A model generated the notes under the pieces. That model had not been told where the DNA came from. It searched no databases and saw only the letters and a program-made list of their open reading frames with translations. From Prorocentrum cordatum (lineage: Eukaryota; Sar; Dinophyceae; Prorocentrales; Prorocentraceae), in the NCBI GenBank assembly GCA_963575745.1, contig CAUYUJ010020682.1, forward strand, positions 333,501-397,500: a stretch of 64,000 nt of DNA. The letters run 5' to 3'. Position 1 is the first letter of the stretch; the number at the start of each line of letters is the position of its first letter. A program made the translations under genes and the position numbers. Shown piece by piece: positions 1 through 64,000 of the stretch.

Positions 1-1887
1 TGCATTCGTTCCGGGTGGCCCACCAGCGATCCCCCCCGCGCTGAACTTGTCAGAGCACGCAAATCACGAGAAAGAGGAGGAGGAGCAGGAGGAGGAGGAG
101 GATGGCGCCATCGACAGGGAAGGTGAAGGCCACGAGGTCCGCCAGCTCGACGCCCGCGTCGCCCGCGCCCGCCCTCTCACTCTTATCCGCAATTGCGGGG
201 TGCTACGTATTTCAGCCGAGCGACCCTCCCAGCAACGCCTGCTGATGGGCGGGCGGGCAACTCAGGAGGGAGGGAGGGAGGGAGCGCTGAGAGCAGAAAA
301 GGGACAGAAGGGCGGGGGGGGGAAGAGAGAGAGAGAGAGAGAGAAACACACAGACACACAGACACACACACACACACACAAAGCAAAACAACATACAGTG
401 TGTAACTATATTTCATAGGGGTGTTTTCGGGCCGTTCCGGCGATCCACGTCGGGGAAGCTCTTCGTGGCTGAGGCTTGCCGTGGCCAGAAGCTTCTTTCG
501 TTTCTTATTCAAGAGGCCTGCGCCATTCCGCACATCCCCAGAAGAGGAATGAAGTTCACGGGTGATGCCTTTCGGGGCTTCTTGGGGGCCCTCTGGGTGC
601 CTCTTCTGGGCGTCTCGGGGGCATCTTCGGGACTCGTCGGAGTTGTTTGGGGGCGCCTGCTGGCGGTCTCGGGGGTCCTCTTGGGGCCCAGGCTCAGTCA
701 GAATGGCAGTTCGAGTTTCTTCTCTTGGGCATCTCTTGGGTCCCTGTTGGGGCTTTCTTGGGCCATCTTGGGCGCCTCTCGGGCCGTCTTGGGACCTTCT
801 TCGGCCTCTTGGGGCCCTCTTGGGGGCTTCTTGGGCTGTCTTGGAGCGAGATTGGGGGCCTTTTGAGCCGTCGCGGACGCTGTTAAAGACCAATTTCCCG
901 AACGTGCCCAACCCGTTCTAAACACGTGGCGGGTATACCGAGGACAGTTCAATACAAAGGAACATGATAGATGAGCCGGAGTGCGCAGATGCAACCAGAT
1001 GTGAAATCAGAAGAGCGCGACAGCGAGAGTAACGACAAACACTCAACCCCGTGTGAAACTTCACACCGCGTGTACCAACAAGTGAATTCCGCGTGTAACT
1101 CAACACCGCCAGACTGGATGCGCGTCCCACGAAAGTGGCGACCGGTGCGCAGTTCGCAACCACCCAGGGAGCAGCGCAGGAAGAGGCAGCAGACGGCGGG
1201 AGGGGCGAGGCAGGGAGACAAAGGGAGGCGGGAGGAGAAGGAGGAGGAGGAGGAGGAGGAGGGGGGGTCGACAGTGTTCTGCTCAAATCAAGAACCCAGC
1301 ACAAGAGGGTTGGGAAGCATGCGAATATCGATTGGTTTGTCAAAGGGGTTGAGACGATTCTTGCTTCTTGGGGTACTCTCCGGGGTCGCCTTGGAGCCCT
1401 TTTGAGGCATTTTTGAGGCTTCTTGGGCAGACTTGAGGCCATCTTGGTCGTCATTGAGGACTCCCCGGCGTGTTGGAGTCCGTCCTGAGCCACCTTAGAT
1501 GGCATCATCCTCGGTCCAGGAGGAGGAGGAGGAGGAGGAGGACGAGGAGGAGGACGAGGAGGAGGAGCGGGGAGGAGGAGCGGGGAGGAGGAGGAGGGCG
1601 GGGAGGCTCGTCGCGAGAGCGACTTGGGGCCGCGATTGAAAGGCTCGAAAGGGCGGGGAGGAGGAGGAGGAGGAGGAGGAGGCGGAGGAGCGGGGAGGAG
1701 CGGGGAGGAGCGGGGAGCGTGAAGGTCAAGGGGTCGAGGAGGAGGAGAAGGAGCGGGGAAAAGAAGAAGAATTAGAAAAAAAAACAAAAAAAAGAAAAGG
1801 AGGAGAAGGACGTGGAGAATTGACGGGGGGAATGGGAGGAGGAATAGGAACGAGTGGGTGAGAACAGGAGGAGAAGGAGGAGCCCAG
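1..1887. other. repeat-rich DNA upstream of the first recognised rpiA exon
   Basis: No gene recognised. It contains GGA, GGGA, GA and CA microsatellites (68-105, 270-380), a perfect palindrome CCGCAATTGCGG at 187-198, a TTGGGGCC-type degenerate array (560-890), GGA and GAG tracts (1229-1265, 1509-1750) and an A-rich patch (1770-1800). A short reading frame from the ATG at 103 (MAPSTGKVKATRSAS) could be an N-terminal exon, but nothing confirms it. Confidence 0.5.
560..890 (+). repeat. TTGGGGCC-type degenerate repeat, copy 1
   Basis: Irregular minisatellite built from variants of CTCTTGGGGCC and GGGCGTCTTGG. Translation gives long open Gly/Leu/Trp/Ser-rich frames that are artefacts of the repeat. 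The same family recurs at 6500-7859 (reverse orientation), 29740-30300, 54860-55340 and 58440-58870. Confidence 0.75.
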
Positions 1888-1943
1888 CACGTCCTCCCTG
1901 CGCTCCCTCTCCCACCAGGCGGTGGACGACTACGTGCGCAGCG
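1888..1943 (+). CDS. rpiA: rpiA exon 1 of those recognised
   Basis: Encodes LRSLSHQ-AVDDYVRS and the first base of the Gly codon completed by the next exon (AGC G|GC ATG). The AVDDYVRSG text matches the helix before the RpiA glycine loop. The 5' edge is uncertain: AG at 1886-1887 or at 1917-1918 could be the acceptor, the second leaving a 25-nt exon. The donor is GC (GCGCCG). No ATG lies in frame before a stop at 1859, so at least one exon is upstream. Confidence 0.7.
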
Positions 1944-4900
1944 GCGCCGCGCCCGTGCCAAGCGGGGGGGACTTGCCACGAGGGAAGAGGGGGTTCCCGA
2001 GGGAAACGTGCCCCTGAATCTGGGGCCTTCCTCGGACCCGCGCCTCACCCCAAGCAGTTCCTTCACCCCCAAACGGTGCGGTGACCACACCTGGCGGGTC
2101 AGGTCAGGATGTCTCGGGCGACTGGTGCTTTCAGGGTCCCAAAGCAGTGCGGTGACGGACCGTGCAGTGAGTTCTTTGGGGGTTCCCTTGTCGTCGCACG
2201 ATCAGCCATCGCCCCGCTTCAGGACCGAGGGCCCGCGGGGCTCGAGAGAGGCCTCGGGGAGACCGAACACGTGAACAGAAACGCCTCTGGATGTTTATTG
2301 TCTTTGGGTGGACGTTCGCGCGGGGGGTTGGAGGGTCAGTCGACAGGGGGCGAACGAGTGCAGCCAGAAGGTTGCCTGGAAGGCGCGCCTTTCTGTAGGC
2401 CCCCCCCCAGGGGAATCAGGGTACGATGCGGCCGTGTCGTTCTCGACGCGGCGGCGAGCCCAATGCTGGCGTTCGAGCTTGAACGCCAGTGGCCCAGAAT
2501 CGGCCGATGTCGAACGATTTGTGCCGTCGGCAAGCCGCGACCGTTCCAGGAGGCACGATCCACGAGGCGTCAGAAACCAACGCCCAATCCGTCACGACAC
2601 GAACCTGCCGTGATCGCGTTTCGCGCGCCACGGCTCGGGCCAGAGACTCGCGAGGACCTCCCACACGTTGCCTCCTGACACTGACGCCCGCCGGATCCCC
2701 CCTGCACTGTCCCGCACGAGAGCCGTCGGGGCTGCCCACGCGTCGCGTCTGTCCTGCCTCTTGTTTTTTCCCTCCCGCGCCCCTCCCTTCTCCTCCATGG
2801 CTGGTGCTTTCATTGGTGGATCCCCCTGTGTCTCACTGGGGAGGCTGGCAGTTCTCATCCCCACTGCATCTGGCCCGCGGAAAGCGAGCCCTGCCGTGCC
2901 TGGGTGCTCTGCCTGGTGGGCCCTCGGGCCCCCGCCCCGCCAGGCGGCTCGGAGCCCCGCTCGGGGCAGCGGCGCCCTCCTCGGGTCGGCGGTCCAGAGG
3001 TGGGGCCTTGCGGGTTTGGGGGGCTGTCAGTCAGAGGAGGGTGCTGGATTGCGTTGTCGCCTCTGTGGGCCTCCAGGGAGCCCCTCGTCGCCACCGCTGG
3101 ATTCGATTGGGAATTCCAGTGACAGCGCACCCCGGGAAAGGTCCAGAGAATGGCGGTATCGGTCCTTTCTGGGTTCCCCAATGCGGAAGGGATCCCAGGT
3201 ACCAGGGGCGGCCACCAGGGAGGTGATGACCAGGGGAGGTTGGATAGCACGGTCGGGGCCATGGTACCTCCCCCGGTGTCGTGGCCTCTCTTCTTCTCTC
3301 AATGGGTCCCCTGGTCCCCCGGCCGTCCGCGCGCATGCCTCCGGCCATGATGAGCGACCCCCCCTCTTGGGTGCCCCCCTTTTTGGACGCCCCCCGAGAT
3401 ACGGAAGGGATCCCAGGCACGAGTTTTACTGCTGGAGTCGGCATGCGCTTTTCAGACTCAGGGCGAAAAAGGAACGGCATGACATGTAACTGTTCGCAGG
3501 CCCGCGCGGAACTCCGAGAGTTCCTGTTTACGCGGTTGCTTCTTGGAGTCCCTTCTCGCCCTTCGGGCCCCATCCCTCGGGGCCCCGTCTCACCAGATGC
3601 AGCTCCTGGGCGGTCAACTTCAACCTCGGCGCCGACGCATGCCCGGTCGAACACTGGCCCCATCTGGCATGGCCCCCCGCCCATTGCCTCGCAGTCCCGC
3701 TCCACCTGGCCGAGCCGGCCTTGCTCCCGGGCGCTCCCGGGCCAATCCCGCTCAGCGCCCCCGCAGTCGGGCTTCACAGCCCCGGCTCGTTCTCGCGAGG
3801 ACCTCCCAGGAGCTGCCTCTCCGAAGGATTGCACAAAAAAAACCTTTCGAAGGATTGCACAAAAAAAACCCTTCGTTCGAAGGGTTCGAAGGGTTTTTTC
3901 GTGCAATCCTTCGTGGGTTTTTTTGTGCAGACACCTCGGAGCCACCGACGCGCCTCGGCGCGGCCCCGCTGCTGCGCCCGGGGGGGGGGGGGGGGGGGCG
4001 CCGCCGTGGCCTCGGATTCGGAGCGCCCGCCGCGGGCCCAGTGGCCCGAGAACCCCCCCCCCCCCGCCTCGGGGCACGGCGTCTTGGAGGGGAAGCGGGG
4101 CTCGCGTAGCGGGCATCGGCCAATCCCCTGTGGCTCACAGGGGTTGAAGAGCCCTCGGCATCGCTCGGACGTGTGCATTTTTCCTTCGGCGAGGACCATC
4201 GAGGAGCATCCTTGCTCATCTGGCGAAAAAACCACGCACGAAACCGAAAAAAGCGCACGGAATGGACGTCCGAGCGATGGCGAGAGCCACGTGGGGCTGG
4301 TTCCCCCTTTCCCGCCCTCGGCTGGCCCCGGACAGGGGAGTTGACTAGCAACTGGCATGGCTTCGCGGCAGGGCCCGTGCCGACCCAGTGTTTTGTGCTG
4401 ACCCGGGCTAGTGCGTTCCGAGGGGAGGGGGGCAGTCATCGGCAACGTTACTCGAAGAAGGAGAGCGGCATCCACATAAATTCTGGGAGTTCCGCGCCGA
4501 TGCGCAGACCTCCCAGAATTGACTGTTATGTTTTTTCCTTGTTTCTCCAGACAAGGGAAACACGCTCGGGGGGGAACGCATCGACCCCCAATCGCCCACT
4601 CAGTCATCGCCGATAGGGGCCTGATAGCCCAACCGCCCAGGAACGTGTGGTTTCGCGATCGGGAGTCTATTGCCGATCGATCGGCGATGTATCGCCGATG
4701 CCAGGTCGATGTTCCTCCCCCCCTGAGCCAGTCCCCCCTGTCCCTCTCACGAGAGTCTCGGGGCAGCGGGGACAAGAGGGTTGTTGCGAAACCGGCTTCC
4801 AACCGTTATGTGGGGGCGAGATGAGTCGGATTTCGCCGCTCAGGCATGGTTGTCGGGCTGGGCACTGGTTCCACGGCCTACTTCGCCGTGGAGAGAGTTG

Positions 4901-5953
4901 GCCAGAAGCTGAAGTCGGGGGAGCTTAAGGACTGCCGTCTTGCTGTTATAAGGTGTACGCGTCGTCAGCGGATCGAGGGCGTCCAGTTGGTCCTGCAGCT
5001 GTCTCACGCTACTCATGCTACCGCGTACTCTTCTTCCGCGCATGCGTGGGATGACGGTGGCAGAGCGCACGAGCGAACGCGCGTGCAAGAACTGAGAATG
5101 TGCATGCATGCTGGCCCTCACCCTCGCTGCTAAACCCGAATACTTCCGCAGGCCGAGAGATTTCCCCCTTGAGCCCCAAATGTCGGAAGCGACGTGCCCT
5201 TCAGGTGAGCGGATACATGCAGCGCTCTCTTCGGTGTCGTGCCTCCTCCCTCCTCCTTCCCCTCTCCGCTAGGAAGACCCCCCACTCCCCCGTAGAATCA
5301 TAGCTTTGGTCAGCAGATCCGCAGTTCCGTGGTAGCATGGTGCTTCACGTGCGGTGCCCCGCTGATCCCATTCCCCTTGGGCCCTTGATGATAACAATTA
5401 TTATAGATTTATCCCCGGCAAATGAATGGGCCCATTGGTTTGTCACACACGGGAAATCGGATCCGCGTAAGACAGAAAGAAGATCCACCACAGTGTCGCA
5501 CACCCGAAAACGGATCCAATTGGATCCATCGGGGTTCTCATTTGTTTAGCCCAAGAGGAAAAACTTTCGGCCTGGGGATATGTGCCGTTTTCCGCACCAT
5601 ACTTCCTTTTGTGCGCACCTACCATGTTGCATTATTGGTACTCGTGCATTGCCCAAAGCTCACCTTCGTGCAGCAAGACGCCCCGATGATGTTCCGGCGC
5701 AGAGGCTTCTCGGAGAAGTGCAATGCGAACGTCGTGTTGTTATGACAGAACCAGAGAACCAGGACGAATTTTGCATTTGTGTCACGGCAAGGTGGGCATG
5801 GGCGGAAACCGCGTTGCGATGGTGTGCGCCTGATTATGTGTTTGTTATGTTTATTGTCCGCCCCTATCCAGTCGGACTTAAGAGAGGTTCGAGCTACTGA
5901 GCAGGATCGAGTTTCTGAGCTCCGATTTTCCGTGGGAGTACTCCTGAGGCATA

Positions 5954-6034
<81 letters not shown>

Positions 6035-6101
6035 CAGTAGTAGTAGTAGTAGCAGTAGCAGTAGCAGTAGCAGTAGCAGTAGCAGTAGCAGTAGCAGTAG
6101 C

Positions 6102-6158
<57 letters not shown>

Positions 6159-6176
6159 CGTAGCAGTAGTAGCAGC

Positions 6177-6214
<38 letters not shown>

Positions 6215-9200
6215 CCGTGTAGCCGTAGTCGCAATCGTAGTCGTAGCTGTCATCGGCGCGGCGGGTGCCGCAGAAAAGAAGAATCAGTTGCCCCTTATTC
6301 GTGGGACCCCAGTCTTCCAACAAGGCCGCCGAACAAATTCGCTGGCCCAACGGGCCAGAGGCGTGCTAAGATCTCCGGTAACTGGTTAACAATAACTCTA
6401 TACTTCGCGCGCGCGGAGCGGCCCCTGGGGGTCCCCGGCCGGCAAGTACCCCGGCAAGGTCCCGGGACATTCCCGGCAAACTCGGGTCAGAGACGGTTTT
6501 CCTCCTGGGTGCGGCCTTCCACGCTCCCCGGAGCGCGCCAAGAGGGCCCCAACAGGCTTCCAAGACGGTCCAAGAGGGTTCCGAATCACCGAACGATCGG
6601 CCCAAGACGCCCAACACAGCCTCAAGACGGCCCAAGAAGCTTCCAAGAAGTCCCAAGAGAGCCCCGACCCTTTCCAAGAGAGCCCCAAGAGGCCAAAATC
6701 ATTGATTTCCATTGGGTTTTTCAAGGTTTTTGGCTTCCTCGCCTTTTCGCCTTTCCGACGCTCCAAGACGGCCCAAGAAGCCTCCAGGACCACCCCAAGA
6801 CGGCCCAAGAGGCCTCCAAGAGAGGCCCATCACCGTCCAAGAGAGCCCCACGACAGCCCAAGAGGCGCCCGAGACGGTCCAAAAGGACCCCAAGAGGGCC
6901 CCCAGAGGGGCCCAACATGGAGACCACGAGCCGAGAATCCGAGCCTTCCGCTCCAAGAGGCCTCCTGGAGGCTCCAAGAGGCCCCCCAGAGGCCCCAAAA
7001 GGCGACAAGGGGCCCGAAAGAGACCCCAAGAGGCTCGACAACGACTCCCGAGAGTCTCCAAGAAGCCTTCGAGAGGCATCCAACGAGATCCCAATGAACG
7101 TCCACGACGCCTCAGAGCGCCAAAACCATTGCTTTCCATTGGGTTTTTCAAGGTTTTTGGCTTCCTCGCCTTGTCGCCTTTCCGACGCTCCAAGACGGCC
7201 CAAGAAGTTTCCAAGACCACCCCAAGACGGCCCAAGAGGCCTCCAAGAGAGGCCCATCACCGTCCAAGAGAGCCCCACGACAGCCCAAGAGGCGCCCGAG
7301 ACGGTCCAAAAGGACCCCAAGAGGGCCCCAAGAGGGGACCAACATGGAGACCACGAGCCGAGAATCCGAGCCTTCCGCTCCAAGAGGCCTCCTGGAGGCT
7401 CCAAGAGGCCCCCAAGAGGCCCCAAAAGGCGACAAGGGGCCCGAAAGAGACCCCAAGAGGCTCGACAACGACTCCCGAGAGTCTCCAAGAAGCCTTCGAG
7501 AGGCATCCAACGAGATCCCAATGAACGTCCACGACGCCTCAGAGCGCCAAAACCATTGCTTTCCATTGGGTTTTTCAAGGTTTTTGGCTTCCTCGCCTTT
7601 TCGCCTTTCCGACGCTCCAAGACGGCCCAAAAAGCTTCCAGGACCACCCCAAGACGGCCCAAGAGGCCTCCAAGAGAGGCCCATCACCGTCCAAGAGAGC
7701 CCCACGACAGCCCAAGAGGCGCCCGAGACGGTCCAAGAGGGCCCCAAGAGGGGCCCAACAAGGAGACCACGAACCGATAATCAGAGCCTTCCGCTCCAAG
7801 AGGCCTCCTGGAGGCTCCAAGAGGCCCCCAAGAGGCCCCAAAAGGCGACAAGGGGCCCGAATAATGCAAAAAGGAAACTGCAGAACGTTGTCTTGTTCCC
7901 TGCGATCGTATTCACGAGCCGCCACCTTCCGAAACAGAGGGTTCAGGCGGGCAAAGAATGGTTGCCGCTTGCGAAATCACCCAAAGCCAGCCATCCATAA
8001 ACACAAAAACGACCCAGCAGCACCCCATTGACAACGATCACACGGGCACTCGACAGCCGTGCACCAATACGGGCCGGCGGAATGAGCGAAGCGATTAAAT
8101 AATTAGTTACCCCTGATTGGTGGGGGCTTGAAAGACCTTTCAGGGTTAGCTGCGCGCGCGTGCCCAGGTGATCGTTTTCTGATTCGTTGTTTTTCCGATC
8201 CACGCGGGCCCTCGCACTCCCTCCCCCCCTCCCCCCATGGAGTAGATCTTGGCTCTTGGCTGTTTGGGGCGCCTGTTTCACGCAGGTGGAGCCTCCCCCA
8301 TGGGACACACTGCTGCAGACAGTCCCATTAAGCAGAGGTCCAGAGCCATACCGCCCCCCCTCCCACCCCCCCTTCCGCCCAATGTCGAAACGCCGAATAA
8401 GAAAACGCTCGCCAGGCTCAAACCGATCGAGCATGTAGATGCGAATGGAGACGTAGCGTAACGGACTGAGGATGTTGCAGCGGCGTCTCAGAGGCATCCA
8501 GCGTCGTTGGACCGGCCTGTCTGTTTGCCAGCCGTGTCGCACGAAGGACATCGTGGCCATTCCGACCTCCAAGCGCACCAGAGAGCAGGCAGAGGGTCTG
8601 GGCATCCCTCTGGCCACGATGGACAGCCACCCGGTCGTGGATGTGGTGTGCGGCCTCAGCTGCGCCCTCAATGCTCTCCTGTCGTCCGTCACTCGTCCTG
8701 CTCGCTGTTCGCCCAGCTTCTTCGGCCTTTCCGTCGCATTCCCGTTCCCAACCACCTCTCCAGCCCGACCCCGTCACTCCCCCCCCATGGCGCCAGCAGC
8801 CAGCGGCAGAGCACAACAAATGGTCAACCAGGTGGTGCAAGCTTGGTGGACGTTCTCCCGCATGGGAACTGAACTTGGCGTGCGTAGGTGGCTCGTGGAC
8901 GCTCCGCCAGGGGGGGAATTGCACTGCTGGTGCCCACCGTGCGGCGGCAATTGCGCCGATTGGGGCACCGCTGATGACATCAGGACACGTCGGCTTGGGC
9001 CGAGCTGGAGGAGTAGGAGGTTGATGCGGAGGAGAAGCATGAGGAAGGGTAGGAGAAGGAGGAGTAGACGCGGGAGGATGCGAAGGGGTAAATTCAGGAG
9101 GTGAGGGATGGCCGTGGCTCCACCAGTCGCGAGACGTTAGACTCATCGCAGTATTCGGGGCTGGCGTGCGAGCAAGCGAGCATATTCGTGTTGGTCACGG

Positions 9201-12200
9201 AGCCTCGATTGTCCTCATGCGCATATTGGCTTGATAGCAGTGTCTGTCTGGAGCGGCAGGAGTAGGAAGAGGAGGACGGTAGATCATGAGGAGGAGGAGG
9301 AGGAGAAGGAGTTTTCGGAAAAGGGCCAGGAGGATGACGAGGACCAGAAGTCTGAAAGACTTGAGAGGAGGAGGAGGCTCCCCTAGAACCCATGGACCCC
9401 CCAAACAACAAGAACTTCGACTTATTTACATCGTCGTGATTTCACGAGTTCCCGATGCTCTCTTTGGGCCGCCGCCGTTTGGGTTGCTCAAGTCTTGAGT
9501 TATGTGGGAGAGGCTCACCAACCACGCCCTGACTGGCGTAGTCTCCTACCTGGCCAGGTGCCCGCAGGTGCCATCTTGCCCTCCGTATCCCGCCGTGCGC
9601 GGAGGCGGCGCCTGTCAGCTGCCCGGCGGCTGCCCCTTGCCCGGCGTGCGCGTGCCCGGCGTGCGCCCCGCGCGCGGCGTCTGAGCCCTCGCCTGGCTCG
9701 GCCGCGCCAGAGGCCGCCCCTGCGAGCGCGGCTGGCGGCGTGGTCGCCGACGCGGCGGTCGACGCGCGTGCGCTGGCCTCGGCGCTGGTGGGCGGCGCGG
9801 TCGGCTTCGTGTTCGCGGCGGCCTGCTTCGGGTGCTGTTGCGCGGCGCTCAGGAGGGACGCCCGCCCCCGCAGCCGTGGCTTCGCTGGTTTGGACGATGG
9901 CGGCAGTCGCGACGACACGATGGGCGTACGTCTTTTACGCAGGCGAGGTGCTCTGGCACCAGCAGTTGAATCTGGGCCGGGTGGCGTTGTCGGAAGCTGA
10001 CCACGTCATCTATGCGGCGGACGGTGATTTGTACATCGTCGCCCTCGCCAACAATCCTGATGTGCAGGCGGCGAGGTTCGGCAGCTTCGATCCTCCGCCG
10101 CCCGGGATCGCCGCCAACCAGGTGCACAGGTTCCGCGCCGAGCCCACGGACGCCGAGCTTGCGCAGCTGTCGCTGGAGGCCGGGCAGGTGGCGATAGGCG
10201 AGTGCCGTCGTCAGGCTCAGGCAGTTGGCAACCTTGGCTTGCTCGCCAACTGCGGCCGCTGGTTGCGCCTGGGGGCGGCCTCGCGGTGGCGCCTGTGGCT
10301 CCAGCTGGTCCCGCCTTGGGCTTGCTGAGGGGCGCCGTGCCCGCTGGGGGCGGCCCCGCCGCTTGCGACCCGGCGGGCGTGTGGCGCGCCGCGGCTTGCG
10401 AGGGTGGCTACCGCATCGGCGACGAAGTGCCTGGCCACGTTCCGACGGCGGCCCGCATCCAGGACAGGGACATCCACGTGCTGCCCGACGGCCAGGGGCT
10501 CTTCGTCGAGCTGGTGCCGCCCGCAGCGCTGGAGTCATTCTTGCGCAAGGCGGTCGACGCGGACGCGAGGATCCTGCCGATCGTCCGCGATGCGCAGGGC
10601 CGTCGAGACGCGCCGTGGCACAAGATGGTGGAGATGGCGCGCCGGGAGGACTTCGGATCGGACTGGGCGCTGCCGGGGCCGCGGACCGCTGGATGGCGCA
10701 TGAGCTACCTGCAGCGCGAGGGCCTCGGCATCGGGGGCCACCGCGAGCACTTCCGCCAGATCTGCAAGCTGGGCGCCACCGACTGGGGCGTCCAAGAGCA
10801 CTATCAGCTGTGCCAGCAGATCAAGGCCGCCACGTGCTAGGACCTCCTGGATGGCACGAACTTGATCAGCATCGAGATGAAGTTCAGGAGGCTCCAGACC
10901 ATTGAGTTCGCTCACTGGGACAAGGCGAAGGACGCCGAGAGCAAGCGCGTTGGGGGCAAGATTAGTCTGGAGGAGCATGCCGCGTTCTCGGGGGTCTCCC
11001 GATCCACGTCTTCGGTGATGGTCCCGCCCGACCTGATTGAGCACGTGCGCGGTGACGTTGAAAGGGAGGCGAAGTTGCACAGGAGTCTGCGCCTGGCCCG
11101 CGAGGAGCGGGAGTCCAGGCTCAAAAATGGCTGAGGCCGTTGCCCGCCTTGGCTTCGGAGGGGGGGGGGGGGGGCAAGGCGCGATCGGAACCCCATCCGT
11201 CAGGGCCCGCACGGCGCGCCCACCATCGCTCAGGACGTCCACGATTTTGGGGGACGTCGGCCCCGGGACATCTTTCCCTTGCCGTACCCACCTGCTGCCG
11301 AGCCGCTGGATAAGGCTGCTGCTGCTTCGCTCGCCAGAGGGGCGCGGATGGGGCTGGGGAAGAGGATCGCTGTCTGTAACGATGTGGTCCGCGCTGTGGA
11401 CTCATTGACTTGGCTGCGTGATCCATCCTTGACGCGCGGTCGCGACCGCAATGCAAGATATGCGGACCCGTCACTTGCTCAGAGTTCGCGCCGCACCCAC
11501 ATCGAGGAGTCGGTTCGGCATCTTGGCGCCGCGCCTTCTTCTCCCGCAGAAGCGCTGGTGCAGCTTCGCGTGGCCGGGGGCGCCTGCGCTGTCGAGCAGT
11601 CGCCCTTCGGGGGCTACGACCCCGCGCTCCTCTCCTTGCCGGGCGCCAGTTCCGCCCCCGCCGCGCCGCTGGCCGACGCGCGGGGGGGGGGGGGGGGGGG
11701 CGGGCAAGCCGAGGGCGAACATATCGTTCCGCCGAGCGTGCTCGATCCGAGCGTGGCGGCTGCCCGTTTGCGACACAGCTCAGTACCTGTGCCCTACTCT
11801 GATCCTCTTCCACGTGATCAGCGGCGTTGGTCTAGTTTTGTTCAACTCTTATATGGGCGGCACCTCGCCGACTTCCACCTGGAGGATGGCGCGAGGGCCG
11901 AGGTCTTTTTCGTCGAGAAGAAGGGCGGTCGCCTCCGCATGGTTGCCGACTGCCGTCGCTCCGCCGAGCCCCTGGGCGTCCGCCTGGCCATTGGCGACGC
12001 CGTCGGGCCCCCGGAGACGGCTGGCGACGATGCTCTGCTCACTGCGGAGGGCGCCGACCTGAAGGACGCCTTCTACCACCTGGAGCTGCCGGAGGAGCTG
12101 CGCTCTTATTTCACCCTCAGGCCTGTTCGCGCCGGTGCCATCGGCGTCGACAGCCTCGGGGGCAAGAGTGTTCAGGCGTCCACCAAGCTCTGCCCGCGCT

Positions 12201-15200
12201 TGAGGGTGGCCCCCATGGGCTGGTCGTGGGCCACGTGGCGGTGCCAGTCGGTGATGGGCCGCGTCGCCGAAGCTGCCAGGTGCGATGGTGCCTCGCGACT
12301 TCGCGAAGGGCGCCCTGCCCCAGCGCTGGGCCCCGCGTGCCACCTCGAGTACGTCGGCGACTTCGCGAGCATCGGCTACGACGCGACGGCTGTCAGGACG
12401 GCGGTCTCCAACGTCATGCAGGAGCTGAAGCGTCGCGGCTTGGTCGTCACGCATGAAGCGCACCTCGGTGGCAACGAGGGCGAGTATGCCGTGCTGGGGT
12501 GGTCGATCACGAGTTCGGGCCGCCTCTCGGCTTCGGCGTCCAGGCTCTGGCGAGTTCGTCTTGCGGTCCGAGGTCTCCCACGGCGAGGTCGTGCTTCTGG
12601 CCGGGACATTGAGCGCGTGCTAGCCACATCATCTTCGTCACTCTCGCGCGCCGCGAGGGGCTCAGCATTCTCGAGTCGTGCTTCCGCTTTGTGCACAAGT
12701 GCTACCACCAGGAGGTGCCCCTCTGGTCTCAGGTTAGGCAGGGGCCCATGTCCTGGGATGGCGTTGCCCCCCTACTGTGGCGTGATCTCCATGCTCAGTG
12801 GCCCCCTACTGTCGGCTGCGTTGACGCCTCCCCTTGGGGGTTGGGCGCCTGCGACGCCGAGTGGGAAGTGGCCGCTGTTCGGGAGGTCGGGCGTCATAGT
12901 GAGAGGTGGCGCTATGGCAGGGCTGAGCGCTTGCTTCCTCGTCTTCGCGCCCGCGCTGCCGAGTCTGCCGCCGACGCGACTGCCAGCCCGTCGGCCCACC
13001 TGTGGAGCGTGACTTCCTGGCCTCTCCCGAGGTTGCCAAGAAACATTTGCAAAATTGTTCATGGCGCGTCGCAGGTCGCCGGAAGTGGGATCGTCTCGAG
13101 GGGGCGCCTGTGCTTGAGGCCCGTGCTGTTCTCTATCATGTTCGCCATTCGCTGCGGGCTTCCCCGGATCATGGTGAGGGGCTGCTCGTCTGGGGACATT
13201 CGTTGGCGCCTGTCTCTGCTGCTTCCAGGACGCGGGCTCACACTCGCACCCTGTTCTCCATCATGCGTCGCACAGGTGCCCTCTCGTTGGCTTCGGGGAG
13301 TTTTTTCTGTGCACGTTGGATCCCGTCTGAGTACAATGTGGCTGGTGGCCCGTCGAGGGGCCGAGGAGGTCCCAGCCTGCCGTCGGCAATTGCATTTAAG
13401 GAAGGCCCCAACAAGTCCTCCGAGCCCGCGAGCCTCCAGGGCCCCCTCGTCATAGACAAGGTTGTCGCCTCGCACGGACACAGATGTCAGCGCGCGCGCG
13501 AAGGAGGTGGAGGTCAGCGCGAACAAGAGCACGGCAATGACCTGCACGGAGGTGGAGCACATCATCACTCTCTTGGTCAGACACCGCACTACGAGCACTA
13601 TGACACGGCGGGGGAGGAGGAGCACTTAGAGCGCTGCGGCCCCGAAGATGGCCATCCCAAGGGAGTCTTGGGACGTCGTCGCCGCGTCCGCCCTCGGCCG
13701 CCTCGGGGCCCGAGAACGATTCGTATATTTCCATGCGTTGCGGCACTCGCTCCTGCAGCAGTGCTCTCGCTCTTGCCAGTGATGAGCTCGGGGCTCCTCC
13801 AGGGCTATCCGCGCGAGCGTCCTGCGGCAGCCTCGGACGCGCGCCCGGCGGCGGCGACGCTGGCGCGCGCGGCCTGTCAGATAGCCGCCCGGGCTCGAGC
13901 GCTCAGTCTATGGCGCGGCAGGGCGCGCCTGATCGAGCCGCCGCCAGGCATGCCTGCGCTCAACGCGGCGTCGGTGAGGACCGCTGCGGGCCGCCAGGCT
14001 TGCACCGGCATGCTGAAGGGCTTCGACGCCTGGGTGAGTCAGAGGTGCCGCGCCACCAGCGACCCGGCGCAGCTCGACAGGGCCGTGCGCGACTACCTCA
14101 ACCACCTCTTCGAGCAGAGCTACCACCAGACATGTGCCAACCGCGTGATAGCGGCAGCAGCCTGGCGCGATCCGCGCTATGCGAAGATGGGGCCCCTCGA
14201 CTTGCCGCTCGCGAAGCAGGCCGCCGAGGGATGGCGCAACCTCGCGCGGCCTCGCAGCCGCATGGCCCTGCCGTACGAGGTCGTCGCCATGATAGTCAAC
14301 TATCTATCGCATCATCGGAGCGCCCAGGAGAGATTCACGGGCTGCGGCTTCAGGACGCGGTGCCGCCGTCGGCTGCTGCCTCGGGAGCCCATCGTTACGT
14401 CTCGGTGACGCTGCGCGCGCAGGAGGTCGGCGACGTCTCGAAGACAGGCGAGTTCGACGCCTCGGTGCGGCTGGATCTCGACAGGCAGGCGGGCCTCGCC
14501 GAGGGGCTGCTGGCGATGGCGGCGGCGCGCCGCCGCGGGGGAGCCCCTGCTGCCGCGCCTCTCGTCGCTGTCAGCCAGCGCGAGGTGGCGGACGCCTGGC
14601 GCAAGGCGGTGAAGGCGCTCGGCTTGGCGAAGCTCGGTGCCTGCCACGTCTACCAGCTGCGCCACTCGGGCCCAAGCCACGACTACGCGGCGTCGCTGAA
14701 GGACCTCGGGCAGATCAGGCGCCGGGGCCGCTGGAAGTCGTGGAGCTCGGTCAGGAGGTGCGAGAAAGGCGGACGGCTGACCGAGCCGCTGCACAATCTG
14801 CCCGCCGCGCAGCGCCGGCGCGCAGAGGTGTGCGCCGTGAATCTGAGCCAGTCACGCCGCGGCCTGCCCTCGCCAGTAGCGCCCGTTCGCCTCGCCCGCC
14901 AGTGATTTCAGATCTGTGATCGGGAACCGGTGGTTTCGTTAAAACTGTGGCCCAGTTAGGCATGCCAGTGCTTATGTGGGGCACGTCGCTGGGAGAGAAG
15001 CATGACCTTTCTCGGCCCTGTAATCGCTCGCCCGTCCGGTTCTGGACGCTTGCAGGTCGCATCAGAGGATGGCATGCTGGCGTTCCTTGCAACACTCTGA
15101 CCAGGTGCCGCGACCATGGGGCCGGGGCCCCTCCTGTTCGCTCCGACCTCCACCTCCTCGGCCTCCCCGGCCTGAAGCCTGACTTGCAGGGGTGGCCTGC

Positions 15201-16265
15201 CCCGAAGGCAGGATCCTGGCGAGCTCAATCTTTTCTTGCACTGGCAGAAAAAGTGCGCTCAGGATAACTATCCTCTGCTTGCTCGCCCTCTCCCTCACTT
15301 TTCTCCTCTTCCTCCCTCCTGCCCCCACCCCGCGCCACTTCTCCCCCTGCGCGTGCGGTGGGGGGGAGACAGGAGGAGTTGGTGATTGGAAAATGTGGAG
15401 GAGGGGTGGAGGGAGGAGAGACGGGGTCGAGGGGGGGAGAAGGAAGGGTCGAGGGAGAAGAAGGAGGGAGGACGAAGGGTTTCCCATCCTCCCTCACTCC
15501 TACCTCCTCCTCCTCCTCCTCCTCCTCCTCCTCCTCCTCCTCCTCCTCCTCCTCCTCTTCTTCCCGCTCCCCCCCGCGCGCGCGGGGGAGATAAGGGAGG
15601 AATGCGTGGTGGACCTTGGCCAATCCAGGACACACCAGCGATGCTGCTGCACGTCTTCCCATCCCAAACAATTTTTATGATCGAAGCCCCCTGCCGTCTT
15701 CTCGTGCCCGCGTTTTCCTCAGGCGATCGATGGAGCCGACGCCGTGGACCCCGCCCTGAACTTGATCAAGGCTGGGCGGCAAAGCCCCCGCCCCCCTCCC
15801 TCCTCCCTCTCTCTTTCCTCTTCCTCCGTCTCCTCCTCACCTCCTTTTCCCCCCTCCTTTGCCCGATCCCCGTCTGCTCTCCCGTTCACCATTCCTCTCT
15901 CTCTCTCTCTCTTTCCCTTCCTCTTTCTCCTCATCCTCTCCTCACTCGTCTCCATCCCTCACCTACTCTAACTTTCCTCTGCGCTGCATCTCCCCTCCCT
16001 CCCGTCACATGCGCGCCCCGCCTTCAATGCCCCCTCCCGCCTCGTGATGTTAAATTTTCACTTTGGGGGAGGGGAGGCTGAGGGAGGAGGGAATGGACCA
16101 GGCAGGAGTAGAAGGAGACGGAGACCAGTCCAGTCCAGTCCGGCCTGCTCTTGGAGGCGTGGTCTGCAGTAAGTGTGCCGTGAATGCAGCCTCCTGTCGC
16201 GTTCGCAACAGTGTGTTCCGCGGGGGAAGAGGAGGCGAAGACGAGGGAGGAGGAGGTGGAGGAGG

Positions 16266-16306
<41 letters not shown>

Positions 16307-18185
16307 GCCAACAAGCCATCAAGCAAGCATGTCCAGCGGGGCGACTCGAAGAGACGCTCGCCCTATTGATGGGAGGGAGACGAGGACAGCTTGTAAGAAT
16401 AAAGGCGGCGACCTGTGAAACAGACTAAGAGACACACCCCTCACGGGCAGAGTGCCCAGCATCGGGCGTGGCGCGTGGCATGAGTAGGAGCAGCAGCAAT
16501 GACGGTCGTGCACTCGGGGTGATGGAAGACCAGCCCACACCAAGGGGGGCACCACGCGGGGGACGGCGCCAGCTCCTCCCTTGGCATCGCTAGGACGTGT
16601 GCATTGTTTCTCGGCGCGGATCTTTGAGAAGCATCCTCGGCCATCGGGCCAACAAACACACGCACGGCACCGAAAGATGCACAGGGAATGGAAGTCCGAG
16701 CGACGGCGAGCTCCTGGGGGTCGAGGTTCACGGAACGAGGAGCAGCTTTGGCCGGAGCCCAGAGCGGCATCGACTCGCATAGCTCCCGCGCCCAGGTCCG
16801 CGGACGGAGGGGAGGGGAGGGTCGGCGCCACAGGTGGCTCTCCCAAGCCCGGGCTGGCCAGAGGGGATCGGAGGGGATCGGTTGACCCCCCCCATCTGGT
16901 GGTTGCCCCAGGCCTCCCAGGTGGGGTCGGAGTGGATGGGGTCGGAGGATCTCGCCGCATCGCCGATGCATCGCAGATGCATTGTCGATGCATCGTCGAT
17001 GTGGCTCGATGTGGAGCCCGATTTTATACACGCAGACGGCGCCGATGCATCGGCGATGTATCGCCGATGTATCAGCGATGCGGCGCGATCCTCCGACCCC
17101 ATCTACTCCGACCCCATCTAGGAGGCCTCTACGGCAGGCTCGTTCCGTGTCGACGCGGCGGCGACCCCGGCGCAGGTGTTCAAGGTGGAACGCCGCCAGT
17201 GGCCCCGGATCGGCCGATGTCGAACGGCTTGCGCTATCGGAATGCCACGGCCGTTCAAGGTTGAACGATCCACGCTGTGTCAGGCGACCAACGCCTTGGT
17301 CGTCGCCACACGAACCTGTACCTGCTCCCCGAGATATAGGGGTATGTGAACATCATGGCCACGGCAGCAAAGGCTCGCAGAGTTCACGGCCCTCTCTTTC
17401 TCATTCAGCGCATCCCTGGGAGGAGGAGGAGGCATCCGCCGCCGCACCCCTTGCTTGAGTTTCGACTCCGTCCCCGCTCCGCCGCCGAGCATCATCCGCT
17501 TCCAGAGTGGACGGGATGGGACTGGACGGCACGAGCAGGAGGAGATCCAGTGCAAACCCAAGATGCATCAGCGATGTTGCAAAAGAGTGTCTTCCCAAGT
17601 TCCCTTTCCACTGTGTCCTACCAGAGTTTATTGCTAAGGCCGTGCGGTCAGTGCCGCCGACCCTGGATACTTCGGTCCTCGAGGGTGACGGGATGCCTGA
17701 TAAGACGTCGGAGGTAAATGAAGACGTGGCGGAAGAGGCGGCGGAGGAGGAGGAGGAGGAGGAGGAGGAGGAAGGGGACGAGGAGGAGGAGGAGGAGGAG
17801 GAGGAGGAGGAGGAGGGAGGGGGAGGGGGGAGGAGGGGGGAGGAGGAGGAGGAGGAGGAGGAGGAGGAGGGAGGAGGAGGAGAGGAGGAGGAGGAGGAGG
17901 AGGAGGAGGAGGAGGGAGGAGGAGGGGGGGAGGAGGAGGATAAGGAGGAGGAGAGGAGGGAGGAGGAGGAGGGAGGAGGAGAGGAGGAGGAGGAGGAGGA
18001 GGGAGGAGGAGGAGGAGGAGGAGTAGGGGGAGAGGGAGGGAGAGGGTCGCCCGGGGGATGCGTATCTGCCCCCCCCACCCCACCCCCACCCCCCCACCAT
18101 CCCCCCGGTGGGGAGGGTAGGGAGGGGCTTCGCCACGACTACGATTTCCTTATGTTTCGTGTTCGATTTCCATTTATTTCGGGCA

Positions 18186-18217
<32 letters not shown>

Positions 18218-19229
18218 GATCCACGCAAGACGACGACACCAGGATGCGCCTTCCACACGCCGACAGGGTCGGCGGATTTTCGTTGTGGGAAGCGCTACAT
18301 TGGAAGACAACCGTTTGATAACCATCATCAATCACACCAAAAACGCAATTCCTGGGATTTTGACGCCGCGAACCAACGTGACATTGCATCATGACAGATC
18401 TACGTCGTACAAGAAAGCCTTTCTTGGTACTCCACCCATACGCGTTCTTGCAACTGCTGCAAACTTTCAGACACAATTCACATTGTGCTAAGGCGGCAGC
18501 CATTTTTTGAAAAGGAACCCCCCTCCATCTTTGAAACTGCTGTTGCCTTTTCAAACGACTGTGCGCGGCGCTTGGGCGACAGCCACATTTTGAAGAGGAA
18601 CCGCCCTCCATCTTTGGAATTGTTGCAATTCTCCACGACGAACGTGCGCGGCACCCAGACGAGAGACACAGGTTGAAAAGGAATCGTCCACGACATTTGA
18701 AATTGCTGCAAATTTGTGAGACCGATGTATCTGGCGAGAAGGTGGGAACCACATTTGAAAACGAGCGGTCCTCCATCTTCAAAGCCGCTGGAAATGTCCA
18801 AGACGAACGTGCGCGGCGCCCAGGCGAGAGAAGCCTTCTGGAAAGGAACCACCCTTCATCTTGGAAATTGCTGCAAGCCTTTCAGGCGAGTGTGCGCGGC
18901 GCGAAGGCCAGAGCCACATTCTTCAAATTCATACATGGTGGGGAAGTCTCATGCGAAAGGCCCGGTCTGCCCTACCGACGCGTCTGAGAATCAGTCTGGA
19001 AATGAGTAGGAATCTAAGGATACTCGGAGTGGCGAAGCGAGGAGGCTTGACGAAGCCGCATAATGGGAACAGGACAATCAGGAGGAGGAGGAGGAGGAGG
19101 AGGAGGAGGAGGAGAGGGAGTTCACAGTCGGAGGGAGGAGACAAGAAGCCGGGAGGGAGGTGGAGGAGAAGGTGGGAGATGATGAGTTTGGTTATGATAC
19201 CGATAATGTTGAGAGGATGATTGTCCTAC

Positions 19230-19266
<37 letters not shown>

Positions 19267-19451
19267 AATAATGATGGTATTGATAATGGTGATGACGACA
19301 ACGATGATGACGACGATGGTGGTGGTGATGGTGTTGATGATCGTGATGATAAGGAGGATGAGGATTATGAGGATGATGAGGATGATGGTGAGGATGATGA
19401 TGTTGATGATGATGATGATGATGTTGATGCTGGCGATGATGCTGATGATGC

Positions 19452-19492
<41 letters not shown>

Positions 19493-22400
19493 GTGGCGGT
19501 GGTGGTGGTGGTGCTGCTGGTGCTGGTGACGAGGAGGATGAGGAGGAGGAAGAGGAGGAGGAACAACAGGAGGAGGAGGAGGAGGAGGAGGAGGAGCAGG
19601 AGCAGGAGGTGGACAACAATCGGAGGAGCAAGGGATGAGGAGGAGAAAGTGTATGGATGAGGACGGGGGACGAGGGAAGCCAATATTCGAACTCCCCCCA
19701 TACTCAGAGGCGTCAGCTTAGCGCGCGTCAGCATGCGACCCCCCCTCTCGACGCTGGCGAGGTGGAGGGGCGGGGGGGGGGCGGGCGGGCAAATGGGGGA
19801 GGGGGGACAGCGGCAGTGTCCCATGGGCTTTGGCCGATATTTCCGTCGGAGGGCAGTGCAGCGTGGGCCAATTTTTGCACGAGTTTGGCATGTTCCGAGC
19901 TCGGGGAATTATCCATGAGGACTGGTGCTCGCGGTTCGTCAAGGGAGCCTTCCGCCCCCGGGCCTCGTTCTTTGGACCCACCGTCGTCACTCAGACGCTG
20001 CGCAGAGGTTCGGCACGAACGAAACATGTACGGAAAGAATGGGTACGATATTTAGCAGCAGTTCCAGCCCGTTTTGAACATGATTCGTTGTCCGCGCCGC
20101 CGCGGGCGATGTCCATTTGTGACAGAAGGCGGCCTGCGCAACAGCCGCCGCTGTCGGTTTTGAACAACACTGGCTCAAGCCGTTTCGGCTCAATATTTTT
20201 TTGCCAACGCTTCTTTGCGGCGATTATCTGTCTCTGTGTTCTGCTATGGTGTTTGCACCTGAAGCAAGGATCGGTGGACTGGTGCGTGAGACGAGGCTCT
20301 TCATCAACAACGAGTTTGTGGACGCAAAATCGAAAAAGACGTTCCCCACGGTGGATCCACGCACGGAGGAAGTTATTTGCCACATGCAAGAGGCTGGCAA
20401 GGAAGACGTGGACGCTGCAGTGGAAGCCGCCACTATAGCTTTCAAAACTTGGAAGAAGAGCAACGGCTGCGATCGGCGTGGCATGATGCTGCGGCTTGCG
20501 GACCTCATCGAGAAGCACCGCGTCCAGTTGGCCGAGCTCGAGGCGCTAGACAACGGGAAGCCCCAGCATGTTGCCGACGGCGTGGACATCGGCTTTGTGA
20601 TCGAGTGCTACCGCTACTTTGCCGGCTTTGCGGACAAGGGCGGAGGCAAGGTCATCAACACCACCCGTGACACTGGGAGCACCTTCGCCTTCACGACCCA
20701 CGAACCTGTTGGTGTGTGTGGCATGATCATTCCTTGGAATTTCCCTCTTCTCATGCAGGCCTGGAAGCTGGCCCCAGCCTTGGCAATGGGCTGCACATGC
20801 GTCATGAAGCTTAGTGAGAAGACGCCCCTCTCTGGCATGATGATAATGGCCCTTTTCAAGGAGGCTGGCTTCCCTCCTGGTGTCGTGAACATGCTCAACG
20901 GTCCAGGCATGACAGGAGACATGATTGCGCGCCACCCTGGCATTGCTAAAGTCGCTTTCACTGGTAGCACCGGAACTGGCAGGAAAATCGCAATCGCAGC
21001 TGCGGAGTCAAATCTGAAGAAGGTGAGTTTGGAACTCGGCGGCAAATCCCCCATGATTATCTGCAAGGACGCAGACCTCGACCAGGCAGTCATCGCTTGC
21101 CACGTCGGCCTATTTGTCAACATGGGCCAGTGCTGCTGCGCCTCTAGCCGCATCTACATCCACGAGGATGTGCATGACGCCTTCGTGGCCAAGGTCATGG
21201 AGAAGGCGAAGACCCTCCGCGTGCAAGGTGATACCACCTCAGAGACGGCAGTGCCGATATGCGATCTCGGTCCTCAGGTGGACAAGATCCAATTCGATAA
21301 GATCCTCAGTTACATCGAAACTGGAAAGGCAGAGGGAGCCAAGTGTCTCTTGGGTGGGAACCGCCTTGGTGATAAGGGCTACTACGTCGCACCAACGGTC
21401 TTCTCCGAGGTGAAAGATGACATGACAATTGCTAGGGAGGAGATCTTTGGCCCAGTCATGCAGCTCATGAAGTTCAAGACTCTCGAGGAGGCCATCACCC
21501 GCGCAAACGACACGCACTATGGCCTTGCTGCAGGCCTCTGCACGCGGGACGTCGGTACGGCCCTCGCTACTGCCCATGACTTGAACGCAGGCACTGTGTG
21601 GATCAATTGCTACGATAATTTCGATATGGCATGCCCCTTCGGTGGCTACAAGTCCAGCGGTTGGGGGCGCGACAAGGGCGAGTACGCGCTGGAGAATTAC
21701 ACGGAGGTCAAGTGCGTAATGATGCCCATGGACTCAAAACACCCCTGAGTGCAGTACAGCCACCGGCCGTCCCAGTCGGCCAGCCGCAGGCCGGGTGTCG
21801 CGCGGCGTGCCCCTCACGGAGCAGCGTTCCGTCCGGCTCTGCCACGGTCTGGCTGGTTTGGTGCCTCCTCGCAGGTCGCTGTCCCGGAGTCTTAACTCCA
21901 CCGCTCCCGTTTGTGTCTGATCCAGCTCGAAGCTTGCTGACATGTCAACCTTTTGGACCCGCGATGCTTCAGTGCGCAGCGAGGTGAGGCTTGCTGACAT
22001 GTCGACCTTTTGGACCCGCGATGCCTCAGTGCGCAGCGAGATGTTGACCAGCAACAGACGAGGATCACTCGGATTGTCCAACTTTTTGGCCGGTGGCTTA
22101 CGCCGTACGCGCGTGGCGGGGCGTTGAGCAGATCCGCGCATCCGAGATAGTTGATGCGAGCTCAGGGAAAACATATTTTTCTTCGAGCGATCCCCACCGA
22201 AACCTTCGGCGTGTGTTCCCAACGATTCGCGCGCCTGCTGGAACAATGTGCGCGGGGCCCAGCGGTCTCGGCCAGCGCGGTGGCCAGGCCAGGTCGCAAG
22301 TTGATGTTTTCCGAAAGTCTGACAACCCCAGGGCCCCTGAAAAAAGAAACCGAGACAAGTCCCTGGAGCGACAAACCAGCTCCAAAAACGAGTCTTGCGA

Positions 22401-25400
22401 GACCCCCAAACTTGTTCGGAGAGAATATGCAGCCTGTTAGAAGAGGAAGATGAGCAGCAGCAGCAGCAGCAGCAACACGAGGAGGCGGACGACGGAGGAG
22501 GAAGAGGAGGAGGTGAGGCGGACCTCTCCTTCCTCCTGCTCTGGACGCCCCGTCCTCCTCTGACGACGGGGCGCAGGTCGCGTTTGATGAGACGCCGTGG
22601 AGTGGTGGTTGGCGCGTACGTATGTAATAGTGTGCTTTATTATGTGCGGTTCGACTCTGCCCCAGTGTAGTATACGGCATTGCGTTATGTCATGTTATGT
22701 TGTGGTCTGGCCGGCGTGACGTCGTGACGCTTGTCACTCTTGTTATCGTTTCTAATCGGTCGGTGTTGTTACTGTTTGTTTTTGTGGCCAGCCTGGGCTT
22801 GGCGCGCATGTCGCGTTTGACAGGCCGCCAGTGATCGGTCTCTGCTGAATTCTACTCTATCGCGTTGTGTTCGGTGTTGTTCTGCTCTATGCACATATGT
22901 GCGTTTCTGTCATGATCTCGACTGGGCGGCGTGACGCCGTGACGCCTATCGCGTTTGATATGTCGTCTAATCGGTCGTTGCCGCGCCTGTTTTTCCTGTG
23001 GCCAGGCGCGGGTGCTAGTGCGCCCTTGATTTATCGTTGCTGTATTTAGCAGTGTTGAGTTCTTTTATGGTCGATAAGGTTTTATCATGCTCTGCTACAC
23101 TCTGATATGTTCTGTTGTCCACGGGACGGCGTCACGGCTTGACGCCTGTCACGTTAGCTACGTCGTCCGATCGGTCGTTGCTGCGCCTCGTTGTACCTGT
23201 GGCCGGGCTGACTTCGGCGCGCGCGCGCACGTCGAGTTAGATTATGTTGTCGTACGCCTTTTATTTGATGAGCTTCCTTGTTTAAGTTTATGGTGTTATT
23301 GTGTTAAATCATGCTCTGTTATGCTCACCTCTGTCACTGTATGATCTGGTATGGTATGACACGCTCTGCTCTGTGGCTCCACTTTATGACATGACACGTA
23401 TGCTCTATCAAGTTCGGTTATGGTATGATATTAGATGTGATGCTGTTCAGGGTATGCTCAGTCCACTGTGGTATATTGCAGGAACTTATAGAATCATGCG
23501 ATATCTGGCCGTTGACGTAGAGGTAGCAGTAGTACAACGTTTATGTCATGTGATGTTGGTTACGGTGTGCTCTATTCGTTACCTTATGTTGATGTGGTAA
23601 CGGTATGCTACATTGTGTTCTGGCTTGCCTGTTTTGTTATCGACGGCCTGGCGTGACGCCGCGTCGCTTGTCACGATAGATCTGTCGTCCGATCATTCGT
23701 TGCTGCGCCTGCTTGTTCTTGTGACCAGCCTGAGCTCGGCGCGCACGTCGCGTTCGACTGCATTGTAGTACATTGTAGTATGTTGTGGTGAAGTGTTTTG
23801 AAAGTTTATGAAATGCTGTGATTCGGTGTTATCTTACGATGTGCTATGCCAGTGTGTGAAATGTTATGCTCTGTTGTGTTACGCTATGTTCTGGTGTGCT
23901 CTGTCCTTGTGTGCTATGATGTGTGGTGTTATGGTATGGCCTGTACGCTCCATGATGTCTTTGCATGCGCTGTTACGTTGTGTCTTGCATGCGTTGTTAT
24001 GTTACCATGTTGGAATATGTTAGGTTTCGCGATGCTATCATGTGTTATGCCGCGCTCTGTCCTGGTATGCATTGCCATGCGATGGGGTGGCATGTGATGT
24101 GATGGTGTGCGACGGTGTGCTGTGTCATGGCATGGCATGTTATGGTATGTCGTGTGTTATGGCATCGCATGATCTGCTAGGCTCGGTTGTGGCATGTATG
24201 AGGCGTGGTGTGATGTTATGTTCGGTATGCTCAAGTATTTCATAGGTTATGGTGTTATGATATGTTTTGTCAGGATATGATTCAACATATTACGCCGCGC
24301 TCTGTCAAGGTACGGTATGCCATCTGTGCTGCGATGTTACATGTTATGCGATATATGATAGGATGATGTGCTACGTCAAGTTGTGTCCTGTCATGGTATG
24401 CTATGAAATTCTATGTCATGCCATGATATGATATGTTCAGGCACGGTACGTGTGCCCCGATATGTCATAGCATGCGTTGATATGTTGTGTTGTGCTATGC
24501 TATGATATGTCATGTTTTGTGAGGGTGAGGCGTGTTCTGGTTTGGTACGTTCAGTTATGCAATGGTTTGTTGTGGTACGCTTGCTTTGCCATGTTATGTA
24601 ATGCTCTGTCGTGATGCTGTGCTATGGTATGGTTTGCTTTGTCATGCTGCGTTACGTTACGATGCGTTCTAGCATGATATGGCACGCTACGTTCGGAAAT
24701 GTGTTGTTATGTGGCGTGGTGTTATGCGCTGTTCTGTCGTGGCTTGTCTCGGTGTGCTGTACTCTGATCTGCTATGTTATTATACCGCTCTGTCATGTTC
24801 TGATTTGTCGGCCCAGAGCGGCACTCTCGGGGATACTCGGGGGACCTGGGGATCTGGCGGCCGCGGAATGCAGAGGGACGCGAGACAGGACTCCCGGGGA
24901 TATTCTGAAGCCTGGGGATCTGGCGGCCGCGGTATGCAGAGGGGCGCAAGGCGGGACTCGGGGGTATTCGGGAGCCTGGGGGTCTGGCGGCCGGGGTTTG
25001 CAGGGTGGACGGGTCGAGAGGTTTTTGAAATCTAGCAACCCCAACTTGTCAGGTGGGGACTAAACTTTTGGAGCTCCGTGTAGATTTCTTGGATCTACGC
25101 TGGGGCCAAACGGAGCGGCCAGGGAGCGGCGCCGCCACTGGCGCGCCCCTCCCTGGCGCGCGGGGGCTTCAGCTCAGATCCAAGAAATCCGCGCGGACCA
25201 GCAAGAGTTTATGCTCATGCCGGGTTTTTCGAGTGCACGTAAGGGTGGCCCTTCATCGGAGTGACCTTTGGAGCGGGCCCGACGCGATGCGATAGTAGCG
25301 TCTTGCGCGCTTGTGTTTGGGCCCCCAACGGCCCTCAAACAGCCGCGCACCAATGGTCACTCAGGGTCACTCTTGCGTGTAGCCGTGTTCTTGTTCCTCT

Positions 25401-28400
25401 AGAGTTGTCGTCTCATCGCGTGTGCCTGCTGTGCTCTCCTTCCCTGCCCGCGGGCGGCAGCCAGGGCGGCGGCGGCGCTCACTTCCGGGAGAAGATTGTG
25501 GAGGCCTCCGCGCCCACAGGCAGAGAATGACAAGCCGGCCCGAGGTAGAAGGTCGAGGTCGGTTCGGGGAGGGTACCCCAATTTTCTTCGGGCTCGTTGG
25601 ATGTTTTGTGCGCATCCTGGGGGAGGGCATGCTCGAGTGATTTGATGGTTTGGGGTATTCTGGCCGGCGGAGGGTCTCATGTTCCTGGAGGATGCTCCTC
25701 TGTCCCAGGTCCGACTATAAGCAGTCGGGGACTTCGGACAGCGTGTCGCGCCGCCGGTGCTGGCCCACCACGCTTCTGGCGCGACCCTCTGGGCGCCTTC
25801 TCAGCTCCCGAGCGCCAAACCTGCCCGGCCTTGCCCAGCCTCCCCCGAGGGCAGAAGCCCGGTGACCATGACCAAGATGTCACGGGATCTTGTCGATGTC
25901 GAGCTTCGTTACCCATCGGCCGTTGAACGCAGGTATTTTTGGGTTCTCAGAGTCAAATTTGCTTTAAGCGCCTTCCTACTCCAACGATCGAGTAGCTTCA
26001 CCTTTTCCGTCCTCTTCAGGGGGCGCGCGGAAGCCTGATCTAGCTTCAACGCTTTTCTACTTCATGTTCCTACCTACTTCCTCCGACCGATGGGTATGGT
26101 CCGTGTCGGCAGTCGCCCATCCGCGAGGATGATCCACGCATTGATGCTGACTAAGATCGACGGTGACCAAGGTCGGCACGACGTGTCTGCGTTCAGTCCT
26201 GGTCATGGTCTCCGTTTTCTTCCCCTCCGGTAAGGGGGGATTTTGGAAGAGGGTTGCGAAGAAATCTGCTGCTCACGGGGGGAGATGGTGTCGGTACTGC
26301 TGCTCGTCTTGTGTAGCCCTCGTCGCCACGGCTGGACTCTCCTCGAGATCTTGGTCAGCATGGACCCCTGGAGGGGTCCGGGGAGTAATTGGCGGCATCA
26401 GTACTTGTTGTCCCCCCAGCTGCATGCAGCACTGCCGACCCGCGATGCGGAGCGATACGTTCTCCGCTTGCAGGGCACAGCGTGTCGCAGGGGCCGCCGC
26501 CGCGACACGCCAGAATTGTGGAGGTCGGTTAATGGAGGGGAAGCATGTTGCCAATTATTTTCCAGATGTCTAGAACATGTGTTAAAACTGTTTTAAAACA
26601 TGTAACAAACATGTTTCGAACATGTTCGGTACATGTTCCTACATGTTCAACGCATTGTTGATCCGAAGAGCGGACTGTTGGGGTGTCCATTGTCGTGGCA
26701 TCCCCAACACCAAAGGCAAGAGTTCCTAGCCGTGGTGCGCGGCTGCGGCGGGGAGCGGGGGCAGCGCTGGCCCACGCGGGGCGCGAGGGCGGCAGCAGCG
26801 GGCCGCAGTGCAGCACGTGCAGGGTGAGCCTCAGCAGGACGAGGAAGATGGAGAAACTTGGGCATCGCTCGGACGTGCGCATGCTTCCTTCGGCGAGGAC
26901 CATCGAGGAGCCTCCTTGATCATGTGGCGAGAAGAAGCCACGCAGGAAGCCGACACATTGCACGGGAAGTGGACGTCCGAGCGATGGCGAGAGAGACGGG
27001 GGGCGTTTTTTCTGCCTGCCGCCGTCCGCTGTGCTCGCGTCACAGAGGCTCTGCCTCGGAGCGGCGGTCGTGGCCGACGGGTCACATAGCCCCGTTGGGT
27101 CACGGGGCCAACACGGGGCCACGCCGGCCCCGTGATCCCTCCGAGGGCTCCCCCCCGAGGGCCCCCGAGAGGGGTCACACAACATGCCCGCCACCACGGG
27201 CGTGTGACTGCCGCAAGTGGGCACTGCTACAAAGTGGACGCGGCCACCTCCACGGCCTCACCACAGAAACCTCCAGGGCGACTGCACTCTGCACTTGTGG
27301 GAAATACGGAACACTGCATACAGCCCCACATTGCAGGTTCCACACCTAGCCTGTGACAACTGGCAGCTGCCACACGAGAAGGCTCGACCCCCGTGGCGGC
27401 GGACTCGCACTGGCGCAGGCAACATATAGGGCCTCGGGCACAAGCTGGCAAACGCTCTACGCAGGAGGGAGAATCAAGGCTAGACAGGGTCGACGCATGA
27501 TGAAGAGGAGGAGGACCAGGACCAGGAGCAGGAGCAGGAACGGGAGCAGGAGCAGGAGCAGGTGGCTGGCAGCACCATCCGTGGTACCAGTGCCGACTGG
27601 TCGGAGATCACGAGGAGGAGGAGGAAGGAGGAAGGAGGAGGAGGAGGAGAAAGAGTAGGATGAGACGGAGAAGGACCCGGCTGCGCTGGACTGCTCTCCT
27701 GCTCGTGGAGGCAAGTCGCGATTCTGTTTGCGGGGGTGGATGAGATGATGTTGATACCGATGCCGATGCCCTTCACCCGTCGCCAAGGCTGGATTCAGCT
27801 CGAGATCCTGGTCGGAACGCGCCCTTGGAGAGGTCCACGGAGTGGCGGTGTCTTGATCTATTTGTTTCGCCAAAGGAGGCGACGGAAAAGGAGGAGGAAG
27901 AGGAGGATGAGGAGGACCAGCAGCGGCAGAGACGATGTTAGCGGGAGCTGCAGCAGCGCCAGGATGACCCGAGGAATAAGAGTTGTGAACATGTGGGCGG
28001 GGGAGAGGAGAAGCAGGGAGCTGGGAGGGAAGCAGGAGAACGGGGACAGCAAGAGCAAGGGAGTCAATCAGAAGCCTTGCGCTAGACGGCGCGCGAGCAA
28101 GAGCAAGGGAGCGGACACATCAGGTAGGGAGTGAGTACCCCCGTGAAGGCGAATCAAGAGGAGATTGCCACGGACCCGGGATGGCAGTGCGAGGGGTGGC
28201 AGTGGCGCACCGCTTCCCAGCGGGAGGGCGGAGGCGAGGCGCTTTGTTGCCAGAGACGGTGGGAGCGAGGTAAGACCAGTGGCGTAGGTGCGTGCCTCCG
28301 AAGCGAACTTCGTGGCCATCGCGGGTGAGGCAAGGGCAGGAGGCGTAGGGGGAGGAGCTTCATAATCATGGTGAGAAGGAGCCTAGGATAATGAGGAGGA

Positions 28401-30938
28401 GGAGGCACATATACGGCGCAGCCCCAATACTTTCGTGAGGATCGTGGGAGGCGAAGGGGCAGGAGGCGCACAAGGAGTAGGAGGAGGAGGAGGAGTAGGA
28501 GGAGGAGGAGGAGGGCCGAGTAGGCCTCCGCCAGAACATTCGTGGTCATCGTGGACGAGAGCAAGTTGTTTTCAGGACCGGGAGCCGAGGGGCGGGCAGA
28601 CCACGAGTCACGCGCGCGACGTGGTTGCCGGTCGGACTTCTGTCTTCTCCTCCCCTTTTCCTTATATCTTGCCTCGGTAAGACTGCCTTCGAGCTCGCGT
28701 GAGCCGCTGCGGACGCCTTCTGGGGACCGCGGATGGGCATAACACAAGAACCCTCACCGTCCTCTCATCTTCCCCGCCCCCTGCCTTCCCCTGCTCTCCC
28801 ACGCTCTCCCTGTCCCATGTCCTCCCCTTCCCTGTCCTCCCCTGTCTCCCTGTCCCTGTCCTCCCTGCTGTCCCACGCTCTCCCTGTCCCTTGTCCTCCC
28901 CTGCCTTCCCCCTGCTCTCCGCCATTCCCCTGTCCTCCCCCCCCGCCCCATGCGCAGTCCTTCCCCTTCCCTTTCTCCCCTTCCAATACGCTCCACTTCC
29001 TCGTTCCTCCAGACCGTTGCAGCCCCCTCCCTTCAGCCACGCACTTTCCTTATTTTCCGACATGACATCTGAGCAATCTTCGTCTGGCTTTGGGGCGATT
29101 GCGAGACAGGCGATATTATCGATGATCTGCCATGCAGACATAGATCGCCTGAACACACGTCGGGAGCGAATTGTCGATTGACAACCACCTGTGCCAGTCC
29201 GAAACGGTGACCACGGGCTTGGCGACAACTAAGCATCTCTGCAGCACCAACTCCATTGCACCACGGGTTGGCCACAATGGTATCTGTTGGTGATAACCAA
29301 ATCATCGTACGCAGGTCGCGCTGCGAATCCTGGGCGCAATGTTTGACCGCATGCGCAGTCCCTGCGGGCAATACTACAGCGCCCTCCCAGTGAGTGCTCG
29401 TCATTGGGATCCGTGCTACTTGTAGCCTTAACGGCGCCTGACGTGTAGGGTTTTGTTTTGTGTACGTCCCGCCACCATGCCAGCCCAGCATTACTCTCGG
29501 AGACACCTGTTCGACGTTAAAGGTACAGTGTGTGTTGGCAGTTGGAGTAACTGTCAAGACGCAGTAACATGTCACACATCCGCCGTATTGGATCATTTTA
29601 GGTCGTCTTTGGGCGGGTTTGGGGAATGAAGAACCGATGATGAAGGGGGGGCACGATGAGGAGGGGGAACACACGTAGGATGAACATCATAGTAGACGGA
29701 TGCGAAATTGAACCTCATGATGGAGATGAGGTTGGTGTAGGGCTAATTTGGGGCCGCCCCTGGGCTGTCGTGAGTTCCTGTGGAGCAATCTTGGGTCCTT
29801 TGGGGCCCTCTTGGGCGGTTTTGGGACATCTTGGAGCTCCCTTCGGCCCTACTAGACCCTGTTGGCCGTATGGGATGTGTCTGGAGGCTGTCTCGGACCG
29901 TCGGGGACCCTGTAAGGCCGTGTTGGGTGCCTCCGGAGGCCCTCTTGGGCAGATTCGTCGTGTTTTGGGCCAGTCTTGGGCCGTTTAGGGGCCCTCTTGA
30001 GCCGTCTCCCGGTTTGGGGGGATTGTTGGACAAGTTGGAGGCCCTTCTGAGCCGTTTGTCGGCCACGTGGGAGGCCTCCAAGGCTGTCTTCAGCTGAAGG
30101 AAGCCCGGAAAGATGAAGACGCCAACACAAGTCAAGGACGTACATGGCTTGGGTGTATACAGGCCCTGTTGGGGGTCCTCGTGTGGCTTGTTCGGAGGTC
30201 TTGGGTGCCTCTGGAACTGTATTGAGGGTGTTTTGAACCGTCTTGGAGCCATTTCGGGCCGTCTTGAATTCGTTTTGACCCACCTTGGCGGCCTGCCTCG
30301 GCCGTCTTTCACATTGGACCGTGGCCTCTGGATCGCGGAACCGTTGTTCGTGCCAAGCGATCGTGGTCTCGGGAGCGCGAATCCAATGCTTCAACGAAGG
30401 AGGATGGCCTCGGGAACGCGGACCCAAGCGCGGACCCATCGTTTTCCAGCAATCATGTTTCTCACTATGACGCAGGCCCGCGAGTGGCGAGAGGGGTGGG
30501 GCCCCACAAGATCGCAGATGCTTTACCAGGCAGGCCCCAGCGTGGCAGGCGCGGTGGCAGGTACCCCTTCGTGGGATGTCGTCGGGGCGCCCCGGGTGAG
30601 AGTGGGCTCAGCCTCCAGTGGGAGTGGGAGCGCCTCGTCCTCGGACGGGGAGGGTGTGTGAGGAGGAGGAGGAGGAGGAGGAGGAGGAGGAGGCGACCCT
30701 GGTTTGGGGGTCCTCCGCCTGCCTGCCCCCGCATCAACCTCCAGGGCGCCCAGACGGGCAGACTGCCCGCTGTCGCTGGGGCCCCCGGGCACGGCGCCGA
30801 GAGGTCGCAGGGGGTAGGTCGATCATCGGCTGTGCGCATCCCCCCCCCTTCTCCTCCTCTCTCTCTCTCTCTCTCTCCCTTCTCTCTCTCTCTATTATTT
30901 CTTCTTTCTTTCTCTCCCTCTCTCTCTCTTTCTCTCTC

Positions 30939-30969
<31 letters not shown>

Positions 30970-33900
30970 CCATCCCTCTTTCTTAGCATCGCTCGGACGT
31001 GTGCATTTTCCTGGCGAGGACCATCGAGGAACATCATGGATCATTTCGAAAAACACCAAAACAACCTACGACACCGACAAATGAACGGGGAAACGACGTC
31101 CGAGCGATGGCAAGTTTTCTCTTTACAATCTGTTCGTCGAGGAAACAACTGTTGGGGGAGGATGGCACCGCATCGCCCGTACATCACCGATGCGGCGTGA
31201 TCCTCCGACCCCATCCGTTCCAGCCCCATTTGGACGACCTTCTCCTCCTCCTTTCGTCTTCCTTGGCGCCCAGTGCCAGGGCTTGGGCCGGGGTTCCCCC
31301 TGCCGGTGGAGATCGTGCCTTTCTGCCACGAGCACACCGCCAGGCAGATCGAGGCCTGCCCCTGCCCGATGGGATCCACTGTCCTAGGAGGAGTGCCCTC
31401 GTGGAGGAGGACTGCGACGACGACAGGATGAGGAGGAGGAGGAGGAGGAGGAGGAGGAGGAGGAGGAGGAGGAGAAGGAGGAGGCCTGCAGGTTTTGGAC
31501 GCTTTCGTTGCCGCCTGTTGAGGCTCTGGATGCCTCCTTCGAACGCCATAGACCTGCAGAGGCCTCCAAGGACCTTTGAAGAGTCCTGTAGGGATGGAGA
31601 TGGATGTCCGCGAGCGCTTCCATAATCCGAAAGCCTTTATAATGGCGTCGACGACCACAGTGCCGGGTAACTGCTTTGAACAACGCCAGTCGTTCAAAGC
31701 AGTGCCCCGGCACTGCTTTGAACGATGCGGAAATGCGATCAGCAGGAGCCTTCGCCTGTTCCTTCTTCTCTCCTCGTCGCTGTATCCTCTTCCTTGTCCT
31801 CCCTCCTCCCCCGTTCCCTCTCTACCTCGTTCTCTCCGTCTCATGCGCACTCTTCCTCCCCCCTCTCCTCCTCCTCTTCCTGCTTCTCCTCCTCGTCCTC
31901 CTCCTCCTCCGCCTCCTCCTCCTCATTTGTCCTATTTCTCCGTCCTCGTCCTCCTAATTATCCCCCTCCCCCTTCTCCCTCTCCTCCTTCCTCCTCCTCG
32001 TCCTCCTCGTCCTCCTCCTCCTCCTCCTCCTCCTCCTCCTCCTCCTCCTCCCCCTCCTCCTTCCTCCTCCTCCTCCTCCCCCTTTTCCTCTCCCTCCTCC
32101 TCCTCCTCCTCCGCCTCCTCCTCCCCCTTCCCCCTCTTCCTCCTCTGCTAGCACTCCTCTATAATTCCTGTCCACTCCTCCCCTTCACAGATCCTCCTCT
32201 TCGTCGTCATCATCCCTTTCGTCCTCCTTCGCACGCCTCTTAATCCTCAATCGGTTCCCAATCTTCTCGGCTTTCTTGTCATCCGCGTCCTTGGCTCTTG
32301 AAGGAACCTCAGGATTTCTCAGGGCTCTTGTTTGGCACGCGAAGACACACCTCCCAGGAACGCATCATCCTCCTCACCTCCACCCTCCTCCTCCTCATCA
32401 TCCTCCTCCATGCATGTTCGGCTCAAGCCCGCGCCGACGGCAGGTTCCACGGCGGTTGGGCGGGCTCGCGCCCGCCTCCGCGGCCTGCAGTCGGGGCAGA
32501 GATGCGTGCAGGGTGGGATGACAAATCGGAAGAGGAAACACGGGCCGCAGTTGCGGATTCTTCACAGAGCAGCGGTGGCGGTTGGGGAACAAGTGAGGAT
32601 TGGGGCGGCCGCAGTGGCGGATACGGTGGCGGAGGTGACCGCAGTGGCGGCTGGGGCGGCGGAGCTTCTCTTGGCGGATGGGGAGGAAAAGCGCAGGAGG
32701 GCGGCGACGGAAGTGACCGCAGTCGCGGATGGGAGGGCGGCGGATGGGAGCGCGGCGGCGGATGGGGCGGCAATGGATGGGAGGGTTCGGGAATGGAGGG
32801 CGCCCGCTGGTGGGACGAGGAGTGTGGCTGCTGGAATGCATGGGAAAGGGGCCGCTCGAGTGCTTGGGATGGTTCTCCTGCCGCGGGGCCCGCGGCCGCA
32901 ACAGCGGCGGGCAAAGGAGGCCGTCCCCTACTTCCCCCAGAACGCGAAGGGCAAGGCGCAGTTGCGCTTTCTCAGACTGTGGGCCAGGAGCCAGGGCCTA
33001 TTCTCAGGTTGGACTTCTTCGAGAACTTTAGGGCGGACTGGTCTGGGAATTATAAGCAGCGCAACGCGGCCTTGCAGTTTTTCCGAGACGAGTTCGAAGA
33101 CCGAGAAAACCCTTTCGGCAGCCGCGCGCCCGTCTTCGGAGGTACCGCATTTGCGGAGGAAATATCGAAGATCCTTAAGTACCGCGCAAAGGGGAAGGCG
33201 CAGGACAACAGGGATTGGGATTGGGACCACACTGTCAAAGTGCCGTGGTCTTGGCTGGAGATGGTCGCGCAGATGGATGGACCTACAATGCTGCGCGTCG
33301 TGTGCGGCCCTGACAATGACCGCAGTCGCGGGTTGGTCCGCTGCGAGTGCAGCCCGCGCCCTAACAGTCTCGACAACATGAGGCACGCGAAAGGGGTGGA
33401 CAGAGGACAGGCGCAAACAATCTCTCTGCCCCAGTGGGATTTCGCCCTCATCCGCGACGACGGCTCGGGCATTCGCGTCCACCCATCCTGGTCTAGCCCG
33501 AAGTTCAACACGTATGAGGTGGGGCCGCACTGGCACCCCGTGCGCGGCCCGACGGCAGGTCTTGGCAAGAGCGATGGCCACCATGCGAATCCTGGGCGGT
33601 TCGATGCGAACAAGGGGTCGCGCCTGCAACCGCGGTGGTCCGCGCAGCCTTGACACCGCAGTTGCGGAATTCAACCGCAGTGGGCGCAGCCGTGGAACCG
33701 CAGTTGCGGGGACCGATCGCGTGACGCCGCGCTCGTTTGACTCACTATGCGCGCTTTCGGCCGCAGTTGCGGCGCTGCCTTCTAGCGACTTCATATAGCT
33801 TGGCAGCAGTTGCTGCGCTCCCACGACAGACCGCTGTAATTAGGCGCTTCGGGCGCGCATCACCTCCGTTGAAGCACTCGTGACGTTAGCGCGGCCGCAG

Positions 33901-36900
33901 TTGCGGAGACAGGCGAACATATGAATCCGCAGTTGTTCGTCGTCCTCGTCGCCCCTTCCCCGTCGTCCTCGTCGCAGCCCCCCCCCTCCGCCTTTCCTCC
34001 TCGTCGCAGTAGGCGTAGCCCGCCTCCGTCATTAGCCATTTCTTCCGTTGGCCGTAATTCGCCCGCCTCCGTTGGCCGAGTCATTTCCCGTCGTCTTCGT
34101 CGCAGTCCCCTCCGACGGCCGCAGTTGCGGACTTTCTCGATTCCTCCTCCTCCGTTTCTGCCCCGTCACCCTCGTCGCAGTCCCCTTCCTCCTTTCATCC
34201 TCGTCTGAGCTCTTCGCGGCATCCTCTTCCTTCTCGTCCTCTCCATCCTCCTCTTCGCCCTCCTCGTCCTCATCCCCGCCGTCTCCCTCGTTGTCCTTCC
34301 TCGCCCAAGCCGGCCGCAGTTCCCCCGTCGGACGGGGGCCGCGCGCGGCCACGCCCATGGACGCCACGCCGAAAGCCGAGCTCGACCAGCGGTTCGCCGA
34401 GCCGAAGCGGCAACTGCGAGAGAAGTTCGGCGTGACAGGGGCTGCCGCGCAGCCCGCAGTCGCGGCGCCTGAGGGAGACCGCAGTTGCGGAAGCCACGAG
34501 CCTGCGCCGCGCGAGGCCCCCCCTTCGTCGGAGGGCTCGTCGCATAGCTCCCCGCGGGGCTATCGGCCGCCGCCGCCGATCAGCACGCAGTCGATCGAGC
34601 CGTCTGGCACTGGGAGCCGTGAAGAGGCGCAGTTGCGCAGGCCGCCAATGGCTCCCAAGGCAAAATGGCGGGCTCGGGCGCCGACGCCGACGAAGGAGCA
34701 GGACCAACCAGCAGTGACGCGACCCGCCACCGAGACCGCAGTTGCGGGGGTGGCCGGCGAGCCAGGTGCCGTGCGCGGCGCCGCTGCGAGCAGCGCGCCC
34801 TCGGCCGCGCTTCTCCCAGCCGAGTCCAAACGGGGCGTCCAACCCGAAGACGAGGCCGCCTCCCAGGAGAAAGCCGCCGAGACAGTCGCCTCGGCCGAGT
34901 CGCGTCCGAGGGAAAGGCCGCCTCCCACGGAAGGCTCGCCGCTGTCAGAACCGCAGTCGCGGGGTCGCGCGGGATCGCTGTCAGAGCCGCAGTTGCGGGA
35001 AGATGCGGGAGCACCGCGGAAGAAGCCGCGGGCCAGGGGCCCTCCAGGGATAAACTATGTTGGGGAACCCACCAAGTGGAACGAAGGATCCCTTCGCACA
35101 GCAGACGGCCATCGGGTGCCGTCCACCATCGCTCTGGTGTTCAACGTGGTGATCATTTCGGCAACAAAGAAAAGTGTCTTCAATTGCATCCTGCACCAAA
35201 CTGCGGCGGTCATCTTCGTTCTATGGGACCCCGAGATGCTCCGCGCGGGGAACGTCGAAGGCGCTTCCTCCTTGAGGCATGCCGTCGAAGACGCTTGCAA
35301 CTTGAAGAACAACAGCGAGGAGCCTTACTGGACGACGGTTGACCTGTTCAAAGACACAGGCCTGGTGCTCGTGCGCCCGCACATCATCGCAGACACCGCA
35401 GCTGCGGGTCATGTTGTTGGGGCCACCCACGCCGTCACGATCCTCCGCTTTCGCCTGAAGGCTTCCGAAATGAATCCTGAAGCGGTGATCCCTTTTGCCG
35501 TCGTGTCCAGACACGCTGTTTGCGAACCTCTCCAACAGAAGATTACGCAATCAGAACAAGCAGCGTGGCAGGCAGGTTTCTTCAAGGACGCTTTAGCTTC
35601 CATCCACAAAAACCATGTCCGGTTCTTGTGCGGCTTCTTTGACATCCCGCCTGAGCAGTTTCAAGCATTTGGCCGCAGTTGCGGAGCCAGCTACAACTGC
35701 CCGATAGGGGTAGTGTTCAGGGGCGGGCCCGCCCTGTTCGGAGGCTTCAGGAAAGGCGCCCGCGTCGTGCATCCCAATTACGTCGTCCCCATTGGCCCGT
35801 GCGACGTGCGCATTGCGGACTACAACGCGGATTCTGCAGGGAGGCCGTCGAAGAACGATCCCCAGTGGCTCCTTGAGTGGCTGCATCGAACAAGCGACTC
35901 CATCATCTCTCGGCGATGGGTGCACACGAAGGACATGCCCAAGTGGGATTCTGACCCTAACCGCAGTAGCGGAGTCAGAAGACAGCTCGGCTCGGCAGCG
36001 CTGCCCCCCATCGGCAAGGTCATTCAGATGGAGCTCAACGAGACGACCTTCGCCACGCACTGGTACGAGGGCCACCACCAAAACCTCGCCTTCGTCGGGC
36101 ACGGACGCGCGAGTCGGGCGAGCAAGCGGAGGCATGAAGAGGCGCGATCTGCCGCAGTTGCGGACAAGCCGTGAGTGCGCCAAGACCGATGAGCCGCAGT
36201 TGCGGCACAGAGCTCAGTAATTACTACTGCGCGCTTGCTGCCTGCAGTTGCGGGGTAGGAGACCCCTCCTTAGCGAATAAGTGCCGGTTGCCGCGTAGGA
36301 TAGCCCGCAGTTGCGGGGTAGGAGAGCACGCGGTTGCGAACTCGCAGTTCGCAATAAGTGCGCGCGCTGGGTCATCGTCATCGTCGTCGTCCGACGTCGT
36401 CGTCGTCGTCGCTGCCGTCGTCAGCATCGGCAGCATCATCATTGGAATCATAATCATCATCATCGTCATCATCATCATCAGCAACAGCAGCATCAACGTC
36501 GTCATCGTCATCATCATCATCATCATAATCATCATCGTCGTCGTCGGTCGTCGTCGTCGTCGTCCTTTCGAGCTTCGAGGTTGCGGCAGTTGATGCTGGG
36601 AAGGGCCCCCCTCCCCTCCTCGTCCTCCACCAGGCCGCATCCCCCCGCCTTCTCCCTCCTAGCTCTCCTCCCCCTTCCCCTCCGATTCCTCCTCCAGCCT
36701 GCCCCCTCCCTCCTCCAGCCTGCCCCCTCCGAAGCTCTGTTCCGAGATTTTGATTTAAAAGTTGGCCTTCCGTAGTCCGCAGGCACTTCGGCTCAGCAGG
36801 TCGTTGGGCCCCTGAGCGACGGACGTCGTGCCATAGTCCGCAATAGCGGGTGCAATGAGCGACGCCGTCGGCACAGGCAATGCCGCAGTGGCGGACGCGA

Positions 36901-39900
36901 AAGCCGCAGTGGCGGACAAGACAGCCGCAGTTCCAGACGCCACGCAAGGGATCTTTCAGAGGGCCAACGCCTTGAGGTCTCGATTCAGGACAGGGGGCAA
37001 GGTGCGCCTCCCTGTGCTCATGCTCGCCCCGCACACGGGCAACCGAGGCGGGCACTGCCCTCAGCAGGAAAGGGTTCGGGAACTCGCCGTCAAAATCTTC
37101 CTGGCTGGATTCGCGCAAGCCGAAGCTGACCACGAAGGTGTCTGCGTTCAGATGCACCCAGCAGAAGAGCTGGTGCTGAAAAAAAAAGCAGGACCCGACG
37201 CACACAGAGTACAATCGGGAAAAAGCGACCGGGCACCTCGCTGCGTGCTTCGACCGCAGTTGCGGAGCTGACGTTGCGCATGGGACCTGTTCGCACTCCC
37301 ACTTGCGCCTCGTGTTGCGGGCAATCGCCCTGGGAGCCAAGTGGCCCATCCCCCAGGGCATGGAGTTCACGGAGGACGAGCGCGCGAGGCTGCAGCGCGT
37401 GCTCGATAAGGACGGCAATCTCGACATGGCCGCAGTGGCGGCACATGACCCTGTCGCTAAGAACCTCGTGCAGGGGGTATGCTCATGGAAGTGCTGAGCT
37501 GGAAACTCATGGACGAGGAACCCACTGGTGCTTCGCTCATCAGCCAGTCCCTCAATAAAGGGGCCGATTTCGCGTTGCGAACGACTGAACTCACCGCGCT
37601 CCGTGTCCTGTGCGAGACTGTTGACGCGGAGCTGCACGCCGCAGTTGCGGACCACGTTGCCTTTGACAAGGTCAAGCTCTCCGTCACGCACGAACTCGAT
37701 CGAGTCGTTCAGGACCCAGACTTCATTGAGCTGTTTTCGTTCGTTGTTGGGCTCGGGAGTACAAAAGCGCAGTTCATCCCCTTGCTGCTCCAGTTCTGCG
37801 AGGTCTACGTGAACTCCAAGAGAAGGGCCCTTCGGCTCGGGGCCTTCGGGGTAGCCAGCCAGCTCCCCGACGAAGTGCCGTGGGTCAAGATTGCCGTGCT
37901 GATGCGATGCTACAGGAACGCGCCTGCGAGGAAGAGGGGCGTTGACACTCCTGTGTGGTGCCCTGATCCAGAACAATCGTGGAAGGCGAAGGAGTTCCGA
38001 GACTTCCTCATCGACATTAACTCGGCTCTCCGTTTGCACGTGTTCACGCTGAGCAAGGTCATCGACGGCATGGGCCCCAGAAGGCGATCGAGTTCAAGGC
38101 GAACCTGTGCATACTGACCGCGGACGGCTTCATGCAGTGCCTGAAGGACACCACCGTCAAGGAACGAAGTATCCCAGGACATCGTCAGGCGCTCCTCCGC
38201 GCTTGCGCGGAGGCCACGGGGAAGGTGGAGCCGAAGTCCAATCGGGGCGCCCTTGAGACGGCCCTCGGCGAAGTGGCAGTCGGAGGCGGGGGGCCCGATT
38301 GGTTCGATTTCAACGCGTTGCCGCGCCCAGAACCAAATGAGGCCGCAGTGGCGGGGAAGACAAAGGGTTCCGCAGAGGGGCAGGAGTTGATGCCGAGGGT
38401 CATTTCCTTTCACCCCACGACGCAACTACCAACGAACCACCAGCACAGCAGGGACGCGACGGCCATTCCACGCGGATCCTCCCCTTTGCCAATCGCCGAA
38501 TGGAGGCGTTCAGCGGCAGCGAAGGAGCTGGGGCGGGAGCCTGCTTTGGTCAGCGCAGTGTTGCTCTGCCTTTGGGCGCGCCACAGGTCCGCAGTTGCGG
38601 AAGCGCAAGTAGAGGTGTTGCAAGACGCTGATAGAAACAAACGCACCGTCAAGGCAACCGCTGCAAACGACGCACAATGCATCGAGTTGTGGCCGCGCGT
38701 CCCAAAGGCATCCAAGGTACACGCCGCAAGCATGCACCCCGAGAGGGTGGCCGTGCGAGTCTGGGTGAAAGGAGATCCAAATGGAGACACGCCCACGACC
38801 TTCTACTTGCACCCCGAGTTCAAGCCGCCTGCGGACAAGACGCCCGCCGACGTGGCTGACCACGATGCGCGGTTGAGAACATGGAAGTGGGATGCGCAAG
38901 AGACAATGCACGTCTTCTGGGCAGTCAACAGAGTCACGCAACAGGAGGTCCAGCAGAGAAACAGCCGTGATGAAAGCGCAGTTGCGCGCATCAACATGGA
39001 GCTCGAGGAGAAAGAGTTGGCGGTGTGCGTGCCTGGGGCAGGCGGGCTCGTGCTCGCCGTGAATGTCCCTGTGCTGGTGAATACGACGGCCGTGGAGCAA
39101 GGAGAAGAGCTCCTGTGGGAGGCGAGACCCAAAGCCGCACCGAAGAAGAAGGCTGCAGAGGAGACGTGGAAGACGGACGCGGCCAAGAGGGCCAAAGGGA
39201 AGCCTTCGGGCCAGCCCGCCCCGAAGAAATCGAAGAAAGGGTTCGACGAATGCGGGGGGATGTCGCTCTAAGAAGCCGCAGTGGCGGCAGTCAGGGCGGC
39301 TTGCTCGCGTGACCGCAATTGCGGGCAACAGGCCGGAGGGGAGGGCGCAGGCGTGACCGTTGTGGCGGAGCGGTCCTGTAGTTTGCAGTATCGCTGCTTC
39401 TGTTAGGTGTCGCCGCAGTAGCGGATCGCTGACGATCGAGCACGGAGGTTCGAAACAGAACTCCTCCCTCCCTCCTCCCTCTCCTCCCTCGCCCCTCCTC
39501 CACTTCCTCCCTCTCTCCTCCTCCTTTCCCTCCCTCCTCCCAAGTTCGAAGCCGACACTACTCATTCCCTCACTCCCGCCCTCCCTCCCGTCGATGTTCT
39601 CCGCATCCTGCTGCGGCCATCCTGGTGCCGATTCCCCCTCTTGCCAGTTCCCGCGCCGTGTGCACGGGACCTCCTCGGCAGCTCATCCGGCCCCAAGGCC
39701 CTCGAGGGCTCCCGCTCGCAGAATGCTTCAAAGCAGTGCCGCGGCACTGCTTTGAAGCATTCTGCGAGCGGGGGCCCTCGAGGGCCTCGCGGGGATCGCA
39801 GGGGCCGAGGGATTCATTCGTCTCGCCATTTGGCCCAACCGCGCGCGGCCCCACTGCCCGCGCCACCGCCTTGCCCGCAGTTGCGGCTGTGCTCAACGCA

Positions 39901-42900
39901 GTAGCAAACATGCCGACTTCGAGCGAATGGACCCCTGCGTGCGTGGAGAAGGTCTTGTGCATCCGTGGAGGTTGGCTTGCGTCGACCACCCCCATCCCCG
40001 AAAAGGATATCAAGGTGCTCCACGCAGGGCCCCTCGGAGTGAACATGCAAAAGCCTTGGTTGCTCAAGGTGCGCGCGAAAGGTAAACCGACCGCAGGCGC
40101 CTTGAAGGCGCCCAAGGCCTGGGACGCGCTGAAGAAAGAGCTCGCGAAGCAGGGCGGCGCCGCAGTTGCGGACGACGAGAGCGACGGCGACGCGGGGGAC
40201 GAAGCAGATGATCCCATGTCGGCCCTGGTCAGCTCCTCCAGCGACGCGAAGAAGCTGGCCGCGACCCCAGAAGACTGGAACGCGTTCGGCGAGTACTGGC
40301 CTGCTGAGGGGAGAGGCCACGGAGTCGGCCACTGCCACTGTGCACTCCGCACAGATGCCCGCCAAGAGCCGCTTGGAGTATCCTGACGACATGGCCATTC
40401 GACACGTGCGGGTGGCCAGCTTCAAGCGGAGGAAGTTGTGGCTCGACGCTGCAGACCTTGGGTGGCCGATCGAGATGATCGTGGACGACGTGAGCCTCGG
40501 CGGTGTCCCCGACGTCGACGACGGCGACAAGGGCGAGGCCGCAGTGGCGGAAAAAGCATGGGCAACGGCGGCTGACCCTGAAACCCCGCTGGCGAAGCAC
40601 AGGGAGCTCGGCCCCCCCATGGCACAGGGGAGCGGGTCTGGCTTCACCGTCGCTTGGGACTTCAAGGGCGCTTGGGTCGCGACGATCACGCGAGAGTGCG
40701 CCAACAAGGGCAAAACGATCGAGATGGATGTGAAGAAACTTACCAAGGAGAAGTGGCAGTCGGCGCAGTCGTCGAAGGGCCACGACTACGAGTGGGAGGG
40801 CATGACGCAGCAACAGCGCACGCAAGCGGCTCTGGATTACCTCGAGCTCCAAGTCCCCAATCTGTTCGACTGAGGCCCGAAGCCGCATGGCCCGCAGTTG
40901 CGGCGGGGCTACTGAGTGCCCGCAGTTGCGGGGCGGCTGGGCGTGAGTGGAAACGCGGAGGGCGAGGCGGTGTGAGGAGGCAGGCGGAAGGCGAAGGGGC
41001 GCCGTCGCGTTTTTGTCTAGGGTGTTCCACGGGTGCACGCCTAAGTGCGCCAACTTGTGCGGGCGAGCGTGTATCTTAGAGAAGCATTGAGTGAAGCGTC
41101 GAGACCTCGTGCGCGCGATGATTGGGGCTTCCGCGCGGGCGTACTTCAGCAGTAATTAGCTCCTCCCTCCTCCCCTCCTTCTTCGCCCTCCGCGTCGTCT
41201 GCAGTTGCTCCTCCCTCCTCTCCTCCCTCTTCCTAGTTCTGTATCCCGCAGCCGCGTGCCTCGCCCGAGTCGTTCGCCACGCGACCGCGCATGGATGCCC
41301 CCGTGGGGCGGACATGGCATGGCGAGGAGGACGGAACGCATTTCGAGGTGGAGTGGCTCCCTTACGACAGCGGCCGCGCACCGAGGAAAACGGGGTATGG
41401 CACCACTGGGCTCGCCAACATCTTGAGCCGCAGTAGCGGCGATGCTTGCCCCAAGAAGATAAAGGTGCACGCATGTGCGGACTTTCCGTGTCTAGCGAAG
41501 TGGCCCGTGTCGCAGTACGGCTTTGCAGAGCCGCCTCACTTTCATTTGCGGCCGTCTGCTTGGCGACCGGGCGCGCCGCCACCACCCGCAGTTGCGGTTC
41601 CCGCGGCGCCAGCAGAAGCTCCAGGCGGCACCGCAGTTGCGGCTCCCTCGGCTCCTGCGCGCACACCAGCAGCAGCACCAGCAATTCCCGCAGCTCCTGC
41701 GCAAGAAGCACAGGCAGCTCCTGCACCAGCAGCACCCGCAGCACCAAAACCTCCAGCAGCCCCTGCGCCCGAAGCACCCGCAGCAGCAGTCCCTCCAGCC
41801 CCTCCAGCTCAAGTGCACGCAGCACCAGAAACGCCTGCTGCGCACGAGTCCGCAATTTGGGTTGAAGCTTCTGAGGGAGTGGAAGCGGACAAAGACACCA
41901 TTTCCAGCACGCTTGCCACCAGCGCGCCCGCTGCCAGAGAACTGGTCGAAGACGCAGGTCGCATTCTTCCCGTGCCCAGACCCAGAGGCAGCAGCACGAG
42001 CTGCGGCGCCTATTGGCGACGCCTTGCGGCCACGAGTCGCGGCGCCACCCCTGGCGCCAGAGAAGGGTGCACCCGTGGAAGACGCGCCAAAGATCCAGGC
42101 CGCAGTGGCGGCGACGGTGCCTGACCGCGTGATGGCTCTCCTGAGGCAGATTCTGTCCGAGAGTTCCTACATCGGGCATGCAGGTTTCATGCCGTTTGCC
42201 TTGCGGTTCGGGCGTCGACCTTACGTGTGGGAAGGCGAGAACCGCAAGGACCTCCTTGACTGCTACATGCCTTGGGCAAAGGAGAAGTGCACTGAGCCAT
42301 GCGCCGTCGACGGCGTGGCGTGCGTAGTCGCCGCTGCTGAGGATCTGTTCGAGGAATGGACAACGGTGGAGCTCAGGCCCGTGGCTCCCGAGAACCCTCT
42401 CCATGAGGTGCGCCACTGGGTGGCCGCAGTTGCGGTGGGTGGCGTGTGCTCTGAGGGGGCGGACGCGTTGAACAAGTTCTACGGTCCTCTGGGACAATGG
42501 ATCCTAGGGACTGTTTGCGATGGAAACTGCGGCATTGACCTTATGGCGATGATGTTGCAGAAGCCGCAAAATGCCGAGACGCGCAAATGGCTTCGGGAGG
42601 AACTGTGCGATTTCGGGGTGCGCCGCTGGGACGAACCGCGGTTGCACGACGTGCTCGCTGTCGCGCAGGAATTAACCTTGGAGGCGGCGCGGGCGCACCG
42701 CAGTTGCGGGGCCAGCGGCCCTGCTGGATCCATCGTCCTGGACGACTTCCAGGGCGAGGGGGGAACCGGCAGAGGCGCCCAGAGAGGCGAGCGCGCCACG
42801 CCCCGCTCTCATGGCGGCTTTAAAGTGGCAGACGGGCGTGGAGGACGACGGTATATTGCTGGCCATGGCTGAGGCTATGCCCGAGGCGTTGCAGGGGGAG

Positions 42901-45900
42901 CAGATCAGGGCGCGCGCACTGGCCAGCGCACGCCCAAAGCCCGCAGTTGCGGAAGAGAAGCGTCGCGTGTGCCCGCACATGCTCAGAGACCGCGAACTGG
43001 TTTGCAAAGAAATGGAGGCGCACGCGCGCAGTTGTGGTTGGATGGGCGTGGGCGGTTCGCCACGAAATTCAATCGCGTCTTCTTGCGGGCGGTTCGCGTG
43101 GCCGAAGGGCATGGGGCTCGCCCAGCAGAAGAGAACCGTCTCCAAGTGGTTTCAAAACTTGCGCAAACGGGGTGGACATGCCACGGCGAGCGCCCATGGG
43201 CGACGCCGCGCGCCGGGCACCCAAGGGCGCCCGAACAAGGCTCCATGGCTGGAAGCCGCTCTGTACTATTGGTGGTCCCACATGAGGTACTCCGTGGACT
43301 GGAAGGCGGTGGCCAAGCGAACCGCAGTTGCGGAGGAGAGGCCGAAGATGTTGGCCAGGTTCTCCCAATCCCTGCTGGTTACGAAGGCGAAGCAACTCGT
43401 CGCGGACTACTGCGTGGAGACAATGAAGCGGGGAGGCGTACCGAAGGTGCCGCAGTTGCGGCCTCGGTGGTGGGTGAAGTGGCGGCGCTCCTACGGCCTC
43501 AGCATGAAGAAGCCGAACCGCAAGTACAAGGTGCCAAAATGGTTGCTCCAATCCCGTTTTGAGACTATGATCTTGAACGTGGCCAGGGTCCGCGCAGCTG
43601 CGGAGGAGCTTTTGGGGTACGACCCGCACATCCTGAACTGGGACCAGTCGCCCTTTCACCACAACGAGTCTTCGTCGGCCTCCAAGCCGACATTGGCTGT
43701 GAAGGGTGGCATTGTCCCGCTTGTCGAGGCGCATGACGACAGCAGGGCTCGGTGGACAGCGAACCTGACGGTGTCGAGCGACGCGGAGGACATCCGCAGT
43801 TGCGGACCACCGCCAGCGGAGCTCATGTTCAAGGGGGGACCTGTCATCGCTGAGGGCTTGGCCGCACATGCCCGCAGTTGCGGCTATCCGTCCTGGGTGA
43901 GCACGGCGACGTCCGAGAACGGGTCCTACCGCGCAGACGACGTTGTATCATTCTTGCAGCGGCACTTGCGGGCCTGGCCCGCCGACCCGCAGTTGCGGGG
44001 AAAGTGGCGCATCCTCATGGCCGACGACCATAGCCCGCACAAAGCGGACGCTGTGCGGAGACTCGCCTGGCAGCGCGGCTACGTGCTGATCATTCACGGC
44101 GGGGGGGCGACCGCAGTTGCGCAGCCCGTGGACACGGACTTGAACCAGCACGCGAAGCGGCGGCACATTGCCCTCGAGACCAAAGCGCTGGTGCAGAAAA
44201 TGGCGTTGGGGAAGCACGTGCCGCAGTTGCGGCGTTCCGATTGCGCCGACTTGATGGTGACAGTGTTGGACAATGTGCAGTTGCACTTGGACGCCGCGAA
44301 AGGTTTCCTGAAAGTGGGAATTCGAGCGCCCTTCGACAAGTCAGGAGATCTCGAGACTTGCCGAGAGGCGGCGGAACTCTGGAAAGCAGGGGGGCCGCGA
44401 GCAAAAGTGGATGCCGCAGTCGCGGAGGTGAGGGAGGAATGCGGGCAGAAGCGTTTGAAATGGCCCTACAATGACATGCTGCGTCTCATACAGGAATACG
44501 AGAAACACGCCGCCACAGATTCCGCGTTGAATAGGCTCGGCGATGAGGAGGGCGATGACGAGGGCGGGGAGGAGGAGGAGGATGAGGCGCGCGAGGAGCA
44601 CGGGGAGGACGAAGAGCAATGGGAGGCCTCGTGGGCCGAGGCTGTAGCGGAACAGTGCGATGCCGCAGTTGCGGCACCTGGGCCTCAAGGACCCTCGGTA
44701 TCCATGGGCTGCGTGGTCGACGCAGAGGCGGCCGAGCAGGTGGCAGTGGCGACGTCCTTAGCAGAAACGCTCCGCGAGGCGGAAGATATGCTGCGCCGAG
44801 TGGGCATGGAGAAACTAGCGCAGGATTGCCGACAGCAACAACGCAAACAAAAGAAGCGGTTGAGACAGCTGGCGCGGGAGGACAACGAGATCCTACGAGC
44901 GTTGACTGCCCAGCGAGACCACGAAGCCGCAGTGCTAGCGAAAAAGCGGCGCCTGGCGCTGGAAGCGAACGACAGGACGAAGGCGCTGCACGATCTCAAG
45001 AAGCAGATTCGAGAGGCCGGGGCCGCCTTGAGGGCAAAGAAGGAGGCCGCAGTTGCGGTGGAAACGGCTTTGGCTAACAAACACGCCCTAGCGCAGTGGA
45101 ACCCCGAGGAGTTCAACATCAAGAAAAACAGGATGGCAGCTCTGGACCGCCTGGCTCGCGGAAAGGGCGTCCTCTCAGACGAACAGAGGGGGGAGTGGGC
45201 ATGGTTCAAGACGTATTGGGACGAGGAGATGTGCAAGCAGCACAAGGAGCAATGGCCGTTGACGTTTGCTGGGTGGCTGCAACAAGTCGCGGACGACGCG
45301 GCGTCTGGGAACCGTTCGGCGCTGTCGCAGTTCGTGCATTCGGAAACAGTGGGAACCCGGGGAGGGCAAATGGCGCTGGCAATCCCAGCCCTAGCGCGAT
45401 GCAGGCCGCAGTTGCGGACCCACAGGAAGTCCAGCGTGAAGCTGTTTTCCCGAGCGGCGCCCGCGCGGGCAGGAGATGAGGCAAAACCGCAGTTGCGGTC
45501 TTCCAGCTGCTGCGAAAATAATCCTTTCTCAGTCCCTTGCAATCCTCGCCCTCCTTCTGCTTCTCCGCCAGTCCCTTTGTTGTTCTTTCAGTTCCTTTGA
45601 GTCCTCGCCCTCCTTCTGCCACTCCTCGAATCCCCTTTGTTCCCTCCCTCCATCCGAGCCCATGCCCATTCACGATCCATTTCCGTAGCCACCGTGGCTC
45701 GAGGTGGCGCACGCGAAGACCCAGGCATGCGGCCGCCCGCGCGCCCGAGCGCATCCTCTGGGAGTGCGGACCGCGGAATTCGATTTGCCAGAACGGTGTT
45801 CATCCACAGCGCTGAGAAGGAGAAGGGAGGCGAGGACGAGAAAGAGAAGGAGGAGGGAGGCGAGGACGAGAAAGCCGCAGTTGCGGATGACGACGACGAC

Positions 45901-48900
45901 CAGCGGACGCAAGATGGCGACAGCACCGTCGCGTCCTCGGCTGCCCCCGCTGACGAGGCTGAGCCGCGGGGAGGTGCGGGGGCCGCAGTTGCGGCAGCAC
46001 AGGGCCCCTGCATGCCGAGAGCGTTGTCGTTGCGGAGAACCTGGGCTCGGGCGCCCGTCATCCAGACAAGCAATCTGTCGGAAAACCAAAGAGCTCTTGT
46101 CGACGCATGGGAGGAGAGAACGGGGTACGAAGCGGGACGGGTCGGCTTCTACGTGGCCAACTTCGGAGGGACTGCAGCTAGACCCGTGCAACGCGCGGAC
46201 GAGTGGGCGCAGCTCCGCGCGAACCCTGCCCAGATCACCGCCTTGTGCGAGTGCGACGACGAGACCTGCGCGGCACTCAGTGGGGAGCGCGACGCGAGGG
46301 ACAGTGCAGCCGCAGTTGCGGACGATGCGTTTCGGAATCGGACTCACTGCAACTACTTGTGCATCCAGGGCGGCGAGCCATCAGGGACCCTCCTTGTTGG
46401 CATCAGGGACCGCAGTGGCGGCCACATTGAACACGTCGACTTTGCGAGGCTCTTCCACAAGCAGGAGAAGTCCAAAACGAAGAAGAAAAATAACAAGTCC
46501 GCAGTTGCGGATGTTCCTGCGCCAGCGTGGCACAACAAGCACTCCAGGGCGATGGTGGTGCGCGTCCACCTGGACCAGGCCGCGCCCCATCTGGGGGGTT
46601 CCTTCAACGTCATGGCGGTGCACGTCCACCACAGCTTGGCCAACCAAGACTGGGGCGTCACGAAGCTCCATGAGTTCTACAACTGGTTCGTCGCCTACGT
46701 CAGGGATTGGAACGTGAAGGTCTGCATGGGGGACTTCAACATGTGCATGTTCCAGATTGTGTCCTGGTGCCGCAGTTGCGGCCTGACTGTGGACGTCGCC
46801 GCATGGACCCCCTGGAAGACAACAGGCGGCCAGCCCAGGGCAGACAGCATGGCGATTATGTTCATAAGCTGTCCTGGGCAGTACAAGCTTCACCATGGCC
46901 TGAGTGTTCTGCACGACCGCGAGGGCGGGTTCTTGACGACCCAGCATGATCCGTCGTTCCGTGTCTTCGACAACACGAATGGCCCTGGGAAGATGCTTCA
47001 GACTTACGTTCCCAAGGTTGAGGCCGTAGAAGACAAGATGCGCGCCTTCCTGACGCCACCTGGCGAATCCTTGGCCGCAGTTGCGGATTTCGAGGAAAGG
47101 ATGGCGCGCAGGGCACGCGAGGAGTTTGCGCCTCATCCCTTCAGAGTGAAGCAGGGCAAACTCGACGACAAGATATGGCATGGCGCCGTCGGCAGGGCGA
47201 GGCGCGGAGCGCGCTTCCCCCTGGTGGCTTTCACGCGCAATACGTGCCGCAGGTCACCTGAAAGACTCGCCGCGAGGTTGGAAAGGCACGCACAGAAGAG
47301 GGGCAAGGGGGCCAAAGAAGACGGCAGGAAGGGCGGCAAGAAGGGCAGCTACGCACACACCGCAGTTGCGGGGAAGGGCGCCCGACCCCAGATGGAAACC
47401 GCAGCTGCGGGGAGAGACGCTGGGGCTGAGCGAGCAGAGAACACGCCACCGCCGCAAGCTGCCAACGGCGACGATGCGACCCCTTCTTATGCCGCAGTGG
47501 CGGCTGGGTCCTGGGGCGCGAGCGGCAGCGGCGCATGGGAGGCGCGCTGGTGGGGCTGGCGCTCGAGCGGATGGGGTGCTGATGGCGCGCAGTGGTGGCC
47601 CTCTGATGTGGCCGCAGTTGCGGACAATGCCCCTGGGGGCTCGCCTCCTCAGCATGAAGTCGAGTGGGGCTCGAGCGGGCGAGCGGCCGAGCGCCACCCG
47701 TGGACCTGGGAGGCGCAGCGTTGGCGATGGCCGCAGTTGCGGGCAAGTGGAGCATGGCGTTGATAGCCGCAGTTGCGGACAGTGTACGCGGGACGAATCA
47801 TCATCAACACCATCATATCATCAGCCTCTTGTGAAGACGTTCAAAGCAGTGCCGGGGGACTGCTTTGAACGCGTTCAAAGCAGTGCCGGGGGACTGCTTT
47901 CGATCGCCCCCTCGAATCCGTCATGCAGGCTTTCGGATTAGTCATGTGATGCCAGCGCGCTGACCGCAAACAGGAACTCCTTGGAATGTATGGGGCACAG
48001 CACGTGGACCGTAATGCTTGACGCTTCGCGTATCCCCACCAGCGGTCCAACTCGGAGCACATGTGGGGTTCTGTGGACAACCCCAGCAGGGTCAACGTGG
48101 GGCTCGGGCCAGGAGGGGCGTCATCATCATTGCCGACGGCCGCATGGTGCCGGCGATGGCAGACTCCAAGCTCAAACTGCTCTCCAACTACGGGCGGCTC
48201 GCTGGCCTCTGGACGCGCTTTACCACCCCCCCCTGGCCAGAGCCTTGGCAAGCGCACTGCACTCTGCACTGACGACGCCTGCAATCCGATTGAGAACCTG
48301 GCCTCCTGGGTGTCTCCTACCGCAGAGACCCCCTCTGTTGACAACGACGCAAGCACGGAAGCTCCACAGGCGGTGGCAGCGAGGCGCGACCTCCACGCGA
48401 GGTGCTTCAGCGCGCAGTGCGACCTTCCCCTTGCTGCCGAACCGTGTTGGACGCTATCGATTTACGCCTGGCAGGTGCACTGGAGGCCGTTTTCAACGAT
48501 CAAGCCTTTGCGACAGTCCTCTTCCTCGTCGCTTGACTACGCCCCCACAAGTACTACACGGAAGGCACCCCCTCCGACCCTGGGCAGTTCGACAGGAAGT
48601 TTTGGAGCCACCTGGGGTACCTTTACGACGTGGATTCGGGCCTGGACGCTGGGAATCGGGTGCGCAACCTGACATGGGCCTCCATCGTCTGCGCAGCTGG
48701 CCTAGGCACGGACTAGGATGATGATGCACGCGCGATCGAGGCGGGCGAGGTTTTCCCAATCCCCGTTGTTCAGGGGCGTGCGGGGCGTAGGCCCAAAAAC
48801 AAGAACCGCTGTGTCCCCCGGGACCTTCTGCACCACTTCCCCAGCGCCTGGTCGTGCGGGACCCGGACCTGCCCCCGCAACCTGGTGTACCCCGGCCTGG

Positions 48901-51900
48901 ACACGCTCGATGACCTCCGTAAAACCCAAGAGGGGGCCAGCAACCAACCAAAGTTGCTCAAATCCGACCAACGAGACATGCCACAGGCGAAGCGCCGCTG
49001 CGGACTCATCATCGCGTTGCTCACGAAGCGCGAACCGCGCACTCACATGTGGCCGTTTCCCGACCCCTCCGGCGCGGGGGATATCATGGAAGCCGCCCTG
49101 GGACTTTGCTGCCCTGGGCAGGAAAGGCACCACCACTTCCGCTCGCGGCTGGCCGCCTCCCGGGGGCTACGGTTCTCTGAACTCATGGACCTTCGCGGGA
49201 AGCTGGAGGCGCCGATCGGCGCGGCAGCCCACCTGGTCTCCACCGCCCACGGCCACCCTGCAGCGAAGGAGGCAGGATGCCCAACTACCTACGCTGGTTT
49301 GGAATCCCACGACTTCAAACTCAAGGCCCCCATGCTTGTCATCGAGAGAATCGCGAAGCCGGCCGACCTCAGCACTCTCTCGCGCGCGGCGTGCAGCATC
49401 TGCTCTCTACAGCAGGCCCTCGCAGGCAAGGGGCGTGCCCCGGGGCCAGCCGGGTGCCCCTGTCTGAGGTCACCTTCCTCGGCGGCGGCTTCTCCTTCGG
49501 CCGTGCCCCCCGCGACGGCCCCCTGCCACCTGCGCCCCCCCCCCCCCCCCGTCGCGAAGGCCCCCCATTCCTCCCCTCAGGCGACGCGCGCTTCAGCGCC
49601 AGTCGGTCCCAGCCCAGGAGCCCGACGCGGCCCCGGGCGGTGCCCCGCACCCCTTCCGCCCCCCATCGGCTCGCGGCCCCCGCGCCGCCCAAGACGTGCC
49701 ATGTCGACCCGGGCGATTTCCCACTGACCCCCCGGGGCCTGTTCGTCCCCAACCAGGCCAACACAGCCTTCCCACCCACTCGCATCGATGGCGACAGGTT
49801 TGGGTTCTTGGCCCACATCTCCAAGCGCTACACGGCGACGCGCGACATGCGTCCACCCAACGCGCCCCCCTTGGCATGGGAGCCCGGCGCACCCGCACTG
49901 GGCTGTTTCACATGAAAAGCGGACGCTGACTTCAGTTCTACCAGCGCGGGCGGTCTCCCAGCGCGGGCCGATCGGCCACGCGCTGCTCTTGCCTCGCGTT
50001 CGCCTGGGGCGCCAGCCCCACCTCTGTTGACCAGCTCCTCGATCAGCGGTCGCACCTCATCTGCCCTCCTGACCCTCCCAGCCAGGCTCGGCGCACGCCA
50101 CCTGCCCCCGACGCATACTCTCTCACCAACGAGCTCACCCTCAACCGCGCCCTTGCCAGCCCCCCGGCCCCGCTCAGCCTGTGCGATGGCGTCTCCAAGG
50201 GAGACGTCTCGGACGCCCCCCCCCCCCCCCCTGCTATGTCGGAGGAAGCAAAAGAAGTCCTCGACCTGCTCCTTCTTGCTGACGTGCCGCGCGGGCCAGG
50301 GTTGAAGGTCTCCATCATCTGCTCGCTCGAAGCCGAAGAGGAGGACGACGCCTCCCGGTCCGACACAAGGCCCATCGAGATACGTATAATCGAGCATATG
50401 CGGGACCCGCATCCGCTCTTCAACGACCACTGGCGGGACTTCGCAACCACCGACGGCAAAGGGAGATTGCGCCCGGATGACCCAGGGAACTGGACGCAGC
50501 CCCAGCCACGTGCCTTCCTGGCGCAAATATATGGTACACGGGCCCCGTCCACATACCTCACCGAGGGCTTCCATCGGCAGGGGAAACGCCTATCTGCCGC
50601 ACGGGCGGTCGTCAAGCTCTGCGCGCTTTCCAAGGACACCAGTGGAGTGGACAGGTGGCTTCACCACTCCAATGAGTGGCCCCCGCGCGGGCCGCCCCCC
50701 CTACGGCGCACCGTTGAGGCGCTGGCCGAATTCCTGGCGCAAAGCAGCCAGGACAAAATCGCACCCGGTACCCTGGTGCATTTAACCACGGAGATCGCCA
50801 TGCGAGAGCTTCAGAAGACGTGCGAGAAGGTCCACATCGCCGCCAGCGGCAGGATCGACAAGCGCGAGGTTCGGGACCGCGCCGCGGGCTCCCACGACGC
50901 CGCCAACCCCTTCGGAAGGGTTTCTGCGCCAAGGGGCCCCCCATCCCGGGCCCAGACTGGGGCGAGTCCGCACGCCCTTCCCCCACCCTCTCTCTACGCA
51001 GCCCCACTAGCCCGCCCTGCCTCCTCCGGGCCTCCCCGTTCCCAGATCGCGAGCCCTCTCAGGAAGTCAGCCCGAGGCACAGGCCTCTGGCCCAAGTAGC
51101 AGCTCGTGGAGAAGGCCCCCCCGCAACGAGGAGCTATGGGACACGCGCTCGCCGCGAGGACGGGCCGGGGGTAACCGACGCCGCCCACCCCTGGCCAAAC
51201 CCCATGGCGCCCAAAGGCCGCAAAAGGCGCCCAGGTCGAGCTCGCCCCATCGCCGAGCACCGAGCGCGCCGATGTCGCACACTCCTCTGCCAGCCCAGTT
51301 CAGGAAGGCGGGGCCTGCACCCCAACCTCCCCAGCCGGTCTTCAATTGGACCCCACTTCCGTCGCCGACGACAGAGGCATCGCGCGTCCGCGGGGGCAGG
51401 GCGCCGTTCGTTCCCCCAGCGTGCCCAGGGCCCGCCCGCCCAGTGGCACGTGGAACAGACAGGACTGGAATGGCGACCGGCGCGAGCGACGCCCACGTTA
51501 GCACGGTGAGAGTGGCCGCAGTAGCCCGTGCGGCAGCCGATGGGCGCACTGGACCGGGCGGGATGATTGGGAAACTAATGAGCGCTGGGGCAGGCTTGAC
51601 CAGGCACGGGGCTCGGAGGAGGCCCCCTGGCCCCCTTTTCGATTGCGCAAGACGAGGGCCATCCCGAGCGCCGCCATCCCGCGCGCAACCAGGGTGTCGG
51701 GCGCGGTCTCTACGACCCCCTGACTCGCCAGCACATCTACCGAATCCACCTCGACCGGATCTCTCTCCAGCCACATGTCGGGGAAGCCCCCGCAGAGACC
51801 GTGAAGCGATTGCAGTGGACTTGGGCCCTTACTTTGACGCCCACTGGCACCGGTGGGCGACCGCTCACTACCCGAACCCTGTTAGGGTCTGCGCCGACCC

Positions 51901-54900
51901 TTCATTTCAGCAGCCCGATTTGTGCCCTCGGTTCCTGCGCGAGTCGACGCGTTTCGAATGCAATGCCCGCGCGATGAATGACTCGCTCAAGCTCGGGATT
52001 CGGCGGAACAGGGTGCGCGAGGCAGCGCGCGCCGACGCCCCCAACAAAGGCAAGGGCGCAGGGCCGCGGGGGGGGGGGGGGGGCGATGTCCAGCGCGGCA
52101 GAGGACTCGGTGGGCCCCTCCGATGGAGCGCACCTCTAAGCCTTACCGCCACCATGCGCCGATGCGACGGGGCGGGCCTGTTCTTCCTGGCAGGGGGGCC
52201 CGCCTGCTCGACGCGCGACCCCTACGGTCGTGCTAACGCCGCCTCGGGCGTGCCTGGCTGGGGCCCAGGGCGCGCCCCAGGCTCTAGGCACCCCTCTGGG
52301 GGCGCCCCTTGCAGCGCACCCCCCCTGGATGGCTGCCGCCCCCCTGGCCAGCCTTAGGCGTCCAAGGATCAGGCCCCCCGCGGCCCTCTGCGCTGCTGGC
52401 GCCGTTGCGGCGACACTTTGCAGCTTCTTGCTGCCCCGCCCCAGCAGCTACTAGCTGCACCGTGCCGGCCCGCGAGGCCCCGCCGCTACTGGCCTTCAAC
52501 GGGCCTCCGCGCCCGCCTCCTGCCCCTGGCGTTGCCTCTGCCCCCCCCTCGCCCCCTCCTGCGCCTGCCCCCGTTTTCTCTAGTTGCTGCGGCTCAGCAG
52601 GCGAACTTCTTTTTCCATGTCCGAAGCGCCCGCGCGGCGCGAGATGAGCGGGCAGCGCCCACTTGTGATCATGAAGGCCAGCCAGGAGGTAGCAGAGCGT
52701 CAGAAGCCCATTCTGGGGCGGGACGACCTCGCACCCCTTGCGCACGCATCGACGACGCAGTGCAACAGGGTGGGCGCTCTTTCATTGAGGTTCCAGACCT
52801 GGTCACAGATGCAGTCAAGCTTCCGTGGAAGGTTTTACAACCAGGTAAAATGGTTCTCCGTGGGCCTCGCGTCACAGTTTGAGGGCCTGCGCGTGGGCAA
52901 CGGCGGCAGGCGCGCCGCTAGGGAAGAAGTAGGCACCTCGCATCGGCCGGCGAATGCGGATATGATCCTCGCCCACCTTGGCTTCCAGTGTTTCCCCCAC
53001 TCTGGCTCCCCCCACCTGGGCTCCCAGCGTTTCGGGTCGGCACTCGGCGACCCCCCGCTTGCCGCTCCCAGGCAGATCGCCCAGAGCAGTTCCAATCCTG
53101 CTGCGGCTGCCAGCTGCACGGGCCTGCGCGTGGACTACGGCGGCAGGCGCACCCCTTGGAGAGAAGTTGTCAACGTACTTCGTCCTGGTGATACGGAGGC
53201 GCGATCCCCACCCTCCCCGCCCCCCGCCTGCTTCGCCGTCTGTCAGCTGCACCCTACCAGAGAGCCAGCCAGCACGCTGCAGGCGGAGTGTCCCCCCTCC
53301 GTCCTGCGGCTGACGCTCGGATTCGAACTAAGAAGCGCGGTGACTCAGGCTGCCCAGTGCCAGCGCAGCAGGGTGTGTCAGGCGATAACCAAATCATCCT
53401 GCGGCTGTCAGCTGCACCCTACCAGAGCAATTCCAATCTTTCTGCGGCTGTCAGCTGCACCCTACCAGAGAGCCGGCACTGCAGGCGGAGTGATCCCCTC
53501 CGTGCTGCGGCTGTCGTTTGGACTCGAACTAAGCAGCGTGGCGTCTGTGCCCAGTGCCGGCGCAGCAAGAGGCTCAGGCGGGGCCTACCCTATCTTTCTG
53601 CTGCTGTCAGCTGCACCCTACCAGAGCATTTCCAATCTTTCCGCGGCTGTCAGGTGCACCCTACCAGAGAACTCGCACACTGCAGGCGGAGTGACCCCCT
53701 CCGCCCTGCGGCTAATGTTTGGTTTCGAACTAAGCAGCGTGGTGACTGTGCCCAGTGCCAGCGCCGCAGGATGTCTCAGGCGGACCCTTATATATCTTTC
53801 CGCGGATGTTAGCTGCGCCCTGCCCGAACAATTCCAATCTTCATGCGGCTGTCAGCTGCACCCGACCAGAGAACCGGCACACTGCAGGCGGAGTGGCCCC
53901 CCTCCGTCCTGCGGCTGACGATAGATTCGAAGTGTCCAGCGTGGTTACTGTTCCCACTACCAGCACAGCACAGTGGCTCAGGCGGACCCTTCTCTCTCTT
54001 GCGGCTGTCAGCTGCACCCTCCTCGGGCGATCCCAACCCCCTTTGCGCGGCCCTGGCGATGACCTGATTGATGAATGACGGCGTGGTCCACGCTCACAAC
54101 CTCCCGTGCACGGCCCTGGAGATGGCCTGATTGATGGATGACGGCGTATTCTACGCTTGCTATCAGGCGACACTGTCCTCCTTACACGGCCCTGGAGGTG
54201 GCCTGATTGATGGGTGACGGCGTGCTCTACGCTTACCACCTCCCTTACACGGCCCTGGAGGTGGCCCGATTGATGGATCCTACGGCCCATCGAAATGGCC
54301 TGCTGGGATGTACGTCGCCCCAAGTTCCTGCTCCTCGGCAAGGTACGTCCTGTTCTTCGTCCTCTGGGCCCGACCTCCTGCGCGTTCGTCTTCTCTCCCT
54401 TGTCTCTCTTGTGTATATTCTGTCGCCTTCTTCCTCAGTCGTGTTCTTCGCCCTTTCTCTCTGTTGTCAGTTCGCCCACTTCTGCCGCGTCGCCGCTGTG
54501 CTTCGCCTGTTTTTTTTTCCCCCGCGCGTCGCTGGCGTCTACTGCGCTGGGCTCGACTCTTGCATTCGACCTTTTGGACGGCGCGCAGCCTTCTGCGTCG
54601 CTCGCGAGCGAAAACAAATCCATCAGCCCATCCAGAAACGATGCCCAGGGGAGTTGAAGTGATCGGGGAAGTGGGGGGGCATGCAGAAGAACACAAAGCG
54701 GGGGAAGCCGTCATATACTCCAAGAGGGAGGGGGTGGAAGAGGAATCGCCGTCGTCGGAGGAGGAGGGCGAGGAGGAGGAACAGGAGGAGGAGGAGGTGG
54801 AGCAGGGCGAGGACGAGGAGGACGAAAAAGGGGGAGAAGAAGGGAGAGTTGGGTACCTCGGGGATCCTCTTGAGGCCTCGCACGGGGCCTCTTGGGAGCC

Positions 54901-57900
54901 TCTAGGGGGCCTTTGGGGGCCGCCTGGGCGCCTTTTGGGGCCCTCTTGGGGCCTTCATGGGGCTCTCTTGAGATTCTCTTCGGGGCCTCTTGGAAGCCCT
55001 GGAGGGCCTCTTGGGGCAATTTTGGAAGTCATCGGAGTCGCCTCTTGGGGCTCTCTTGGGGCCCTTTTGGGGCGCCCTCCTGTGGGCCATTTCAGGGCCG
55101 CCATGAGGTCCCAAAAGCGCATCGGAAACGAAAAGGCGCGAAGGCAAACATAATGGATTGCCTTTCGGTTTTTGAAGGTGGTTGGCTTCTCCGGGAGGTC
55201 CTGAGGGGTTTCCAAAAACACCTGGGTCCGTCGGGTGGCCTTTTGGGGGCCTCTTGGAGGCATGCGTTCGGTAGAGCCATGTTGGGTTATCTTGGGCGAT
55301 CTTGGAGGCCATCTTGGGCTCTCTGCGGCCCTCATGGAGCCATATTGGCCCACTCTGGGCGTTCTGACACCTCTGACCCCTCCCTGTCCAGGTCCAGGGG
55401 AGGGGGCAGGGGGAGGGGTAAACCCCTCCCCGAAGTGGAAGGGGGGCTTTTGGTAGAGGGAAGGCATATATCGTTATACCACCTACGCCCAGAAGGCTGG
55501 TGGGATATATGAGGTGATACCTATGGGTGCTAGTTAATGTTTGCCCTCTCATGATTTGTCAACTCCACTGCTCGCGCAATCACTCCACCCGTCCACTCGC
55601 ATTTCGTCTAACGAAGCCCATGTGGCGGCGATTGCGGTGATTGCCCTGGCTGGCGTATCTCTGCGGCCGCGCTGGCGGCCGCGCTGGCGTGCGCAAGTTC
55701 GCGCGCAGAGCGGCTAGCTGGTTTGGTACTACCAATGCGGCCGCGATAGCGCTTACCGATTGCAATTTTTCGGGGCGTCGCAAAGGCCGCGCTTGCGCGC
55801 GGGCCCTTCACTGCGGGTCAGTGGTTCGGGCGGGCGTGGCCTCATGATGACGACGGTGGCAATGATGGTCGTGCCGATAATGATTGTGACGGCCGCAAGG
55901 CCAATGACGGCGCTGGTGTTTGTAACACCGATGGCGGTCAATGATGTAGGCCCTGAAGTGATGATGGTGGCCATGGCGGCGATTGTCGATGACGGTGGCG
56001 TGATGCGGCGGCGTTGATGAGGGTGATGGTGAGGAAATGCGCGCACGGAAATTCAAGAACCCGGGCAAACAGCAAATTGTTGGTTGAGAAGCGTCAGGCG
56101 CCAGCTTTTTTCATACGTTTTGGAAGAGGTCTGTGTTGCAGAGTTTCGAGCACTCGTTGCTTTGGAAAGATCTTCAACACGATCGCGTGGCGGGCCACGC
56201 GTCTAGCCCGCATGGCGTTATTTGGTATGGACTCGTGCACTGGGCGCGTGCTGGGCCAACGCGGGTGCAATGCGTGGTGAGATGAGACTGCGTGTTGCAA
56301 GGGATTGTCTTGAAATTCGTTTTCTCCCCAATTATTATGTGGCGTTGGGTCTTCGTACAGCGCCCCGCCTCTCACTCCTTCCTCCTCCTTCCTCCCGTGC
56401 TACCATCCGTGCTTCTGCCATCCGCATGTCTCTGTTTCGGCGCACCCATTTGTTTCGGTGTCCCCATCGGGAACTCCACTGAAGATCCCAGTGGCTGCGC
56501 CCGCATGTCGCCACAGCGCCATTTTCGGCGCACCCTTCACACGTTCCGTGGCGCAATAGGGAGCTCCACCGGAGGCTCCAATGGCTGCGTTCGCATGGTA
56601 CCACCGCGCCCATTTCGGCACACCCCTCACATGTTTTATGATGGCCTCCGTGAGGGGGGGGTCCACTGAAAGCCCCAGCAGCGGCGCTCGCATGGGGCAG
56701 GGTTCGGGGGATCCAAGATGGAGTCCTTCGGGATGGGGTCCTTCGAGTAGGAGGTCGACTTCGAAATTGACTTGCCCCAGAATTAAGTTGTTCGCCGAAT
56801 CGATGAAGAACTCGAAGAAAGTACGCCGATCTACGAGCCTTCTACATATGACTCGACGAGCAGGTAAACGTTGGGGTACATCAATTCTGCAGTCGATCCC
56901 CTACTCGAGTCCTGAGGGATGGGGCCCTGAGGACGGGGTACCTGAAGCCGTGCAAATCCACCCTTTGGGCCCCTTCCTCTCCTTGGGCTCCCGTCCCTCA
57001 GCACCCCATATTTCAGGAGCGACAAAAAGACTTACATATCCAGTCGGATAGAGGTATCAGATCGAGGTTGTTTCGGGGAGGGTATCCTAACGTTTTTCGT
57101 GTTTATTGGATGTTCGTGTGCATCCTGGGGGTGGGTACCCTCGAATGCTCTTCATTTTGGCCGGCGGAGGGTCGCACGTTCTTGAAGGGTGTTCTCCTGT
57201 CCTGGGTCCGACTGCACATAAATCCGCACGTACGTCTTGTGTGGGCTCCCTAATCTCTGAACCGCCGAGGGATGGGCCCTGCCAGCAGCGGTGCCTCTGC
57301 GCAGACCTCGCCCTGCTCGCCCCTGCGCCCCGCCGAGAGGCGCTGCCCGCACTGGCTGGCGCCCGGGCCGTGCTGCGCAGGGGCTCCGCGGCCAGCAACA
57401 AGCGGGACGGCGACGAGCCAGCCGCGGGCGCCTCGGCAGCTGTCGGGGCGCAGGAGGCGGGGGTCAGTCAGAGCGCCAGATCTTGTAGGATCTTGCAGGG
57501 CCAGGGTCGCACTGACCCGCGCTTGGGTGCAGGATCAGGCAGGATCCTGCAGGATTCTGCAGGATCCTGCAGGGCCTGACTGACCCGGGTCTGGATTGAC
57601 CCGGGTCAGCAGGTCCCGAAGCTGCCCTTCGGGCCAGATCCGTACGACCGAAATCCAGGCCTCCTCGCGTCATGACGCAAGCATGACCGGAGGTTTCTGC
57701 TATTCTCGGTGCCCTTGTGGGGCCTCGGGGCCGTCGAGAAAGACGAATCAGGATGAAAGACCGGTCCCGGGAAATGGGTCGAGACTTTTGGGGGGCCCAC
57801 GTCAGGGGCCCACGTCAGGGGCCCACGTCAGGAGAAAATCATGGCGTCAGGGGTCTGGGAGTGGGAACGGCTTGTTTTCGTCGTGTCGACGCGGCGGCGA

Positions 57901-60900
57901 CCCCGGCGGGCGTTCAAGGTTGAGCGCCGCCAGTGGCCTGGAATCGGGCATTATCGAACTATCTGGACTATCGTAAAACCGCGATCGTTCAATGTTGAAC
58001 GATCCACGTGGTGTCAGAAACCAACGGCGCAGATGAACGGAAAGATCGGGGACGAAGACCAACAGCAGTTCTTGTCCGTTCTGAACAGGAGTCGTTGTTT
58101 GTGTCGCCGCGGCCAGCAATAAGAGGGACGGGGTCGAGCCAGCCGCGGAAGCCTCGGCACCCGGGGTTGTCAGGGGCAACGTCAGGAGGGGATCGGCTGA
58201 AGGGCGGGCTCTTTCGTGGGATCTCTGCGGTTTTCAAGCCTCCGAGCGCTCTCCAGCAGCTGCGCCTCGCCGAGGGCGTTCCAGGGGTGCCTGGAACGTC
58301 CCGAACGGCCGCCAGAGGCCGAGTTACGGCCCGAAAGCAATAGGCTCAGGAAGGAACGCATTGACACCCAATCGGCCGTTCATCGCCGACTGTGGCCTGG
58401 TAGCCAAACGCGCCCAGGACCGTGCGGTGTTGCCATCGGGGGCCCACTGTCGATCTCGGGGGCCATTCTGGCTGTCTTGGGGCGGTCTCGGGGGCCGTCT
58501 TGGAGCGTCGGGGAGCTGAGAAGGCGAGAACACCAAGATTCATCACCCCCCCACGGAAAATCAATGATGTTTGCATTTTGGGGCTCTATTGGGAGGCCTC
58601 TTGGAGGCCTCTTGGGGCGTCTTGGAGGCCTCGTGGGCCGTCTGTAAGCCATCTTGGGTGTCTCGGACGGATCGTTCGACGACTCGGAGCCTTCTGGGAC
58701 CGTCTTGGGCGCCTCTTGGGGTCCACTGGGAGCGCTCTGGGGCGCCTGAAAGCCGCGCCCAAGAGGAAAACCATCTCTGATCCGCACCGCCTGGGGACTT
58801 GCCTGGGTACTCTTCGTCCAGGGACCCCCAGGGGCGGCCCCGCGCGCGCGAATTTTAGCACGCCTTTGGCCCGTTGGGCCGGCGAATCTATGTGAGTGTA
58901 AACGTATGTATTCCAAAATGCAGATCGGATTGGCAATAGCCAGGGTCGTTCGAGCAGACACGTCACTCTCAACCGCGTTGGCGTTGGTTGTTCCGATAGC
59001 TTCGTACTGTCGTGCCGAGATGTGCGAATACAAGAGTCATTGGTCTTTGCCTCCCACTTTGACCAGTGTAGACTGTCCGTGCGGCAGCGGCGCGTGGGCC
59101 GTGACGCTCAGGACGAGTCGACGTCGCCGCCCTGGATTTGTTTGTTAGGGGGGAGTTTATGGTGGTTCTTGTCGCAGCGGCTTGGCGCCGCCCGAAAAGG
59201 CAGTCAGCCTGGGCCCTGTGGGAGGGGTCGTGGCACGAGCCTGGATCGGGGGTGCAGGGGGCGGGGGGGGGCTCTGAGCGCAAGAAAGATACCGCACGCC
59301 CTGCTTCTCGGGGTGCTGCTTCATCGCCGTCGCGCGGCGGCCCTGCCCCTCGGCATTCGTGGGCCATGTTGGCTGTATGCCGCTGAGGTAACGGACAACG
59401 GTAATTACATTGTCGATTTGCACTTCGTTGAACCCATAAAGGACCCGTTGGCCCCCAATATTGTTCGTGTGTTGCCATTTATATGGAGCATGTGAGTGGG
59501 CCTTTTGCTCTTAGCGCTTCTCCTTGTCACCTACATGGGGGGGGGCACTGGCTTCATGGCTTCCCTTGCAGGCGCCTTGGCCTCATGGCTGGGGGCAGTG
59601 GCTTCATGGCTTCACGGCCGCCACCACCGTCCACGGAGCAAGATAAACAATTCTTTCGAGTGAATGAATTGCGGTGGAGACCGGAGTGGCTCACGCTGCC
59701 ATCCGGTTCCTTTGCGGAGCAGGGGGATGTGACGTCAGCATTTTTATTGGTCTCCATTATTTCGCATTTCCCACTCCACAATCATTTTAACCACGCTGCC
59801 ACTCCATGAACACTTCATTGTCGCTCTTGTTACCTCATGATCACTCCATCCTCAACTCGTGTTCACTCAACTCCTGTTTTCGTTTATCCATGTCCATGGC
59901 ATTGCATTTAATATCCGTAAGGGCTTCGCCCCATGCCGCCGGCCCCCTGTCTCGGATAATGGAAGATGCAAAAGCTAAATCATGAGGTCTGGGCGCCGCC
60001 GTGAAGCAGTGTCGGGACCTGTTTGTTTTTCGATCCTGACCCTACGGATCTGCGTGAGGGGTGCCGCCGAATTTCAGAAATGTTGCAAATCCCCAATGTT
60101 TTTGGGCCCTGACCTTACGGATCTGCATGAGAGGTGCCGCCGAATTTCAGAAATGTCGCAAATTCCCTGTGGTTTTGGACCCTGACCCTGCCGATCTGCG
60201 TGAGGGGTGCCACTGGATGTCAGAAATGTAGCAAATCCCTTGTGTTTTTTGACCCTGACCCTGCCGATCTGCGTGAGGCGTGCCGCCGAATTTCAGGAAT
60301 GTAGCAAATCCCATATGTTTTTGGACCCTGACCCCGCCGATCTGCATGATGGGTGCCAGCGAATTTTAGAAATACTGTAAATCCTCTGTGTTTTTGCACC
60401 CTGAGCCCGCCGATCTGCGTGAGGGGTGCCACTGACTGTCAGAAATGTGGCAAATCCTATGTGTTTTTGCACCCTGACCCTGCCGATCTGCGTGAGGGGT
60501 GCCGCCGAATTTTAGCAATGTTGCAAATCCTTTGTGTTTTTGGACCCTGACCCCGCCGATCTGCGTGAGGGGTGCCACCGAATGTCAGAACTGTGGCAAA
60601 TCCCATGCGTTCGGGGGTCCCTTCCCCTTAAGATTTACTTCAAACTAGTTACTCCCACCCCCAAACATCAAGAACGAGAATCAAGAGTACGGGTGACAAC
60701 AAGAATCAAGAGGATGAATGGTGAAGTGGTGTTTTCCAGTGCCAGTGACCCAGGCTTCAAGGCTAGACCGCCCGCCCGCCCTCGAGCCTTGTGGCTACGG
60801 AAGGGCAGGCCGACAGAGCAGCAGCACGTGCTACGCTAATCCTTGCTTGCTGAACGCATCTACACATCCATGCCGCACCACGCTGCCTATGCTACACTGC

Positions 60901-62004: not shown

Positions 62005-62069
62005 GCCGCTGGGCAACAGAGATATCAGAGGAGGACAAGATACCTATACCGCTGATCGTCCGAGAGAGT

Positions 62070-62135
62070 CCTCGTCGCCACGGCCGGCTTCTCCTCCAAG
62101 CTCTGGACAGCGCGCGCCCCAGGAGAGGTCTGGGG
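62070..62135 (+). repeat. dispersed repeat family E, copy 3
   Basis: CGTCGCCACGGCCGG, CTCC-AGCTCTGGAC and CAGGAGAGGTCTGGGGAG match the copies at 26.3 and 27.8 kb in order. It lies 65 bp after rpiA exon 10. Confidence 0.6.
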
Positions 62136-62704
62136 AGCAGCGGTGCCGATGTTTGTTTGTGTTCTCCCCCCCAGGGGAGACCTGTCGCGGCTGCGGCCTT
62201 TCGTCATGCCCTCCTGTCCCTCCCGCCCTTCCGCCGCCGCCGCTGAGGACCCCGCTTTCCCGAGGGCTCCGGAGGGGGGCTGCTTTTTGTTCATACCCTG
62301 CTTTGTTCGTCAAGAGGCCCACTTGGGACACGCGCCGAAGGCGAAGCGCAACCATCCCACACCCGGCACCGGCGCCTCGAGTACGTACGACTTGGCTCCG
62401 GAAGGGAAGTGGGAGGAGGAGGGGGAGGAGGAGGGGGAAGAGGGGGAGGAGAAGGAGGAGCTCGGGACAGGCCCCCCCCCTGGTGTATCCCACTCCTTTG
62501 CTGCCTATGCTTCAGAGCCAGGGGGAAGTGGGGGATGGTGGGCGGGTGCTGCCTCCTCCACGCCTCCGGTGGGCCGCGGGCGCCCGGCATCAAGGACGCG
62601 ACGGCGATTCCGCCAGCATTATGGACGCCAGGGACCGCCCAGAGGGATGCGTATCATCTGGGTGGCGACCCTCCGTGCGTGGCGACTCTCCCCGTGCCCC
62701 CCCC

Positions 62705-62850
62705 ATTCCTCCGCGGCGGGGAAGGCATCAAAGGGAAGGGGCTTCTCTTCGACTCAGCCAGGACGTTGCTCAATTTCGCTTTGCCTCCGACTAAGCTACG
62801 ACATTGGCGCTTTTCTGGGCCCCAGTCGCGCCGGGGGAGGATGCGCATCG
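62705..62850 (+). repeat. GGGGAAGG-ATCAAAGG repeat, unit 1
   Basis: GCGGCGGGGAAGGCATCAAAGG, CTTCTCTTCGACTCAGCC and GTTGCTCAATTTCGCTTTGCC in order (each written in parts). Further units at 63635-63730, 63775-63920 and from 63955 to the window end. Confidence 0.85.
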
Positions 62851-63048
62851 ATGGGTGGCGACCCCCCTAGGATGGACCCCAAATAGATATCAACCTGGGT
62901 TTAGAACGTTCTGGGATGATTGACCAGGGTTCATAATGTCTCGCCCGGAACATTATGAACCTGGATTTCAATTTTCTGGGAACATTGACCGGGGTTCATA
63001 ATGTTCCCCCCAGAACATTATAAATTTTGGTTTATTCTGTTCTGCGGA

Positions 63049-63084
<36 letters not shown>

Positions 63085-63111
63085 CGTGTGTATATATATA
63101 TATATATATAT
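63049..63111. repeat. (TA)n microsatellite
   Basis: TA dinucleotides with one GT/CACGTG interruption. Confidence 0.95.
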
Positions 63112-63634
63112 TCCAAAACATAGTAATATGGTTTCATAATGTTCTGGGAATATTGACTGGGGTTTACAATGTCCCGGAGATAATGAACTCGGTTTTCGTC
63201 ATTCCGAAATGATATTAATTTTCATGTTCCCCCCACCCGCTGGGTTCCTCACCAGGTTTTTCATGTCGGAATATTGACCTTGGTTCATCATCGCCAGGAG
63301 ATAATAAACCCGGATTCATCATGTTCCCGGATGATTGACCCCAGGTTAACTGTTCTGGAATGGTCGTGATTGAGGCTGGGGGGCTCCGTTTAGGGGTACG
63401 CTCTGGCCTGAAATACACCTTGGTTCATAGTATTAGAATATTCAACTTAGGTTGATTATGCAGGAAAGATAATGATTCGGCCAGGGGAGGGGGCTGAGCA
63501 CGATCCATTCACAGGACAATAATCCATAGGGTATCATCTGCAGATGCTGAACCTGGGTTTTCATTCCTAGAGAACCACAGTCGACCAGGATTTCGCGCCT
63601 ACCCTCACCCCCCGGGACCCCCACCAGGACGCCC

Positions 63635-64000
63635 TCCCGCGACGGGGAAGGGATCAAAGGGAAGGGGCCTCTCGTCGACTCAGCTAGCACGTTGCTCAAT
63701 TTCGCTTTGCCTCCGGCTCGCGCTTTTCAGGGCCCGGGGACCGCCCGATACGCATATGCGTATTGGGTTCCCGCACCCCGCGGCGGGCAAGGGATCAAAG
63801 GGACAGGGCTTCTCTTCGACTCAGCCACGACGTTGCTCAATTTCGCTTTGCCTTCGACTGAGGTACGACGTTGGCGCTTTTCTGGGCCCTGGTCCCGCCG
63901 GGGGGGGGGCTGCGCATCTGGGTGGCGACCCCCCCGGGACCCCCAGCAGGACGCCCCCCCGCGGCGGGGAAGGGATCAAAGGGAAGGGGCTTCTCGTCGA
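63635..64000 (+). repeat. GGGGAAGG-ATCAAAGG tandem units, open at window end
   Basis: Three units starting near 63639, 63778 and 63958, each carrying TTCGACTCAGC and GTTGCTCAATTTCGC where complete. The last is cut by the window edge. Confidence 0.85.

Follow-up and report, generated by a model that had tools for sequence, protein, structure and literature searches.

A hairpin repeated along the sense strand of a giant mariner-like transposon is a probable RNA tag

The 12-base word CCGCAGTTGCGG, which recurs on one strand of the 64,000-base stretch of dinoflagellate DNA analysed here (the window), is a hairpin, NNGC-AGTN-GCNN, that selection has kept about 70 times in the window's giant transposon. 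We consider it probable, at roughly 0.6, that this tag is a sense-strand RNA hairpin on a mariner-like transposon and is bound by a trans-acting factor. The observations behind this reading are the directionality of the tag, the covariation of its stem, its constraint in codons and in less conserved stretches, its turnover by point mutation and the different tag of a relative; from these we infer an RNA step and a reader of the tag.

Forty-five exact copies of CCGCAGTTGCGG lie on the + strand of the window (32545-47778) and 0 on the - strand, confirming and strengthening the original prediction, which had reported about 45 copies in one orientation and none elsewhere. Shuffled sequences hold a mean of 0.01 copies and a maximum of 1 in 100 shuffles. 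With at most one mismatch, 71 copies are found on the + strand and 5 on the - strand; one near copy on the + strand lies at 187, outside the block, and the near copies inside it, put earlier at about 30, are real and number 25. The commonest are CCGCAGTGGCGG (11), CCGCAGTCGCGG (5) and CCGCAGTAGCGG (3), and because the near copies are mostly of one kind, the unit is CCGC-AGTN-GCGG, which occurs in the element 64 times forward and 0 times in reverse. Perfect 4-bp stems with an AGTN loop number 69 on the + strand of the element and 1 on the - strand, compared to 2 on each strand in the remaining 47,686 bases of the window. In that remainder, the most conspicuous of the other recurrent hairpin loops belong to a 427-bp tandem repeat and to AT repeats. 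The word had been described as a strand-biased inverted repeat; the inverted repeat stands, and the fixed AGT loop has to be added to the unit, since it is this loop that makes the word directional. Taking the GCAGTNGC core plus two outer pairs, with G-U allowed, the array comprises 70 sense hairpins (32545..47778, + strand) at a mean gap of 221 nt, the first starting 920 nt from the left end of the element and the last ending 160 nt from its right end. As was claimed, they occupy all three frames and the spacers.

The carrier is a Tc1/mariner-like transposon of 16,314 bp on the + strand (31625..47938), defined by its ends and by flanking TA target duplications, read from the flanks, at 31623..31624 and 47939..47940. 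Its 11-bp terminal inverted repeats, a feature of IS630-Tc1-mariner (ITm) transposons, are ATCCGAAAGCC on the left (31625..31635, + strand) and, on the right (47928..47938, - strand), a copy that reads GGCTTTCGGAT on the + strand. Two homologous copies, C226 (17,277 bp) and C15 (17,043 bp), have matching ends and similar inverted repeats. The TA duplication typical of ITm elements flanks both ends of the window copy and of C15; C84 and C4 have it on the left, where C226 has TC instead, and C226 has it on the right. Homology to C84 extends from 31619 to 37343, up to the end of that copy's contig, and the right end of C4 was searched for and not found. Subterminal palindromes of the TTCAAAGCAGT...ACTGCTTTGAA type at the left (31646..31724) have counterparts close to the left end in C84, C226 and C4 and diverged ones in C15, and those at the right (47835..47905) are also present at the right end of C226. 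The central palindrome (39722..39758), again of this type, has longer arms, and C226 has a shorter equivalent at the corresponding place. These three palindrome sites hinted at two 8-kb tandem units, an idea that was dropped because the 11-bp ends and the TA duplications delimit one element.

The transposase ORF (42811..45600, + strand), with 13 hairpins inside, contains a DDE domain at about residues 240-530. In an alignment of 36 sequences, D405 and D441 are invariant and D278 is nearly so, and these three residues would form the catalytic triad; the gap of 35 residues between D405 and D441 agrees with mariner-like DDE/DDD spacing. The modelled protein adopts the mariner-type DDE catalytic fold, with Mos1, SETMAR and Sleeping Beauty as the best matches among solved structures, and its N-terminal region, where a paired helix-turn-helix DNA-binding domain would be expected in an ITm transposase, is helical in the model and covered by few fold matches. 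Since the N-terminal part, compared with P0001, sits in a separate upstream frame (41523-42872), the window copy is probably decayed. A megablast search of plasmids with the ORF gave no match, and profile searches with the alignment found no relative in viral contigs and one in genome contigs. A second conserved gene (45637..47763, + strand, 11 hairpins) shows third-position bias against C226 and C15 and, by eye, a GDFN motif; its product is possibly endonuclease/exonuclease/phosphatase-like, but it matched no Pfam model under the thresholds applied, and its structure model was unusable (pLDDT 30). The third conserved gene region (37479..39271, + strand) consists of ORFs 37479-38117 and 38132-39271, has codon periodicity against C226, and its second ORF has 7 homologs. 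Sequence searches of the PDB with both non-transposase genes gave no match. No Pfam model exceeded the cut-off in the scanned element ORFs; thus no RNA-binding domain was recognised there, nor was any capsid gene.

The tag keeps its orientation in other copies. The core is found forward and in reverse 74 and 2 times in the window, 31 and 1 times in C84, 71 and 2 times in C226, and 55 and 0 times in C15, and the full unit occurs 28, 58, 42 and 5 times forward in C84, C226, C15 and C4, respectively, and never in reverse. Tags and genes share the same sense in each of the four copies for which both strands were counted, and this is the strand link that the original prediction had named as supporting evidence. 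AGTN accounts for 64 of the 72 CCGC-N4-GCGG sequences of the window, 58 of 74 in C226, 42 of 52 in C15, 28 of 30 in C84 and 5 of 15 in C4, where just 7 tags were seen across the 5.9 kb examined. The three full-length copies, 16-17 kb long, carry 53-70 tags each on their sense strand, with spacing more regular than random in all three (p = 0.002-0.004, the copies being related), and the spacing in C84 shows no excess regularity (p = 0.27).

Stem pairing is maintained by compensatory change. At core sites the outer pair is Watson-Crick in 71 of 74, 65 of 72 and 52 of 55 cases in three divergent copies, a covariation reached by none of 10,000 shuffles in any of them, and the second pair also covaries (p = 0.0004, <0.0001 and 0.035). 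In hairpins that are otherwise intact, CG forms the outer pair 200 times, GC 18 times, and TA and TG twice each; unpaired combinations are CC (6), CA (1) and GG (1). Five of the 69 AGTN hairpins on the + strand of the element have other, compensated stems. GCGCAGTTGCGC (32956..32967, + strand) recurs at 34627 and 38976, the last of which retains GCGC...GCGC in C226 and C15; CAGCAGTTGCTG (33804..33815, + strand) stands where C84, C226 and C15 have CCGC...GCGG; and GTGCAGTTGCAC (44275..44286, + strand) faces a mismatched CTGC...GCAC in C226 and is lost in C15. The next pair outward is Watson-Crick or G-U at 91 of 231 sites (72 expected), and this weak excess, with none at the following two positions, led us to reject a longer stem in the window lineage.

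These data bear on whether the tag is read as double- or single-stranded nucleic acid. Internal double-stranded sites, by which the transposase or a chromatin protein would compact or bridge the 16-kb element, could explain the fairly even spacing and the occupation of both genes and spacers, and a giant element presumably has to bring its distant ends together. However, independent dimer half-sites do not need stem covariation, and both loop and array are directional; moreover, the subterminal palindromes, the expected targets of a transposase, have just GCAGT in common with the tag, and in C15 they have changed to ACAGT while the tags are still GCAGT. We therefore regard double-stranded sites as unlikely. 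The binding site for a block protein proposed earlier survives mainly as one read from a single strand, since the stem pairs covary and the loop direction is fixed. A hairpin of single-stranded DNA formed while the element replicates or transposes would fit too, because any single strand accounts for covariation plus direction, but cut-and-paste movement of Tc1/mariner elements involves no long single-stranded intermediate, which makes this quite improbable. Two results count against the RNA reading. The ratio of G-U to A-C stem variants is only 10:4 (p = 0.09), and single-stranded DNA tolerates G-T pairs too. In folding predictions (n = 64), the mean hairpin probability with 100-nt flanks is 0.34 for sense RNA, 0.29 with shuffled flanks and 0.47 for antisense RNA, and with 40-nt flanks it is 0.43, 0.43 and 0.54, respectively; antisense RNA being favoured, the flanks are not tuned for exposing the hairpin in sense RNA.

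Tag copies are gained and lost by point substitution. Of 21 sites with the tag in one copy only and flanks at least 65% identical, a filter that left out such sites where the alignment was poor or gapped, none is a clean insertion with a gap of at least 8 bases and 20 are gap-free substitutions, 19 of which differ by 1-4 bases. A tiny mobile or templated 12-bp insertion, one of the three ideas first put forward, would keep translation in frame, and none of the three + frames contains a stop, but this result refutes it for the copies compared, and by eye most motif sites lie opposite ungapped residues in the transposase alignment. It is also very improbable that the hairpins are a mutational artefact, in which template switching corrects imperfect palindromes into perfect hairpins without selection: such switching can yield compensated stems, but it leaves the fixed AGT loop, single orientation, restriction to the element and frozen silent sites unexplained.

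The hairpin is constrained both within codons and where conservation is lower. Eleven of its 12 columns are 91-98% identical to C226, compared to 72% for the flanks, and the free loop base is conserved no more than the flanks. Where flanks are at least 55% identical, C226 retains 35 of the 48 window hairpins; the corresponding figure is 8.2% for a control of GC-rich 12-mers, which requires exact identity at 11 columns whereas the hairpin count also accepts five compensated stems. Within codons, the silent base of the hairpin GCA is frozen in 16 of 16 and 10 of 10 cases, and elsewhere in 17 of 27 and 3 of 22. Of 36 hairpins that lie beyond the best-conserved coding stretches, 23 are kept amid flanks just 53% identical. 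An effect of codons, peptides or composition has in its favour the GC-richness of the coding DNA, but it is refuted by the shuffle expectation, the use of three frames plus spacers and the frozen silent third bases, so that, as argued originally, selection on one peptide is insufficient, and the composition model that might have overturned the prediction does not predict the 45 copies.

The sense bias extends to homologs. In 120 homologous transposases, sense tag peptides are enriched 7-32-fold (812 v 119, 261 v 8.2 and 75 v 3.0) and antisense ones 0.9-3.6-fold (67 v 74, 6 v 1.7 and 8 v 8.3). At least four tag peptides are present in 111 of the 120 and fewer in nine, and P0011, P0053 and P0080 have 1, 1 and 3; the tag is thus not indispensable to the whole family. 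A distant relative, L018, carries a different tag, stem-CAATNA-stem, again in the sense direction: CAATNA loops closed by at least 3 pairs number 23 sense and 2 antisense, 18 of the 23 have at least 5 pairs (maximum 7), and among 6-base loops on 4-bp stems CAATNA is the sole one that recurs (17 hairpins). Pattern scans of IMG/VR returned 87 loci, and paired-loop density revealed no dispersed array in the fetched stretches; the densest two, L027 and L030, proved to be a single contig with a 24-base tandem repeat.

An RNA-level signal is the best supported of the three ideas in the original prediction, whose interpretation as a whole is partly supported. The hairpin would act in RNA, with tags about 220-290 nt apart on a long sense transcript, and a trans-acting protein would bind it by reading its CARUNR loop atop a stem closed by G-C. 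We prefer a reader encoded by the element itself, which would mark the element's own transcripts, coding and spacer parts alike, as self and might thereby serve their protection, processing, export or the cis-acting recruitment of transposase. It is rather unlikely that the reader belongs instead to a host RNA pathway for export, decay or silencing. Dinoflagellates are said to rely predominantly on post-transcriptional control (PMC12787238), and the scanned element ORFs are without a known RNA-binding domain, which would suit a host reader, but such hairpins are almost absent from the rest of the window, L018 has a different loop, and a hairpin kept by selection in the element should benefit the element. 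With an element-encoded reader, a more tentative and somewhat doubtful extension is that a DNA transposon superfamily barcodes its own RNA: lineage-specific hairpins (CAGUNG or CAAUNA) would recur at intervals of ~220-290 nt throughout the sense transcript, and an element protein that co-evolves with them, possibly the transposase, would read them, allowing an element to recognise its own transcripts and to act in cis.

The element resembles ITm transposons in its TA target duplications, inverted ends and DDE transposase, but it differs in its size of 16-17 kb, several genes, subterminal palindromes and 53-70 sense tags per full-length copy. Known members usually span 1-5 kb, and we know of none with such a hairpin array. 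To our knowledge, selection on nucleic-acid structure that overrides silent codon choice at some 50-70 sites is likewise no known property of DNA transposons, and whole-length RNA tagging is an arrangement familiar from RNA viruses but, as far as we know, not from DNA transposons. In the dispersed packaging signals of viruses, a loop motif sits on a paired stem that varies, as here. Those of single-stranded RNA viruses such as parechovirus comprise many short sense-strand RNA sites (PMC5431903). The tag shares with them many sense hairpins, a conserved loop and a covarying stem; theirs contact a capsid, whereas the carrier here is a DNA transposon in which no capsid gene was recognised. AGUN in the window lineage is an AGNN tetraloop as in the hairpins of RNase III (Rnt1p), CAATNA of L018 is not, and AGNN cleavage uses a stem of over about 10 bp, whereas the tag stem has only 4-5 bp, the next outward pair being neither Watson-Crick nor G-U at 140 of 231 sites, with no excess beyond. 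Iron-responsive elements also have a short stem and a loop starting C-A-G-U, but their loop is CAGUGN and that of the tag CAGUNG. The last G of the tag loop is nearly fixed, a G directly follows AGT at only 27 of 231 core sites, and L018 has CAATNA. An Rfam scan of the window at the gathering threshold gave 0 matches. Phage stoperators, Chi/KOPS, uptake sequences and HIP1 are likewise dense, short, mostly fixed words, of which stoperators, Chi and KOPS are oriented, but they are read as double-stranded DNA, and we know of no stem covariation with a free loop position in them. HIV-type integrase binds stem-loops of genomic RNA, and its likeness to the transposase is one of fold match only. Among the literature matches listed, the one for the exact word concerns Bdellovibrio, and those for dinoflagellate palindromes, mariner/Tc1 elements, and RNA hairpins with transposons include nothing comparable.

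The finding points to an unrecognised RNA-recognition system, with the tag as a sequence handle toward its protein; a reader encoded by the element would account for the ability of giant autonomous transposons to distinguish their own transcripts from others. The tag also lets the element family be recognised in dinoflagellate and ocean data. In the whole genome (4.13 Gb), the count of both orientations proposed earlier gave 9,622 + 10,869 exact copies against 457 + 462 of the word read backwards, and among 100 genome matches listed, 66 fall by hand count into six clusters, each of a single orientation.

The word CCGCAGTTGCGG occurs 45 times in exact form on the + strand of the window, from 32545 to 47778, and not once on the − strand, against an expectation of 0.01 in the shuffled window (61.6% G+C), which bears out the original observation of a dense 12-bp word in one orientation. 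Its variants define the unit CCGC-AGTN-GCGG, a small hairpin or tag whose eighth base is T in 45, G in 11, C in 5, and A in 3; a search for the unit in reverse sense within the element found none. AGTN is the loop of 64 of the 72 CCGC-N4-GCGG sequences in the element. On any perfect 4-bp stem, this loop is found 69 times on the + strand and once on the − strand of the element, and twice on each strand of the window outside it; stems are altered yet still complementary in five of the 69. The motif search covered 4,128,499,153 bases in 21,875 contigs, and the Prorocentrum cordatum CCMP1329 genome is described as 4.15 Gb in 22,724 scaffolds with 59.7% G+C (PMC10666404).

The block that holds the words is one transposon of 16,314 bp, with its left end, ATCCGAAAGCC, at 31625 and its right end, GGCTTTCGGAT, ending at 47938, each having a TA on the outer side. 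Palindromes (TTCAAAGCAGT.../...ACTGCTTTGAA) are located just inside each end and in the middle of the element, where the one of subterminal type (39722-39758) has a counterpart at 11856 in the C226 copy whose arms are much shorter. The element has the TA duplication, inverted ends, putative catalytic residues, and, in a predicted model, fold of Tc1/mariner transposons. The transposase ORF at 42.8 kb (42811..45600, +) has 135 homologs at E ≤ 0.001 among 7,996 scored candidates, 120 of them listed, and the best matches of its predicted structure (mean pLDDT 74, pTM 0.46) are the catalytic domains of Mos1, SETMAR, and Sleeping Beauty; its N-terminal region, where a DNA-binding domain would be expected, is helical and covered by few of the fold matches. 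Third-position bias relative to C226 shows that this gene, others upstream of it, and one downstream were protein-coding on the + strand. The window copy is probably decayed because its transposase frame is interrupted relative to the homologous protein P0001. At 45683, the start of the 45.6-kb gene, a 21-base stretch resembles the dinoflagellate spliced leader with 4 mismatches by eye, perhaps by chance, since the window holds 4 matches at ≤6 mismatches. Further copies were retrieved through motif clusters, a selection biased to tag-rich ones. C84 is 84-86% identical to the window over 31619-37343, where its contig stops; C226 (17,277 bp) is 69-77% identical over the main blastn pieces, and C15 (17,043 bp) 64-75%. 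C4, compared in its left part (from C4:159067), has a good left end and only 7 tags in 5.9 kb; it may be in decay, shortened, or simply a copy with few tags.

Comparison of these copies shows selection acting on the structure of the hairpin. For 48 window hairpins with flank identity of at least 55% to C226, 11 of the 12 columns are 91-98% identical and the flanks 72%; base eight, where the loop is free to vary, is at the level of the flanks, 72%. The corresponding values for 27 hairpins compared with C15 are 78-93% for the eleven columns, 52% for the eighth base, and 67% for the flanks. Hairpins are kept in 35/48 cases in C226 and 14/27 in C15, compared to 8.2% and 1.8% for GC-rich 12-mer controls, the control being scored by exact identity over 11 columns and a hairpin with a compensated stem also being counted as kept. 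With badly aligned hairpins included, 46/69 are kept in C226 and 25/69 in C15. Outside the best-conserved coding stretches, 23/36 are kept at a flank identity of only 53%, and inside them 23/33 at 73%. In four ORFs, codons of the frame GCA GTN GCG with the first two bases kept were examined for their third base. That of hairpin GCA is kept in 16/16 (C226) and 10/10 (C15), compared to 17/27 and 3/22 for the other GCA codons of these genes; the values are 14/14 and 10/13 for hairpin GCG (elsewhere 51/68 and 27/50), and 9/14 and 5/12 for hairpin GTN (elsewhere 55/85 and 36/66).

The stems also covary. When sites were picked by the core GCAGTNGC alone and their outer pairs then scored, Watson-Crick pairs were found in 71/74 (window), 65/72 (C226), and 52/55 (C15), counts reached in 0/10,000 shuffles. 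With the rest of the hairpin intact, the outer pair in six sequences is CG 200, GC 18, TA 2, and TG 2, with eight mismatches (CC 6, CA 1, GG 1), the events being fewer than these cells because some sites are orthologous.

Well-aligned stretches speak against the suggestion of a tiny mobile or templated insertion, since sites present in one copy only differ almost always by substitution and never by a clean gap. The comparison took in 21 such sites whose flanks reach 65% identity or more, and excluded one-sided sites where the alignment was poor or broken by gaps. None shows a gap of ≥8 bases; gap-free substitution accounts for 20, with 1 to 4 changes in 19 of these, and the remaining site has a 6-base gap. 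Hairpin positions shift between copies, and their number and spacing are maintained. The coefficients of variation of the gaps in the three full-length copies, which are related to each other, are 0.73, 0.72, and 0.66 (p=0.003, 0.004, and 0.002), and regularity in the partial C84 is non-significant (p=0.27). In full-length copies, the array begins 332-1632 nt in from the left end and stops 160-281 nt short of the right end.

Tags in genes leave peptides, namely AVA, RS[RCGS]G, and PQ[LSW]R in sense, and ATA, R[NHDY]CG, and P[PLR]LR in antisense. In the 120 listed transposase homologs, with identity down to ~31%, the sense peptides were observed 812, 261, and 75 times (119, 8.2, and 3.0 expected) and the antisense ones 67, 6, and 8 times (74, 1.7, and 8.3 expected); same-composition control peptides reached 2.2-2.9-fold. 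At least four tag peptides are present in 111 homologs and fewer in nine. In a 36-sequence alignment, 286 tag peptides begin at 108 different columns. Several homologs, including P0011 and P0053 (one tag peptide each) and P0080, have few and no obvious replacement; these may either have lost the tag or use another. The sole relative compared at the DNA level, NHDG01000044.1 (L018; transposase 36% identical), has only 2 window-type hairpins and a tag of its own, stem-CAATNA-stem, found with at least 3 pairs 23 times in sense and twice in antisense. Of the sense tags, 18 have at least 5 pairs, and the stems covary. Both tags are built alike, as G-CARTNR-C on a short stem. A right-end-like sequence lies at 6389-6399 of L018 (one mismatch allowed), and if this end is real, four tags would be beyond it. 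The record, which carries the same transposase family, is labelled a planctomycete MAG (Planctomycetia bacterium TMED53); it is probably a eukaryotic contig assigned to the wrong bin. A density search for dispersed tag arrays in 87 IMG/VR loci from motif patterns gave 0/87.

The fixed direction, the covarying stems, and the identity of the loop suggest recognition of one strand in hairpin form, and the tags' sharing the sense of the genes and occurring in spacers points to a tag within a long transcript. On these two grounds we favour an RNA hairpin that would be bound by a trans-acting protein, set against rivals in which the tags are internal binding sites in double-stranded DNA or act as single-stranded DNA. 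Two results count against RNA: stem variants are G-U versus A-C by only 10 to 4 (p=0.09), and folding in context prefers the antisense hairpin, with 0.47 antisense, 0.34 sense, and 0.29 in shuffled flanks for 100-nt flanks, and 0.54, 0.43, and 0.43 for 40-nt flanks. The reader of the RNA tag would most probably be encoded by the element itself; its scanned ORFs gave no recognised RNA-binding domain, which weakens the RNA-tag reading, and in a further rival the RNA mark is read by the host. An iron-responsive element is excluded by the loop order, and an RNase III substrate by the too short stem. In layout the tag resembles the packaging signals that parechovirus and other RNA viruses carry in dispersed form (PMC5431903), but the carrier here is a DNA transposon. 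An earlier description of the tag was not among the matches listed from a restricted literature collection.

Elsewhere in the window, ORFs resembling a reverse transcriptase and, after it, a tyrosine recombinase, a DIRS-type order read by eye, occupy 11279-14905 (+); a Pfam scan of two ORFs there lent this no support. An aldehyde dehydrogenase ORF runs without interruption at 20201-21748 (+; Pfam Aldedh, E 6e-172), and a tandem repeat of 427-base period at 6806-7671 bears small hairpins with CAAGA loops.
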